Source of the DNA: Campylobacterales bacterium
GTDB lineage: Bacteria > Campylobacterota > Campylobacteria > Campylobacterales > QNZT01
Length of the DNA: 43,174 nt
Direction of reading: 5' to 3'
NCBI GenBank assembly: GCA_027023405.1
Contig: JALVVN010000019.1
Location: 1 to 43,174, forward strand
The notes under the pieces were generated by a model that was given only the letters and a program-made list of their open reading frames with translations, ran no database searches and had not been told where the DNA came from. Shown piece by piece: positions 1 through 43,174 of this stretch; position 1 is the stretch's first letter; every line of letters begins with the position of its first letter. A program made the translations under genes and the position numbers.

Positions 1-152
1 AGCTCTTTGACATAGATCTTCCCCGCCAAGATACCATCCTCTTTGGCGATCACTTTGGCTTCGACCATCCGATGATCGCTCACGAGTGAAAAGAGATCAC
101 CCCTGCCGATATCCTCTAAGATCGCTTCTCTGACTATCTCTTTGATTCGCAT
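1..152 (-). CDS. nadC: Nicotinate-nucleotide pyrophosphorylase, N-terminal part (cut by window edge)
   Basis: Only the first 50 codons are inside the window; the gene runs off the left edge. The peptide begins MRIKEIVREAILEDIGRGDL, and the EDIGRGDL signature is typical of the N-terminal domain of quinolinate phosphoribosyltransferase. That enzyme converts quinolinate and PRPP to nicotinate mononucleotide, CO2 and pyrophosphate in de novo NAD synthesis. The ATG at 152-150 is preceded by a strong ribosome site (AGGAGGGG) that overlaps the nadA stop codon, so nadA and nadC are translationally close and almost certainly one operon. NadA makes the substrate of NadC. The catalytic half of the protein cannot be checked here. 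Confidence 0.9.
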   Translation of the reverse strand, partial: MRIKEIVREAILEDIGRGDLFSLVSDHRMVEAKVIAKEDGILAGKIYVKE

Positions 153-160
153 AACCCCTC

Positions 161-1153
161 CTAAAACTCAAACATGCGCTCAAGCGCGACTTTCGCCCAC
201 TTTTCCACTTCGGGATCGACGCTGATCTCAGTGATGATCTTATCTTCATCGATCGCTTTGAGGGTGTTGTAGAGATCTTCGAGTGTTGTCTCATTCATCG
301 TCGGGCACTCCGGTTTGGTGGAGGAGAGGATATAGGTGTTCTTCTTTCGCAGACGATTGACGAGGTTAAACTCCGTGCCGACGGCGACCTTTTGATCGAG
401 CGGTAGATCTTTGATATATTTGATGATCTGACTGGTACTACCTACAAAATCGGAGGCTTGGCACACTTCAGGCGGACATTCGGGGTGGCTGACGATGAGA
501 ATACCGGGAAACTTTTTGCGGTAAAATTCGATATCACTCAACTCAAAGAGTTGATGCACGGAGCAAAAGCCATTGTAACAGATGATATCCGCCTCTTTGG
601 GATCGCAATCCTCGCCGATAACGCACGATTTGAGTCCCATCATGAGTGCGACATTTTGTCCGAGTTGTTTGTCGGGTACGAAGAGGATCTTTTTTCCGCT
701 CTCAAGCCCCTTCTCGATGATCTTTTTGGCGTTGGAGCTGGTGCAGACCATACCGCCCATCTTTCCGACTTCCGCTTTGACTTCGGCAGAGGAGTTGATG
801 TAGGTGATAGGGAGGATATCCTCCTTTTTGACTCCGCTCTTTTCTAAGATTTCGACATTTTCATTGTAGTAGGGTTTGTCGATCATCCGTGCCATTGCAC
901 AGCAGGCGATCTTGGGCATGAGGACGCGTTTTTGGGGGGAGAGGATCTTGACGCTCTCACCCATAAATCCGACACCGCAAAAGATGAGATAGGGATTGGG
1001 ATCATCCTTTGCCATCTGTGCGAGTTGGAGGCTATCGCCCGAATAGTCCGCCATCTCAAAGACTTCATCTCGTTGGTAAAAGTGTGCGACAATTGTCACT
1101 TGATGCTTCTCTTTTAGCCGATTAATCTCTTCTCGTAATTGCTCTTTATCCAA
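161..1153 (-). CDS. nadA: Quinolinate synthase A
   Basis: NadA is the [4Fe-4S] enzyme that condenses iminoaspartate with dihydroxyacetone phosphate to quinolinate, in the cytoplasm. Family marks are VAHFYQRDEV near the start, ADYSGDSL, GVGFMGESVKIL, the cysteine region KIACCAMARM, VCTSSNA, FVPDKQLGQN, FCSVHQ, SHPECPPEVC and TKPECPTMNE. Three of these regions supply the cluster cysteines. At about 330 residues it is the usual length of the short NadA type. The reading frame is open to a TTG at 1165, but a second TTG at 1153 has a GGAGAG ribosome site at the right distance, so I chose 1153. It is the first gene of a nadA-nadC operon, divergent from plsY. The right end of a MITE-like element lies 24 bases upstream of this start. 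Confidence 0.95.
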   Translation of the reverse strand: MDKEQLREEINRLKEKHQVTIVAHFYQRDEVFEMADYSGDSLQLAQMAKDDPNPYLIFCGVGFMGESVKILSPQKRVLMPKIACCAMARMIDKPYYNENVEILEKSGVKKEDILPITYINSSAEVKAEVGKMGGMVCTSSNAKKIIEKGLESGKKILFVPDKQLGQNVALMMGLKSCVIGEDCDPKEADIICYNGFCSVHQLFELSDIEFYRKKFPGILIVSHPECPPEVCQASDFVGSTSQIIKYIKDLPLDQKVAVGTEFNLVNRLRKKNTYILSSTKPECPTMNETTLEDLYNTLKAIDEDKIITEISVDPEVEKWAKVALERMFEF

Positions 1154-1172
1154 ACTTCTCTCCAAAAAAGGG

Positions 1173-1342
1173 ATTTTCCCAAATCTCGAAATAGAAATTT
1201 ATGACTTTGTATCATCATCGCATCCTTGGGCTTTACATAAAATTATCGCCGAACCTATGGGTGCGACTCAAATTTGATGCAAACCCCACGAATACGAGCA
1301 TAATACAAATTCAAAGAATTCTATTTCGAGATTTGGGATTTT
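1173..1342. mobile_element. MITE-like element with 19-bp terminal inverted repeats and 5-bp flanking repeats
   Basis: The arm CCCAAATCTCGAAATAGAA (1178-1196) is perfectly inverted at 1319-1337. The 160-bp unit is bounded on both sides by ATTTT (1173-1177 and 1338-1342), which looks like a target-site duplication. The 122-bp interior has no convincing gene. This is the structure of a non-autonomous miniature inverted-repeat transposable element. No second copy occurs in this window, so mobility is inferred. The flanking repeat is AT-rich and could be chance; the paired arms could instead be two oppositely oriented operators for the divergent genes. Confidence 0.45.
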
Positions 1343-1407
1343 CTGAAGCACACTATAACAAAAAAAGGGCTAAAATAAAAGTAGTACAGACCAAGAAGGA
1401 GTCGCCT

Positions 1408-2016
1408 ATGGAGATCAATCACAATTTACTTTTTTATCTGATTGCCTATTTGGTGGGGAGTATTCCGTTTGGGTTAATCCTCGCCAAACAGTTTGCGGGG
1501 GTTGATATCAAAGAGAGCGGAAGTGGAAATATCGGGGCTACCAATGTCTTGCGTGTTGTCAAAGAGCGCGATCCCGCGTTGGCGAAAAAGCTTTCGATCG
1601 CTACTTTAGTATTGGATATGCTCAAGGGGTTAGTTGTGTTGTTTATCGCCGATAGGCTTGGGCTAGATCGTTCGGTGTTGTGGGGAATAGCGGTGTTGGC
1701 GGTTTTCGGGCACTGCTTTAGTATCTATCTGCTTGGAGAGGGAGGCAAGGGGGTTGCGACCGGTTTTGGTGTATTGCTCTATATGATCCCCTATGCGGCG
1801 TTGGTCGGCTTTGGATTGTGGCTCTTTGTGGCAAAAGTGCTCAAGATCTCCTCTTTGGCTTCGCTTGTTGGACTTTTGGGTGTTGTTGTCGCTTCCTTTT
1901 TTCTTTATCCAAATATCGTGCATACGCCGATTGTGATTATTGCGATTATCATTCTCTATAAACATGGAGACAATATTATGCGACTTTTGAGTGGTGAAGA
2001 GGGGCGAGTAGTATGA
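1408..2016 (+). CDS. plsY: Acyl-phosphate:glycerol-3-phosphate acyltransferase PlsY
   Basis: PlsY moves an acyl group from acyl phosphate to glycerol-3-phosphate, the first acylation in phospholipid synthesis, at the inner membrane. The 202-residue protein is strongly hydrophobic with about five membrane segments and carries the family motifs GSIPFGLILAK, SGNIGATNVLR and GHCFSIYLLGEGGKGVATG. The frame is open upstream to 1201, but the ATG at 1408 is preceded by AAGGAG at 1396-1401 and gives the normal PlsY N-terminus; the upstream extension would run through the MITE-like element. It overlaps folB by the 4-nt ATGA. Together with the following genes it forms the plsY-folB-cosR-fdxB-ppx order that I recall from Campylobacter jejuni. 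Confidence 0.95.
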   Translation: MEINHNLLFYLIAYLVGSIPFGLILAKQFAGVDIKESGSGNIGATNVLRVVKERDPALAKKLSIATLVLDMLKGLVVLFIADRLGLDRSVLWGIAVLAVFGHCFSIYLLGEGGKGVATGFGVLLYMIPYAALVGFGLWLFVAKVLKISSLASLVGLLGVVVASFFLYPNIVHTPIVIIAIIILYKHGDNIMRLLSGEEGRVV

Positions 2017-2348
2017 GTGTGCACAAGATCTACATTGACGATCTAAAGATAGATGCGATCATCGGTATATTAGAAGAGGAGCGTACGACTCCTCAACGAC
2101 TCATTGTCAATGTAGTGATTGAGTATCATCGTGAGAGTGACTACTTTATCAACTATGCCCATGTGGTCGAATTGATCCAAGAGCGATTGCAGAATAAGCG
2201 TTATGGTTTGCTAGAAGATGCGATCAAAGATATTATGCTACATCTCAAAGAGGATTATCTGCCCATTAAGAGTATCAAAATGAAAATTTCAAAGCCGGAT
2301 ATCTTGGAAAATTGTGTTGTCGGTGTGGAGCTTTTTACCCAATATTGA
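2013..2348 (+). CDS. folB: Dihydroneopterin aldolase
   Basis: FolB cleaves 7,8-dihydroneopterin to 6-hydroxymethyl-dihydropterin and glycolaldehyde in folate synthesis. The 111-residue protein has the usual FolB pattern: an N-terminal strand VHKIYIDDLKIDAIIGILEEER, then PQRLIVNVVIEY, the YAHVVELI segment, LLEDAIKDI and a C-terminal KMKISKPDILENC stretch carrying the conserved Lys-Pro. It matches the small tunnelling-fold family over its whole length. The start overlaps the plsY stop by 4 nt, so the two are translationally coupled. Confidence 0.9.
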   Translation: MSVHKIYIDDLKIDAIIGILEEERTTPQRLIVNVVIEYHRESDYFINYAHVVELIQERLQNKRYGLLEDAIKDIMLHLKEDYLPIKSIKMKISKPDILENCVVGVELFTQY

Positions 2349-2355
2349 AGAGTCA

Positions 2356-2396
2356 TTTAAAAAAACTTTAAAATTGTAGGATTTTTGTGTTATAAT
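2356..2396 (+). promoter_or_regulatory. hsrA/cosR promoter with tandem TTTAAA box
   Basis: A TATAAT -10 box lies at 2391-2396, followed by an AAAGGAAAGAG ribosome site and the ATG at 2429. Upstream, TTTAAA (2356-2361), five bases, and TTTAAA (2367-2372) form an 11-bp direct repeat where a -35 box would sit. From memory, Helicobacter HP1043 recognises a TTTAAG-N5-TTTAAG-like repeat and binds its own promoter, so this is a candidate autoregulatory site. The region is AT-rich, which lowers certainty. Confidence 0.55.
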
Positions 2397-2428
2397 CATT
2401 TAAAATTTTATTTTAGCAAAGGAAAGAG

Positions 2429-3100
2429 ATGAGAGTACTCATTGTAGAGGATGAAATTACTTTAAATAGAACCCTTGTAGAAGGGCTACAAGAGTTTGGT
2501 TATCAGGCGGACAGCTCGGAGAATTTTAAAGATGCTGAGTATTATGTAGGGATTCGTAATTATGATTTGGTATTGACAGATTGGATGTTGCCAGACGGTG
2601 ACGGTGTGGAGCTTGTCAGTAGTATCAAACAAAAATCTCCACGAACCGCCTGTGTGGTTTTATCGGCAAAAGATGACAAAGAGAGTGAGATCAGAGCGCT
2701 CAAAGCGGGTGCGGATGACTATATCAAAAAGCCGTTTGATTTTGATATTTTGATTGCAAGATTGGAGGCGAGATTGCGATTTGGCGGTACCAATGTGATC
2801 GAGATTCAAGAGCTTGTGATTGATCCGGATGAGGAGAAGATCACTTTCAAAGGGCAGGATATCGAGCTCAAAGGGAAGCCTTTTGAAGTGCTGACCCATT
2901 TGGCGCGACATCGTGATCAGATCGTCTCCAAAGAGCAACTGTTGGATGCGATTTGGGAGGAGCCGGAGCTAGTCACGCCCAATGTTATTGAAGTTGCGAT
3001 CAACCAAATCAGACAAAAGATGGATAAACCGCTCAATATCTCAACAATCGAGACTGTTAGACGAAGAGGCTATAGATTTTGTTTTCCCAAAAAAGCATAA
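2429..3100 (+). CDS. hsrA: HsrA/CosR-family response regulator (HP1043/Cj0355c type)
   Basis: This is an OmpR-class DNA-binding response regulator of 223 residues: receiver domain about 1-115, winged helix about 125-223. The C-terminal half (GKPFEVLTHLARHRDQIVSK, LLDAIWEEPELVTPNVIEVA, ETVRRRGYRFCFPKK) is nearly the same as I remember for Campylobacter CosR and Helicobacter HP1043, the essential regulators that control respiratory, oxidative-stress and housekeeping genes. Those relatives have degenerate receivers and are orphans. Here the receiver looks functional: acidic E7/D8/E9, D51 in VLTDWMLPDGDG, S79 and K101-P. A sensor kinase gene overlaps its end by 22 nt. Its own promoter carries a candidate binding box. 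Confidence 0.93.
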   Translation: MRVLIVEDEITLNRTLVEGLQEFGYQADSSENFKDAEYYVGIRNYDLVLTDWMLPDGDGVELVSSIKQKSPRTACVVLSAKDDKESEIRALKAGADDYIKKPFDFDILIARLEARLRFGGTNVIEIQELVIDPDEEKITFKGQDIELKGKPFEVLTHLARHRDQIVSKEQLLDAIWEEPELVTPNVIEVAINQIRQKMDKPLNISTIETVRRRGYRFCFPKKA

Positions 3101-4431
3101 AACGAAAATTTCTGATTCAACTCATCGTCGCTTCGGCGACGCTGATAGCGATCTTTTCGATCATTCTCTATAACTATATCCGTATTTCACTGATCGATGA
3201 TATTACGAAAAATCTTGAGGCGAGTGCACAACTTTATATCGATAAACGCCACAATCAAGACCCCTTTTCTAAACAAAATAGTGAAAAAGTCGCTGAATAT
3301 GGCAAGGATAAGATCAGTGTCATTATCGATCCGGATAAAAAACGGGATATCTCTTTTAAACAGTATGCGAGGGATGGGCATGATTATTTGACGATTTACA
3401 AAAGTTATGATAAAGCTCGAAGCTCTTTTTTGAAGATTGAGAGAGATATTACGAGCAGTAAAGAGCTTTTGAGTAAGATTTTGAAGAGTATTATTTTCAG
3501 CTCATTTTTAGCGCTTTTTCTTATTTTGGCATACGCGCTCTTTCTCTCTGAAACACTACTCTATCCGGTAAAGGCGTTAAGCAGACGCCTTACACGAATG
3601 AATGAAAACTTTTTGGAGCCGATTGAGACGGAGAAGTTGCCGGATGAGTTTGTACCTCTTGGTGAGAGTGTCAACAAACTTATCGATCGGATTCAGAACT
3701 TTGTAAAGTACCAAAAGGAGCTCTTTATCGGTACGGCACATGAACTCAAAACTCCTCTAGCGGTGATGAAGACCAAAAATGAGGTAACGCTCATCAAAGA
3801 TCGGGATGTGGAAAAGTACAAAGATACATTGCAGGTCAACAATAAAACGATCGATGAGATGAATAAAATGATCAGCTCTATATTAGAGATCGGGCGACAA
3901 GAGGGGGCGCAGTTTGAGCGACCGGTCGAAGTAGAGATGATCCAATTTCTTAAAGATAAGTCAAAAGACTTCTCTCTACTTGCCAACGGTGAAGAGAAGA
4001 CTTTGACGACCGATTTTGAACCTGAGAAGTACTGTATCATCTCTCAGCCGACACTCTTGATGCATATTTTGCAAAATTTTGTTCAAAATGCGATTAAATT
4101 TACGCCCAAAGGCGCAGAGGTCAAGATCAAAAGTCGTTTACATGGAGATGAATTTACTATTGAAGTGATTGATAGCGGTAAGGGGATTGATGAGAGCAAG
4201 GATCTCTTTGCGCCTTTCAAAAGAGAGGGTGATCGTGCCGGTGCGGGACTAGGACTCTTTCTTGCTAAAGGTGCGGCAGATGCTATTGGTGCGAAGATCT
4301 CTTTGAAAAATCGAAAAGATGGTCAGGGTGCCGTGGCAACGATTGTACTTAATTCCAAAAATTATTGCCCATTAGAAGATGATTTAGAGGATGCAAAGAT
4401 CTCTATCTTTAGTCCTTTTAAACGCAAGTAG
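3079..4431 (+). CDS. Sensor histidine kinase paired with the HsrA/CosR regulator
   Basis: A 450-residue membrane kinase. Segment 11-33 is a first membrane helix; 34-136 is a small extracytoplasmic sensing region with no family I recognise; 137-157 is a second helix, followed by a HAMP-like linker. The dimerisation H-box is FIGTAHELKTPLAVMK with H221. The ATPase domain has an N-box (NFVQNAIKFTPKG), DSGKGID and GAGLGLFLAKG. It starts at a TTG (3079) inside the regulator gene, 22 nt before that gene ends, so the pair is co-translated. The likely role is to phosphorylate D51 of the upstream regulator. The signal is unknown. C. jejuni has no kinase at this place in the gene order. Confidence 0.9.
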   Translation: MFSQKSIKRKFLIQLIVASATLIAIFSIILYNYIRISLIDDITKNLEASAQLYIDKRHNQDPFSKQNSEKVAEYGKDKISVIIDPDKKRDISFKQYARDGHDYLTIYKSYDKARSSFLKIERDITSSKELLSKILKSIIFSSFLALFLILAYALFLSETLLYPVKALSRRLTRMNENFLEPIETEKLPDEFVPLGESVNKLIDRIQNFVKYQKELFIGTAHELKTPLAVMKTKNEVTLIKDRDVEKYKDTLQVNNKTIDEMNKMISSILEIGRQEGAQFERPVEVEMIQFLKDKSKDFSLLANGEEKTLTTDFEPEKYCIISQPTLLMHILQNFVQNAIKFTPKGAEVKIKSRLHGDEFTIEVIDSGKGIDESKDLFAPFKREGDRAGAGLGLFLAKGAADAIGAKISLKNRKDGQGAVATIVLNSKNYCPLEDDLEDAKISIFSPFKRK

Positions 4432-4445
4432 GATTTTGAGCAAAC

Positions 4446-4673
4446 ATGGCGCTTAAGATATTGGAGGCATGTATTGCGTGTGATGCGTGCTTTCAGCCTT
4501 GTCCGACAGACTCTATAATTCCCGATGATCCTATCTATCGTATCAATTTTGAAACATGTACAGAGTGCAAAGGGTATGCAGATGCGCCGACATGTGTAGA
4601 AGCGTGTCCGGTGGATTGTATTGTACTTGATGAAGCGCATCCCTATCATGAAAGCGAGAAAGAGCATGGCTAA
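4446..4673 (+). CDS. fdxB: 2[4Fe-4S] ferredoxin (FdxB/YfhL type)
   Basis: A 75-residue cytoplasmic electron carrier with two cluster motifs: CIACDACFQPCP near residues 9-20, and CTECKGYADAPTCVEACP in the second half, where the eight-residue gap between the second and third cysteines marks the Allochromatium-type ferredoxins. The same gene sits beside cosR in Campylobacter, as I recall. The last codons overlap the ppx/gppA start by 8 nt. No Shine-Dalgarno of note precedes the ATG, so it may depend on translation of the upstream kinase gene, which ends 14 bases before it. Confidence 0.9.
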   Translation: MALKILEACIACDACFQPCPTDSIIPDDPIYRINFETCTECKGYADAPTCVEACPVDCIVLDEAHPYHESEKEHG

Positions 4674-6141
4674 ACGAACGGCTATCATCGATATTGGATC
4701 AAACTCCATTAGTGTCGTGGTATATGAAAAGAGCTCTCGATATGCATTTTCTCTTATCAAAAAGGCACGAATTGCCGTGCGAATCGGTGAGGGTGCCTAT
4801 GAGCATGGAGGCTTATTGCAAGAAGAGGCGATGCAAAAAGCATACCGAGCACTTGAGGATATACTTTGCATTATTGGATCATTGAAGTGTAGAAAAATCC
4901 TTACTGCAGCAACTTCCGCACTCAGAGATGCACCCAATCGCAAACTCTTTCTTTCTCGTGTTTCCAAAGGGCTTGGGCTTCATTTGAAGGTGATTGAGGG
5001 TGAGCGAGAAGCTTATCTCGGTGGTGTTGCAGCGGCAAATCTGCTCTATCCGATTGAGCATTTTACGACGGTGGATATCGGTGGGGGATCGACAGAGTTT
5101 GCGGAGGTGAAGCGAGGGCGTGTGGTTGCGACCTATTCACTTAATATCGGGACGGTACGCCTAAAGGAGCTTCTCTTTGATAAAGAGGCTTCTGAAGAGG
5201 AGATTGAAGCCTTCCTTGACAACGCGCTTTCACAATTACCGCAACATTTTAAAGTCAGTCACATTGTGGGGATCGGTGGTACTTTGCGGGCACTCTCTTC
5301 TGTGATTATGCAAAAAGAGAAGTACCCTATCGCATCGCTACACGGTTTTAGCTATCGTGTTAAAGATCATAAAAAACTGATCAAGTCGATACCGAAAATG
5401 AGTGACAAAGAGCTCAAAAAGCTTGATATCTCTACCAACCGACTTGATACAATTCGGGAGGGTGTGGCGATCTTTTATCGTGTGCTGAAGAGGCTTGATG
5501 CCAAAGAGGTAATTGCGAGCAAGGCGGGAGTAAGAGAGGGGCTTTATCTCACCGATCTGCTTCGTAACAACGCCCATAAGTTTCCTGAAAATTTTAATAT
5601 CTCCATCAAGAGCATGCTCGACAAATTTGCACTCAATGAGAAAAATTGCGCCTTTGCACAGCGTGTCGCAAAAGAACTCTTTGAGACACTTGCGCCGCTA
5701 CACCGTTGCGATAAATCCTATCTACGACTAGTTGCCTATGCAGCAAAACTCTCTCCCATCAACAGCCGACTCAATATCTACTCCAATAGTGGCAATAGTT
5801 TCTATCTCTTTTTGGAGTATCTCAACTTCGGCTTTTCGCATGAAGAGAAGTTGATTATTGCTCTACTATTAAAGCTCTCTTCCAAGGAGAAAAAAAGGAG
5901 AAATGACTACAAGCGCTTTGCTGAATTACTTCCCGACCAAGAGACGATGGAGTGGCTCTATATCATTTTGAGCATTGCACGATGTATCAATGCCAACCGT
6001 AAAATTCAAAAAGTCTCTTTTTTATTGGAGCAACGATCGATTACAATTTTGATGGAGCGTGAGAGTATTTTGTGTGAGCAGTGTTTAGAGAAGTTAAGCA
6101 CTTCTCTAAAACTATCGGTTAGAAGCGGTGTCCTAAGTTAA
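4666..6141 (+). CDS. ppx: Ppx/GppA exopolyphosphatase / (p)ppGpp-pentaphosphatase family protein
   Basis: A 491-residue phosphatase of the actin-like ASKHA fold. Visible motifs are IIDIGSNSISVVVYE at the N-terminus, ATSALRDAPN, the phosphate-binding VDIGGGSTEF and GIGGTLRAL, then a helical C-terminal HD-like domain from about residue 310. The family removes terminal phosphate from polyphosphate or pppGpp; which substrate is used cannot be told from sequence. The frame is open to ATG 4621, but ATG 4666 has an AAAGAG site and starts directly on the conserved motif. It overlaps fdxB by 8 nt and its 3' end overlaps the convergent bamA by 23 bases. Confidence 0.9.
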   Translation: MAKRTAIIDIGSNSISVVVYEKSSRYAFSLIKKARIAVRIGEGAYEHGGLLQEEAMQKAYRALEDILCIIGSLKCRKILTAATSALRDAPNRKLFLSRVSKGLGLHLKVIEGEREAYLGGVAAANLLYPIEHFTTVDIGGGSTEFAEVKRGRVVATYSLNIGTVRLKELLFDKEASEEEIEAFLDNALSQLPQHFKVSHIVGIGGTLRALSSVIMQKEKYPIASLHGFSYRVKDHKKLIKSIPKMSDKELKKLDISTNRLDTIREGVAIFYRVLKRLDAKEVIASKAGVREGLYLTDLLRNNAHKFPENFNISIKSMLDKFALNEKNCAFAQRVAKELFETLAPLHRCDKSYLRLVAYAAKLSPINSRLNIYSNSGNSFYLFLEYLNFGFSHEEKLIIALLLKLSSKEKKRRNDYKRFAELLPDQETMEWLYIILSIARCINANRKIQKVSFLLEQRSITILMERESILCEQCLEKLSTSLKLSVRSGVLS

Positions 6142-8344
6142 ATTCGACTTTGTGAAGTCTATCATCGGGTTTGTCGTTGATGGGTCTTGTCCAAAAGATT
6201 TGAAGTGGTACACCTAGTGGAGATTTTGGCCACTCGATACCCGCACCGTATGATGCTCGTTTGATATCGCTAAAAGAGTTCTCCCCTGTCATGCCGTAGT
6301 CATAGAAAGCAACACCGCGAAGCCCCATCTTTTTGACAAGTGGGATACTCAACTCCACAGAAGAGGTTGCCATCCGTTTTGCTCCCTGGAGATTCCCCTC
6401 GGAGTCTTTGGGTGCGAGCCATCCATATTTGTATCCTCTAACGGTACCGTATCCACCCATATAGAGCTTTTCATTGAGTGGGATAAAGCCCTTATCTTCC
6501 ATGCTGCTGACGCGAAGTTTTGCACGCAATATCAAATCATAATCAAATTGATCCTCAAAGCCGTGATAGAACTTAATAACCGCATTGTGTTTGAGAAATT
6601 TTGAATCTCCACCTACACCTGCGTATTCGAGTGAGTAAGCGGCGTGAATACCGTGTCTAGGTAGATAATAGTCATCGGTATTGTCGTAGGTAATTGCCGG
6701 GATAAAAGAGCTCTTTTTGAAGTGCCCCGGTTGATAGAAGATATTATTTTTCAAAGAGTCATTGACATCAGTCAGCTCCGTATCCTCATAGAGGTAGGTG
6801 AGTGAGACATGAAGATTCCTGCCAATCTTTCGACCAAGTCCTAAAGATCCACCGAGTGATTTCTCTTTGTAGTTGATGTAGTCATAGTCATTTCGGTATA
6901 TATTTCCGCTCAGGCTGTAAAGAGAGTCAAAGAGCCGTGGATTGTTGAAGTTGATACTTCCTTTGAGGCGTTTTTGTGAATAGTCTATCGTAGTACCGAG
7001 TTCGATACCGCTTCCCAAAAAGTTTCTATCGGAGATACCGGCATTGACACCGAGTCCGTCATAGCCGTCACTATAAGTGATACCGCCCATAATACTTCCG
7101 GTACTTGCTTCATCTACCTTCACCAAGAGATCGACTTGATCCTCACCTACCTGTTTGGGAATGATTTGAACATTGTTGAAGTAGCCGGTTCGCTTTAGTG
7201 CGTTGAGAGAATCGACGAGATCTCCTCTAGTGAACTTCTCTCCCTCACTAAGATAAAGTTCCCGTCTAATGACACTATCTTGTGTGCGAGAGTTGCCAGA
7301 AATGGTGATATTATGTACAAAGACCTTTTTATTAGGTTGTACTTTGTAGGTGATATTGACGGTATGTGTCGTTTTGTCAGGTTGGACATCGGGCACAATA
7401 GAGGCAAAAGCATAACCCTTGTCACTGACCACTTTTTGGATTTGGCTCATATCGTGTCGGAGTTTGGTCACATCAAATACTTTATGACTTTTGAGTCGAA
7501 AAGAGTCTTTGAGTTTGTGAGGGTTTGCGATCGTCGGGTCAATCTCAACATTGATGGCACCGACGGTATAGGGTTCACCCTCATCGATCTTATAGGTGAG
7601 GGTTGCAGTATAGTCAGAGAAATTGGTCTTGAGATAGGGTGGATAGACTTTGGCATCCATAAAACCGTGTTCAAGATAAAACTCCTTGATCCTTTCCGCA
7701 TCAAATTTGAGCTGATCCGCTTTAAGTTTACCGTCATCTCGTCCGAAGAACCATCCGGCAAATTGGCGTTGTCGATTGGCAATACGATCTTTGATATCGT
7801 CATAGGTAAAGTGTTTTGCTCCGATGAGATTCACTTTTTTGATATAGACAGGTTCACCCTTTTTGACGATGACATTGGTTTCGACGCTTCCGGAGTTGAG
7901 CGGTTTCTCTTCTATTTTGACACTAGAGTCAAAGTAGCCCTCATCTTGTAGCTGTTTGGTGATCTTCTCTTTGACATTTTTCGCTTTGGTGGCATCATAG
8001 AGATCACCCTTTTTGATCTGCGCCTCTTTGAGTGTTTTTTCTGACTGATCTTTGTCCAGTCCTTCGACATTGACATGAGAGACGACAGGTTTCTCTTTGC
8101 AGTGATAGATCAGCACACCATCTTGATCATCAACCCAAATATCATCAAAATAGTGTTGTGCATAGAGGCGTTTGATACTGGCATCTACCTTGAGGTCATC
8201 AACGGCTTCACCTCTTTTGAGACCGGTGATCTCCTTGGCAATATCGGGTGACATATGTACCAAACCTTCAAAACGAATATCTTTGATAGTTTCAGATTGC
8301 AATGAGAGTGCAAGTATTGATGAGAGTAGAAGGGTTTTTTTCAT
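6119..8344 (-). CDS. bamA: Outer-membrane protein assembly factor BamA
   Basis: BamA is the essential core of the beta-barrel assembly machine in the outer membrane. The 741-residue protein starts with a signal peptide (MKKTLLLSSILALSLQS), followed by five POTRA domains to about residue 410 and a C-terminal 16-strand barrel. The lid-loop motif is present as TVRGYKYGWLAP, and the chain ends in HKVEFNLGHRF with the expected terminal aromatic. The frame is open 15 codons further upstream, but the ATG at 8344 has AAGGTA upstream and opens the signal peptide. It is divergent from tyrA with an 84-bp shared promoter region. Confidence 0.97.
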   Translation of the reverse strand: MKKTLLLSSILALSLQSETIKDIRFEGLVHMSPDIAKEITGLKRGEAVDDLKVDASIKRLYAQHYFDDIWVDDQDGVLIYHCKEKPVVSHVNVEGLDKDQSEKTLKEAQIKKGDLYDATKAKNVKEKITKQLQDEGYFDSSVKIEEKPLNSGSVETNVIVKKGEPVYIKKVNLIGAKHFTYDDIKDRIANRQRQFAGWFFGRDDGKLKADQLKFDAERIKEFYLEHGFMDAKVYPPYLKTNFSDYTATLTYKIDEGEPYTVGAINVEIDPTIANPHKLKDSFRLKSHKVFDVTKLRHDMSQIQKVVSDKGYAFASIVPDVQPDKTTHTVNITYKVQPNKKVFVHNITISGNSRTQDSVIRRELYLSEGEKFTRGDLVDSLNALKRTGYFNNVQIIPKQVGEDQVDLLVKVDEASTGSIMGGITYSDGYDGLGVNAGISDRNFLGSGIELGTTIDYSQKRLKGSINFNNPRLFDSLYSLSGNIYRNDYDYINYKEKSLGGSLGLGRKIGRNLHVSLTYLYEDTELTDVNDSLKNNIFYQPGHFKKSSFIPAITYDNTDDYYLPRHGIHAAYSLEYAGVGGDSKFLKHNAVIKFYHGFEDQFDYDLILRAKLRVSSMEDKGFIPLNEKLYMGGYGTVRGYKYGWLAPKDSEGNLQGAKRMATSSVELSIPLVKKMGLRGVAFYDYGMTGENSFSDIKRASYGAGIEWPKSPLGVPLQIFWTRPINDKPDDRLHKVEFNLGHRF

Positions 8345-8428
8345 AAAGTTTACCTTATATATTCTTTTGATAAGATCACATAATATCATATTAATCTTAG
8401 TAGAATGTAAATGAAAAAGAAGTGAAAA

Positions 8429-9256
8429 ATGACGATAGGAATTATAGGATTGGGGTTGATGGGCGGTTCATTTGCCCTAGCGCTTCAAGCGACACAAATA
8501 GAGTGTGAATTTGTTGGACTAGATCATCACAATGCCAATCAAGAACGCGCTTTGGAGTTGGGACTCGTTGATAGGATTGGAAGTTTTGAGGAGATTCAGG
8601 GGTGCGATCTCATTGTCCTGGCGATACCGGTAGATGCGATTATTGCGACTTTGCAACGCTTTAGTCAGCTCAAAGCGGATCAGACCATCATTGATCTGGG
8701 TAGTACAAAGGAGAAGATCGTTACCCAAACACCCCCTCATTTGCGTTCCAATCTTGTCGCGGCACATCCGATGGCGGGTACGGAGTACTCTGGGCCTGAT
8801 GCGGCGATCCCTGATCTCTATGAGGATAAAGTGGTCGTCTTGTGCGATATTGAGCAGAGCGGTATGCTACAAAAGGAAAAGGCAAAGGAGATCTTTCAAC
8901 GCTTAGAGATGAAGATCGTCTATATGGATGCACATGAGCATGATCGTCATGCCGCCTACATTTCACATCTTCCGCATGTGATTAGTTTTGCATTGGCAAA
9001 TAGTGTTTTGGGGCAGGAGGATCGAGAGAGTATTTTAGCATTAGCAGGCGGTGGGTTTAAAAGTATGAGTCGTATCGCCAAATCCTCCCCCAAGATGTGG
9101 CGTGATGTCTTTGCCCAAAATAGAGATAATTTGCTTCAGTCAATCGCATCGTTTGAGGAGGAATTAGCGATACTCAAGAGTGCAGTAGAAGAGGAGGATT
9201 TTGATCAGGTAGAGAGGCTGATCGCCAAAGCAAATCGCCTCCATAAAATTTTGTAG
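8429..9256 (+). CDS. tyrA: Prephenate dehydrogenase
   Basis: TyrA oxidatively decarboxylates prephenate to 4-hydroxyphenylpyruvate for tyrosine synthesis. The 275-residue protein has an N-terminal Rossmann fold (IGIIGLGLMGGSFALAL), the STKE loop in DLGSTKEKIV, the catalytic and substrate region AAHPMAGTEYSG, and HDRHAAYISHLPHVISFAL in the helical dimerisation domain. It has no fused chorismate mutase or ACT domain. The upstream region holds a TAGAAT candidate -10 box (8401-8406). The gene ends four bases before the convergent GGDEF/EAL gene. Confidence 0.95.
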   Translation: MTIGIIGLGLMGGSFALALQATQIECEFVGLDHHNANQERALELGLVDRIGSFEEIQGCDLIVLAIPVDAIIATLQRFSQLKADQTIIDLGSTKEKIVTQTPPHLRSNLVAAHPMAGTEYSGPDAAIPDLYEDKVVVLCDIEQSGMLQKEKAKEIFQRLEMKIVYMDAHEHDRHAAYISHLPHVISFALANSVLGQEDRESILALAGGGFKSMSRIAKSSPKMWRDVFAQNRDNLLQSIASFEEELAILKSAVEEEDFDQVERLIAKANRLHKIL

Positions 9257-9260
9257 GTTT

Positions 9261-11618
9261 CTAGGAGGCTGTAATAAAATTCTCCAGCTTTTGCGGTGAG
9301 AGGGCATCGCTGAAGAGAAATCCTTGCATCAGGTGGCATCCGTTCTCTTGAAGAAATTTTGCCTGCTCTTTGGTCTCAACTCCCTCGGCAACGATTTGTA
9401 AACTTAGTTGTTGCGCCAAAGCGATAATTGTCTTCGTAATCACGATGTCATCGTGATCGTGCGGAATATCATCGATAAAACTCTTATCAATTTTGAGTTT
9501 AGAGATAGAGAGTTTTTTGAGTCGTGCAAGTGATGAATAGCCGGTACCAAAATCATCGATAGCGGTTTGAATGCCGAATGCTTTGAGATTGGCGATGATC
9601 TCTTCGGTATCGTCGATATTCTCCATCAAGAAACTCTCAGTCACCTCGAGTTCAAGGTGTGCCGGATTGATGCCGGACTCCTCGACGATCGCTTTGATTG
9701 TTTGCTCCAAGTGATTTTGGGTGAGTTGCTTGGAGGAGATATTGACAGAGATTTTGATATTGAACCCTCTCTCTTCAAAGGTTTTTATTTGTTGGCACAC
9801 TTTTCTAATAATTGATTTACCGATTTTGACCATCATACCGCCATCTTCTGCAAGCGGGATAAAGTGTTCTGGTCCAATAACACCATATTTAGAATGTTCC
9901 CATCTTACAAGTGCTTCAAGAGAGACAACTCGATTGGTTTGTGTATCGATGATCGGTTGATAATAGAGGCTTAATGCATCTTGGTCGACCGCATTTCGAA
10001 GGTCATTGGTAAGCTCTAGTTTTTCATTGGCATCGGCAGTCATATCTTCGGTAAAGTAGCGATAGACATTTTTCCCCTCATGTTTGGCTTTATACATTGC
10101 AAGATCGGCATTTTTGATCAACTGCTCAATCTCACTGGCATCATCCGGAAAGATCGAAATACCGACACTGGCACCGATATAACCCAACTCATCTTTGAGC
10201 TTAATAGGAGTAGAAAGGGTATCGATAATCTTTTGTGCGACGATTGAAGGATATGAGACATCTTTGATATCATCAAGAATCACTGTAAACTCATCACCGC
10301 CAAGTCGAGAGACGACATCCTCAGCTCTGAGAATATTTTTGACACGCGATGCAACCTCCTGAAGGAGGAGATCCCCATAGTCGTGTCCGAGTGTGTCGTT
10401 GATCATTTTAAAGTTATCGAGATCGATAAACATCAATGCCACTTTGGTTTGGTTTCTGTTTGCCTTGGAGATGAGTGATCTGAGGCTATTATGGAACATG
10501 GTGCGGTTGGGTAGCGATGTGAGTGTATCATAGTGAGCCAGTTTATTGAGCTTGGCTTGCGTCTTTTTCTGGCTTGTAATGTCGGAGTAGATACCTCCGA
10601 TATACTCTTTGTCATCTTTGTGAATCAAAAATTTGTGAATATTAAAGTACTTCTCCTCTTTGGAGGGAAGTGTCAGTTTGGCTTCGATGAGATCTGTACC
10701 TCGCACTTTGGTTCGCTCATCACTCTCTTTGATTCGTTCAGTGAGATTGCTTGGAATGATAGTATTGTAATCCATACCTTCAATAGACTTTTTTCCAAAG
10801 AGTTTGTTGAGGTAGAGATTTGCGAATACAATACGGTTTTGATTATCTTTGATGAAGGCACCGGCAGGCAAATTGCGCATAAAGAGTGAGAATTGCTCTT
10901 GTGACTCTTTAAGTGCGAGTTGTGCCTCTTTGATCTCAGTGATATCTTTGAGAAAGCCGGTGATTTTGATAGGATTATTTTTCGCATCATAGGTCGCTTC
11001 TCCGCTGATGACAACCCAACGGGATTTTCCATTGACTTTGATACGATGTTCGACTCTAAAAGTCGGGGACTTCCCACTGAGATAATTTTCCAATGCTTTA
11101 ATCACTTCTGCTTTATCACGGGGATCAATGCGTTCAATCCAACTCTCTATTTGTGGTTTGATGTTGATAGAATGAACACCTAAAATCTCTTTAAAGCGAT
11201 TGGAGTAATATGCCTCTTTATTGACGATATCCCAAGTCCACAATCCCTCATTGGTAGATTTTGAGGCGGTTTCATAGCGATCTTTGAGGTTTTGGATCAA
11301 TTTTTTTGCTTTAATTTGTTCGGTGATATCAACAATAATGCCCAATAATCCCTCATCGGTTTCTGATAGATAGATTATTGTATCTACCTCTTTGTCAAAT
11401 TCATCCAAGACTTTGAGCTCTAGTTTAGTGTTGGTTTTGAGATTGTAGGATGAGATAGTATCGAGTAGCCGCTTCTTATTCTGTCCTGCGAAACGATCAA
11501 AAGATTGATTGGTTTGAAATTGTTTTTGGTTATGTTTTTTGTAAAACATCGGTAAAGGAAATGTATCTATCAGTGTCTCGAGAAGCTTAACATCTTTTTT
11601 GTTGGATGAAAATAGCAT
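9261..11618 (-). CDS. PAS-PAS-PAS-GGDEF-EAL cyclic-di-GMP signalling protein
   Basis: About 785 residues with no membrane helix. There is a short N-terminal PAS-like segment ending in IIVDITEQIKAKK, a second PAS/PAC unit (residues ~120-235, ending GFLKDITEIKEAQ), a third (ending IYSDITSQKKTQ), then a GGDEF domain with an intact active site (SRLGGDEFTVIL) and an EAL domain with SLEALVRW, the Asp-Asp loop DDFGTGYSSL and AEGVET. Both catalytic sites look complete, so it could make and break cyclic-di-GMP; the PAS units presumably sense redox or small molecules. The frame opens at ATG 11630, but ATG 11618 has GAGG at the right distance and is preferred. It is a single-gene unit divergent from dnaE. 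Confidence 0.93.
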   Translation of the reverse strand: MLFSSNKKDVKLLETLIDTFPLPMFYKKHNQKQFQTNQSFDRFAGQNKKRLLDTISSYNLKTNTKLELKVLDEFDKEVDTIIYLSETDEGLLGIIVDITEQIKAKKLIQNLKDRYETASKSTNEGLWTWDIVNKEAYYSNRFKEILGVHSINIKPQIESWIERIDPRDKAEVIKALENYLSGKSPTFRVEHRIKVNGKSRWVVISGEATYDAKNNPIKITGFLKDITEIKEAQLALKESQEQFSLFMRNLPAGAFIKDNQNRIVFANLYLNKLFGKKSIEGMDYNTIIPSNLTERIKESDERTKVRGTDLIEAKLTLPSKEEKYFNIHKFLIHKDDKEYIGGIYSDITSQKKTQAKLNKLAHYDTLTSLPNRTMFHNSLRSLISKANRNQTKVALMFIDLDNFKMINDTLGHDYGDLLLQEVASRVKNILRAEDVVSRLGGDEFTVILDDIKDVSYPSIVAQKIIDTLSTPIKLKDELGYIGASVGISIFPDDASEIEQLIKNADLAMYKAKHEGKNVYRYFTEDMTADANEKLELTNDLRNAVDQDALSLYYQPIIDTQTNRVVSLEALVRWEHSKYGVIGPEHFIPLAEDGGMMVKIGKSIIRKVCQQIKTFEERGFNIKISVNISSKQLTQNHLEQTIKAIVEESGINPAHLELEVTESFLMENIDDTEEIIANLKAFGIQTAIDDFGTGYSSLARLKKLSISKLKIDKSFIDDIPHDHDDIVITKTIIALAQQLSLQIVAEGVETKEQAKFLQENGCHLMQGFLFSDALSPQKLENFITAS

Positions 11619-11724
11619 TGAAAACCTCATCTTTTTAATCTATTTTGTAGTATATCGACTAAACGAAAATAAAATAAAATGACAAGCTCGATTTTTGTAA
11701 AATCTTCTCATACGAGGGGAAAGT

Positions 11725-14700
11725 ATGAGCAAAATTAATTTTACACATCTACATCTACATACTGAATATTCGTTGCTTGACGGTGCGAATAAAATCAAAG
11801 ACTTGGCAAAACGGGTCAAAGCGTTGGGGATGGATTCGGTAGCGATTACCGATCACGGTAATATGTTTGGTGCGATCGACTTCTATACGACGATGAAAAA
11901 GGAGGGGATCAAGCCGATTATCGGGATGGAAGCCTATATTCACAACAGTGAAGAGTTAGGCGACAAATCGACCAAACAGCGCTTTCACCTCTGCCTCTAT
12001 GCCAAAAATGAGGTCGGCTACAAAAACTTGATGTATCTGAGTTCGATGAGCTATCTGGAGGGATTTTACTACTATCCCCGGATTAACAAAAAACTCCTCC
12101 GAGAGCGAAGTGAGGGGCTGATCTGCTCTGCGGCTTGTTTGCAGGGAGAGATCAACTGGCATCTCAATCTCAATAATGAGCGAAATAAAAAGTTTGGTGC
12201 CGGCGGATATGAGAGAGCCAAAGAGATCGCCTTAGAGTATCAATCGATTTTTGGTGAAGATTTCTATCTGGAATTGATGCGACACGGTATTATGGATCAG
12301 CACTATATCGATGAGCAGATCATTCGGCTCTCACAAGAGACTGGAATTAAGATCATCGCGACTAATGATACGCACTATCCGACACAGGAGTATGCCGATG
12401 CGCATGAAGCTTTTATGTGTATCGCAATGAACAAAGAGTTTGATGATCCCAAGCGATTGCGTCACTCGGTGCATGAGTTTTTTGTGAAGTCGCCTGAAGA
12501 GATGCAGAAGCTTTTTGCCGATATTCCAGAAGCACTAGAAAATACCCAAGAGATCGCCGACAAGTGCAATCTGGAGATTAAACTGGGAAACCCGACACCC
12601 CCCAATTTCAAATTTGTCAAAGAGTATGCGCAAAAGGATGGTGTGCCGGAGTATAGTGATGATGCGAGTTATTTTGTTTACAAGTGTGAAGAGGGGCTTA
12701 AAAAACGGCTTGAGTTGATCGATGAGGCGGAGCATGAGCGTTATTGGGAGCGGTTGCGCTATGAGATAGATATTATCAACTCGATGAAATTCCCCGGCTA
12801 TATGTTGATCGTATGGGATTTTATCAACTATGCTAAAGAGAATGGTGTGCCCGTAGGACCCGGACGGGGATCGGCGGCCGGAAGTTTAGTCGCTTATGCA
12901 CTACAAATCACCAATCTTGATCCGATGAAGTATAGTCTGCTTTTTGAGCGTTTTCTCAATCCCGAGCGGGTGAGCATGCCCGATATCGATATCGATTTTT
13001 GTCAGCAACGACGAGGTGAGGTGATCGACTATGTCGTACAGAAGTATGGCAGAAATAATGTTGCGCAGGTAATCACCTTCGGTAAGCTTCTTGCCAAAGG
13101 GGTGATCCGTGATGTTGCACGGGTAATGGCGATGCCCTATGCTCAAGCTGATGCGATGGCGAAACTAATCCCTGATGAATTGGGAATTGATCTCAAAACC
13201 GCTTATGAGAAAGAGCCTAAGATCAAAGAATTGATCGAGTCAAATGCGCTTGCAAAACGGGTGTGGGATTTTGCACTCGCACTGGAGGGGCTTAACCGAA
13301 ATGCGGGTATGCACGCCGCGGGTGTGGTACTGAGTAATGAAGAGTTATGGCACAAAGCACCGCTCTATAAACCGGTGGGAGAGCATAGTCAATATGTCAC
13401 CCAATATTCGCTCAAATATCTCGAAGATGTTGATCTCATTAAATTTGACTTTTTGGGTCTTAAAACGCTGACGGTGATCGATGATGCGTTGAAGTTGATT
13501 GAGAAAAATACCGGAGAGAAGATCGACTTTGATCGGGTTGATTTTAATGACAAAAAGGTGTATGAGTTGATACAGAGCGGTGCGACGATCGGTCTGTTTC
13601 AGATCGAGTCGGACGGAATGCAGTCGCTCAATGAACGGCTCAAGCCGACCACCTTTGAGGATCTCATCGCGGTATTGGCGCTCTATCGACCCGGACCGAT
13701 GGAGTCGGGGATGCTTGATGACTTTATCGAGAGAAAGCACGGGCGGGCGGAGATCACCTATATGTTTCCGGAACTTGAGCCGATCCTCAAACCGACCTAC
13801 GGTGTCATCGTCTACCAAGAACAGGTTATGCAGATTGTGCAGACGATCGGTGGCTTTACCCTTGGTGGCGCGGATGTGGTGCGTCGTGCAATGGGAAAAA
13901 AGATCAAAGAGGAGATGGATCGCCTCAAGGGAGAATTTGCCGACGGTGCACAGAAGAAGGGATTTGATCGTACCAAAGCGGAAGAGCTGTTTGATCTGAT
14001 TGTGAAGTTTGCCGGATACGGGTTTAACAAATCACACTCTGCGGCATATGCGATGGTTACCTTTGAGACCTCTTATCTCAAAGCCTACTATCCGGCGGAG
14101 TTTATGTCCGCACTCTTAACAAGCGAAGCGGACAATACCGACAAGATCGTCAAATATGTCGATGAGGTCAAACGACTCGGAATCGATCTGCTCCCACCCT
14201 CTATCACCCACTCTTCGATCTCCTTTGCACCGAGTCACGATGAAAATCATGATGCGATTCTTTTTGGGTTGGGAGCAATCAAGGGGGTTGGTACGAAAGC
14301 GATTGAGTCGATTTTGGAGGCTAGAGAGGAGAAACCATTTGCTGACTTGAGTGATTTCATCTCTCGTATCGATACCTCTAAAGTGAATAAGCGGGTACTC
14401 GAAGCACTTATCAAAAGTGGAGCGATGGATAGTTTCGGATACAGCCGTCGGGCGATGCTCGATCAGATTGAGAAGATTGTCACTGTGGGTGCAGAGGTAA
14501 ACCGTGCGAAAAAGATGGCACAAAACTCTCTCTTTGGCGAAGATAGTGAATTGACCGAACTCAAAGTGGAGATCGACGATCTTCCGGAGTTTGATAAAAA
14601 GCACATTTTGGAACTTGAGAAGGAGACGCTAGGATTTTATGTCTCAGGGCACCCGCTCGATGAGTTTCGCGATGAGATCGGCAAGATCAAATATACGCTC

Positions 14701-15237
14701 TCCAGTGAGATCGACACACTGGCTGATGGTACCAAAACACTCTTTATCGGGAAAGTAGAGAGTATTACGACTAAGATTAGCAAGAAGGGCAATAAGTTCG
14801 GCATCGTCAGTTTGATGGATTTTCACGGTAGTATCGAGATGATGATCTTTGAAAAGATGATGGTACAGTTGGAGATGATGGATCAGACGCAGCCGGTGGT
14901 TTTCAAAGTGACGATTAGTCAAGATGATCGGGGTGTGAATATCCGTGTCAATAAAATCTTGCGACTTGATGAGGCAAAAAAGGAGAAGATCGAGATTAAA
15001 AAGAGTGTTGTTGCACCTAAGCCAAAAACGCCGATCTTTGTGAAGATAGAGCTCAAAGAGGAGACAAAAGTGCTTGAATCACTCCATGAATTGGTCAGAA
15101 AGTATCCCGGATCACATCCGTTAAAATTGATCATATCGTCGAAGTTACAAGATATCATTTTAGAGTCAAAGATTTGGGTAGATGAGAAGATTGTAGAGGA
15201 GTTGGAGAAAATTACTGCGTTAAAAGTCGCGGTTTAA
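11725..15237 (+). CDS. dnaE: DNA polymerase III subunit alpha
   Basis: The replicative polymerase catalytic subunit, 1170 residues. The PHP domain is at the N-terminus (HLHLHTEYSLLDGA, AITDHGNMFG). The palm contains the metal-binding aspartates in MPDIDIDFCQQRRGEVIDYV and the third in LIKFDFLGLKTL. Fingers, a helix-hairpin-helix (FGLGAIKGVGTKAIESIL), and an OB domain near 990-1080 (TLFIGKVESITTKISKKG) follow. Length and order are those of standard DnaE1. The ATG is preceded by GAGGGGAAAGT. It is a single-gene unit, followed by a factor-independent terminator. Confidence 0.98.
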   Translation: MSKINFTHLHLHTEYSLLDGANKIKDLAKRVKALGMDSVAITDHGNMFGAIDFYTTMKKEGIKPIIGMEAYIHNSEELGDKSTKQRFHLCLYAKNEVGYKNLMYLSSMSYLEGFYYYPRINKKLLRERSEGLICSAACLQGEINWHLNLNNERNKKFGAGGYERAKEIALEYQSIFGEDFYLELMRHGIMDQHYIDEQIIRLSQETGIKIIATNDTHYPTQEYADAHEAFMCIAMNKEFDDPKRLRHSVHEFFVKSPEEMQKLFADIPEALENTQEIADKCNLEIKLGNPTPPNFKFVKEYAQKDGVPEYSDDASYFVYKCEEGLKKRLELIDEAEHERYWERLRYEIDIINSMKFPGYMLIVWDFINYAKENGVPVGPGRGSAAGSLVAYALQITNLDPMKYSLLFERFLNPERVSMPDIDIDFCQQRRGEVIDYVVQKYGRNNVAQVITFGKLLAKGVIRDVARVMAMPYAQADAMAKLIPDELGIDLKTAYEKEPKIKELIESNALAKRVWDFALALEGLNRNAGMHAAGVVLSNEELWHKAPLYKPVGEHSQYVTQYSLKYLEDVDLIKFDFLGLKTLTVIDDALKLIEKNTGEKIDFDRVDFNDKKVYELIQSGATIGLFQIESDGMQSLNERLKPTTFEDLIAVLALYRPGPMESGMLDDFIERKHGRAEITYMFPELEPILKPTYGVIVYQEQVMQIVQTIGGFTLGGADVVRRAMGKKIKEEMDRLKGEFADGAQKKGFDRTKAEELFDLIVKFAGYGFNKSHSAAYAMVTFETSYLKAYYPAEFMSALLTSEADNTDKIVKYVDEVKRLGIDLLPPSITHSSISFAPSHDENHDAILFGLGAIKGVGTKAIESILEAREEKPFADLSDFISRIDTSKVNKRVLEALIKSGAMDSFGYSRRAMLDQIEKIVTVGAEVNRAKKMAQNSLFGEDSELTELKVEIDDLPEFDKKHILELEKETLGFYVSGHPLDEFRDEIGKIKYTLSSEIDTLADGTKTLFIGKVESITTKISKKGNKFGIVSLMDFHGSIEMMIFEKMMVQLEMMDQTQPVVFKVTISQDDRGVNIRVNKILRLDEAKKEKIEIKKSVVAPKPKTPIFVKIELKEETKVLESLHELVRKYPGSHPLKLIISSKLQDIILESKIWVDEKIVEELEKITALKVAV

Positions 15238-15277
15238 GTGTTACAGCAGGATACTACAGGAAAAAAAGTGTGCGAAA

Positions 15278-15310
15278 TGCTCTTGTTTTACTTTACAAAA
15301 GCACTTTTTT
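15278..15310 (+). terminator. Candidate factor-independent terminator of dnaE
   Basis: TGCTCTTGT (15278-15286) can pair with ACAAAAGCA (15295-15303) with one mismatch, and the stem is closely followed by a run of six T (15305-15310). It lies about 40 bases after the dnaE stop. The 3' arm and T run also form the CACTTTTTT half-site in front of the SGNH gene, so this stretch may serve two purposes. Confidence 0.6.
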
Positions 15311-15320
15311 AGGTAATAAT
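15299..15320 (+). promoter_or_regulatory. Candidate promoter of the SGNH lipoprotein gene with one ACTTTTT half-site
   Basis: CACTTTTT (15302-15309) stands five bases before AATAAT (15315-15320), the same geometry as the tandem-box promoters of the downstream lipoprotein island. The second upstream half-site is not recognisable here, and the region doubles as the dnaE terminator, so this is a weak member of the set. Confidence 0.3.
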
Positions 15321-15367
15321 TATTAAAATTCAAAATTAAAATTTTACCTTGTGAGGATCTTTAAGTA

Positions 15368-16480
15368 ATGCAACGCACTACACTTCAACTCTTTTTTGCT
15401 CTCTCTTTTTTATCGGTAACACTGTTTCACGGATGTGGTTCGAGCCATGCTGTTGCTAAATCTGATGTGACACATCGCAAAACAAATCAGCCATCTGCTC
15501 AACAAGCATCAACAAAAAAATCAACGCCAAAACCAATGACTCTCGCAGAGCAGTTGAAAGTGGATCAAGATGGGGAAGGTGAATATATCACTTACTGGAA
15601 ACTAGATGATAGTCATCTTGTAGTAGAAAAGAAAAAGGATACTTATTACAATTTGTATCTCTACTCACTCAAAGATTCAAAAGTAACATTTGATAAATAT
15701 TTGATTGACTCTTCCGAGCCTATAACAGATCTAAAGAAGAGTCCGGATCAAGAGGGTGTGATGATTTTCAAGAGAGGTGAAGAGAGCGTTGCTTTCGATT
15801 ATGCAAATCTTCACTATGTTGTTGATAATGGTGATATAAATAGTAGTGCATCTCCTCTTGAACAGATTCGTGCGTTGATCAAAAGTGGCAATGCAACTTA
15901 CCTGTGTGTAGGCGATAGTACCCGCTCTAATGATCCCACTTATGATAACGGTCATATTGTAGAGATGATAAGAGATGCGCTAGCACCTTATGGTGTTAAA
16001 GTCAAAAATATCTCTGTGACGGGAATTTTGCTCAAAGAGGTCGTGGAGCATCGCTGGGATCGGCTAAATATGGATACGATAGTGAGTGAAATTGCAGGAG
16101 ATGGATCTCACACGATCGTTGATATCGATTTGGGGATTAATGATTACGGTGAGTTTACGCAGAAGATTGATGCAAATATGCGTAAACTTGTTCAAACACT
16201 TTTAGCAAAAAAACCAAAGGTGCATATTTTATTGGAGGTTCCGGGACGAACCTATTATGATAAAGAGGAGATGAGTAACTTTTTTATCCGCACTTACAAG
16301 AAGATTGCTGAAGATTATCATCTTGCTTTTTTGGATATTCCTACCCATGCGATGCCACTGGATAAACTTGATCTAAGTTGGTATCGTATAACTAACGGTA
16401 GGCAAGATCAGACACATTTGAGTATGAAAGGACAAAAGATTGTCGCACACTATATCATCTCTCAATTGCTCGGTGAATGA
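15368..16480 (+). CDS. SGNH/GDSL-family hydrolase lipoprotein
   Basis: A 370-residue putative lipoprotein: signal peptide with lipobox ending LFHGC (C23), then a low-complexity linker rich in Ser, Thr, Lys and Gln to about residue 60. The C-terminal domain (from about 175) shows the SGNH blocks: VGDST with nucleophile S184, LGIND with N258, and DQTHLSMKG with the D347/H350 pair. This predicts an esterase or acyl-hydrolase on the cell surface or in the periplasm; the substrate is unknown. Between them, residues about 71-153 (YNLYLYSLKDSKVTF to AFDYANLHYVVD) look like one copy of the repeat found in the lipoproteins at 26930 and 25681. The 3' end overlaps the convergent truD by 19 bases. Confidence 0.8.
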   Translation: MQRTTLQLFFALSFLSVTLFHGCGSSHAVAKSDVTHRKTNQPSAQQASTKKSTPKPMTLAEQLKVDQDGEGEYITYWKLDDSHLVVEKKKDTYYNLYLYSLKDSKVTFDKYLIDSSEPITDLKKSPDQEGVMIFKRGEESVAFDYANLHYVVDNGDINSSASPLEQIRALIKSGNATYLCVGDSTRSNDPTYDNGHIVEMIRDALAPYGVKVKNISVTGILLKEVVEHRWDRLNMDTIVSEIAGDGSHTIVDIDLGINDYGEFTQKIDANMRKLVQTLLAKKPKVHILLEVPGRTYYDKEEMSNFFIRTYKKIAEDYHLAFLDIPTHAMPLDKLDLSWYRITNGRQDQTHLSMKGQKIVAHYIISQLLGE

Positions 16481-17550
16481 GTGATCTCCTCTAACAAAAC
16501 CGTCGCATAAGAACCTTTGGGTAGGGTGAAGTGGAGTTCCATCCACGCTTCGTCACTCTTGTAACTCGCTTCGAGATCTTCTGCCCAAATCCATGCAAAT
16601 CTTCGACTACCTGTCATTTGGTCGATAAAGGGATCCGCTTCAGTGGTGATATCTCTCTCAAAATTGGATGCGATACCGGTAGCGAGTTTGGTGCGATGAC
16701 CGGGAAGTAATCCTGTAATGGTGATATCTTTTTTAGAAAATCGCTGACTCTCACTCTCTAAATCGTCACACAAAAAGAGTTTGCCGTGTGGGTAGTGGTG
16801 TAGCAGGTCACCGGGGAGCATCTTGAAAAAGTGGGGTTGAGTTTTTAGCTGTTTGATGCTCTCTTTTGGAAAGTTCAGTAGCGTATTGAGTTCATTAGGC
16901 TCAAATGCTTCAAAGAGTTTGGAGATCTCAACGCGCTTTGAGAGCCAAAGGTTAAAGAGATGGCTTTGGTAGGCGGAGATAAAGAATTTTCGCTTCTTTT
17001 TATTGCGCTCTTTGCGCTCCCCTTGGAGCATTCTTCGTGCGTAGTCAAAATTATCCCCCTCTCTTCCGAAGCGTTGATAGCCAAAATAGTTGGGAAAGCC
17101 CTGAGTGCGTATGGTTTTGATCACCTTCTTGATTTTGGTCGCATCGGCAGGGGAGACCTTTTTGAGTCGAATAAAGAAGCGGTTTCCTTTGAGGTGCCCG
17201 ATCTTGATCTTGTTGTTGTGGTAGGTTTGGGAGAGGATTTTTATTTTTGGGTGTGTGAAGGTTTCTAGTTTCTCTTGATGCTTTTTGGGTAGAGAGAGGT
17301 ACTGTGTGGTCATTCCGTCTTTGTCTTTGAGCCCTGCATAGCCGAAATCCCGCTCTTTGACACCGGTGTGTGCGCTAAGCGCTTTGATCATATCCCAAGT
17401 GGTCATATCCTTTTTACGCACCTCAATGACGAGGTGCTCTCCCTCTCCGCTAAAGGGGTAGAGAGGGACTTCATTGACGACAAAATCTTTACTATTTTTG
17501 GTGAAGTGAAAGTTGATCGGGGTGTGGTTAAGATAGAAGAGTCTATTCAA
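16462..17550 (-). CDS. truD: tRNA pseudouridine(13) synthase TruD
   Basis: TruD makes pseudouridine at position 13 of tRNA. The 362-residue protein has the motif GYAGLKDKDGMTTQ with the catalytic aspartate, NRFFIRLKKV, FPNYFGYQRFG and the TruD insert domain, and ends with the VLLEEIT region. The frame continues far upstream into thiL, but a TTG at 17550 lies ten bases after an AAGGAG site and starts the protein at MNRLFYLNHTPINF, just before the first conserved segment. It overlaps the thiL stop by 8 nt, so the two form an operon. Confidence 0.93.
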   Translation of the reverse strand: MNRLFYLNHTPINFHFTKNSKDFVVNEVPLYPFSGEGEHLVIEVRKKDMTTWDMIKALSAHTGVKERDFGYAGLKDKDGMTTQYLSLPKKHQEKLETFTHPKIKILSQTYHNNKIKIGHLKGNRFFIRLKKVSPADATKIKKVIKTIRTQGFPNYFGYQRFGREGDNFDYARRMLQGERKERNKKKRKFFISAYQSHLFNLWLSKRVEISKLFEAFEPNELNTLLNFPKESIKQLKTQPHFFKMLPGDLLHHYPHGKLFLCDDLESESQRFSKKDITITGLLPGHRTKLATGIASNFERDITTEADPFIDQMTGSRRFAWIWAEDLEASYKSDEAWMELHFTLPKGSYATVLLEEITHSPSN

Positions 17551-18367
17551 AGTGGTGCTCCTTGCAGATGGATTGATAAGTGCCTTTGACGGCTTTGGCA
17601 AAAAGGGTGATCGGGGTTTGTGTCTCCTGCGCGATACGGCTGATCTGCTCCACATGATTCGCGCAAACACTAAAGAGAATCTCATACTCTTCGCCTGAAC
17701 AGAGCGTAGCACGATCTAGGGGTGTCGTAAATTCAAATCCAATCTTGTTTATTTTAGAGAGTCTGGAGAGATCCTTGCTCAAACCGTCAGAGATATCCAT
17801 TGCGGCGTTGAGATAGGGAGCCGCTTTATAGAGAAAGCGATCGCGCAGTGTGGGTATGATAAATTTGGAATCAGCGTCGATCTCTTTGCCCTCCAAAAGT
17901 CGCTCAAGATCAGCACCGACACTCCCAAGAATACCGGTAAAGCCGATCAGATCACCTATTTTGACTCTGCTTCGAAAAAGTGGTGCTTCAGAGTGGGAGA
18001 TAAGCGTAATAGCAATATCGAGCGTTTCGCCCGCAACCGTATCGCCCCCGATGATCTGGATACCGTACTCCTCACAACCGCGTAAAAATCCTTTGGCAAG
18101 TTCACGCATCTCATCAGGGGAGAGAGAGGAGGGGAGTTTGACATTCAGTAGCATATAGCGGGGGTGGGCATTCATCGCGATCGCATCGGAGATATTGACT
18201 AGGAGACTTTTGTAAGCGATCTGCTCCAAACTCAGCCACTCCCGCCGAAAGTGCACCCCCTCACAAAAGAGATCGCTACTATAGATCCTCTCTCCGACCA
18301 CCGCACCGTCATCGCCGATGAGATCGGAGGGAAAGAGAGAGATAAAGTAGGACTCTTTGTCACGCAT
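17543..18367 (-). CDS. thiL: Thiamine-monophosphate kinase
   Basis: ThiL phosphorylates thiamine monophosphate to the active cofactor thiamine diphosphate. The PurM/ThiL-like fold is visible from LIGDDGAVV near the N-terminus (metal and ATP binding), SSDLFCEGVHF, NISDAIAMNAHP, IIGGDTVAGE, MDISDGLSKDL and SGEEYEILFSV. At 274 residues it is somewhat short, as is common in Campylobacterota. It is the first gene of a thiL-truD operon, preceded by GGAG before the ATG. Confidence 0.93.
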   Translation of the reverse strand: MRDKESYFISLFPSDLIGDDGAVVGERIYSSDLFCEGVHFRREWLSLEQIAYKSLLVNISDAIAMNAHPRYMLLNVKLPSSLSPDEMRELAKGFLRGCEEYGIQIIGGDTVAGETLDIAITLISHSEAPLFRSRVKIGDLIGFTGILGSVGADLERLLEGKEIDADSKFIIPTLRDRFLYKAAPYLNAAMDISDGLSKDLSRLSKINKIGFEFTTPLDRATLCSGEEYEILFSVCANHVEQISRIAQETQTPITLFAKAVKGTYQSICKEHHFE

Positions 18368-18421
18368 CGATACTCCTTTTTTGTAGAAGTATATCGAATT
18401 TTTTGTATAGACTAAGAGGCT

Positions 18422-19384
18422 CTATTCTACTATTGCACTCTCACCGCTATCTTTTTGAGTGTTTCCGTTTTCATCGACCCATATTGTGAGTTCGTCTATA
18501 TCGGTTGCTTGGACTTCGACTTGATGATTTGGTTCGTCATGGTATTTGGCTAAGCCACCTTTTTGCAGTTTGCCGTTAGTATCATAGACAATCGGTGTTT
18601 GGGAGGCGTCATAGTCGGGATCAACTGTCAAAAACAGACTACCGTCGATACTGATCTTCCCGCTGATAGGATAATTTTCGTAACCACCATCTTCATGCTC
18701 TGTGATACGCTCGACATAATGTTGCGCTATCACAGAGTGTGCTATACCTTTTGTATGACCGGTCGCATTTATATCTGTTGTAGTTGTGTAGCTCTTGTCG
18801 TTTGATTCCTCTGTAATGGTGCCACCTTTTTTGATGGTGGCATCCATGTTTGTATCACTGATGGTAAAGTCGGTATCAAATGTGGTCACGGTTGTCTCGC
18901 TGTTAGAGGCATCATCGTAGAGTGTTTTAATAGTTATCTTTCCATTTATAGTTCCATCACCATCATCACACTGTAGTGCACTTATTTTCATGGTATGGGT
19001 AATAGGTTCAGTAGGGGGTGTGGGGGTAGAGTTGATTTGGCTGATATATTTTTTATAGTCATCACCCATTTCCATTATCATAGAACCACTTTGATCACAC
19101 TCTTCTTCGATTTTGCCTTGATGATTATCAGCTACGATACTTCTGGAGCGTTTTGTTGTAGTATCCGTTTGGGGCTCTTGATTGGTTGAGTGTGAGATTT
19201 TATGGATTGTTTCATCTACATTAGTTTTATCTTTGTCAACCAGTTTCTTTGCAATACTCTTAATACTTTTGATCGATTTAGACTCTTCAACCTTTGTATT
19301 TTTGTCTGAGTCATGGTGTCCGCTACGGCAACCGTCTAATATCATAGATGCTACGACTATCGATAGTAATCCCATTTTTTTCAT
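18422..19384 (-). CDS. Hypothetical lipoprotein with a calcium-loop-like C-terminus
   Basis: I do not recognise a family. The 320-residue product begins with a signal peptide (MKKMGLLSIVVASMILDGC) whose lipobox cysteine is C19. A Lys/Ser/Thr-rich linker with repeated KSIKSIAK follows. The rest is predicted beta-rich, with regular Thr/Asp-rich strands (TTVTTFDTDFTISDTN, KSYTTTTDINATG). Two Asp/Gly-rich loops, CDDGDGTINGK and WVDENGNTQKDSGE, resemble EF-hand or SdrD-type calcium-binding loops. It is the last gene of the left lipoprotein group but has its own promoter (19405-19426) matching the island's shared architecture, and an AAAAGGAG ribosome site. Confidence 0.75.
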   Translation of the reverse strand: MKKMGLLSIVVASMILDGCRSGHHDSDKNTKVEESKSIKSIKSIAKKLVDKDKTNVDETIHKISHSTNQEPQTDTTTKRSRSIVADNHQGKIEEECDQSGSMIMEMGDDYKKYISQINSTPTPPTEPITHTMKISALQCDDGDGTINGKITIKTLYDDASNSETTVTTFDTDFTISDTNMDATIKKGGTITEESNDKSYTTTTDINATGHTKGIAHSVIAQHYVERITEHEDGGYENYPISGKISIDGSLFLTVDPDYDASQTPIVYDTNGKLQKGGLAKYHDEPNHQVEVQATDIDELTIWVDENGNTQKDSGESAIVE

Positions 19385-19404
19385 ATTATTTCTCCTTTTA
19401 ATTT

Positions 19405-19426
19405 ACTATATTATAAAAAAGTGTCT
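19405..19426 (-). promoter_or_regulatory. Island promoter 1: AGACACTTTTT-N5-TATAGT
   Basis: On the minus strand AGACACTTTTT (19426-19416), five bases, and TATAGT (19410-19405) precede the lipoprotein start at 19384. Over 23 bases it differs from the promoter at 21362-21383 in only two positions. The second, upstream half-site is degenerate; that place lies inside the coding end of the preceding gene. It gives the 18422-19384 gene its own promoter. Confidence 0.6.
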
Positions 19427-20205
19427 CATTTGATGACACTCAGATCTACCATCGGCAAGTGGGTATAGTCATACTCCCTCACATCTTTCCCGTTACTGAC
19501 TACCAGCAATCCTTTGTGTGCGATGAGATCATAGCAGTCGATATCGGCACGCGAACTTTTTCTGTTGAGTGTGATAGAGACAGTGGTACTGTTTGTCTCA
19601 TCCCGTGTGGTATTGACATCAAAAAGTTTGAGTCCACCTGCACCGTCACAGACAAAAAGCTTATCTCCATCTATGCCCAAACCGGAGGGTGAGTACATAT
19701 TTTTTTTCATGATAAACTTGGGATTGAGCGGATCATGGACATCTAGGACTTGTAGGGTGTTTTCACCGCTGTTGAGACGACATCGGCTCCCTTTGTTTAG
19801 GGTGACAAATGCCAAGTCATCTTGTACCACCACCGGATCACAACTTCTTAAATGGGTAAATTGGGCGACTTTGTTTAACTCCTTGTCATAAATATAGACA
19901 CCACTCTGGGCACCGATATAGAGGTAATCTTTATAGGCTCGTAGTGTCTCTACATCAAAGGGTACCGGTTGGGAGATATCGGGCATCGGCGTAGATGGAT
20001 CGCTGATATCAAATGCTTCGATCGTGCGATCATTGAGTGTGTAGAGTCTGTTTCCGACAATCGTAAAACGCGCCATCGATCCGCCTGTACCTGTTGCAGA
20101 AGCGCCATTTGCTGAAGAGCCCGAAGATGAACCGGATGATGAGCTTGATCCACATCCTAGCATGAGTAAAGCGATTAACGATGTTACAATATAAATTCGT
20201 TTCAT
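19426..20205 (-). CDS. LVIVD-repeat beta-propeller-like lipoprotein
   Basis: A 259-residue putative lipoprotein: signal peptide with lipobox LMLGC (C18), then a flexible Ser/Gly linker of about 25 residues. The body contains several LVIVD-type units, recognisable as NRLYTLNDRTIEAFDISDP, DYLYIGAQSGVYIYDKEL, NTLQVLDVHDPLNP and DKLFVCDGAGGLKLFDVN. Such repeats build beta-propeller blades in secreted and surface proteins; binding partners are unknown. A near-perfect AGGAGG site precedes the ATG. It is nine bases downstream of the related gene at 20215, in one transcription unit with 20738. Confidence 0.8.
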   Translation of the reverse strand: MKRIYIVTSLIALLMLGCGSSSSSGSSSGSSANGASATGTGGSMARFTIVGNRLYTLNDRTIEAFDISDPSTPMPDISQPVPFDVETLRAYKDYLYIGAQSGVYIYDKELNKVAQFTHLRSCDPVVVQDDLAFVTLNKGSRCRLNSGENTLQVLDVHDPLNPKFIMKKNMYSPSGLGIDGDKLFVCDGAGGLKLFDVNTTRDETNSTTVSITLNRKSSRADIDCYDLIAHKGLLVVSNGKDVREYDYTHLPMVDLSVIK

Positions 20206-20214
20206 TGTTACCTC

Positions 20215-20724
20215 CTAGTTAAACCAGATATAGAAACCGCTCTCTATACCTGCATCATATCTATAACACTCATCACTCTTGTTTTGCATATCATCGATGG
20301 CTTGTCTTCTGTTGTAAGGGAAGATATCCTCTTTTCGATAGACTGTTTTAATGTCGTGTAGATTGTGGATATCAAGTACGACTAAATCGGTAAAACTATC
20401 AACATAGAGGTAGTCTCCTTTAACTGCCATATCGATATTTCCGGGAATTTCGATAAAACTTAGGTTGAGAGGTTTTTGAGGATTCTTATTGTCGATGATA
20501 TGTATTCCTCTATTTTTTTCATTGATTAGCAGAATATTTCCATCTTTGTAGTTGTAGATCTTTGCCGCTTTTTCGATCTTTTTGGGTGCTATGACTTTGG
20601 GATAATGTTCCCGCAGATCTTTTGCAGAGATTGTGGGAGCCTTTTTGCAAGGATCTTTATACTTGTAATCACAGCCACTAAATATGAAAACGATTATTGC
20701 AATCGCAGACAAACTTTTGAACAT
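20215..20724 (-). CDS. Short LVIVD-like lipoprotein
   Basis: A 169-residue putative lipoprotein with signal peptide MFKSLSAIAIIVFIFSGC (C18). It contains two blade-like units of the same kind as its neighbour: NRGIHIIDNKNPQKPL and DYLYVDSFTDLVVLDIHNL. It is much shorter than the 259-residue paralogue and could not form a closed propeller alone, so it may be a truncated copy or pair with its neighbour. The frame is open to 20769, but ATG 20724 has an AAGGAG site and opens the signal peptide. It is the middle gene of the 21331-19426 unit. Confidence 0.75.
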   Translation of the reverse strand: MFKSLSAIAIIVFIFSGCDYKYKDPCKKAPTISAKDLREHYPKVIAPKKIEKAAKIYNYKDGNILLINEKNRGIHIIDNKNPQKPLNLSFIEIPGNIDMAVKGDYLYVDSFTDLVVLDIHNLHDIKTVYRKEDIFPYNRRQAIDDMQNKSDECYRYDAGIESGFYIWFN

Positions 20725-20737
20725 ATTTTCTCCTTTT

Positions 20738-21331
20738 TTAAAATGCATATCCGATTTTGAGTAACTCAATATCTAAGATAGTAGATTCATCATCCATATC
20801 GATACCGATAGCTCGATAGATATCATTTTTCCCGGCAAAATATCTACCATAAATGAGACCTACACCCCAGTAGTAGCGACTACCTGTTGAAAAAAATCTA
20901 TAACCGACTCCTACACCGAGTCCCAGTTTGGTTGTTTTTTTGTAGCGATCTTCATCCTCTAAAATACTATTGAGGAGTGCGACTCTGCCAAATCCGCTTA
21001 CATAAAAACCGCCAAAGCCGTCACCTAGAAATTTTCGATAGTGGATATCTGTGCTAATGACATCAAAATGTCTTACTGAATCATAATTGCCTTCGTGATC
21101 TTTAAAGAGACCGACATACCACGGTAAAGCGATCTCCGCGTTGTTCTCATAATCAAAATAGGAGAATGTGCCGGATAAGCTTCTTAAATCTTCTTCGGAA
21201 AGTGTTAGGAGTCTTGGGAAATTGAACTCAAATCCATACCTTTTCCCCTCTAAGGGTAGCGGATCGGCATGTAAAAGCGTTGAAAAAGCTATCGTAATAC
21301 CGATAAGGGTAGACAGAAATTTTTGTGCCAA
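20738..21331 (-). CDS. Putative small outer-membrane beta-barrel protein
   Basis: A 197-residue product with a signal peptide (cleavage probably after LLHA, near residue 22). Alternating polar/hydrophobic strands (GFGGFYVSGFGRVALL, LGLGVGVGYRFF, YYWGVGLIYGRYFAG) and a terminal phenylalanine in LLKIGYAF suggest an 8-stranded outer-membrane barrel. No specific family is assigned. It starts at TTG 21331 with AAGGAG five bases upstream. It is the first gene of the left group, transcribed from the tandem-box promoter at 21362-21394 and divergent from the first regulator/kinase pair. Confidence 0.75.
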   Translation of the reverse strand: MAQKFLSTLIGITIAFSTLLHADPLPLEGKRYGFEFNFPRLLTLSEEDLRSLSGTFSYFDYENNAEIALPWYVGLFKDHEGNYDSVRHFDVISTDIHYRKFLGDGFGGFYVSGFGRVALLNSILEDEDRYKKTTKLGLGVGVGYRFFSTGSRYYWGVGLIYGRYFAGKNDIYRAIGIDMDDESTILDIELLKIGYAF

Positions 21332-21361
21332 TGGTTCTCCTTAAAAATATTTGAATAATAT

Positions 21362-21394
21362 ACTATAATATAAAAAAGTGTCCAAAAAGTGTCC
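21362..21394 (-). promoter_or_regulatory. Island promoter 2: perfect tandem GGACACTTTTT boxes and TATAGT
   Basis: On the minus strand two perfect, adjacent 11-bp copies of GGACACTTTTT (21394-21384 and 21383-21373) are followed after five bases by TATAGT (21367-21362), about 30 bases before the TTG start at 21331. The repeats replace a -35 box and repeat once per helical turn, as expected for a dimeric OmpR-type activator. They also lie 50-70 bases upstream of the start of the divergent regulator transcript, so they could act on it too. Confidence 0.7.
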
Positions 21395-21429
21395 AAAATT
21401 AAAAAATATTATGTTTTGTTTCTATTTGC

Positions 21430-21435
21430 TATAAT
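21430..21435 (+). promoter_or_regulatory. -10 box of the first regulator/kinase pair
   Basis: TATAAT lies 21 bases before the ATG of the regulator gene at 21457; an AAGGAG ribosome site follows. No consensus -35 is visible. Confidence 0.5.
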
Positions 21436-21456
21436 GAAGATCGATAAGGAGTTTTT

Positions 21457-22134
21457 ATGCCTGGTAGAGAGTCGCTTTCATTGCTGTATGTCGAAGATGA
21501 AGCGTTGATTCGAAAAAATGCGTTGCTATTTTTGGGGGAGCAGTTTGAGACTTTGTATGAGGCAGACAATGCCTTTAGCGCACTTGAGATCTATCGAGAG
21601 AAAAAGCCCGATATCATTATCACTGATATCTCGATGCCTAAAATGAGCGGCTTGGAGTTGTGCAAAAAGATACGACAAGAGGATAAAAAAACACCGATAA
21701 TTATCACCACCGCACATACCGATACGAATTATCTGCTTGAAGCGGTTGAGTTGCAACTGGTGAAGTATCTTGTCAAGCCCATCAACGCAAAGCGGCTTCA
21801 AGAGGCACTGGAACTCTGTTTTGAACGGTTGCAAGAGAGTGGGAGCAATGTGACACACCTTGCTTGCGGATTTGTCTATGATATGTTTAATCATGCACTT
21901 TTTCATCATGACTCCCCGATCAAACTCACACCTCAGGAGAGCCGATTTTTCAAACTCTTATTAAAATATCCCGATCGTATTTGTACCTACAGGGAGATAG
22001 AGAACTTTGTGTTTGACGGTATGGGCATGAGTGAAAATGCCCTCAAGGTGCTTGTGCGAAAAATACGCCAAAAGACAGATAAAGGCTTGATTGAAAATCA
22101 CTCCAAAATAGGTTATAAAATTGTATCGGCATGA
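21457..22134 (+). CDS. OmpR-type response regulator, copy 1
   Basis: A 225-residue protein: receiver domain about 8-125 with E13/D14, phospho-acceptor D57 in IIITDISMPKM, the TTAHT switch segment and the conserved LVKP lysine; then a winged-helix DNA-binding domain about 135-225 (LTPQESRFFKLLLKYPDRIC, ENALKVLVRKIRQKTD, ENHSKIGYKIV). It is closely similar along its entire length to the regulator at 24953. The gene overlaps the kinase at 22131 by 4 nt. The tandem boxes between it and the divergent barrel gene are the most obvious candidate target. Confidence 0.93.
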   Translation: MPGRESLSLLYVEDEALIRKNALLFLGEQFETLYEADNAFSALEIYREKKPDIIITDISMPKMSGLELCKKIRQEDKKTPIIITTAHTDTNYLLEAVELQLVKYLVKPINAKRLQEALELCFERLQESGSNVTHLACGFVYDMFNHALFHHDSPIKLTPQESRFFKLLLKYPDRICTYREIENFVFDGMGMSENALKVLVRKIRQKTDKGLIENHSKIGYKIVSA

Positions 22135-23558
22135 GAGATAAAACCCTTTTATTCAAACTGCTGTTGATGTTGCTGATCGCAGGTGGGAATTGGTGGTTTA
22201 ATCGTCAAACGCTTTTTGAAAATGATCCGCTGATCTATTCCCACTATTCACTGATCAATATCTCTATTGCTATGTTATCTTTTGGTGTGATTCTCTCTGC
22301 AATCTTTTATAATATGGCGCTCTATTTTTACGGAAGAGATAAACGCTATCTCTACTATTCACTTGCGCAAACTTCAGTGGTGCTCTTTCTTGCTTCGTTA
22401 GATAGCCTACATATCGTTCCACTCAATGAGATCTTTACTTTTAGAAGTTACAAACTTTTTGATATTTCACAGATTGCGATTTTGCTCTTTTTTATGCTCT
22501 TTATCAAGCACTTTTTAACGCTCAATCAAGAAAATAAAAAACTCCTTACTATACTCCATGCGATCATGATTTTGGCGCTCATTGATCTCTTGTGCGTGTT
22601 GCTTTTTTCTCATAGTGTATTGACCCGTTTTTTGCCGATCTTTATCCCTATTTGGTTTGTGATCACAGAAGCCAAACGGCTCATTCCCGCAAAAGATAAA
22701 GCATTCAATATTTTATACTACGGGTGGAATATGGTGATCTTTGTAGGCTTTTTCGTCTATACCAATTTGACAACCTATTTCAACATGGACTTCCCCTATC
22801 TGCATGTCACTTTTGCCTTAGAGTCGATCATCTTTGCCTTGGCGATCGCCTATAAGATCAAGGAGATGCAAGAGGAGAAAGCGATGCAACAGAGCTTGCT
22901 CCTACAACAATCGAGACTCGCCTCTATGGGTGAGATGATCTCCATCATCGCACACCAGTGGAGACAACCTCTCACTCATCTTTTGTATCTCTGTATGAAT
23001 ATGAAACAGAAGATCAAAGAGCCTACATTTTTAGCTGAAAAATTGGAGGAGGGTGAGGATCAGATCGCGTATATGTCGCAAACGATTGAGCAGTTTAGCA
23101 ATTTTTACAATCCGAGCAAAAAGAGGGAGCTCTTCTCGATTCAAGATGCATCTCAAAGGGCATTGACGATAGCCGGTTTTTCATTAAAAAAACAGCATAT
23201 AGATGTGAAGTTTTTTTGCGAAGAGGATTTTGAACAGTTTGGAAACCGGAATGAATTTGAGCAGGTGATCTTAAACCTCCTTCACAATGCACGAGATGTG
23301 TTGATCGAAAGAGAGATCGAAAACCCTTCGATTTGGCTTACGATAGAGAGAGCTGTTGTGAAGATTGAAGATAATGCAGGGGGTATATCTGCTGAAAATA
23401 TGGAGAAAATATTTGAACCCTATTTCACTACGAAAGAGAGGAGTGACGGTATCGGTCTCTATATCGCAAAAGTGATTATTGAAAAGGAGTTTTCGGGTAG
23501 TTTGTCTGTAAAAAACAGCTCTAGGGGTGCACTGTTTGAGATTAGAATGAGATTGTAA
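22131..23558 (+). CDS. 7TM-type sensor histidine kinase, copy 1
   Basis: A 475-residue kinase. Residues about 5-245 hold some seven or eight hydrophobic helices with very short loops, resembling the 7TMR-DISM sensor module without its usual large extracytoplasmic domain. A coiled linker (EMQEEKAMQQSLLLQQSRLA) leads to the H-box SMGEMISIIAHQWRQP with H275, then an ATPase domain with LNLLHNARDVL, IEDNAGGI and SDGIGLYIAKVI. It presumably phosphorylates the regulator whose gene it overlaps by 4 nt. Its 3' end overlaps the paralogous convergent kinase by 17 bases. Confidence 0.93.
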   Translation: MRDKTLLFKLLLMLLIAGGNWWFNRQTLFENDPLIYSHYSLINISIAMLSFGVILSAIFYNMALYFYGRDKRYLYYSLAQTSVVLFLASLDSLHIVPLNEIFTFRSYKLFDISQIAILLFFMLFIKHFLTLNQENKKLLTILHAIMILALIDLLCVLLFSHSVLTRFLPIFIPIWFVITEAKRLIPAKDKAFNILYYGWNMVIFVGFFVYTNLTTYFNMDFPYLHVTFALESIIFALAIAYKIKEMQEEKAMQQSLLLQQSRLASMGEMISIIAHQWRQPLTHLLYLCMNMKQKIKEPTFLAEKLEEGEDQIAYMSQTIEQFSNFYNPSKKRELFSIQDASQRALTIAGFSLKKQHIDVKFFCEEDFEQFGNRNEFEQVILNLLHNARDVLIEREIENPSIWLTIERAVVKIEDNAGGISAENMEKIFEPYFTTKERSDGIGLYIAKVIIEKEFSGSLSVKNSSRGALFEIRMRL

Positions 23559-24969
23559 AACGGGCTCCGTCGGATAGATTTTCAGCGATCAGTTGAGCGC
23601 TAAACTCCTTTTCGATAATTGTTTTAGAGATATAGAGACCGATACCATCACTCTTTTTGGTCGTAAAGTAGGGTTCAAAGATTCGGTTGATATTTTTTTC
23701 TTGGATGCCACCTCCGTTATCGGTGATGGTGACGCTGTTTTGGTGGATAGAAAGTTTGATCGTGCCGTTTTCTATCTCACTGTGTAAGATAATATCTCGT
23801 GCGTTGTTAATAATATTCAAGATCACCTGCTCAAACTCATTTTTGTTGCCAAAGAGCGTAAAATCCCCTTCTGTGGTGATTGTTAAATGAATATTGGCTC
23901 GTTTGAGTGCGGGTTGTGCGATCGTGATCGCTTTGTTGCAGGCATCTGTGACGCTAAACTCCTCCTTCTCTTTAGAGGGGTTGTAAAAGTTAGAAAAGAG
24001 TTCGATCGTTTGCGACATATAGTTAATCTGCGCTCTCCCCTCTTGGAGCTTATCATTGAGAAATGCACGGTTGTCGATCCGCTTTTTCATATTCATGAAG
24101 ATATAGGAGAGGTGTGTGAGGGGTTGTCTCCACTGGTGTGCGATGATGGAGATCATCTCCCCCATAGAGGCGAGTCTGGATTGTTGGAGGAGGAGGGTTT
24201 GCTGTTTGACGCGTTCATCTTCCAAGACCTTCATCTTGTAGGCGATTGCCAAAGAGAGGATGAGTGACTCCATCGCAAAAGTGAGATGTAAAAATGGAAA
24301 ATTGAGCCCCAAATAGACGGTAATATCGGTATAGACGATGATCCCCATAATGATCACCATATTCCATCCGTAGTAAAAGAAGTAGAAGGCTTTATCTTTC
24401 TCTTTGAGGATGCGGTTTGCCTCTGAGATTAAGAGCCAAACGGGGAGGAATACGGGAACGACTCTTGTGATGACACTATGAGAAAGTATGAGCGTGAGCA
24501 GAAGATCGAGCCATGCCGCATATTTGATCACTTCGATCATCATATAGAGCTCTCGTTGATCTTTGGTGATGCCTAGAAAGTATTTGATGAAAAGAACGGA
24601 AAAGAGGAGAATGGCGATATGCGAGATATCAAAGATGAGATGGCTGTGCCCAAAAGTAAAAATCTCATTCAGCGGAACAATGTGAATATTATCGAGTGAA
24701 GCAAGAAAGATAAGCACGGAAAATTGCCCTAAAGCGTAGTAGAGGTAGCGTTTATCGCGGCTGAAAATATAGAGTGCCATGTTGTAGATCGATGCGGAGA
24801 TGATGATACCGAAACAGAGAGTTGCGATAAAGACTTTGAAAGGGGTGTAGTGCGAATAGATCTTGGTGTCCGGCGCAAAGAGGTTGTCGTTTGTGAGGAG
24901 AATAAAGAGAGAAAAAGCGATAAGTAGCAGGAGTTTTATCTGAAACGGCTTGTTAGAGATCGATAACAA
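23542..24969 (-). CDS. 7TM-type sensor histidine kinase, copy 2
   Basis: The paralogue of the kinase at 22131 and the same length, 475 residues. The multi-helix N-terminus aligns end to end (YNMALYIFSRDKRYLYYALGQ against YNMALYFYGRDKRYLYYSLAQ in copy 1), as do the H-box (MGEMISIIAHQWRQPLTHL), the N-box (LNIINNARDII), ITDNGGGI and SDGIGLYISKTI. All catalytic parts look intact. It overlaps the end of its regulator gene by 17 bases and is transcribed from it. The two kinases point at each other, so the four genes form a large inverted arrangement. Confidence 0.93.
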   Translation of the reverse strand: MLSISNKPFQIKLLLLIAFSLFILLTNDNLFAPDTKIYSHYTPFKVFIATLCFGIIISASIYNMALYIFSRDKRYLYYALGQFSVLIFLASLDNIHIVPLNEIFTFGHSHLIFDISHIAILLFSVLFIKYFLGITKDQRELYMMIEVIKYAAWLDLLLTLILSHSVITRVVPVFLPVWLLISEANRILKEKDKAFYFFYYGWNMVIIMGIIVYTDITVYLGLNFPFLHLTFAMESLILSLAIAYKMKVLEDERVKQQTLLLQQSRLASMGEMISIIAHQWRQPLTHLSYIFMNMKKRIDNRAFLNDKLQEGRAQINYMSQTIELFSNFYNPSKEKEEFSVTDACNKAITIAQPALKRANIHLTITTEGDFTLFGNKNEFEQVILNIINNARDIILHSEIENGTIKLSIHQNSVTITDNGGGIQEKNINRIFEPYFTTKKSDGIGLYISKTIIEKEFSAQLIAENLSDGARFTISF

Positions 24970-25633
24970 TCTTATATCCTACTTTTGAATGGTTTTCTAT
25001 GAGGGAGCTGTCACTCTTTTTGCGTAGATTTTTGACGACTGTCTTGAGTGCATCCTCACTCATCCCATACCCGCCAAAGACATAGTTTTCGATCTCGGTA
25101 TAGGTGCACACCCGATCGCGGTATTTGATGAGAAGTTTTAAAAAGAGTGCTTCACGGTTGGTTAATTTTACAACTGAGCCATCTTTTAGGAGGGTATGAT
25201 TGAAGCTGTCGTAGGTGAAACGGTTGTTGAGTTGGATGATGTTTGAACTGTTTTGCTGTAGCTTATCAAAGCAGAGCTGTATCGCTTCGTGTAAACTCTG
25301 CTCATCCAAGGGTTTGAGAAGATACTTCACCAATTGGAGTTCTACCGCCTTTAAAAGATATTCGGTATTGGTATGTGCGGTCGTGATGATGATAGGTGTT
25401 TTGGTATCTTTTTCTCTGATTCTCTCACACAGCTCCAAGCCGTTCATCTTGGGCATAGAGATATCGGTGATGATAATATCGGGCTTCTTCTCTTCGTAGA
25501 TCTCCAATGCGCTAAAGGCATTATCAACCTCATAAATTTCATGAAAGATATCTTCGAGGAAAAGCACCGCATTTTGACGAATAAAGGCTTCATCTTCGAC
25601 ATAGAGTAAAGTAAATTGAGACGCCTGTTGCAT
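24953..25633 (-). CDS. OmpR-type response regulator, copy 2
   Basis: A 226-residue paralogue of the regulator at 21457. It has the same receiver (YVEDEAFIRQNA, D57 in IIITDISMPKM, TTAHTN, LLKP) and the same winged-helix end (LTNREALFLKLLIKYRDRVC, DALKTVVKNLRKKSD, ENHSKVGYKIV). Differences are concentrated in the linker and in part of the recognition-helix region, which would fit divergence in operator preference. It follows the lipoprotein gene at 25681 by 47 bases on the same strand; a TATAAT box at 25670-25665 may give it its own promoter, or it may be reached by read-through. Confidence 0.93.
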   Translation of the reverse strand: MQQASQFTLLYVEDEAFIRQNAVLFLEDIFHEIYEVDNAFSALEIYEEKKPDIIITDISMPKMNGLELCERIREKDTKTPIIITTAHTNTEYLLKAVELQLVKYLLKPLDEQSLHEAIQLCFDKLQQNSSNIIQLNNRFTYDSFNHTLLKDGSVVKLTNREALFLKLLIKYRDRVCTYTEIENYVFGGYGMSEDALKTVVKNLRKKSDSSLIENHSKVGYKIVIDL

Positions 25634-25664
25634 GACTTTTCCTATGACTTCTATTATCTGTTAC

Positions 25665-25670
25665 ATTATA
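25665..25670 (-). promoter_or_regulatory. -10 box of the second regulator/kinase pair
   Basis: On the minus strand TATAAT stands about 31 bases before the ATG at 25633, inside the 47-bp gap after the lipoprotein stop codon. No ACACTTTTT box is seen here, so this pair may be constitutive or depend on the upstream lipoprotein promoters. Confidence 0.45.
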
Positions 25671-25680
25671 TCAAAACAGA

Positions 25681-26868
25681 TTAATCGTACCAGTAGACTC
25701 TCTCTTCGTCAATAGTAGGATCGGCAAAACCGCTATGGTAGTGATACTTGATATACCCCTCTTCACGGTTGATGCGTAGATTTGTAGCAGAATCACCCGG
25801 CCCACCGTCAAGATTTTCATTTGCGACTCTTTTTTCAGGGGTGACGGAAGTGTCGATATTGTAAACACCGGTTATTTTGTGACCGTCACCTCCACGATAT
25901 CCTAAAGTGAAGATAACCAAATATTGATTGCCGATCAACTTTTCAAATCTTTCGATATGTAAGTTTGCCCGAGAATATTTGCTCTTAAGATAACTCATAA
26001 ATGTTGATTTTGGATTATGCGTCTTAGTTTCATTGTCCTTTCTTGAAATTTCTCGTTTGTTGAAGTAGTCATATTGAACTGTGTCATTATGTTTTATGCC
26101 GTCTCTACGATATATTTCATTATATTGCAAAATACCCGGCTTGATAACTTGAATATGCTCATACTGAGCAGCACCCGGTTTGTCTGATGTGACAATATAA
26201 TCTTCAAACTGAGGATCCCACGGATTCTCTAATCCATAAAGTTTGATGCTTCTGGCTTCCATACTATCGGTATATACAAACATACCGCCTTTTTTTGGGG
26301 TTAAGATGATCTCTTTCACGATAGTATCACCCAGTGTGCGATTTTGTATGATGGATTTGAGTTCATCTCTTGATGGGAAGTGATTGTGATTGTCTGAAGA
26401 GCCATCTTCAATTACTTTTTTATGAAAATAGTCATATGTTACAACTTGTGAATTTCCATCACTATTTAGGGTATAGCGCATTTTTCCGTTTCCAAGCATC
26501 TTGACATCAGAAATAGTCTCACCATAGTTTGTTGAAACGACGGTGTACTCCTCTTGAGGGTGGCTTGGATCTTCTAGACCGTACAAAACCAACGCTTCAC
26601 CGTTATCACCGCTAAATAGTACAAAAACACCGCCTCTTTGCGGGGTAAAGGTAAATGATTTGATAGCGTTAAATCGACCGCTTACTAAGGCTGAACGGAT
26701 ACTCTTTTGTGCGATATTCGCCTCTTGAGCTCCTTGCGGATCAACTTGATAATAACTTTTGACAGCTATTCGCTCTGCGGAAACCGTGTTGCCACCACAT
26801 CCACTTAAAGCTAGTGTTCCAATTAGTGCCATACTGAGAAAACCTATTCGATACTGTTGTGTTGCCAT
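25681..26868 (-). CDS. Repeat-containing lipoprotein (YDYF-repeat family), 395 residues
   Basis: No known family recognised. A signal peptide with lipobox ALSGC (C24) predicts lipid anchoring. The body contains ~90-residue repeats: the first, about 68-155, runs from SFTFTPQRGGVFVLFSGDNG to VVTYDYFHKKVIED; the second, about 184-275, runs from IVKEIILTPKKGGMFVYTD to VQYDYFNKREIS; a third, degenerate copy occupies the C-terminus. Each unit has a Gly-Gly-hydrophobic start, a middle YGLEDP-like strand and a YDYF-x-K end. The same plan occurs three times in the upstream protein at 26930. It has its own tandem-box promoter and an AAGGAG site before ATG 26868. Confidence 0.75.
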   Translation of the reverse strand: MATQQYRIGFLSMALIGTLALSGCGGNTVSAERIAVKSYYQVDPQGAQEANIAQKSIRSALVSGRFNAIKSFTFTPQRGGVFVLFSGDNGEALVLYGLEDPSHPQEEYTVVSTNYGETISDVKMLGNGKMRYTLNSDGNSQVVTYDYFHKKVIEDGSSDNHNHFPSRDELKSIIQNRTLGDTIVKEIILTPKKGGMFVYTDSMEARSIKLYGLENPWDPQFEDYIVTSDKPGAAQYEHIQVIKPGILQYNEIYRRDGIKHNDTVQYDYFNKREISRKDNETKTHNPKSTFMSYLKSKYSRANLHIERFEKLIGNQYLVIFTLGYRGGDGHKITGVYNIDTSVTPEKRVANENLDGGPGDSATNLRINREEGYIKYHYHSGFADPTIDEERVYWYD

Positions 26869-26895
26869 TTTAGACTCCTTTTTTTCTTTAACTTA

Positions 26896-26928
26896 ACTAT
26901 AAAGAAAAAAAGTGGCGAAAAAGTGTTT
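26896..26928 (-). promoter_or_regulatory. Island promoter 3: tandem ACACTTTTT-like boxes and TATAGT
   Basis: On the minus strand AAACACTTTTT (26928-26918) and CGCCACTTTTT (26917-26907) are directly adjacent; after five bases TATAGT follows (26901-26896), about 30 bases before the ATG at 26868. The whole site fills the 61-bp gap between two lipoprotein genes. Confidence 0.65.
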
Positions 26929-26929
26929 G

Positions 26930-28039
26930 TTACTCTTGATAGGCAAAATCTCCTGTAAAATAGTCAAAGATCGCTTGACTCTTTAAGCCGTAAAAGTCTG
27001 TTTCAAGTAGAAACTTACCGTTATGCATCGGAGTAATCTTTTTGATAATCTCTCCATTATAGAGAGGTACATCTTTATAGATCTCTTCAACGACTAAGGT
27101 TTTGGCATCGATTCGATAAAAGTCATAGCGTTCCAGTTTATCATCAGCACCTATGGCTAAGATACCGCCATGTTGTAGTGAGTATTGGTATGCTTGAAGT
27201 GTCAATCCATCTTTTGCCACAATGTCACGAAGTCGGTTTTCAATGTTGGTACCGGCACTATCCTCATAGTAAAAATCCCCATTAAAATAGTTCATGATTG
27301 CACTTCTTGATTGACCGTTCTTTTGCGTGGTGATTTTAAACTTTCCATCCTCTAAAGGGCTGATAGAGACAATGATTGATTGTTTTTCTATGGGAACATT
27401 TTTAAACACTTTTTCAAATTTCTTGGTTGCGGCGTCAAATCTGTAGATATTAAAAGTGTCGTTGGTTTCATTGGCTCCGATTGCGAGTATTCCGCCACCG
27501 TGTAGTGAGTATGCATAGGTGATAAATTTCATCCCATCTTTTTCAACAGTAGCTTTGATAGCATCATCAGAGTTGGATTGCTCTTTTTTTAAAGTGCCGT
27601 CGAAATAGTTAAAAATATAGTGCTCGCTTTTACTGTTTTTGTGCGTCAAGATCTTAAATGAACCATTTTCAAGCGGTGTAATCGTTTCAATTGTGCTACC
27701 TGGTTCTATTTTTACATTTTCAAAAGTTTTTTCATATTTGAGTGGATCAGCATTAAATCGATAGATATTAAACCGGCTCTTGTCACGATTTGACCCAATA
27801 GCGATGACACCTTGTGCCCTGAGTGAGAGAGAGAAGGCTTGGAGTTGCATATGATCTTGTGCCAATTTTGTTTGGATAGCATTTTGTGCGTGTTTGATCA
27901 AATTATTTCTGAGTTGAGGGGAGAGCTTTTTTTTGGTTTGCGTTGCGATTTTCTCAAGTTTAGAGGACTCTTTCGCTCCGCTACCACATGCTATCAAATT
28001 GAATATCACCACAATTACCATAAAAGTTCGAATTATCAA
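26930..28039 (-). CDS. Lipoprotein made of three tandem ~90-residue repeats
   Basis: A 369-residue putative lipoprotein: signal peptide MIIRTFMVIVVIFNLIAC (C18), a charged linker to about residue 60, then three clear repeats at about 66-154, 172-260 and 281-369. Shared marks are YSLxxGGILAIGA near the start, FNIYRFDA in the middle, ISPLEDGKFKITT, and an end motif of the FNYFDG / MNYFNGDF / FDYFTGDF type. I know no named domain with this pattern; it may be a beta-propeller or beta-sandwich. The frame is open to a TTG at 28057, but the TTG at 28039 has AAGGAG seven bases upstream and is preferred. It is the first gene of the right-hand group, behind a tandem-box promoter. Confidence 0.78.
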   Translation of the reverse strand: MIIRTFMVIVVIFNLIACGSGAKESSKLEKIATQTKKKLSPQLRNNLIKHAQNAIQTKLAQDHMQLQAFSLSLRAQGVIAIGSNRDKSRFNIYRFNADPLKYEKTFENVKIEPGSTIETITPLENGSFKILTHKNSKSEHYIFNYFDGTLKKEQSNSDDAIKATVEKDGMKFITYAYSLHGGGILAIGANETNDTFNIYRFDAATKKFEKVFKNVPIEKQSIIVSISPLEDGKFKITTQKNGQSRSAIMNYFNGDFYYEDSAGTNIENRLRDIVAKDGLTLQAYQYSLQHGGILAIGADDKLERYDFYRIDAKTLVVEEIYKDVPLYNGEIIKKITPMHNGKFLLETDFYGLKSQAIFDYFTGDFAYQE

Positions 28040-28084
28040 TATTACGCTCCTTATCAATTGAAAAAGTATATCAAATCTTGTGTA

Positions 28085-28117
28085 AGTCTACAAAAAAAAA
28101 GTGTTTAAAAAGTGTTT
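28085..28117 (-). promoter_or_regulatory. Island promoter 4: perfect tandem AAACACTTTTT boxes
   Basis: On the minus strand two identical 11-bp copies of AAACACTTTTT (28117-28107 and 28106-28096) are followed after five bases by TAGACT (28090-28085), a weaker -10 match in the same position as TATAGT in the other three. The start codon at 28039 lies about 45 bases further. Confidence 0.6.
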
Positions 28118-28133
28118 GTATAGTTTTTTTCTT

Positions 28134-28139
28134 TATAAT
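28134..28139 (+). promoter_or_regulatory. -10 box of the DUF309 gene
   Basis: TATAAT lies 23 bases before the ATG at 28163, with a GGAGGGGG ribosome site between. The tandem boxes of the divergent lipoprotein gene lie just upstream (28096-28117), overlapping the -35 region of this promoter, so the two could affect each other. Confidence 0.45.
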
Positions 28140-28162
28140 TAGGTGGAACAGAGGAGGGGGTA

Positions 28163-28477
28163 ATGAAAAAGAGTTTGGAACTGTTTATCGATGATCTCAA
28201 ACGAGATGACTTTTATGCGGCGCATGAGGATTTGGAGCACTATTGGCATACGATCCGAAAGGGAGAGCATCCGCTTAAAAATCTTTGCAAAGGGTTTATC
28301 AACGGTGCGACTGCTTTTGAATTGGTCAAGCGGGGGAATATGGATGGAGCAAAACGGCTTTGGAGTGCCTATGAAAAGTACTTTCCACTGATGCGAGAGG
28401 GAATTGAAAATTATGCGCTTTTTTGTGAGGCGGATCAGCTTTTGCGTGCGCTCTATCAAGAGCGCCTGAGTGATTAA
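28163..28477 (+). CDS. DUF309 family protein
   Basis: A 104-residue helical cytoplasmic protein. The family signature is visible: FYAAHEDLEHYWHTIR with the H-x3-E-x2-W pattern, then LCKGFINGATAFELVKRGN and AKRLWSAYEKY. DUF309 has no firmly established function; the conserved His/Glu suggest metal binding or a hydrolase-like helical bundle. It is preceded by a strong ribosome site and overlaps the convergent Sel1-type gene by 4 bases at the 3' end. Confidence 0.85.
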   Translation: MKKSLELFIDDLKRDDFYAAHEDLEHYWHTIRKGEHPLKNLCKGFINGATAFELVKRGNMDGAKRLWSAYEKYFPLMREGIENYALFCEADQLLRALYQERLSD

Positions 28478-28920
28478 TACCCGCTATCTTTGAGTAGTGC
28501 GTAGTTGTAGCAACCGTTTTGTGCACCCGATTCACAGGCGCGATAGAAGAGCGACATCGCTTTTTTGATATTTTTTGGTACGCCTTCTCCTTTGACATGC
28601 ATGATCGCTTCACTAAGGTACCCTTTTGCATAGCCATATGAAGCGGCGCGTCGATAGAGTGCCAATGCTTTGGTGTAGTCGGCTTTGTGGTATAGTTTAT
28701 TGTCACAATTAGAATCGGCATAGAGTGAAGTGAGTGCGGTGCATGCGCGCTTGTTGTTGATGCGATTAATTTGAGGATTGACAAGTGCATTTTCATATTT
28801 GAGACCGAGTTGATAGCAGGCATTGCCATCCCCTGCTTTGCATTTATGCTTGATGCAAGTGATACAGTTTGCTTGTGCAAAGCTTATTACGAGGCTTGAT
28901 AGGAGTAGGAATTTCTTCAT
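28474..28920 (-). CDS. Secreted Sel1-repeat, cysteine-rich (Hcp-like) protein
   Basis: A 148-residue protein with a signal peptide (MKKFLLLSSLVISFAQA) and Sel1-like helical repeats: GDGNACYQLGLKYEN, then TKALALYRRAASYGYAKGYL and KAMSLFYRACESGAQNGCYNYALL. The pair of cysteines seven residues apart in the last repeat is the disulfide pattern of Helicobacter cysteine-rich proteins. Such proteins are periplasmic or secreted and mediate protein contacts; the partner is unknown. It forms a single-gene unit, divergent from the sdhA operon. Confidence 0.85.
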   Translation of the reverse strand: MKKFLLLSSLVISFAQANCITCIKHKCKAGDGNACYQLGLKYENALVNPQINRINNKRACTALTSLYADSNCDNKLYHKADYTKALALYRRAASYGYAKGYLSEAIMHVKGEGVPKNIKKAMSLFYRACESGAQNGCYNYALLKDSGY

Positions 28921-29140
28921 TGGATGCTTTCCTTGATAGGTTATTTGGAAGAGTATCGACTAAATGGGGGTGGCTTTTTATGCCCTTTTAATTTCTTTAA
29001 CATAGAACTTACGCTAAAGAAGAAAAATCGTAACACTTTTACTACTATTAGAATAAGTAATAGAATGATTTGTGCGGATTTTCAGCCATCAAAGACTATA
29101 ATATTCCCACAAATTTAAATCTTCAAAAAGGACACGGTTT
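28921..29140. other. 220-bp intergenic region holding the Sdh/Frd promoter
   Basis: Between the divergent Hcp-like and sdhA genes. TATAAT at 29097-29102 is the likely -10 box of the sdhA operon, followed by AAAAAGGA before the ATG at 29141. The rest is AT-rich with no convincing small gene, repeat or RNA structure that I can see. Confidence 0.55.
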
Positions 29141-30853
29141 ATGAGTATTCCGATTCATCAGTATGATGCTGTCGTCGTGGGTGCCGGATTGGCGGGACTT
29201 GCAGCGGCCAGAGAGCTGAAAAAAGCTGGAAAAAATGTCATTGTGATCACCAAGCTACATCCGTTGCGAAGTCACTCCGGTGCGGCGCAGGGTGGTATTA
29301 ACGCTGCTTTTTCAGCAGAGGATAGTGTGGAGGCGCATGAGTTTGATACTGTCAAGGGAAGTGATTATCTTGCGGATCAGGATGCCGTTGAGTTCATGTG
29401 TCAAACAGCACCGGAACTCGTGCGATGGTTTGAGCATATGGGAGCGGTCTTTAGTCGTAACGAAGATGGCACGATTGCCCAACGCCCCTTTGGTGGGCAA
29501 TCTCATCCGAGAGCCTGTTTTGCCAAAGATCGCACCGGTTTGACACTGTTACAAACAATGTTTGAACAAGCCAATCGTTTAGGTGTGGACTTTTTGGATG
29601 AGTGGTATGTTTCTGATTTGATCTATGAAGACGGTGTCGTCAAGGGTGTTTGTGCTTATGATATCAAGACAAGTAAGCCGGCGATCTTCAATGCCAAAGC
29701 AGTTATGTTCGCGACCGGCGGTTACGGAAGAGCGTTTAAGATCAACTCAAACGCGCATGCCAATACGGGTGACGCACTCTCGATCGTGGCGCGACACGGA
29801 TTGCCACTAGAGGATATGGAGTTTGTACAGTTTCACCCGACCGGATTGGCAGGGACAGGTATCTTGATGAGTGAAGCGGCACGGGGAGAGGGTGGAAAAC
29901 TTCTCAACTCCAAAGGTGAACGCTTTATGGAAAAATATGCGCCTGAGAAGATGGAACTAGGTCCTAGAGACTTGGTGAGTCGTTCGATCACGCAAGAGGT
30001 GCTAGAGGGACGGGGTGTGGGTCCTGACAAAGATGCGGTCTATCTTGATCTGACACACTTGGGTGAAAAAAAGATTATGGAGCGGTTGCCGGAGCTTCGT
30101 GATTTGGCGATTACCTTTTTAGGTTTGGATATGGTGAAAGAGCCGATCATGATTGCTGCGACGGCACACTACTCGATGGGCGGTATTCCTGTGACTATCG
30201 AGGGGCGCGCGAAAAAGAGTCCAAATGAGACGGTACCCGGCTTCTATGCAGCAGGAGAGTGTTCATGTGTAAGCGTACACGGTGCCAACCGATTGGGTGC
30301 AAATTCTGTGCTTGAAGCGCCTCTCTTTGGTCGTCATGTCGGTCAAACGATGGCAAAAGATATTGATGAATTAGAGCTCAAAGAGGTGGATGAGTCTGTG
30401 GCTGAGAGAATGCTCTCTGAGATGAAAAAACTCTTAGAAAACAATGGAACAGAAAGAGTGCCTGAGTTACGCACAGAGCTACAAGATAGCATGACCAAAA
30501 ATGCAGGAGTATTCCGTACCAAAGAGTCTCTTGAAAAACAGAAGAAAGTGATCCAAAAGCTTCGCAAACGCTATGAAAATATTCGTATCGATGATAAGAG
30601 CGATGTTTACAATACTGATTTGCAAGAGGCGATAGAACTTGGGCATATGCTTGATTTTTCAGCTTTCATCGTGGAAGGTGCATTGGCGCGTGAGGAGAGT
30701 AGAGGGGCACATTTTAGAAATGATTTCCCCAAAAGGGATGACAAGAAGTTTCTCAAACACACCTTTGCATATATGAGTGATGATGGTGAAATCAGTATCG
30801 ATTACGGCGATGTAGTGCTTGGTAAGTTCAAGCCCGAAGCAAGAAAATATTAG
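29141..30853 (+). CDS. sdhA: Succinate dehydrogenase/fumarate reductase flavoprotein subunit
   Basis: A 570-residue flavoprotein that interconverts succinate and fumarate. It has the dinucleotide fold [13 protein letters not shown], the His that binds FAD covalently in [11 protein letters not shown], active-site regions [22 protein letters not shown] and HYSMGGI, and [20 protein letters not shown] Gln follows the Ala-Ala (AAQGG), as in E. coli SdhA rather than FrdA (AAEGG). There is no twin-arginine signal, unlike the periplasmic methylmenaquinol:fumarate reductase of Wolinella and Campylobacter, so it should face the cytoplasm. With the CCG-domain subunit two genes on, it is a non-classical (type E) complex, plausibly the fumarate reductase of a reductive TCA cycle; direction is inferred. 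Confidence 0.93.
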
Positions 30854-30862
30854 GATAGAGTG

Positions 30863-31852
30863 ATGGCAGAGATAACAACAAAAAAGATGACATTTAAAGT
30901 ATTTCGATTTAACAGTGAGACTGACTATCTTCCTACCTATAAAACTTATGAGTTGGAAGTGAAACCCGGAGAGGTGATCTTGGACATTCTCAACCGTATC
31001 AAGTGGGAGCATGACGGGAGTTTTTCCTATCGTAGAAGTTGTCGACACGGTATCTGTGGTTCATGTGCGGTAAAAGTCAACGGAAAAGCGACTTTGGCGT
31101 GTAAAGATCGGGTGAGTGATCTGGTAGAGATATTTGGAAATGAGTTGACGATCGAGCCTCAAGATAGCAAGCGTGCCATAAAAGATATGGTCATTGACAA
31201 GAAAAACTTTTGGCAAAACTATAACAGCGTACAGCCCTATCTCGTCGCGACGATCGATGAATCACCACAAAAAGAGAATTTGGTACCCCCCAAGGTCGCT
31301 GAAAAGATTGATGATGCGGATTATTGTATTCAGTGTGGAAACTGCTACTACTCTTGTCCTGTAGTCGAAGCAAACCCTGACTATTTAGGTCCTGCGGCAT
31401 TAGCATTGACCTATCGTTTCAATGCGGATGTGAGAGATGAAGCGAAGCGGGATCGTTTGGAGAGAGTCAATGAGATCGGCAGTGGTATTTGGGATTGTGT
31501 GAAGTGTTTTGAGTGTGCCCAAGCGTGCCCTAAAGAGCTCGATCCTATCGGTAAGATTACCAAGCTCCATCAGCAAACTTTCCAAGAAAATATGGCGCAA
31601 GATAATGTTGCGGTACGACATGCGGTCGGATTTAAGCCGAGTATCCAAAAGCATGGATTACTCGATGAGGGTGAGTTGGTGAAATATTCAGAGGGAATCC
31701 CCGGAGTGCTCAAGCATGTGCCGGTAGCGATCAAAATGTTTAAGAAGGGCAAGATCGTCATGCCTTGGAATATGCCGAAAAGTAAAAATCTTGATGAGAT
31801 ACAAAAGTTGGTGGATATCGCATCCACTGCGAAGTTTAAGGGGATAAAATGA
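30863..31852 (+). CDS. sdhB: Succinate dehydrogenase/fumarate reductase iron-sulfur subunit
   Basis: A 329-residue electron-transfer subunit. The plant-ferredoxin domain holds a [2Fe-2S] site (SCRHGICGSCAVK). The C-terminal domain has CIQCGNCYYSCP for a [4Fe-4S] cluster and CVKCFECAQACP at the place of the usual [3Fe-4S] centre. In classical SdhB that second site has three cysteines; the extra one here (the second C of CVKC) predicts a second [4Fe-4S] cluster, a mark of the archaeal-type non-classical enzymes. The C-terminus is some 80 residues longer than in E. coli. ATG 30863 is preferred over GTG 30860, after an AGGA site ten bases from sdhA. Confidence 0.93.
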   Translation: MAEITTKKMTFKVFRFNSETDYLPTYKTYELEVKPGEVILDILNRIKWEHDGSFSYRRSCRHGICGSCAVKVNGKATLACKDRVSDLVEIFGNELTIEPQDSKRAIKDMVIDKKNFWQNYNSVQPYLVATIDESPQKENLVPPKVAEKIDDADYCIQCGNCYYSCPVVEANPDYLGPAALALTYRFNADVRDEAKRDRLERVNEIGSGIWDCVKCFECAQACPKELDPIGKITKLHQQTFQENMAQDNVAVRHAVGFKPSIQKHGLLDEGELVKYSEGIPGVLKHVPVAIKMFKKGKIVMPWNMPKSKNLDEIQKLVDIASTAKFKGIK

Positions 31853-32727
31853 GTAAATTAAAGTATGCACTCTACACGGGATGTACGGCAAGAGAGAGTA
31901 CGCCGGAGTTATTAAAATCGACATTGGCGGTTGCAAAAGCGTTAGATATTGAACTAGTTTTGTTGGATGAAGCCTCTTGTTGCGGTGCAAGCCATTTGCA
32001 GGACTTTGACGATCAGCTCTCTTTGGTGCTCAATGCGAGAAATATTATCTATGCAGAGAAATTGGGTTTGACAATGGTGACGATCTGTAATACATGCCAA
32101 CTCAATACCGCCATGACTAAAGAGCGACTCGATCACAATCCTGAACTCAAGCAGCAGATCAATGCAAAGCTTGCAGAAGTGGGCTTGGAGTATCAAGGTA
32201 CAAGCGAAGTGAAGCACTTTTTGTATGCGTTGGTGGATGATCTCGGTGTCGAAGCGATAGCGAGTAAAGTGACAAAGCCGTTGAGTGATTTTCAAATTGC
32301 CGCTTTTTACGGATGTCACAACATTAGACCAAGCGAATTGCATGGACATAGTAATGGAGGAGAAAATCCTTATGCTCCAAATTCTATCGACAAGCTGATC
32401 TTGGCGCTTGGCGGTAAAAATGTGGAGTATGAGAGCAAAAACAAGTGTTGCGGTTTCCATGTGGAGCTTCAGGCACCTAAAACGGCCAATCGACTCTCCG
32501 GTACGGCGATGCTCGATGCGATAGACAACGGTGCGGAGATGATGGTAACACCGTGCCCGCTTTGTCATCTAAGGATGGATACACAGCAGGCGCACATCTC
32601 TCAAGAGATGGGAAGAGATGTGAAGATGCCGGTGTTGCACCTGCCTCAAATGGTCGGGTTAGCATTGGGTATTGATCCCAAAGAGTTGGGTCTTGAGCAC
32701 CATGTGAGCGATGTCACCTTTGCCTAA
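31849..32727 (+). CDS. CCG-domain (HdrB-like) membrane-anchor subunit of the non-classical Sdh/Frd
   Basis: A 292-residue protein with two CCG domains, each a set of cysteines that binds an iron-sulfur centre: C12, C44-C45-G and C80/C83 in the first; C156, C200-C201-G and C236/C239 in the second. This is the SdhE/MfrE (or archaeal SdhC) subunit that replaces the haem-bearing membrane subunits of classical complex II and passes electrons to or from quinone. It has no transmembrane helix, so attachment must be by amphipathic helices. It overlaps sdhB by the 4-nt ATGA. No classical sdhC/sdhD gene follows. Confidence 0.9.
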   Translation: MSKLKYALYTGCTARESTPELLKSTLAVAKALDIELVLLDEASCCGASHLQDFDDQLSLVLNARNIIYAEKLGLTMVTICNTCQLNTAMTKERLDHNPELKQQINAKLAEVGLEYQGTSEVKHFLYALVDDLGVEAIASKVTKPLSDFQIAAFYGCHNIRPSELHGHSNGGENPYAPNSIDKLILALGGKNVEYESKNKCCGFHVELQAPKTANRLSGTAMLDAIDNGAEMMVTPCPLCHLRMDTQQAHISQEMGRDVKMPVLHLPQMVGLALGIDPKELGLEHHVSDVTFA

Positions 32728-32772
32728 AAGGTAATTAGGATAAAATTTATCTTGTTTTAAAGTAGTTTGCGT

Positions 32773-32778
32773 TATGAT
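32773..32778 (+). promoter_or_regulatory. -10 box of the superoxide reductase gene
   Basis: TATGAT lies 35 bases before the ATG at 32814, in the 86-bp gap after the CCG-domain gene; AAAAGGA precedes the start. It suggests that the gene has its own promoter. Confidence 0.4.
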
Positions 32779-32813
32779 CGGGATACTAAATTAAATAGGA
32801 AAAGGATTTAAAC

Positions 32814-33200
32814 ATGCCACAAATACATAAATATGAAGATATTTCTGAGATCGATAGAGAAGCAAAAAGAGATTTGATCGATAGACACTCTCCTTTTATT
32901 CACTGTGAAAAGACAGCGAAAGCGGGAGAGCCTTTTGAAGTGACTGTCAAGATGGGTAATGAATATACACACCCTGATGATTATGATCACTTTATTGAGT
33001 CTGTGACACTTTTTGACGGTGATACAAAATTGGCGGAAGCGGTCTATGTACCCGGTGCGCTTGGTAATACCAAAGCACACAACACGACAACTTTTACTAT
33101 CATCCCAACCGGTAAAAAGTTGAAGCTTGTTGCACACGGTTACTGCACAAAACACGGTATTTGGGAAGGTACGCCTGTTGAAGTGACAGTAGAACAATAA
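32814..33200 (+). CDS. Superoxide reductase (class II, neelaredoxin type)
   Basis: A 128-residue cytoplasmic enzyme that reduces superoxide to hydrogen peroxide without making oxygen. The Fe(His)4Cys site is visible: H25 in RHSPFIH, H53 and H59 in THPDDYDHFI, C111 and H114 in GYCTKHGIW. The N-terminal rubredoxin-like iron domain of desulfoferrodoxin is absent. The usual Glu-Lys before the first His (EKH) is Asp-Arg here (D23-R24-H25), a charge-conserving change at the residues that gate the iron. It is likely part of oxygen defence in a microaerophile; whether the CosR homologue in this window controls it is not shown. Confidence 0.9.
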   Translation: MPQIHKYEDISEIDREAKRDLIDRHSPFIHCEKTAKAGEPFEVTVKMGNEYTHPDDYDHFIESVTLFDGDTKLAEAVYVPGALGNTKAHNTTTFTIIPTGKKLKLVAHGYCTKHGIWEGTPVEVTVEQ

Positions 33201-33276
33201 TCCAACGATCGGGTTTTCACCCGATTGACATTTAGACTTTATCCCCCTTTAATCCCCCCTTTGATACGATACCCCT

Positions 33277-33948
33277 ATGGAAAACCTACACCAGCTCAAA
33301 CAGTTGCAAAAACTTTATCGTTATCGTGCGCTCGAAATTGCCTATTTTGATGAACCCAAAGAGGTCAAGATGTCAGATACACCCGCAATGCGATTACCGA
33401 ATCAGATGGATGCGCTTAGAAAGATGGTATTCTCTTGTTCACTATGCGGACTTTCAAAAAGCCGAAAAAATGTTGTCTTTGGTGAGGGAAATGAGTCCGC
33501 TCAAATCATGTTTGTCGGTGAGGGACCGGGTGCAGTCGAGGATCAGACAGGAAGACCTTTTGTAGGCAAGTCTGGACAACTACTGACAAAGATCATTGAA
33601 ACAACGCTTGAGTGTAAACGAGAGGATGTCTATATCGCCAATATTGTCAAGTGCCGACCCCCGCTTAACCGTGCTCCCGATCGCGAAGAAGCACAGAGTT
33701 GCCTACCTTTTTTATTGCGACAGATCGAGATGGTGGATCCGCAGATGATTATTACACTCGGTGCAACGGCGTATCAATATTTGACCGGGGATTTTGAGAG
33801 AGGTATTTCAAAGATTCGCGGTGAGGTGATGCATTTTGGCGAGAGGTTGCTTGTGCCTACTTTCCACCCCTCTTTTTTACTTAGAAATCCCTCGGCAAAA
33901 CGCTATGTATTTAACGATATGAAAAAGATAAAGGCGCTCTTATCATGA
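33277..33948 (+). CDS. Family-4 uracil-DNA glycosylase
   Basis: A 223-residue base-excision repair enzyme that removes uracil from DNA. It has the four cysteines of the [4Fe-4S] cluster (CSLCGL, then KCRPPL and QSC), motif A in GEGPGAVEDQTGRPFVGKSG, NIVKCRPPLNR and motif B HPSFLLRNPSAK. The ATG at 33277 has no clear ribosome site; an alternative ATG at 33370 follows GAGGTCAAG and would drop 31 residues, but the longer N-terminus (LKQLQKLYRYRALEIAY) looks like that of its relatives, so I keep 33277. It overlaps the next gene by the 4-nt ATGA. Confidence 0.92.
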   Translation: MENLHQLKQLQKLYRYRALEIAYFDEPKEVKMSDTPAMRLPNQMDALRKMVFSCSLCGLSKSRKNVVFGEGNESAQIMFVGEGPGAVEDQTGRPFVGKSGQLLTKIIETTLECKREDVYIANIVKCRPPLNRAPDREEAQSCLPFLLRQIEMVDPQMIITLGATAYQYLTGDFERGISKIRGEVMHFGERLLVPTFHPSFLLRNPSAKRYVFNDMKKIKALLS

Positions 33949-35159
33949 AAACAGTATTACTATTTATCTTCTTGGCACGCACACTTTTTGCGATCAATTT
34001 TGATTTTTCAGCACCTCCGGCAAAAGAGGAGGTATTTGAGCCTTCTGTACTTGGTGATGAAGTCAAAGCGCAAACCAAATCATCCGATCGTAAAGCCCCT
34101 CAAATCAAGATAGAGGATTCTCAAAAAGATGAGAGAGAACTCAAAACCTTTGATGATATGCAAGAGGAGCAAGAGCAGTCAAAGACGATTTATGTTTCAC
34201 ATCAGCGAGATATTTATGAACATATAGATTATCCAAAGATTGCCCTCATGGTTCCCAAAAAGGTGATTAAAAAATATGCGAACTCTATTGCTGATTCACT
34301 GCTTTCCTATCTCATTTACAAGCAGGGAAGTTTCGATATTGAGCTCTTTGATTGTCAAGATGAAAATCCGCAACACATTGTGAATACGCTGAATAAAATC
34401 CGTCAAAAAGGCTTTTCACTGGTGATTGCTCCGATGACACAAAGAGGGGCGAGATGGATTGCCAAGTATGAGAAGAGTTTGATTGTCTATATTCCCACTG
34501 TCAATAAAAAAGAGGTACCTTTAGAGAGTGATAATCTCTATTTCGGCGGGATAGATTATGAGGAACAGATCGATCGGCTACTCACTTTTGCAGGGGATAA
34601 GATAGCAATTTTTAACGATGCGAGTCCTTTAGCAAAAAAGATCGCCTCTTTTGTCAAAGATGCTGCTTTCGGTGATATTGCGTATGAGCAAATGATCCGC
34701 AGTGCCAAAGTCAATTTAGCCCCCTATATCAAAAAGAACCATCGACTTGACGGTACTTCCATTTTCTTGAATATGCCGATTGTCAAAACATCACTCCTTG
34801 CTTCTCAATTGAGTGTGTATCATGTGCCCTACAAGAATCTTCTCTTGACGCAGATCGCTTATAGTCCTCTCATCTTTTCACTCACGCAGTATCAAGATCG
34901 TCAAAAGATGTATATCGCCAATTCTATAGGAAAAAGTCGCTTTAGACTCAAAGATATCAATCTTATTTTGGGTACCAATATTGACTATGCTTGGGTGAAT
35001 TACTCAACGATGCTCGGTATGGATTACTTTTTGACACATTTTATTTACCATACGCCAAAGACTTTCCAAGAGGAGATGCTCAACAATCAAGTCGCCTATA
35101 AAATTCAAATACTTCAACCTACTCAATCAAGTTTTAAATATGTTTCATTAAAAAAATAG
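33945..35159 (+). CDS. Periplasmic protein with a possible type-I periplasmic-binding (LpoA-like) fold
   Basis: A 404-residue exported protein with a short signal peptide (MKTVLLFIFLARTLFA) and no lipobox. A charged, Glu/Lys-rich linker to about residue 85 is followed by a mixed alpha/beta region (PKIALMVPKKVIKKYANSI, GFSLVIAPMTQRGARW, LIVYIPTV, KIAIFNDASPLAKKIASFV) that resembles the two-lobed type-I periplasmic-binding fold of LpoA or amino-acid binding proteins. The fold call is by pattern only. It is translationally coupled to the upstream UDG gene and ends before a new promoter for the sugar transferase. Confidence 0.6.
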   Translation: MKTVLLFIFLARTLFAINFDFSAPPAKEEVFEPSVLGDEVKAQTKSSDRKAPQIKIEDSQKDERELKTFDDMQEEQEQSKTIYVSHQRDIYEHIDYPKIALMVPKKVIKKYANSIADSLLSYLIYKQGSFDIELFDCQDENPQHIVNTLNKIRQKGFSLVIAPMTQRGARWIAKYEKSLIVYIPTVNKKEVPLESDNLYFGGIDYEEQIDRLLTFAGDKIAIFNDASPLAKKIASFVKDAAFGDIAYEQMIRSAKVNLAPYIKKNHRLDGTSIFLNMPIVKTSLLASQLSVYHVPYKNLLLTQIAYSPLIFSLTQYQDRQKMYIANSIGKSRFRLKDINLILGTNIDYAWVNYSTMLGMDYFLTHFIYHTPKTFQEEMLNNQVAYKIQILQPTQSSFKYVSLKK

Positions 35160-35170
35160 TAAAAAAATAT

Positions 35171-35176
35171 TATAAT
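35171..35176 (+). promoter_or_regulatory. -10 box of the WbaP-type transferase gene
   Basis: TATAAT lies 37 bases before the ATG at 35214, in the 54-bp AT-rich gap; AAAAGGG precedes the start codon. Confidence 0.45.
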
Positions 35177-35213
35177 TCGTCGATTTAAGAAATAAATATA
35201 TTGAAAAGGGTCA

Positions 35214-36653
35214 ATGTTGAAACGGATTAAAAAGTTAAAGGTATTGTCAGAAGTTGTCATACTGTTGGGCTTTGATATTTTCGCTTATTACCTTAGTGTA
35301 CTTCTTGCGTATGGTTTGAGTAGTTTTTTTATCGATACAACGAGTTTTACGCTTAGTGAATTTTTTTCATTGTGGTGGATACCGATTATCTTACTACTCT
35401 CCTATGCAAATGAGGGGATCTATACCAAACGATTGCCATTTTGGGATGAGACACAACGCATCTTTAAATACACGACTATTTCAATGTTAATTATTTTTAC
35501 AATTATCTCTTTTGGTCACTATTATGGAGCGCTTTCTCGTTTGACACTTTTCTTTTTATGGGGCTTTTTGATAGTCTTAATTCCCCTTGAGAAGTTTGCC
35601 ATCAAACATATTATGTATAAGTTTGATTTTTACAAAAGAAAAACACTGGTTCTTGGTGCGGGTCGTGCAGGTAAAGCGGCGGTAAAAGAGCTCTTTAATC
35701 AAGACTATCTTGGTCATAAAGTAGTCGGATTTTTGGATGATGATGAGGCAAAAGTCGGTAAAACTTACAAGATCAACGGTCGTAGTATCAAAGTTTTGGG
35801 TAAAATTAAAGATTTTCAAGAGATTGCAAATAAATATGCTGCACAATCTGCTATTTTGGCGCTACCGAATTTGCCGGCGAAGAAGCTTTCTAAAATTATT
35901 GTACGGATTCAAAAAAAGGTTAGAGAGTTGATTATCGTGCCCGAAATGCACGGTGTCTCACCTCTCAATACGGAAACCTTTCATGTCTATGATCTTGATT
36001 TGATGATGCTCAAAGTGGAGAATAATGTCCGATCCTCGATCAACCAATTTGCCAAACGCACTTTTGATATTGTCGTTTCATTGGCATTGATGCCTATTTT
36101 GTTGCCGGTGATCGGTATTTTGGCATATTTCATCAAGAAGGAGTCTCCCGGTAATGTCTTTTATGCGCACAATCGTGTGGGTAAAGATGGGGAGATTGTG
36201 CCGGTACTAAAATTTCGCAGTATGTACTCTGATTCCAAAGAGCGATTGGAAAAGCTACTCGAGAGTGATCCGGCTATCCGTGAAGAGTGGGAGACGAACT
36301 ATAAGCTCAAAAATGATCCACGAGTGACAAAGATAGGAAAGTTTATTCGAGAATCTTCACTTGATGAACTGCCTCAAATCTTTAATGTACTCAAGGGTGA
36401 AATGAGTCTTGTGGGACCTCGTCCTGTGGTAGAGGAGGAGTTGAAAAAGTATTACAAAGATTCTGCTGAATATTATAAGATGGTCAAGCCGGGGATTACA
36501 GGTTTTTGGCAGGTGAGTGGACGAAGTGATACGGATTACGATTTTCGTGTCAAGGTGGATACTTGGTATGTCTATAACTGGTCACTTTGGCTTGATATTA
36601 TGGTGCTCATTAAGACAGTCCGAGTGGTTCTCTTAAAAGAGGGCGCTTATTAA
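35214..36653 (+). CDS. Polyprenyl-phosphate hexose-1-phosphate transferase (WbaP/exopolysaccharide type)
   Basis: A 479-residue inner-membrane enzyme that starts polysaccharide repeat synthesis by moving a sugar phosphate onto undecaprenyl phosphate. Four N-terminal membrane helices (to about 135) are followed by a Rossmann-like CoA_binding_3 domain (TLVLGAGRAGKAAVKEL, VVGFLDDDEAKVG), a hairpin helix (~285-310) and the catalytic domain: KRTFDIVVSL, VLKFRSMYSDSKE, SSLDELPQIFNVLKGEMSLV, GPRPVVEEEL and KPGITGFWQVSGRSD. All conserved catalytic segments are present. It stands alone with a terminator, not in a visible polysaccharide cluster; the acetyltransferase at 38865 is the only other candidate for that pathway nearby. 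Confidence 0.93.
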   Translation: MLKRIKKLKVLSEVVILLGFDIFAYYLSVLLAYGLSSFFIDTTSFTLSEFFSLWWIPIILLLSYANEGIYTKRLPFWDETQRIFKYTTISMLIIFTIISFGHYYGALSRLTLFFLWGFLIVLIPLEKFAIKHIMYKFDFYKRKTLVLGAGRAGKAAVKELFNQDYLGHKVVGFLDDDEAKVGKTYKINGRSIKVLGKIKDFQEIANKYAAQSAILALPNLPAKKLSKIIVRIQKKVRELIIVPEMHGVSPLNTETFHVYDLDLMMLKVENNVRSSINQFAKRTFDIVVSLALMPILLPVIGILAYFIKKESPGNVFYAHNRVGKDGEIVPVLKFRSMYSDSKERLEKLLESDPAIREEWETNYKLKNDPRVTKIGKFIRESSLDELPQIFNVLKGEMSLVGPRPVVEEELKKYYKDSAEYYKMVKPGITGFWQVSGRSDTDYDFRVKVDTWYVYNWSLWLDIMVLIKTVRVVLLKEGAY

Positions 36654-36662
36654 ACCTTTCTT

Positions 36663-36697
36663 AGTGTGAGATTAAATTCTCACACTCCTCTTTTTTT
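36663..36697 (+). terminator. Factor-independent terminator after the WbaP-type gene
   Basis: AGTGTGAGA (36663-36671) and TCTCACACT (36678-36686) form a perfect 9-bp stem with a 6-base loop, followed by CCTC and a run of seven T. It begins 10 bases after the stop codon. Confidence 0.85.
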
Positions 36698-36752
36698 CCC
36701 TCTTTGTACTAATTCAAATATGTTAAAATTTCGCATCTTAGCAGGGGGTCTT

Positions 36753-37199
36753 ATGTCTGATAGAGAAGCGCTCAAGGATGAGTATATTGACCATATGATG
36801 CATCCACGCAACTACGGTGCGATGGAAGATGCCGATGCAAAAGGGGTGGGACAAAACCCATACAATAATGAACTGGTAGAGATCTATCTTAAACTTTCAT
36901 CGGATGAGATCATTGAAGATATTAAATTTCAAGCGATTGGATGTATGAGTACGATTGTGATCGGTTCTATCTTTACCGACATGATCAAAGGTGAAACGCT
37001 CCAAGAAGCGGATGATGTCGCCGATGAGTTTCTCAAAAAGATGGAGTCGGCACCGCCGGAGGAGAGAGCGTGTGGTGAAATGGTCGCAAAAGGCTTTATG
37101 GCTGCGGAGCGAAATTTCTATCATCGTCAAAAAGGTGAGCCGGAGAGTGAGTATATTATGTTGATTTCGAATGATTGTGTGGTTGAAGATGAGAAGTGA
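36753..37199 (+). CDS. IscU/NifU-type iron-sulfur scaffold protein, variant lacking the first ligand cysteine
   Basis: A 148-residue IscU-fold protein (YIDHMMHPRNYGAM opening). IscU builds [2Fe-2S] clusters on three cysteines and an aspartate. Here the first cysteine and its Asp (normally A-C-G-D) are replaced by PYNNE at residues 36-40, while C64 (IGCMST) and C107 (RACGEM) remain. It may be a specialised or regulatory scaffold rather than the main one. The frame is open to 36666, but ATG 36753 has GCAGGGGG upstream and matches the family start. The last 11 bases overlap the ferritin-like gene, so iron handling appears to be shared. Confidence 0.85.
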   Translation: MSDREALKDEYIDHMMHPRNYGAMEDADAKGVGQNPYNNELVEIYLKLSSDEIIEDIKFQAIGCMSTIVIGSIFTDMIKGETLQEADDVADEFLKKMESAPPEERACGEMVAKGFMAAERNFYHRQKGEPESEYIMLISNDCVVEDEK

Positions 37200-38022
37200 G
37201 CTGTTTGAAAAGAAGCATACACTTTGGCTTCGTATACTCTTTGGTGCTTTTAGTCTCAAGGATGAAGCGCTTTATGAGATTCTTTACGATTTTGCGATGA
37301 TTGAGTATCGTCATCTATTGTGGTTGGGTAATGAATTAGTTGAACAGGATCGGCCCTTTGATTTTGAACGGGAGCAGATTGAGATTGCGTATGCGGATAA
37401 CTTTTCACTCTTTCAAGCACTTATCGATGCATTGGAGTCGATCCGCACCCACTACGGTGAGGGCGATCTCTATGAACGATTTTTGCACGATGAGCACTAC
37501 TTTATTGAGAAGTTACGGCAGCTTTTGGGCGAAGAGAAAAATAACCATCCTATTGAAGCTTTTAATCGCTCCAAACAGCTTGAGGATATTGTGCTCGATG
37601 AGCATCAACTCAGTAGCTTGATCCTCTTTCTCTTTGAGGAGAGTTATAAAGAGTATGAGTTGATTTTGGTCTATACCTATTCAAACTTTTATACCAACTC
37701 TAAGCTCCTAAGTTCGATTTTCTTTGATTTAATCTATGAGTCTCATTTTCATCTCAAATCATTTGCTCGAATGATGAGTAAGATGGGTCTATTAGCACTA
37801 CCTCGAGTGGTTGCGAAGCGGGTATATCAGTTTGATGATCTCAGAGCGTTTTTGATTGACGGGATCAAAGAGGAGGAGGGTGCCAAGGAGCTTTGTGTGA
37901 AGCTCGCAAAAGATATCAACCACGAAAAATTGAGCCCCTTTTTCACCTTTATCAATAACCAAGAGAGTTACCATATTTCCCTGATGAAAAAGGCACTTGC
38001 CCATATCGGAGATGTGTTGTGA
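37189..38022 (+). CDS. Ferritin-like (di-iron helical) protein
   Basis: A 277-residue, strongly helical cytoplasmic protein. Candidate metal-binding motifs of the ferritin/rubrerythrin kind recur: MIEYRHLLWLGNE, DEHYFIEKL, EESYKEYEL, YESHFHLKSF and NQESYHISLM (E-x2-H type). It looks like two ferritin-like four-helix units in tandem, about 1-140 and 140-277. The function in iron storage or delivery is inferred from these motifs and from overlap with the iron-sulfur scaffold gene. The frame opens at 37171, but ATG 37189 removes most of the overlap and starts at MRSELFEKKH. It overlaps psd by 4 nt. Confidence 0.7.
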   Translation: MRSELFEKKHTLWLRILFGAFSLKDEALYEILYDFAMIEYRHLLWLGNELVEQDRPFDFEREQIEIAYADNFSLFQALIDALESIRTHYGEGDLYERFLHDEHYFIEKLRQLLGEEKNNHPIEAFNRSKQLEDIVLDEHQLSSLILFLFEESYKEYELILVYTYSNFYTNSKLLSSIFFDLIYESHFHLKSFARMMSKMGLLALPRVVAKRVYQFDDLRAFLIDGIKEEEGAKELCVKLAKDINHEKLSPFFTFINNQESYHISLMKKALAHIGDVL

Positions 38023-38855
38023 CATTGCTAAGAGCGGCTTGGACTAACGCTATATCGAGAGCCTTTGGGAAGTTTGCTTCGAGACGACACCCTCACCTCT
38101 TACAGTGGGGGATCAACCAACTCTATGTCAAATTTACCGGAGTGGATTTGAGTAATTTTGAACCTGCTTCCTCTTATGAAACACTTAATGCTCTCTTTAC
38201 GCGTGAGCTCAAGTATCCAAGGGAGTGTAGTCAAGATCCAGTGAAAGTGATCTCCCCGTGTGATGCGCTCATATCAGCGCAAGGAGTTGTGAGTGAGCAA
38301 ACCGCGTTGCAGATCAAGGGATTTGCTTATTCGATTCGAGAGTTATTGACTACTGAAGTTGATGAAGAGGATTTTAAAATTTTGGAGGGGGGTGCTTTTG
38401 TCAATTTTTACCTCTCACCCAAAGATTATCATCGTTATCATGTACCGATGGATATGAAAGTGTTGCGGGTGATTCATGTACCGGGGGCACTCTATCCGGT
38501 GAACTTCACCTACCTCAAAAAGATGCCTTCTCTCTTTGTGAAAAATGAGCGGGTGATTATAGAAGCATTGGATATGAGTGATCGGCTCTTTTATATCGTT
38601 TTGGTTGGGGCGTTGAATGTGGGAAAAATGACACTCCATTTTGAGCCCAAGATCGATACGAATGTCACAGATGTGAGAGAACGACGCGTATTTGAGTATG
38701 CGGAGCCAATTGAGCTTAAAAAGGGTGAAGAGATGGGGATGTTTATGATGGGATCGACGATTGTGATGCTCTTTGAAGAGGGGTTTGTCGATTTAGAGAC
38801 TCAGGAGGGGAAAAGCATCCGCTATGCGGATGTGATTGCCACAAAGAGAAATTAA
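38019..38855 (+). CDS. psd: Phosphatidylserine decarboxylase proenzyme
   Basis: Psd makes phosphatidylethanolamine at the inner membrane. The 278-residue proenzyme has ISPCDALISAQG, the active-site segment FYLSPKDYHRYHVPMDM, VPGALYPVN and the self-cleavage site MMGSTIVMLFE near the C-terminus, where the Ser becomes the pyruvoyl group; the residue before Gly-Ser-Thr is Met rather than the usual Leu. The start is GTG at 38019, overlapping the previous stop as GTGA, with GGAG upstream. It is the last gene of the iscU-like/ferritin-like/psd unit, ending ten bases before a convergent gene. Confidence 0.95.
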   Translation: MTLLRAAWTNAISRAFGKFASRRHPHLLQWGINQLYVKFTGVDLSNFEPASSYETLNALFTRELKYPRECSQDPVKVISPCDALISAQGVVSEQTALQIKGFAYSIRELLTTEVDEEDFKILEGGAFVNFYLSPKDYHRYHVPMDMKVLRVIHVPGALYPVNFTYLKKMPSLFVKNERVIIEALDMSDRLFYIVLVGALNVGKMTLHFEPKIDTNVTDVRERRVFEYAEPIELKKGEEMGMFMMGSTIVMLFEEGFVDLETQEGKSIRYADVIATKRN

Positions 38856-38864
38856 CATATTTAA

Positions 38865-39407
38865 TTACTTCACTTCCCATCGTCGATTGACATGGCGACC
38901 GGGATTGTTATAGGAGAGTAGCTTTGCCGGTACACCTGCGACCGTAGCATTTTCGTCGATATCTTTTGTCACAACACTTCCCGCGCCGATCGTAGCGTTG
39001 CTACCGATTTTGACATTCCCGACGATACAGACACTAGGACCAATATAGACATTGTCTCCGATTACCGCGGCTTTACCATCATTTGCTCCAATGGTAACAA
39101 ATTGACTGAGATTGACATTGTTACCTAAAATAGCACTATCATTGACAACCACACACATATGATGACCGATATAGAGTCCATAACCGATCTGAGTGGTACG
39201 GGGAATTTGTATTTGATGTTTCATAGTGAGTCGGCGGTGCTGTAAGATTGCGATAATGCGAATCATAGGATTGCGATGTTTGCAGAGTCGAAGCCAAAAG
39301 GAGTATTTGAATCCCGGATTTTTCAAATAGTGCAAGACCATTAATCCAAAAGAGTAATGACCGGTGTAACGCACCAAATCACTTTTGATATATTCAAATA
39401 TTTTCAT
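38865..39407 (-). CDS. Serine acetyltransferase-like hexapeptide-repeat acetyltransferase
   Basis: A 180-residue protein with a short helical N-terminus and a left-handed beta-helix built of hexapeptide repeats (IGYGLYIGHHMCVVVNDSAI, LSQFVTIGAND, VIGDNVYIGPSVCIVGNV, IGSNATIGAGSVVTKDI), ending in the AGVPAKLLS loop. The His in IGHHMCVV lies where CysE has its catalytic residue. It lacks the long N-terminal domain of full CysE, so it could be a cysteine-pathway enzyme or, equally, a sugar O-acetyltransferase for polysaccharide. The ribosome site GAGGG sits inside a small hairpin. Confidence 0.85.
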   Translation of the reverse strand: MKIFEYIKSDLVRYTGHYSFGLMVLHYLKNPGFKYSFWLRLCKHRNPMIRIIAILQHRRLTMKHQIQIPRTTQIGYGLYIGHHMCVVVNDSAILGNNVNLSQFVTIGANDGKAAVIGDNVYIGPSVCIVGNVKIGSNATIGAGSVVTKDIDENATVAGVPAKLLSYNNPGRHVNRRWEVK

Positions 39408-39410
39408 TAA

Positions 39411-39434
39411 ATACCCTCAAGCGTTTTGAGGTAT
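39411..39434 (-). promoter_or_regulatory. Hairpin covering the acetyltransferase ribosome-binding site
   Basis: Reading on the minus strand, ATACC-TCAA and TTGA-GGGTAT form a nine-pair stem with a one-base bulge and a five-base loop; the 3' arm contains the GAGGG ribosome site for the ATG at 39407. It could limit translation, or be a weak terminator of the upstream cvfB-like gene. Confidence 0.35.
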
Positions 39435-39465
39435 CATACCATAAAGTCTGATAATTTAGAAAAAC

Positions 39466-40302
39466 TTATTGAACAATCTTGATATTTTCCGCCACTGTGA
39501 TACTATTTTGCTCAATCAATGCCGTCAAAGCGCGTTTGAAACTTTTTTTACTCAAACCCAACTCATTTTTGATACGCTCTGCATCGCTTTTATAGTTAAG
39601 ATCGAGGATACCGTTGTGATTTTGGAGTGCGGTGAGTATTTTTTGTGTCGCATCCTCTAGCGCTCCTTTTCCCAAGGCGGTGAGACTCAGATCGACCTTG
39701 TGATCCGCGCGTACCAGCTTGACAAAGGCTTCGCGTTTCGTGCCCAAAACGATCTTCTCGAAGCACTCATTGGCGTAAATCATCCCGCTGTATTTGTTGT
39801 CAATAATCGCTTTATAGCCCATCGGTGTTTGGGCAAAAATGAGGATCTCTACCTTTTGGCTCTTGTGTAGACGCGGTTTTGCTTGAAGATATTTACCGAT
39901 TTTTTGGGAGGCGTAAAGACGGTTTGTATCGGGGTCGAGATCAATATAGAAGAGTTTTTTATCACCGATCTGAAGCCCCTTTTGCTCTTTGAGCGGAACA
40001 AAGAGATCTTTGGGTAGCCCCCAGTCGAGAAAAAAACCGTCTCTATTTTTATCGACCACTTCCAGATAGGCAAAGGAGCCGAGTATCGCCTTGGGGGCTT
40101 GTGTCGTAGCAACGAGTCGATCTTCGGAGTCACGATAGATAAATAGGTCGATGATCTTGCCGATCTCCATCTCCTCTGTGACATAGATATTGGGCAGGAG
40201 TACTTCGTGTCCATCGTGTGCGCTGAGGTAGAGACCGTTTGGTGTCTCTCTCTCAATCTGAAGTCTATTGATCTTTCCGATCTCAATCCTGGCTGATAGC
40301 AT
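39466..40302 (-). CDS. cvfB: CvfB-like S1-domain RNA-binding protein
   Basis: A 278-residue protein of the CvfB/YitL family: tandem S1-like OB domains (IGKINRLQIERETPNGLYLS, GSFAYLEVVDKNRDGFFLDW-type segment, KVEILIFAQTPMGYKAIID) and a C-terminal winged helix (ALQNHNGILDLNYKSDAE, IKNELGLSKKSFKRALTAL). The GFFLDWGLPKDLFVPLKEQ region is characteristic. Family members bind RNA; the Staphylococcus protein affects virulence-gene expression. ATG 40302 has GGAG six bases upstream and overlaps the end of hemH by 20 bases, so it is the last gene of the flgS-hemH operon. Confidence 0.85.
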   Translation of the reverse strand: MLSARIEIGKINRLQIERETPNGLYLSAHDGHEVLLPNIYVTEEMEIGKIIDLFIYRDSEDRLVATTQAPKAILGSFAYLEVVDKNRDGFFLDWGLPKDLFVPLKEQKGLQIGDKKLFYIDLDPDTNRLYASQKIGKYLQAKPRLHKSQKVEILIFAQTPMGYKAIIDNKYSGMIYANECFEKIVLGTKREAFVKLVRADHKVDLSLTALGKGALEDATQKILTALQNHNGILDLNYKSDAERIKNELGLSKKSFKRALTALIEQNSITVAENIKIVQ

Positions 40303-41227
40303 CGATGGCTCCTTCTATAAAGTCGAGTAGTTGTGGAGAGTGGTTGGGGCATGTGACCACTTCGTAGTAGTCATATTTTTCCTCTTTGGCAAGGGAACGG
40401 TACTCATTCGAGAGTTCATAATCGGTTTCCGAGTTGTCAAGTGTGAAGGAGAGGGGAAGGACCAATGCTTTTTTGTTAGGGAGTGTTTTGAGTTTCTCTT
40501 CGAGTGAGGGTTCGAGCCATTTGACGGGACCAAGCTTCGATTGATAGGCGAGGTGATAGTCGCGAAACTGCAACCCCTCTTCTTGAAGAAGTGCTTTGAG
40601 GATTTGGGTGTGCTCGATTACCTCTTGTTGGTAGGGATCACCCTGATCGACAATTTTTTGAGGGAGTGAATGGGCGCTAAAAATGAGTTCACATTCGCTT
40701 GGATCGATATGCAGGCTCTTTTTGACTTCGTCGATAAGGGAGAGGTTGTAGCTCTTTTCTTTGTAGTAGGGTTGGACGATCCGCACTTTTGGTGCAAAAT
40801 CGCATGCTCGTGATGCCTCTTCAAAATCTTCCAAAGAAGACTTGACTGTTGTGGTGGAGTAGTGGGGGTAGAGCGGAAAGAGGATTACTTCATCAACACC
40901 TTTGGCTTGGAGATCGCAGATTACATCAGGAGCAAAGTCAGGTGTATAGCGCATCACACTTGCGACGATATCATCGGGGTAGCGTTTGGATATCTCTTTC
41001 ACAAGCTCTTTTGTGTGTGCGACAAGTGGAGAAGAACCGCCAAGCTCTTGGTAACTCTCTTTTGCATTTTTGGCGCGAAAGCTGGTGATCATGGTGGCGA
41101 TAAAACGGCGTAGAAGATTGCTCTTGACACGAATGATATTGGGGTCTAAAAACATATTCTTCAAAAAGATTTCAACCTCATCGAGATTGCGTGGGGCGCC
41201 CATATTGAGAAAGAGTATCGCTCTCAC
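40283..41227 (-). CDS. hemH: Ferrochelatase
   Basis: HemH inserts Fe2+ into protoporphyrin IX, the last step of haem synthesis. The 314-residue protein has the start motif AILFLNMGAPRNLDEVEIFL, ELGGSSPLVAHT, LFPLYPHYSTTTV, the catalytic His in FSAHSLPQKIV and the acidic segment LPLSFTLDNSETDYEL. It starts at GTG 41227, overlapping the flgS stop as GTGA, and is coupled to the following CvfB-like gene. Confidence 0.95.
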   Translation of the reverse strand: MRAILFLNMGAPRNLDEVEIFLKNMFLDPNIIRVKSNLLRRFIATMITSFRAKNAKESYQELGGSSPLVAHTKELVKEISKRYPDDIVASVMRYTPDFAPDVICDLQAKGVDEVILFPLYPHYSTTTVKSSLEDFEEASRACDFAPKVRIVQPYYKEKSYNLSLIDEVKKSLHIDPSECELIFSAHSLPQKIVDQGDPYQQEVIEHTQILKALLQEEGLQFRDYHLAYQSKLGPVKWLEPSLEEKLKTLPNKKALVLPLSFTLDNSETDYELSNEYRSLAKEEKYDYYEVVTCPNHSPQLLDFIEGAIDAISQD

Positions 41228-42249
41228 TTCGGATCCTTTTTGATTGAGATAACAAAGCCTTTTTCGGGTGAGAGGAGGGTGATTTTGCCGTCGTGTGCTT
41301 TGATGATCTCAAGACTCAAAGCGAGACCGAGTCCGTGCCCTTTGGTTTTGGTTGTCTTGAAGGGTTCATAAAGGATGGAGGGATCTTGGATAGGGATACC
41401 GCTATCTTTGACGATGATTTTGTCGTAGTTGTGATCCTGGGCATAGGCAAATGAGATGCGACCGTGCTCCTCTTCACTCTCTTCAATCGCATCGATGGCG
41501 TTGTAAAGGAAGTTTTGCATCACAATACTAAGCGTATCGAGATCACCCCAGAGCATTCTCTCTTCAAAATCGATCTCCAAGTCGATCTCTTTGGTGTATC
41601 CGTAGTTTTCAAATGCCTCTTCGATCTCCTCTTGAAGTGCGGAGAGTGGGAAAAGGGTCTGTTTGGGTTGTATCCCTTTGGTAAAGAGTAGGGTCGATTT
41701 GATGATGCGCTCTACACGGAAGATTGCCTTTTTTATTTCAAGAACGATCGGTTTTTGAGGGGTGGGGACTTTTTTGAGGAGGGTAGAAGAGAGAATGGAT
41801 ATCGAGCCGATGGGGTTTCGGATCTCGTGTGCGAGGTGGGCGGCGACTTGTCCCATCGAGGCGAGGCGTTCGCTGCGTTTTTGATCGGTGATATCGGTCG
41901 CGGTGATGAGTATCTTGTCGTTGCTTTTAGTACTGGAGACGAGATAGATGCGGCTTTGAAGCTCGATCTCCTCTTTACCCGAAAAGGTGTAATGCTCTAA
42001 GATTTGGTTGAGATTTTTAGCGCTGGAGTTTTGCAAAAAGATCTCTCCATCTTCCTGTCTAATCCAAATAGCGTGCGGCAGTGACTCGATGATCTGTGCG
42101 ATGATCGCTTGGAGCGTTTCATAAGAGTTTCGTAGCGCTTTATACTCCTCTTCGACACTGTAGGTTTGTGAGATCAGAGTATCAAGTGTTTCTATGAGAC
42201 GATTTTTATCTTCAGTATCAAGATTTTTTAATAGCTCTTTATCGATCAT
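41224..42249 (-). CDS. flgS: FlgS-type flagellar sensor histidine kinase
   Basis: A 341-residue soluble NtrB-like kinase. An N-terminal coiled coil (to about 50) and a small PAS-like domain (ending ITATDITDQKRSERL) precede the H-box LASMGQVAAHLAHEIRNPIG with H141, then an ATPase domain with MQNFLYNAIDAI, VKDSGIPI and GHGLGLALSLEIIKAH. Length, the GQxAAHLAHEIRNPIGSIS motif and the position of His match the FlgS kinases of Campylobacter and Helicobacter, which phosphorylate FlgR to activate sigma-54 flagellar genes after export-apparatus assembly. No flgR or flagellar gene is in the window, so the assignment rests on sequence. It overlaps its upstream gene by the 4-nt ATGA. Confidence 0.8.
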   Translation of the reverse strand: MIDKELLKNLDTEDKNRLIETLDTLISQTYSVEEEYKALRNSYETLQAIIAQIIESLPHAIWIRQEDGEIFLQNSSAKNLNQILEHYTFSGKEEIELQSRIYLVSSTKSNDKILITATDITDQKRSERLASMGQVAAHLAHEIRNPIGSISILSSTLLKKVPTPQKPIVLEIKKAIFRVERIIKSTLLFTKGIQPKQTLFPLSALQEEIEEAFENYGYTKEIDLEIDFEERMLWGDLDTLSIVMQNFLYNAIDAIEESEEEHGRISFAYAQDHNYDKIIVKDSGIPIQDPSILYEPFKTTKTKGHGLGLALSLEIIKAHDGKITLLSPEKGFVISIKKDPK

Positions 42250-43136
42250 TGTAGCAACCTTTTGAAATCATCCAAATCATAGAGTAAGAGTTCATTCTCT
42301 TTCAAATTTTCAAGCTCCTTGCTAAATCCGCTTTTGGAAAAGAGGGCATAGTATCGCACATCAAAGCCAACCTTTTGGGAGACTTTTTTGAGTTTATTGA
42401 GGATATTTTTGCTCACTTTATGATTTTTCCATTTGCACTCTCCGACGATACCGCCACCCTCTATGAGCCTGATCCATAGATCGATCTCCACCTCCCGATC
42501 CCAGTAAGAACCGCTGTCGAGGATCTCCCCCGCATAGATCTGTTCTAGTAAAAGATTTGATATCTCTTCGAAAAAGACACTGATATAGCGATCGAGTCCC
42601 TCTTCTATGCGCTTGAGTGTGGGATTATACACTCCTTTGGCTAAATCCTCTTTGTCGGGATAGATGAAGGTAAACCAAAAACGGTAAAAAGCGTAGCTAA
42701 AGCGGACTTTGTTTTCGATCTTATACCCTCTATGCTCCTTTTTGAGAAGTTGTTTGGGGTGTCGTAGGATCGGCGTCTCTCTGGAGAGCTCCGTTTCGAT
42801 CAAATGATGCGCAAAGAGATATCGATAGGCTTCACTACCGCGCTCTTTGCTGAGATCTTTGTAGATGGAGTAGTGTTTTCGGGTACCGATGGCGAGGCGA
42901 TAGAGGAGGCGATTGATCGCTTCGTTCTGATCGGGATCGGCGGTAAAGTCAAAGATCTTTGAGAGTGTCGCGTATCGATGGAGAATATTGTGCTCTACAT
43001 TTTTGAGTAGGGTTTCTTGCTCTTTAAGTAGCGCAAGATCGTCAAATCCGTCAAATACGGCAAAATAACCGATCAACTCCTCCATTGTCAGATAGGGTAG
43101 GTGGGTAAAAAAGCTTTTTAATCTCTCTTGTTTCAA
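42246..43136 (-). CDS. Stand-alone DUF234 (PD-(D/E)XK-like) protein
   Basis: A 296-residue protein matching the C-terminal part of the archaeal-type AAA ATPases: a winged-helix region (ITHLPYLTMEELIGYF-like helix, then QNEAINRLLYRLAIG), KIENKVRFSYAFYRFWFTFIYP, and the DUF234 domain with EVEIDLWIRL and GGIVGECKWKNHKVS, whose E-x-D and E-x-K spacing is that of a PD-(D/E)XK nuclease core. The N-terminal ATPase domain is absent. It starts at TTG 43136, the first gene of the flgS-hemH-cvfB operon; the link to FlgS is unexplained. Confidence 0.75.
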   Translation of the reverse strand: MKQERLKSFFTHLPYLTMEELIGYFAVFDGFDDLALLKEQETLLKNVEHNILHRYATLSKIFDFTADPDQNEAINRLLYRLAIGTRKHYSIYKDLSKERGSEAYRYLFAHHLIETELSRETPILRHPKQLLKKEHRGYKIENKVRFSYAFYRFWFTFIYPDKEDLAKGVYNPTLKRIEEGLDRYISVFFEEISNLLLEQIYAGEILDSGSYWDREVEIDLWIRLIEGGGIVGECKWKNHKVSKNILNKLKKVSQKVGFDVRYYALFSKSGFSKELENLKENELLLYDLDDFKRLLQ

Positions 43137-43162
43137 GTAGTGGAACTATCCTTTTTGGTAAC

Positions 43163-43168
43163 ATTATA
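43163..43168 (-). promoter_or_regulatory. -10 box of the DUF234-flgS-hemH-cvfB operon
   Basis: On the minus strand TATAAT lies 26 bases before the TTG at 43136. Any -35 element would be at or beyond the window edge. Confidence 0.4.
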
Positions 43169-43174
43169 ACATAA

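Follow-up and report, generated by a model that had tools for sequence, protein, structure and literature searches.

The phosphate regulon of Escherichia coli is controlled by PhoB, a winged-helix regulator, through the pho box, in which two tandem 11-bp half sites of the CTGTCAT type replace the -35 element at a constant distance from the -10 element. In Campylobacter jejuni, the OmpR-type regulator of the DccRS system (Cj1223c-Cj1222c) activates a handful of genes encoding periplasmic and membrane proteins (PMC9449129). The PceS/PceP system of Sulfurospirillum associates a seven-helix membrane kinase with an OmpR-type regulator, and EMSA showed that its direct repeats overlap the -35 region (PMC7755780). 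Sigma-70 promoters of Campylobacterota harbor A/T-rich tracts upstream from the -10 element and no -35 box, periodic T-rich promoters accounting genome-wide for about 89% of promoters (PMC3656092).

The architecture analyzed here is already known in the phylum, from DccRS and PceSP, and in PhoB. Novelty, relative to the literature searched, lies in the regulator clade, the box, and the regulon: no earlier account of the box or regulon was found there, in line with the preliminary description of the set as undescribed.

Putative promoters and regulators of the window

The window, a stretch of 43,174 nucleotides from a Campylobacterales genome, contains four putative promoters sharing an 11-bp box unit, ACACTTTTT, present in two copies at three promoters and in one copy at the fourth (Table 1). 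Direct reading of the four sites confirmed that the boxes are in each case followed by exactly five bases and then by the -10 element. The degenerate second box previously proposed at 19426 is absent: this site is regarded as a single box because, in the 11 bases upstream, only 2 of 9 positions agree with ACACTTTTT. The pattern MCACTTTTT-N5-TAKA matched four times in the window, versus 0.02 expected from shuffled sequences, and CACTTTTT-N3-CACTTTTT matched exactly three times. A CACTTTTT pair at 15263 (minus strand) and 15302 (plus strand) was considered as a terminator hairpin and rejected, since its stability was no greater than that of shuffled sequences.

Table 1. Putative promoters and genes of the window.
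Feature	Position	Strand	Description
Single box + N5 + -10	19405..19426	-	Box 19426-19416 AGACACTTTTT, TATAA, TATAGT; begins at the stop codon of 19426-20205; putative promoter of lipoprotein 18422-19384
Paired box + N5 + -10	21362..21394	-	Boxes 21394-21373 GGACACTTTTTGGACACTTTTT (GGACACTTTTT x2), TATAT, TATAGT; putative promoter of barrel/LVIVD lipoprotein operon, divergent from RR1
Paired box + N5 + -10	26896..26928	-	Boxes 26928-26907 AAACACTTTTTCGCCACTTTTT (AAACACTTTTT CGCCACTTTTT), TTCTT, TATAGT; putative promoter of lipoprotein 25681-26868
Paired box + N5 + -10	28085..28117	-	Boxes 28117-28096 AAACACTTTTTAAACACTTTTT (AAACACTTTTT x2), TTTTG, TAGACT; putative promoter of lipoprotein 26930-28057
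lp18422	18422..19384	-	Lipoprotein
Lipoprotein gene	19426..20205	-	In operon with 20215..20733
lp20215	20215..20733	-	Lipoprotein, weak match to LVIVD repeat
Barrel gene	20738..21331	-	Outer-membrane barrel, signal helix + 8 strands
RR1	21457..22134	+	OmpR-type response regulator (REC + Trans_reg_C)
HK1	22131..23558	+	7TMR-DISM histidine kinase
HK2	23542..24969	-	7TMR-DISM histidine kinase, 58% identity with HK1
RR2	24953..25633	-	OmpR-type response regulator, 65% identity with RR1
Lipoprotein gene	25681..26868	-	Distant paralogue of 26930..28057
Lipoprotein gene	26930..28057	-	Lipoprotein

The genes downstream from the four sites encode lipoproteins or a barrel, as initially reported: a lipobox was found for the genes at 25681, 26930, and 18422, and the model of 20738-21331 is an 8-strand barrel (mean pLDDT of 68, pTM of 0.64) with OmpA, NspA, and OmpX as top Foldseek matches. 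The assignment of two OmpR/PhoB-type regulators to the middle of the island also held. RR1 and RR2 both contain a receiver domain (PF00072; E of 1.5e-28 and 4.3e-29, respectively) and a winged-helix Trans_reg_C domain (PF00486; 37.0 and 34.9 bits for a cut-off of 26.2), and the phospho-acceptor aspartate, D57, is invariant across 12 relatives. NCBIfam provided no specific name for RR1 or RR2. HK1 and HK2 each carry PF07695 (7TMR-DISM_7TM) and PF02518 (kinase ATPase), above cut-off.

Recent duplication of one region could have generated the four promoters, in which case the shared boxes would need no selection. The two kinase-regulator pairs of the window and two related lipoproteins are indeed old duplicates. 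However, behind the sites, genes and flanking sequences are either unrelated or share only distant similarity, in contrast with the nearly identical boxes, and in other genera the sites stand before members of other gene families. This origin of the boxes is therefore exceedingly improbable.

Comparison with PhoB, DccRS, and PceSP

The window system resembles PhoB in its winged helix and its tandem 11-bp half sites, which take the place of the -35 element at a set distance from the -10 element, but differs in the sequence of the box and in the regulon. The NCBIfam PhoB models scored 84 bits with the window regulators, far below the cut-off of 296.

The presumed Campylobacter dccR promoter, located through hemerythrin neighbors that we take to be cj1224, contains an 11-bp repeat, ATTCAC-ACTAAA-TTTACA, whose second (C/T)AC starts 13 nt ahead of TATAAT. 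This 13-nt distance is also that of the window boxes. The DccR half-site consensus is reportedly (W)TTCAC, in contrast to ACAYTTTTT (ACACTTTTT) in the window, where the boxes are not of the TTCAC type. This difference from the closest known analogue with a promoter read here counts against the proposed operator. The target genes of DccRS also differ from those of the window regulon, and the DccR kinase is devoid of the 7TMR-DISM domain, unlike HK1 and HK2. The window regulators were rejected as DccR orthologues (25-29% identity to the presumed DccR), and the Campylobacter-like genomes searched yielded no clade regulator (see below) at E ≤ 1e-70.

PceSP and the window system are both two-component systems of Campylobacterota with direct repeats at -35. 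PceSP has the consensus CTATW-N17-CTATW and controls genes for tetrachloroethene respiration (PMC7755780), whereas the window has another box and surface lipoproteins. The PceS kinase has an extra periplasmic domain, unlike the window kinases. Assignment of the window system to PceSP was discarded, as neither a CTATW repeat nor control of dehalogenation genes was found.

Distribution of the paired box in the source genome

The whole genome contains six sites with the paired box and a -10 element at no more than one mismatch, all intergenic, plus one site at two mismatches and two at three. The reversed-pattern control gave 0 sites at no more than one mismatch and 2 at up to three. Three of the six sites are in the window, one precedes a lipoprotein gene on contig 7, and two are on contig 28, between a lipoprotein gene and the gene for RR3, a third paralogue of the window response regulators. 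Together, the six sites precede five lipoprotein or barrel genes and RR3. Single boxes at C2:53916 and C9:119332 were attributed to chance, as each falls within a gene, in a ribosomal protein cluster for C9:119332; C18:38899, which has no -10 element, was dismissed likewise. A surE-like site, C9:55818, combines two boxes (2 mismatches) with a -10 element three bases off, rather than five.

Conservation of the motif in relatives

The motif was found 34 times among 22 genomes of the family, versus a single match for the reversed pattern. The gene behind the match encodes a lipoprotein or another exported protein with a signal peptide in 27 cases and a regulator of the same family in six; the remaining match is intragenic.

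Ordinary sigma-70 promoters might account for these matches if T-runs spaced by 11 bp were generic. In C. jejuni, a periodic pattern replaces the -35 box (PMC3656092), and the window boxes sit in that region. However, replacing ACAY by CAAY, with the T-tracts, spacing, and -10 element kept, reduced the family matches from 34 to 1, indicating that the ACAY part matters. In addition, nearly all targets are exported-protein or regulator genes, unlike a random gene sample, and the window box is confined to a gene set whereas periodic sigma-70 promoters have no conserved ACAC element. This explanation is largely refuted by the mutated-box control, and we consider it very unlikely.

At the order level (399 genomes), there were 32 exact motif matches versus 0 in the control.

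Pairs of CACTTTTT peaked at a gap of 3, with 13 matches against 3.2 on average for the remaining gaps, and TAnnnT followed exactly five bases on in 11 of these 13 pairs, a fixed operator to -10 distance as expected for class II activation.

Several sites are conserved next to orthologous genes. In relatives, an RR1-type regulator and an lp20215-type lipoprotein flank the paired box, the lp20215 orthologues being directly behind the motif. The barrel orthologue of G002 has a variant site, CCACTTTTTAGCCACAATTT-TAAGA-TAAACT. A same-genus orthologue of lipoprotein 25681-26868 has kept CCACTTTTTAGCCACCTTTT-TTATC-TATACT, and a G019 gene resembling lp18422 has a perfect pair, ACATTTTTTTAACACTTTTTTCATTTACAAT. 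No conserved box was found upstream from the orthologue of 26930-28057 in G013, a genome of the same genus. At RR3-type loci, the -10 element ends exactly 6 nt before the ATG codon of the regulator, in six genomes.

Association of the motif with one regulator clade

In a tree of 72 regulators, the motif was found within 600 nt of 14 of the 19 members of one clade (SH-aLRT of 99), versus 1 of the 53 regulators outside it (p = 5e-10). Both window regulators belong to this clade, and the link extends to other families, such as Sulfurovum. No recognizable site was found near one clade member (L089), nor any box within 600 nt of the RR2 gene. Among the 399 genomes of the order, a clade regulator (E ≤ 1e-70) was present in 15 of the 18 motif genomes versus 70 of the 381 others (p = 1.4e-8). 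Motif genomes without a detected clade regulator are G006, G025, and G031. Completeness of the G006 assembly is 84%, and the site of G025, like that of G031, is flanked by a related regulator.

These exceptions, like the absence of a box adjacent to RR2, would be accounted for if the boxes were operators of another regulator encoded outside the window, the neighboring regulators being bystanders. The strong link to one clade in the tree, Sulfurovum included, and, at RR3-type loci, the position of the box directly before the gene of the regulator itself argue against this possibility, which we regard as unlikely.

Alternatively, the clade regulators may bind the boxes and act chiefly as repressors that mask the -35 region. 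The boxes of type-A relatives are also 5 nt from the start codon of the regulator, on the opposite strand, so that binding could shut off the regulator's own gene. However, repressor sites usually vary in position, whereas the fixed five-base gap found at nearly all sites typifies class II activation, and DccR of C. jejuni, with the same geometry, activates. Predominant repression has, in our view, a low probability.

Proposed mechanism

Sequence comparisons establish the motif, its fixed spacing, its rarity, its conservation, the class of its targets, and its tie to one regulator clade. We estimate at roughly 0.78 the probability that the paired boxes, bound head-to-tail by the regulators for class II activation, serve as operator in a conserved two-component regulon. 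The 7TMR-DISM membrane kinases would phosphorylate the OmpR-type regulators RR1, RR2, and RR3 (contig 28), and two regulator molecules would then occupy, in head-to-tail orientation, two 11-bp half sites of consensus ACA(C/T)TTTTT-NN-ACA(C/T)TTTTT. The putative RR1/RR2 sites have ACAC/ACAC, and the putative RR3 sites ACAC/ACAT or CCAT. Since the boxes occupy the place of the -35 element, five bases ahead of the -10 element, the bound regulator would recruit RNA polymerase. Putative targets are the genes for surface lipoproteins (some of them LVIVD beta-propellers) and for a small barrel of the outer membrane; RR3-type loci would add the gene of the regulator. Binding by the clade regulators, activation rather than repression, and the class II geometry are what we infer from this arrangement.

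The OmpR/PhoB-type regulon originally put forward, in which an 11-bp direct repeat covers the -35 region, is well supported by comparative genomics, through conservation of the motif before orthologous and analogous envelope genes and through the clade link. Its qualification as local did not stand, as it spans at least three contigs in the source genome and recurs across Campylobacterales. The best reading is an autoregulated surface-protein regulon, with OmpR-type regulators and 7TMR-DISM kinases, that would be widespread in this order.

A broader and more speculative proposal, which we hold only tentatively, is an order-wide surface-sensing family in which each 7TMR-DISM kinase/OmpR-type regulator pair would control adjacent beta-propeller lipoproteins, barrels, or TonB receptors through the ACAYTTTTT double box, the regulator being produced from a leaderless, self-activated mRNA. 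Several paralogous systems of one cell would have nearly the same operator and hence be cross-wired, and the C/T choices in the box would be the sole distinction between them.

The analysis defines a precise candidate operator for a family of kinases and regulators that environmental Campylobacterota have in abundance and for which the literature searched describes no targets. It connects numerous "hypothetical" surface lipoproteins, among them beta-propeller proteins of the LVIVD and PF09826 types, to a single putative control system. Two or three paralogous regulators per cell appear to share one box, thereby providing a handle on insulation versus cross-talk in two-component systems, and regulons can be predicted in other genomes from the link between clade and box.

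Regulators, targets and promoters of the window

Direct reading of the window sequence confirmed 11-bp ACA(C/T)TTTTT-type boxes at the four minus-strand promoters where the preliminary description had placed them, among genes for OmpR-type regulators. RR1 and RR2 are both of that type (65% identity). The degenerate second box also claimed at 19426 is not there, as 2 of 9 bases agree. The pattern MCACTTTTT-N5-TAKA matched four times in the window versus 0.02 expected. The kinases HK1 and HK2 are 7TMR-DISM proteins displaying 58% identity. The predicted target genes encode lipoproteins, assigned from the lipobox and in one case weakly matching LVIVD, and a 197-residue protein modeled as a signal helix and an eight-strand barrel (mean pLDDT 68, pTM 0.64), whose best structural matches were OmpA, NspA, and OmpX. 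Lipoproteins 25681 and 26930 show distant kinship only; recent copying therefore does not explain their common promoters.

Regulators, targets and double-box sites (two boxes in tandem, N5, -10), with related sites; sequences of the four window promoters read directly
Feature	Position	Strand	Boxes-spacer-(-10)	Remark
RR1, OmpR-type regulator	21457-22134
RR2, OmpR-type regulator	25633-24953			clade member; variant or more distant site
Lipoprotein 25681 (lp25681)	25681-26868
Lipoprotein 26930	26930-28057
Barrel	20738-21331
Double-box promoter	21394	minus	GGACACTTTTTGGACACTTTTT-TATAT-TATAGT
Double-box promoter	28117	minus	AAACACTTTTTAAACACTTTTT-TTTTG-TAGACT
Double-box promoter	26928	minus	AAACACTTTTTCGCCACTTTTT-TTCTT-TATAGT
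Single-box promoter	19426	minus	AGACACTTTTT-TATAA-TATAGT	box starts at stop codon of preceding gene
Double-box site	C7:80445		-10 TATATT	precedes lipoprotein
Back-to-back double-box sites	C28		-10 TATAAT; TACAAT	before lipoprotein; before RR3
RR2 orthologue	G013		CCACTTTTTAGCCACCTTTT-TTATC-TATACT	variant, upstream of lp25681 orthologue
Clade member	G002		CCACTTTTTAGCCACAATTT-TAAGA-TAAACT	variant, before barrel orthologue
Second regulator copy	G017			variant, 3 mismatches
Type B loci, 6-nt spacing	L032 (G000:C28) 6438-6452; G013:C47; G010:C143; G009:C183; G017:C11; G021:C332

In the whole genome (2.03 Mb), the exact pair CACTTTTT-N3-CACTTTTT was found four times, three in the window and once on contig 7. 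Six sites combined a double box and a -10 with at most one mismatch, including the three paired window sites; allowing up to three mismatches added only three (reversed control, 2). At a surE-like gene (G000:C9:55818-55848; L165, L033), a candidate site had two boxes with 2 mismatches and a -10 that lay three bases away, not five. RR3, the third paralogue (contig 28), displays 43-44% identity to RR1. Its kinase ends after residue 76, the intact version from the same genus having 470 residues (L032:7123-7611, G000:C28), and is followed by an LVIVD-repeat lipoprotein. Other kinases may drive RR3, which would then be an orphan.

Conservation of the motif

Across the family, represented by 22 genomes, the pattern ACAYTTTTTNNACAYTTTTT-N5-TANNNT (at most one mismatch) gave 34 matches versus one for the reversed pattern. 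Periodic T-rich promoters are documented in C. jejuni (PMC3656092). Such generic promoters are insufficient as an explanation and were rejected, since replacing ACAY by CAAY, with T-tracts, spacing, and -10 unchanged, left one match. The 34 matches preceded 27 lipoprotein or signal-peptide genes and six regulators of the same family, one being intragenic (gene classes judged by eye from N-termini). Across 399 genomes of the order, 32 exact matches were obtained versus none for the control. Among pair gaps of 0 to 25, a gap of 3 was the most frequent (13 versus a mean of 3.2), and TAnnnT was located exactly five bases beyond 11 of these 13 pairs. The double box was also observed repeatedly at genes for secreted beta-propeller proteins of PF09826, the 'KKGWQLIG' family of 600-850 aa (L357, L279, L272, L263, L265, L266).

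Association with a regulator clade

A maximum-likelihood tree (short search) of 72 family members contained a clade of 19 (SH-aLRT 99) including RR1, RR2, RR3, and regulators of two Sulfurovum species. The motif was present within 600 nt of 14 of the 19 clade members, versus 1 of 53 outside (Fisher 5e-10). Four of the other five have a variant nearby or a site farther off; no recognisable site was found near the fifth (L089). The regulator was enriched in genomes with the exact motif (15/18 versus 70/381 without, p = 1.4e-8).

In the type A layout, that of RR1, the regulator is divergent from a lipoprotein operon, which the intervening double box faces. In the type B layout, that of RR3, back-to-back double boxes face a 'GVMNNP' lipoprotein and the regulator. 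In type B, the -10 ends exactly 6 nt upstream of the regulator ATG in six genomes, from which a probably leaderless regulator mRNA is predicted; the same -10-to-start spacing is found at G011:C61, before an exported gene. Boxes are mostly ACAC/ACAC in type A and ACAC/ACAT or CCAT in type B, letters that could possibly serve to distinguish paralogous regulators. In L276 (G017:C11), two RR3-type regulators (10647-11342 and 15513-16238), identical in aligned sequence, are separated by about 5 kb, and the first box of one copy has decayed; the pair is a recent duplication.

In Arcobacteraceae, ACATTTTTT pairs were found near regulator/7TM-kinase/TonB-receptor loci, indicating that the system extends past the family, with the box drifting. 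At L358, L360, L361, L365, and L366, the same regulator/7TM-kinase family adjoins small HTH-like genes and large exported proteins resembling TonB-dependent receptors; at most of these loci ACATTTTTT pairs precede the HTH-like gene.

Relation to known systems

Two 11-bp half sites in tandem that take the place of the -35 and keep a constant spacing to the -10 would correspond to the layout of OmpR-family class II activators. Class II activation from tandem half sites at -35 is established for PhoB. Such an operator layout has been shown by EMSA for Sulfurospirillum PceP (PMC7755780), and C. jejuni DccR activates a few periplasmic or membrane genes (PMC9449129). As in the window boxes, the second (C/T)AC of the presumed Campylobacter dccR promoter is located 13 bases before the -10. 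In contrast, DccR displays only 25-29% identity to the window regulators, its kinase lacks the 7TMR-DISM domain of HK1 and HK2, and its half-site sequence is different. Identity with DccRS was rejected on these three grounds; the shared geometry suggests a system that works like DccRS without being DccRS.

The operator, the targets, and the regulator clade are well supported by sequence as parts of a predicted regulon, judged to be real and conserved, apparently undescribed, and of a kind already known.
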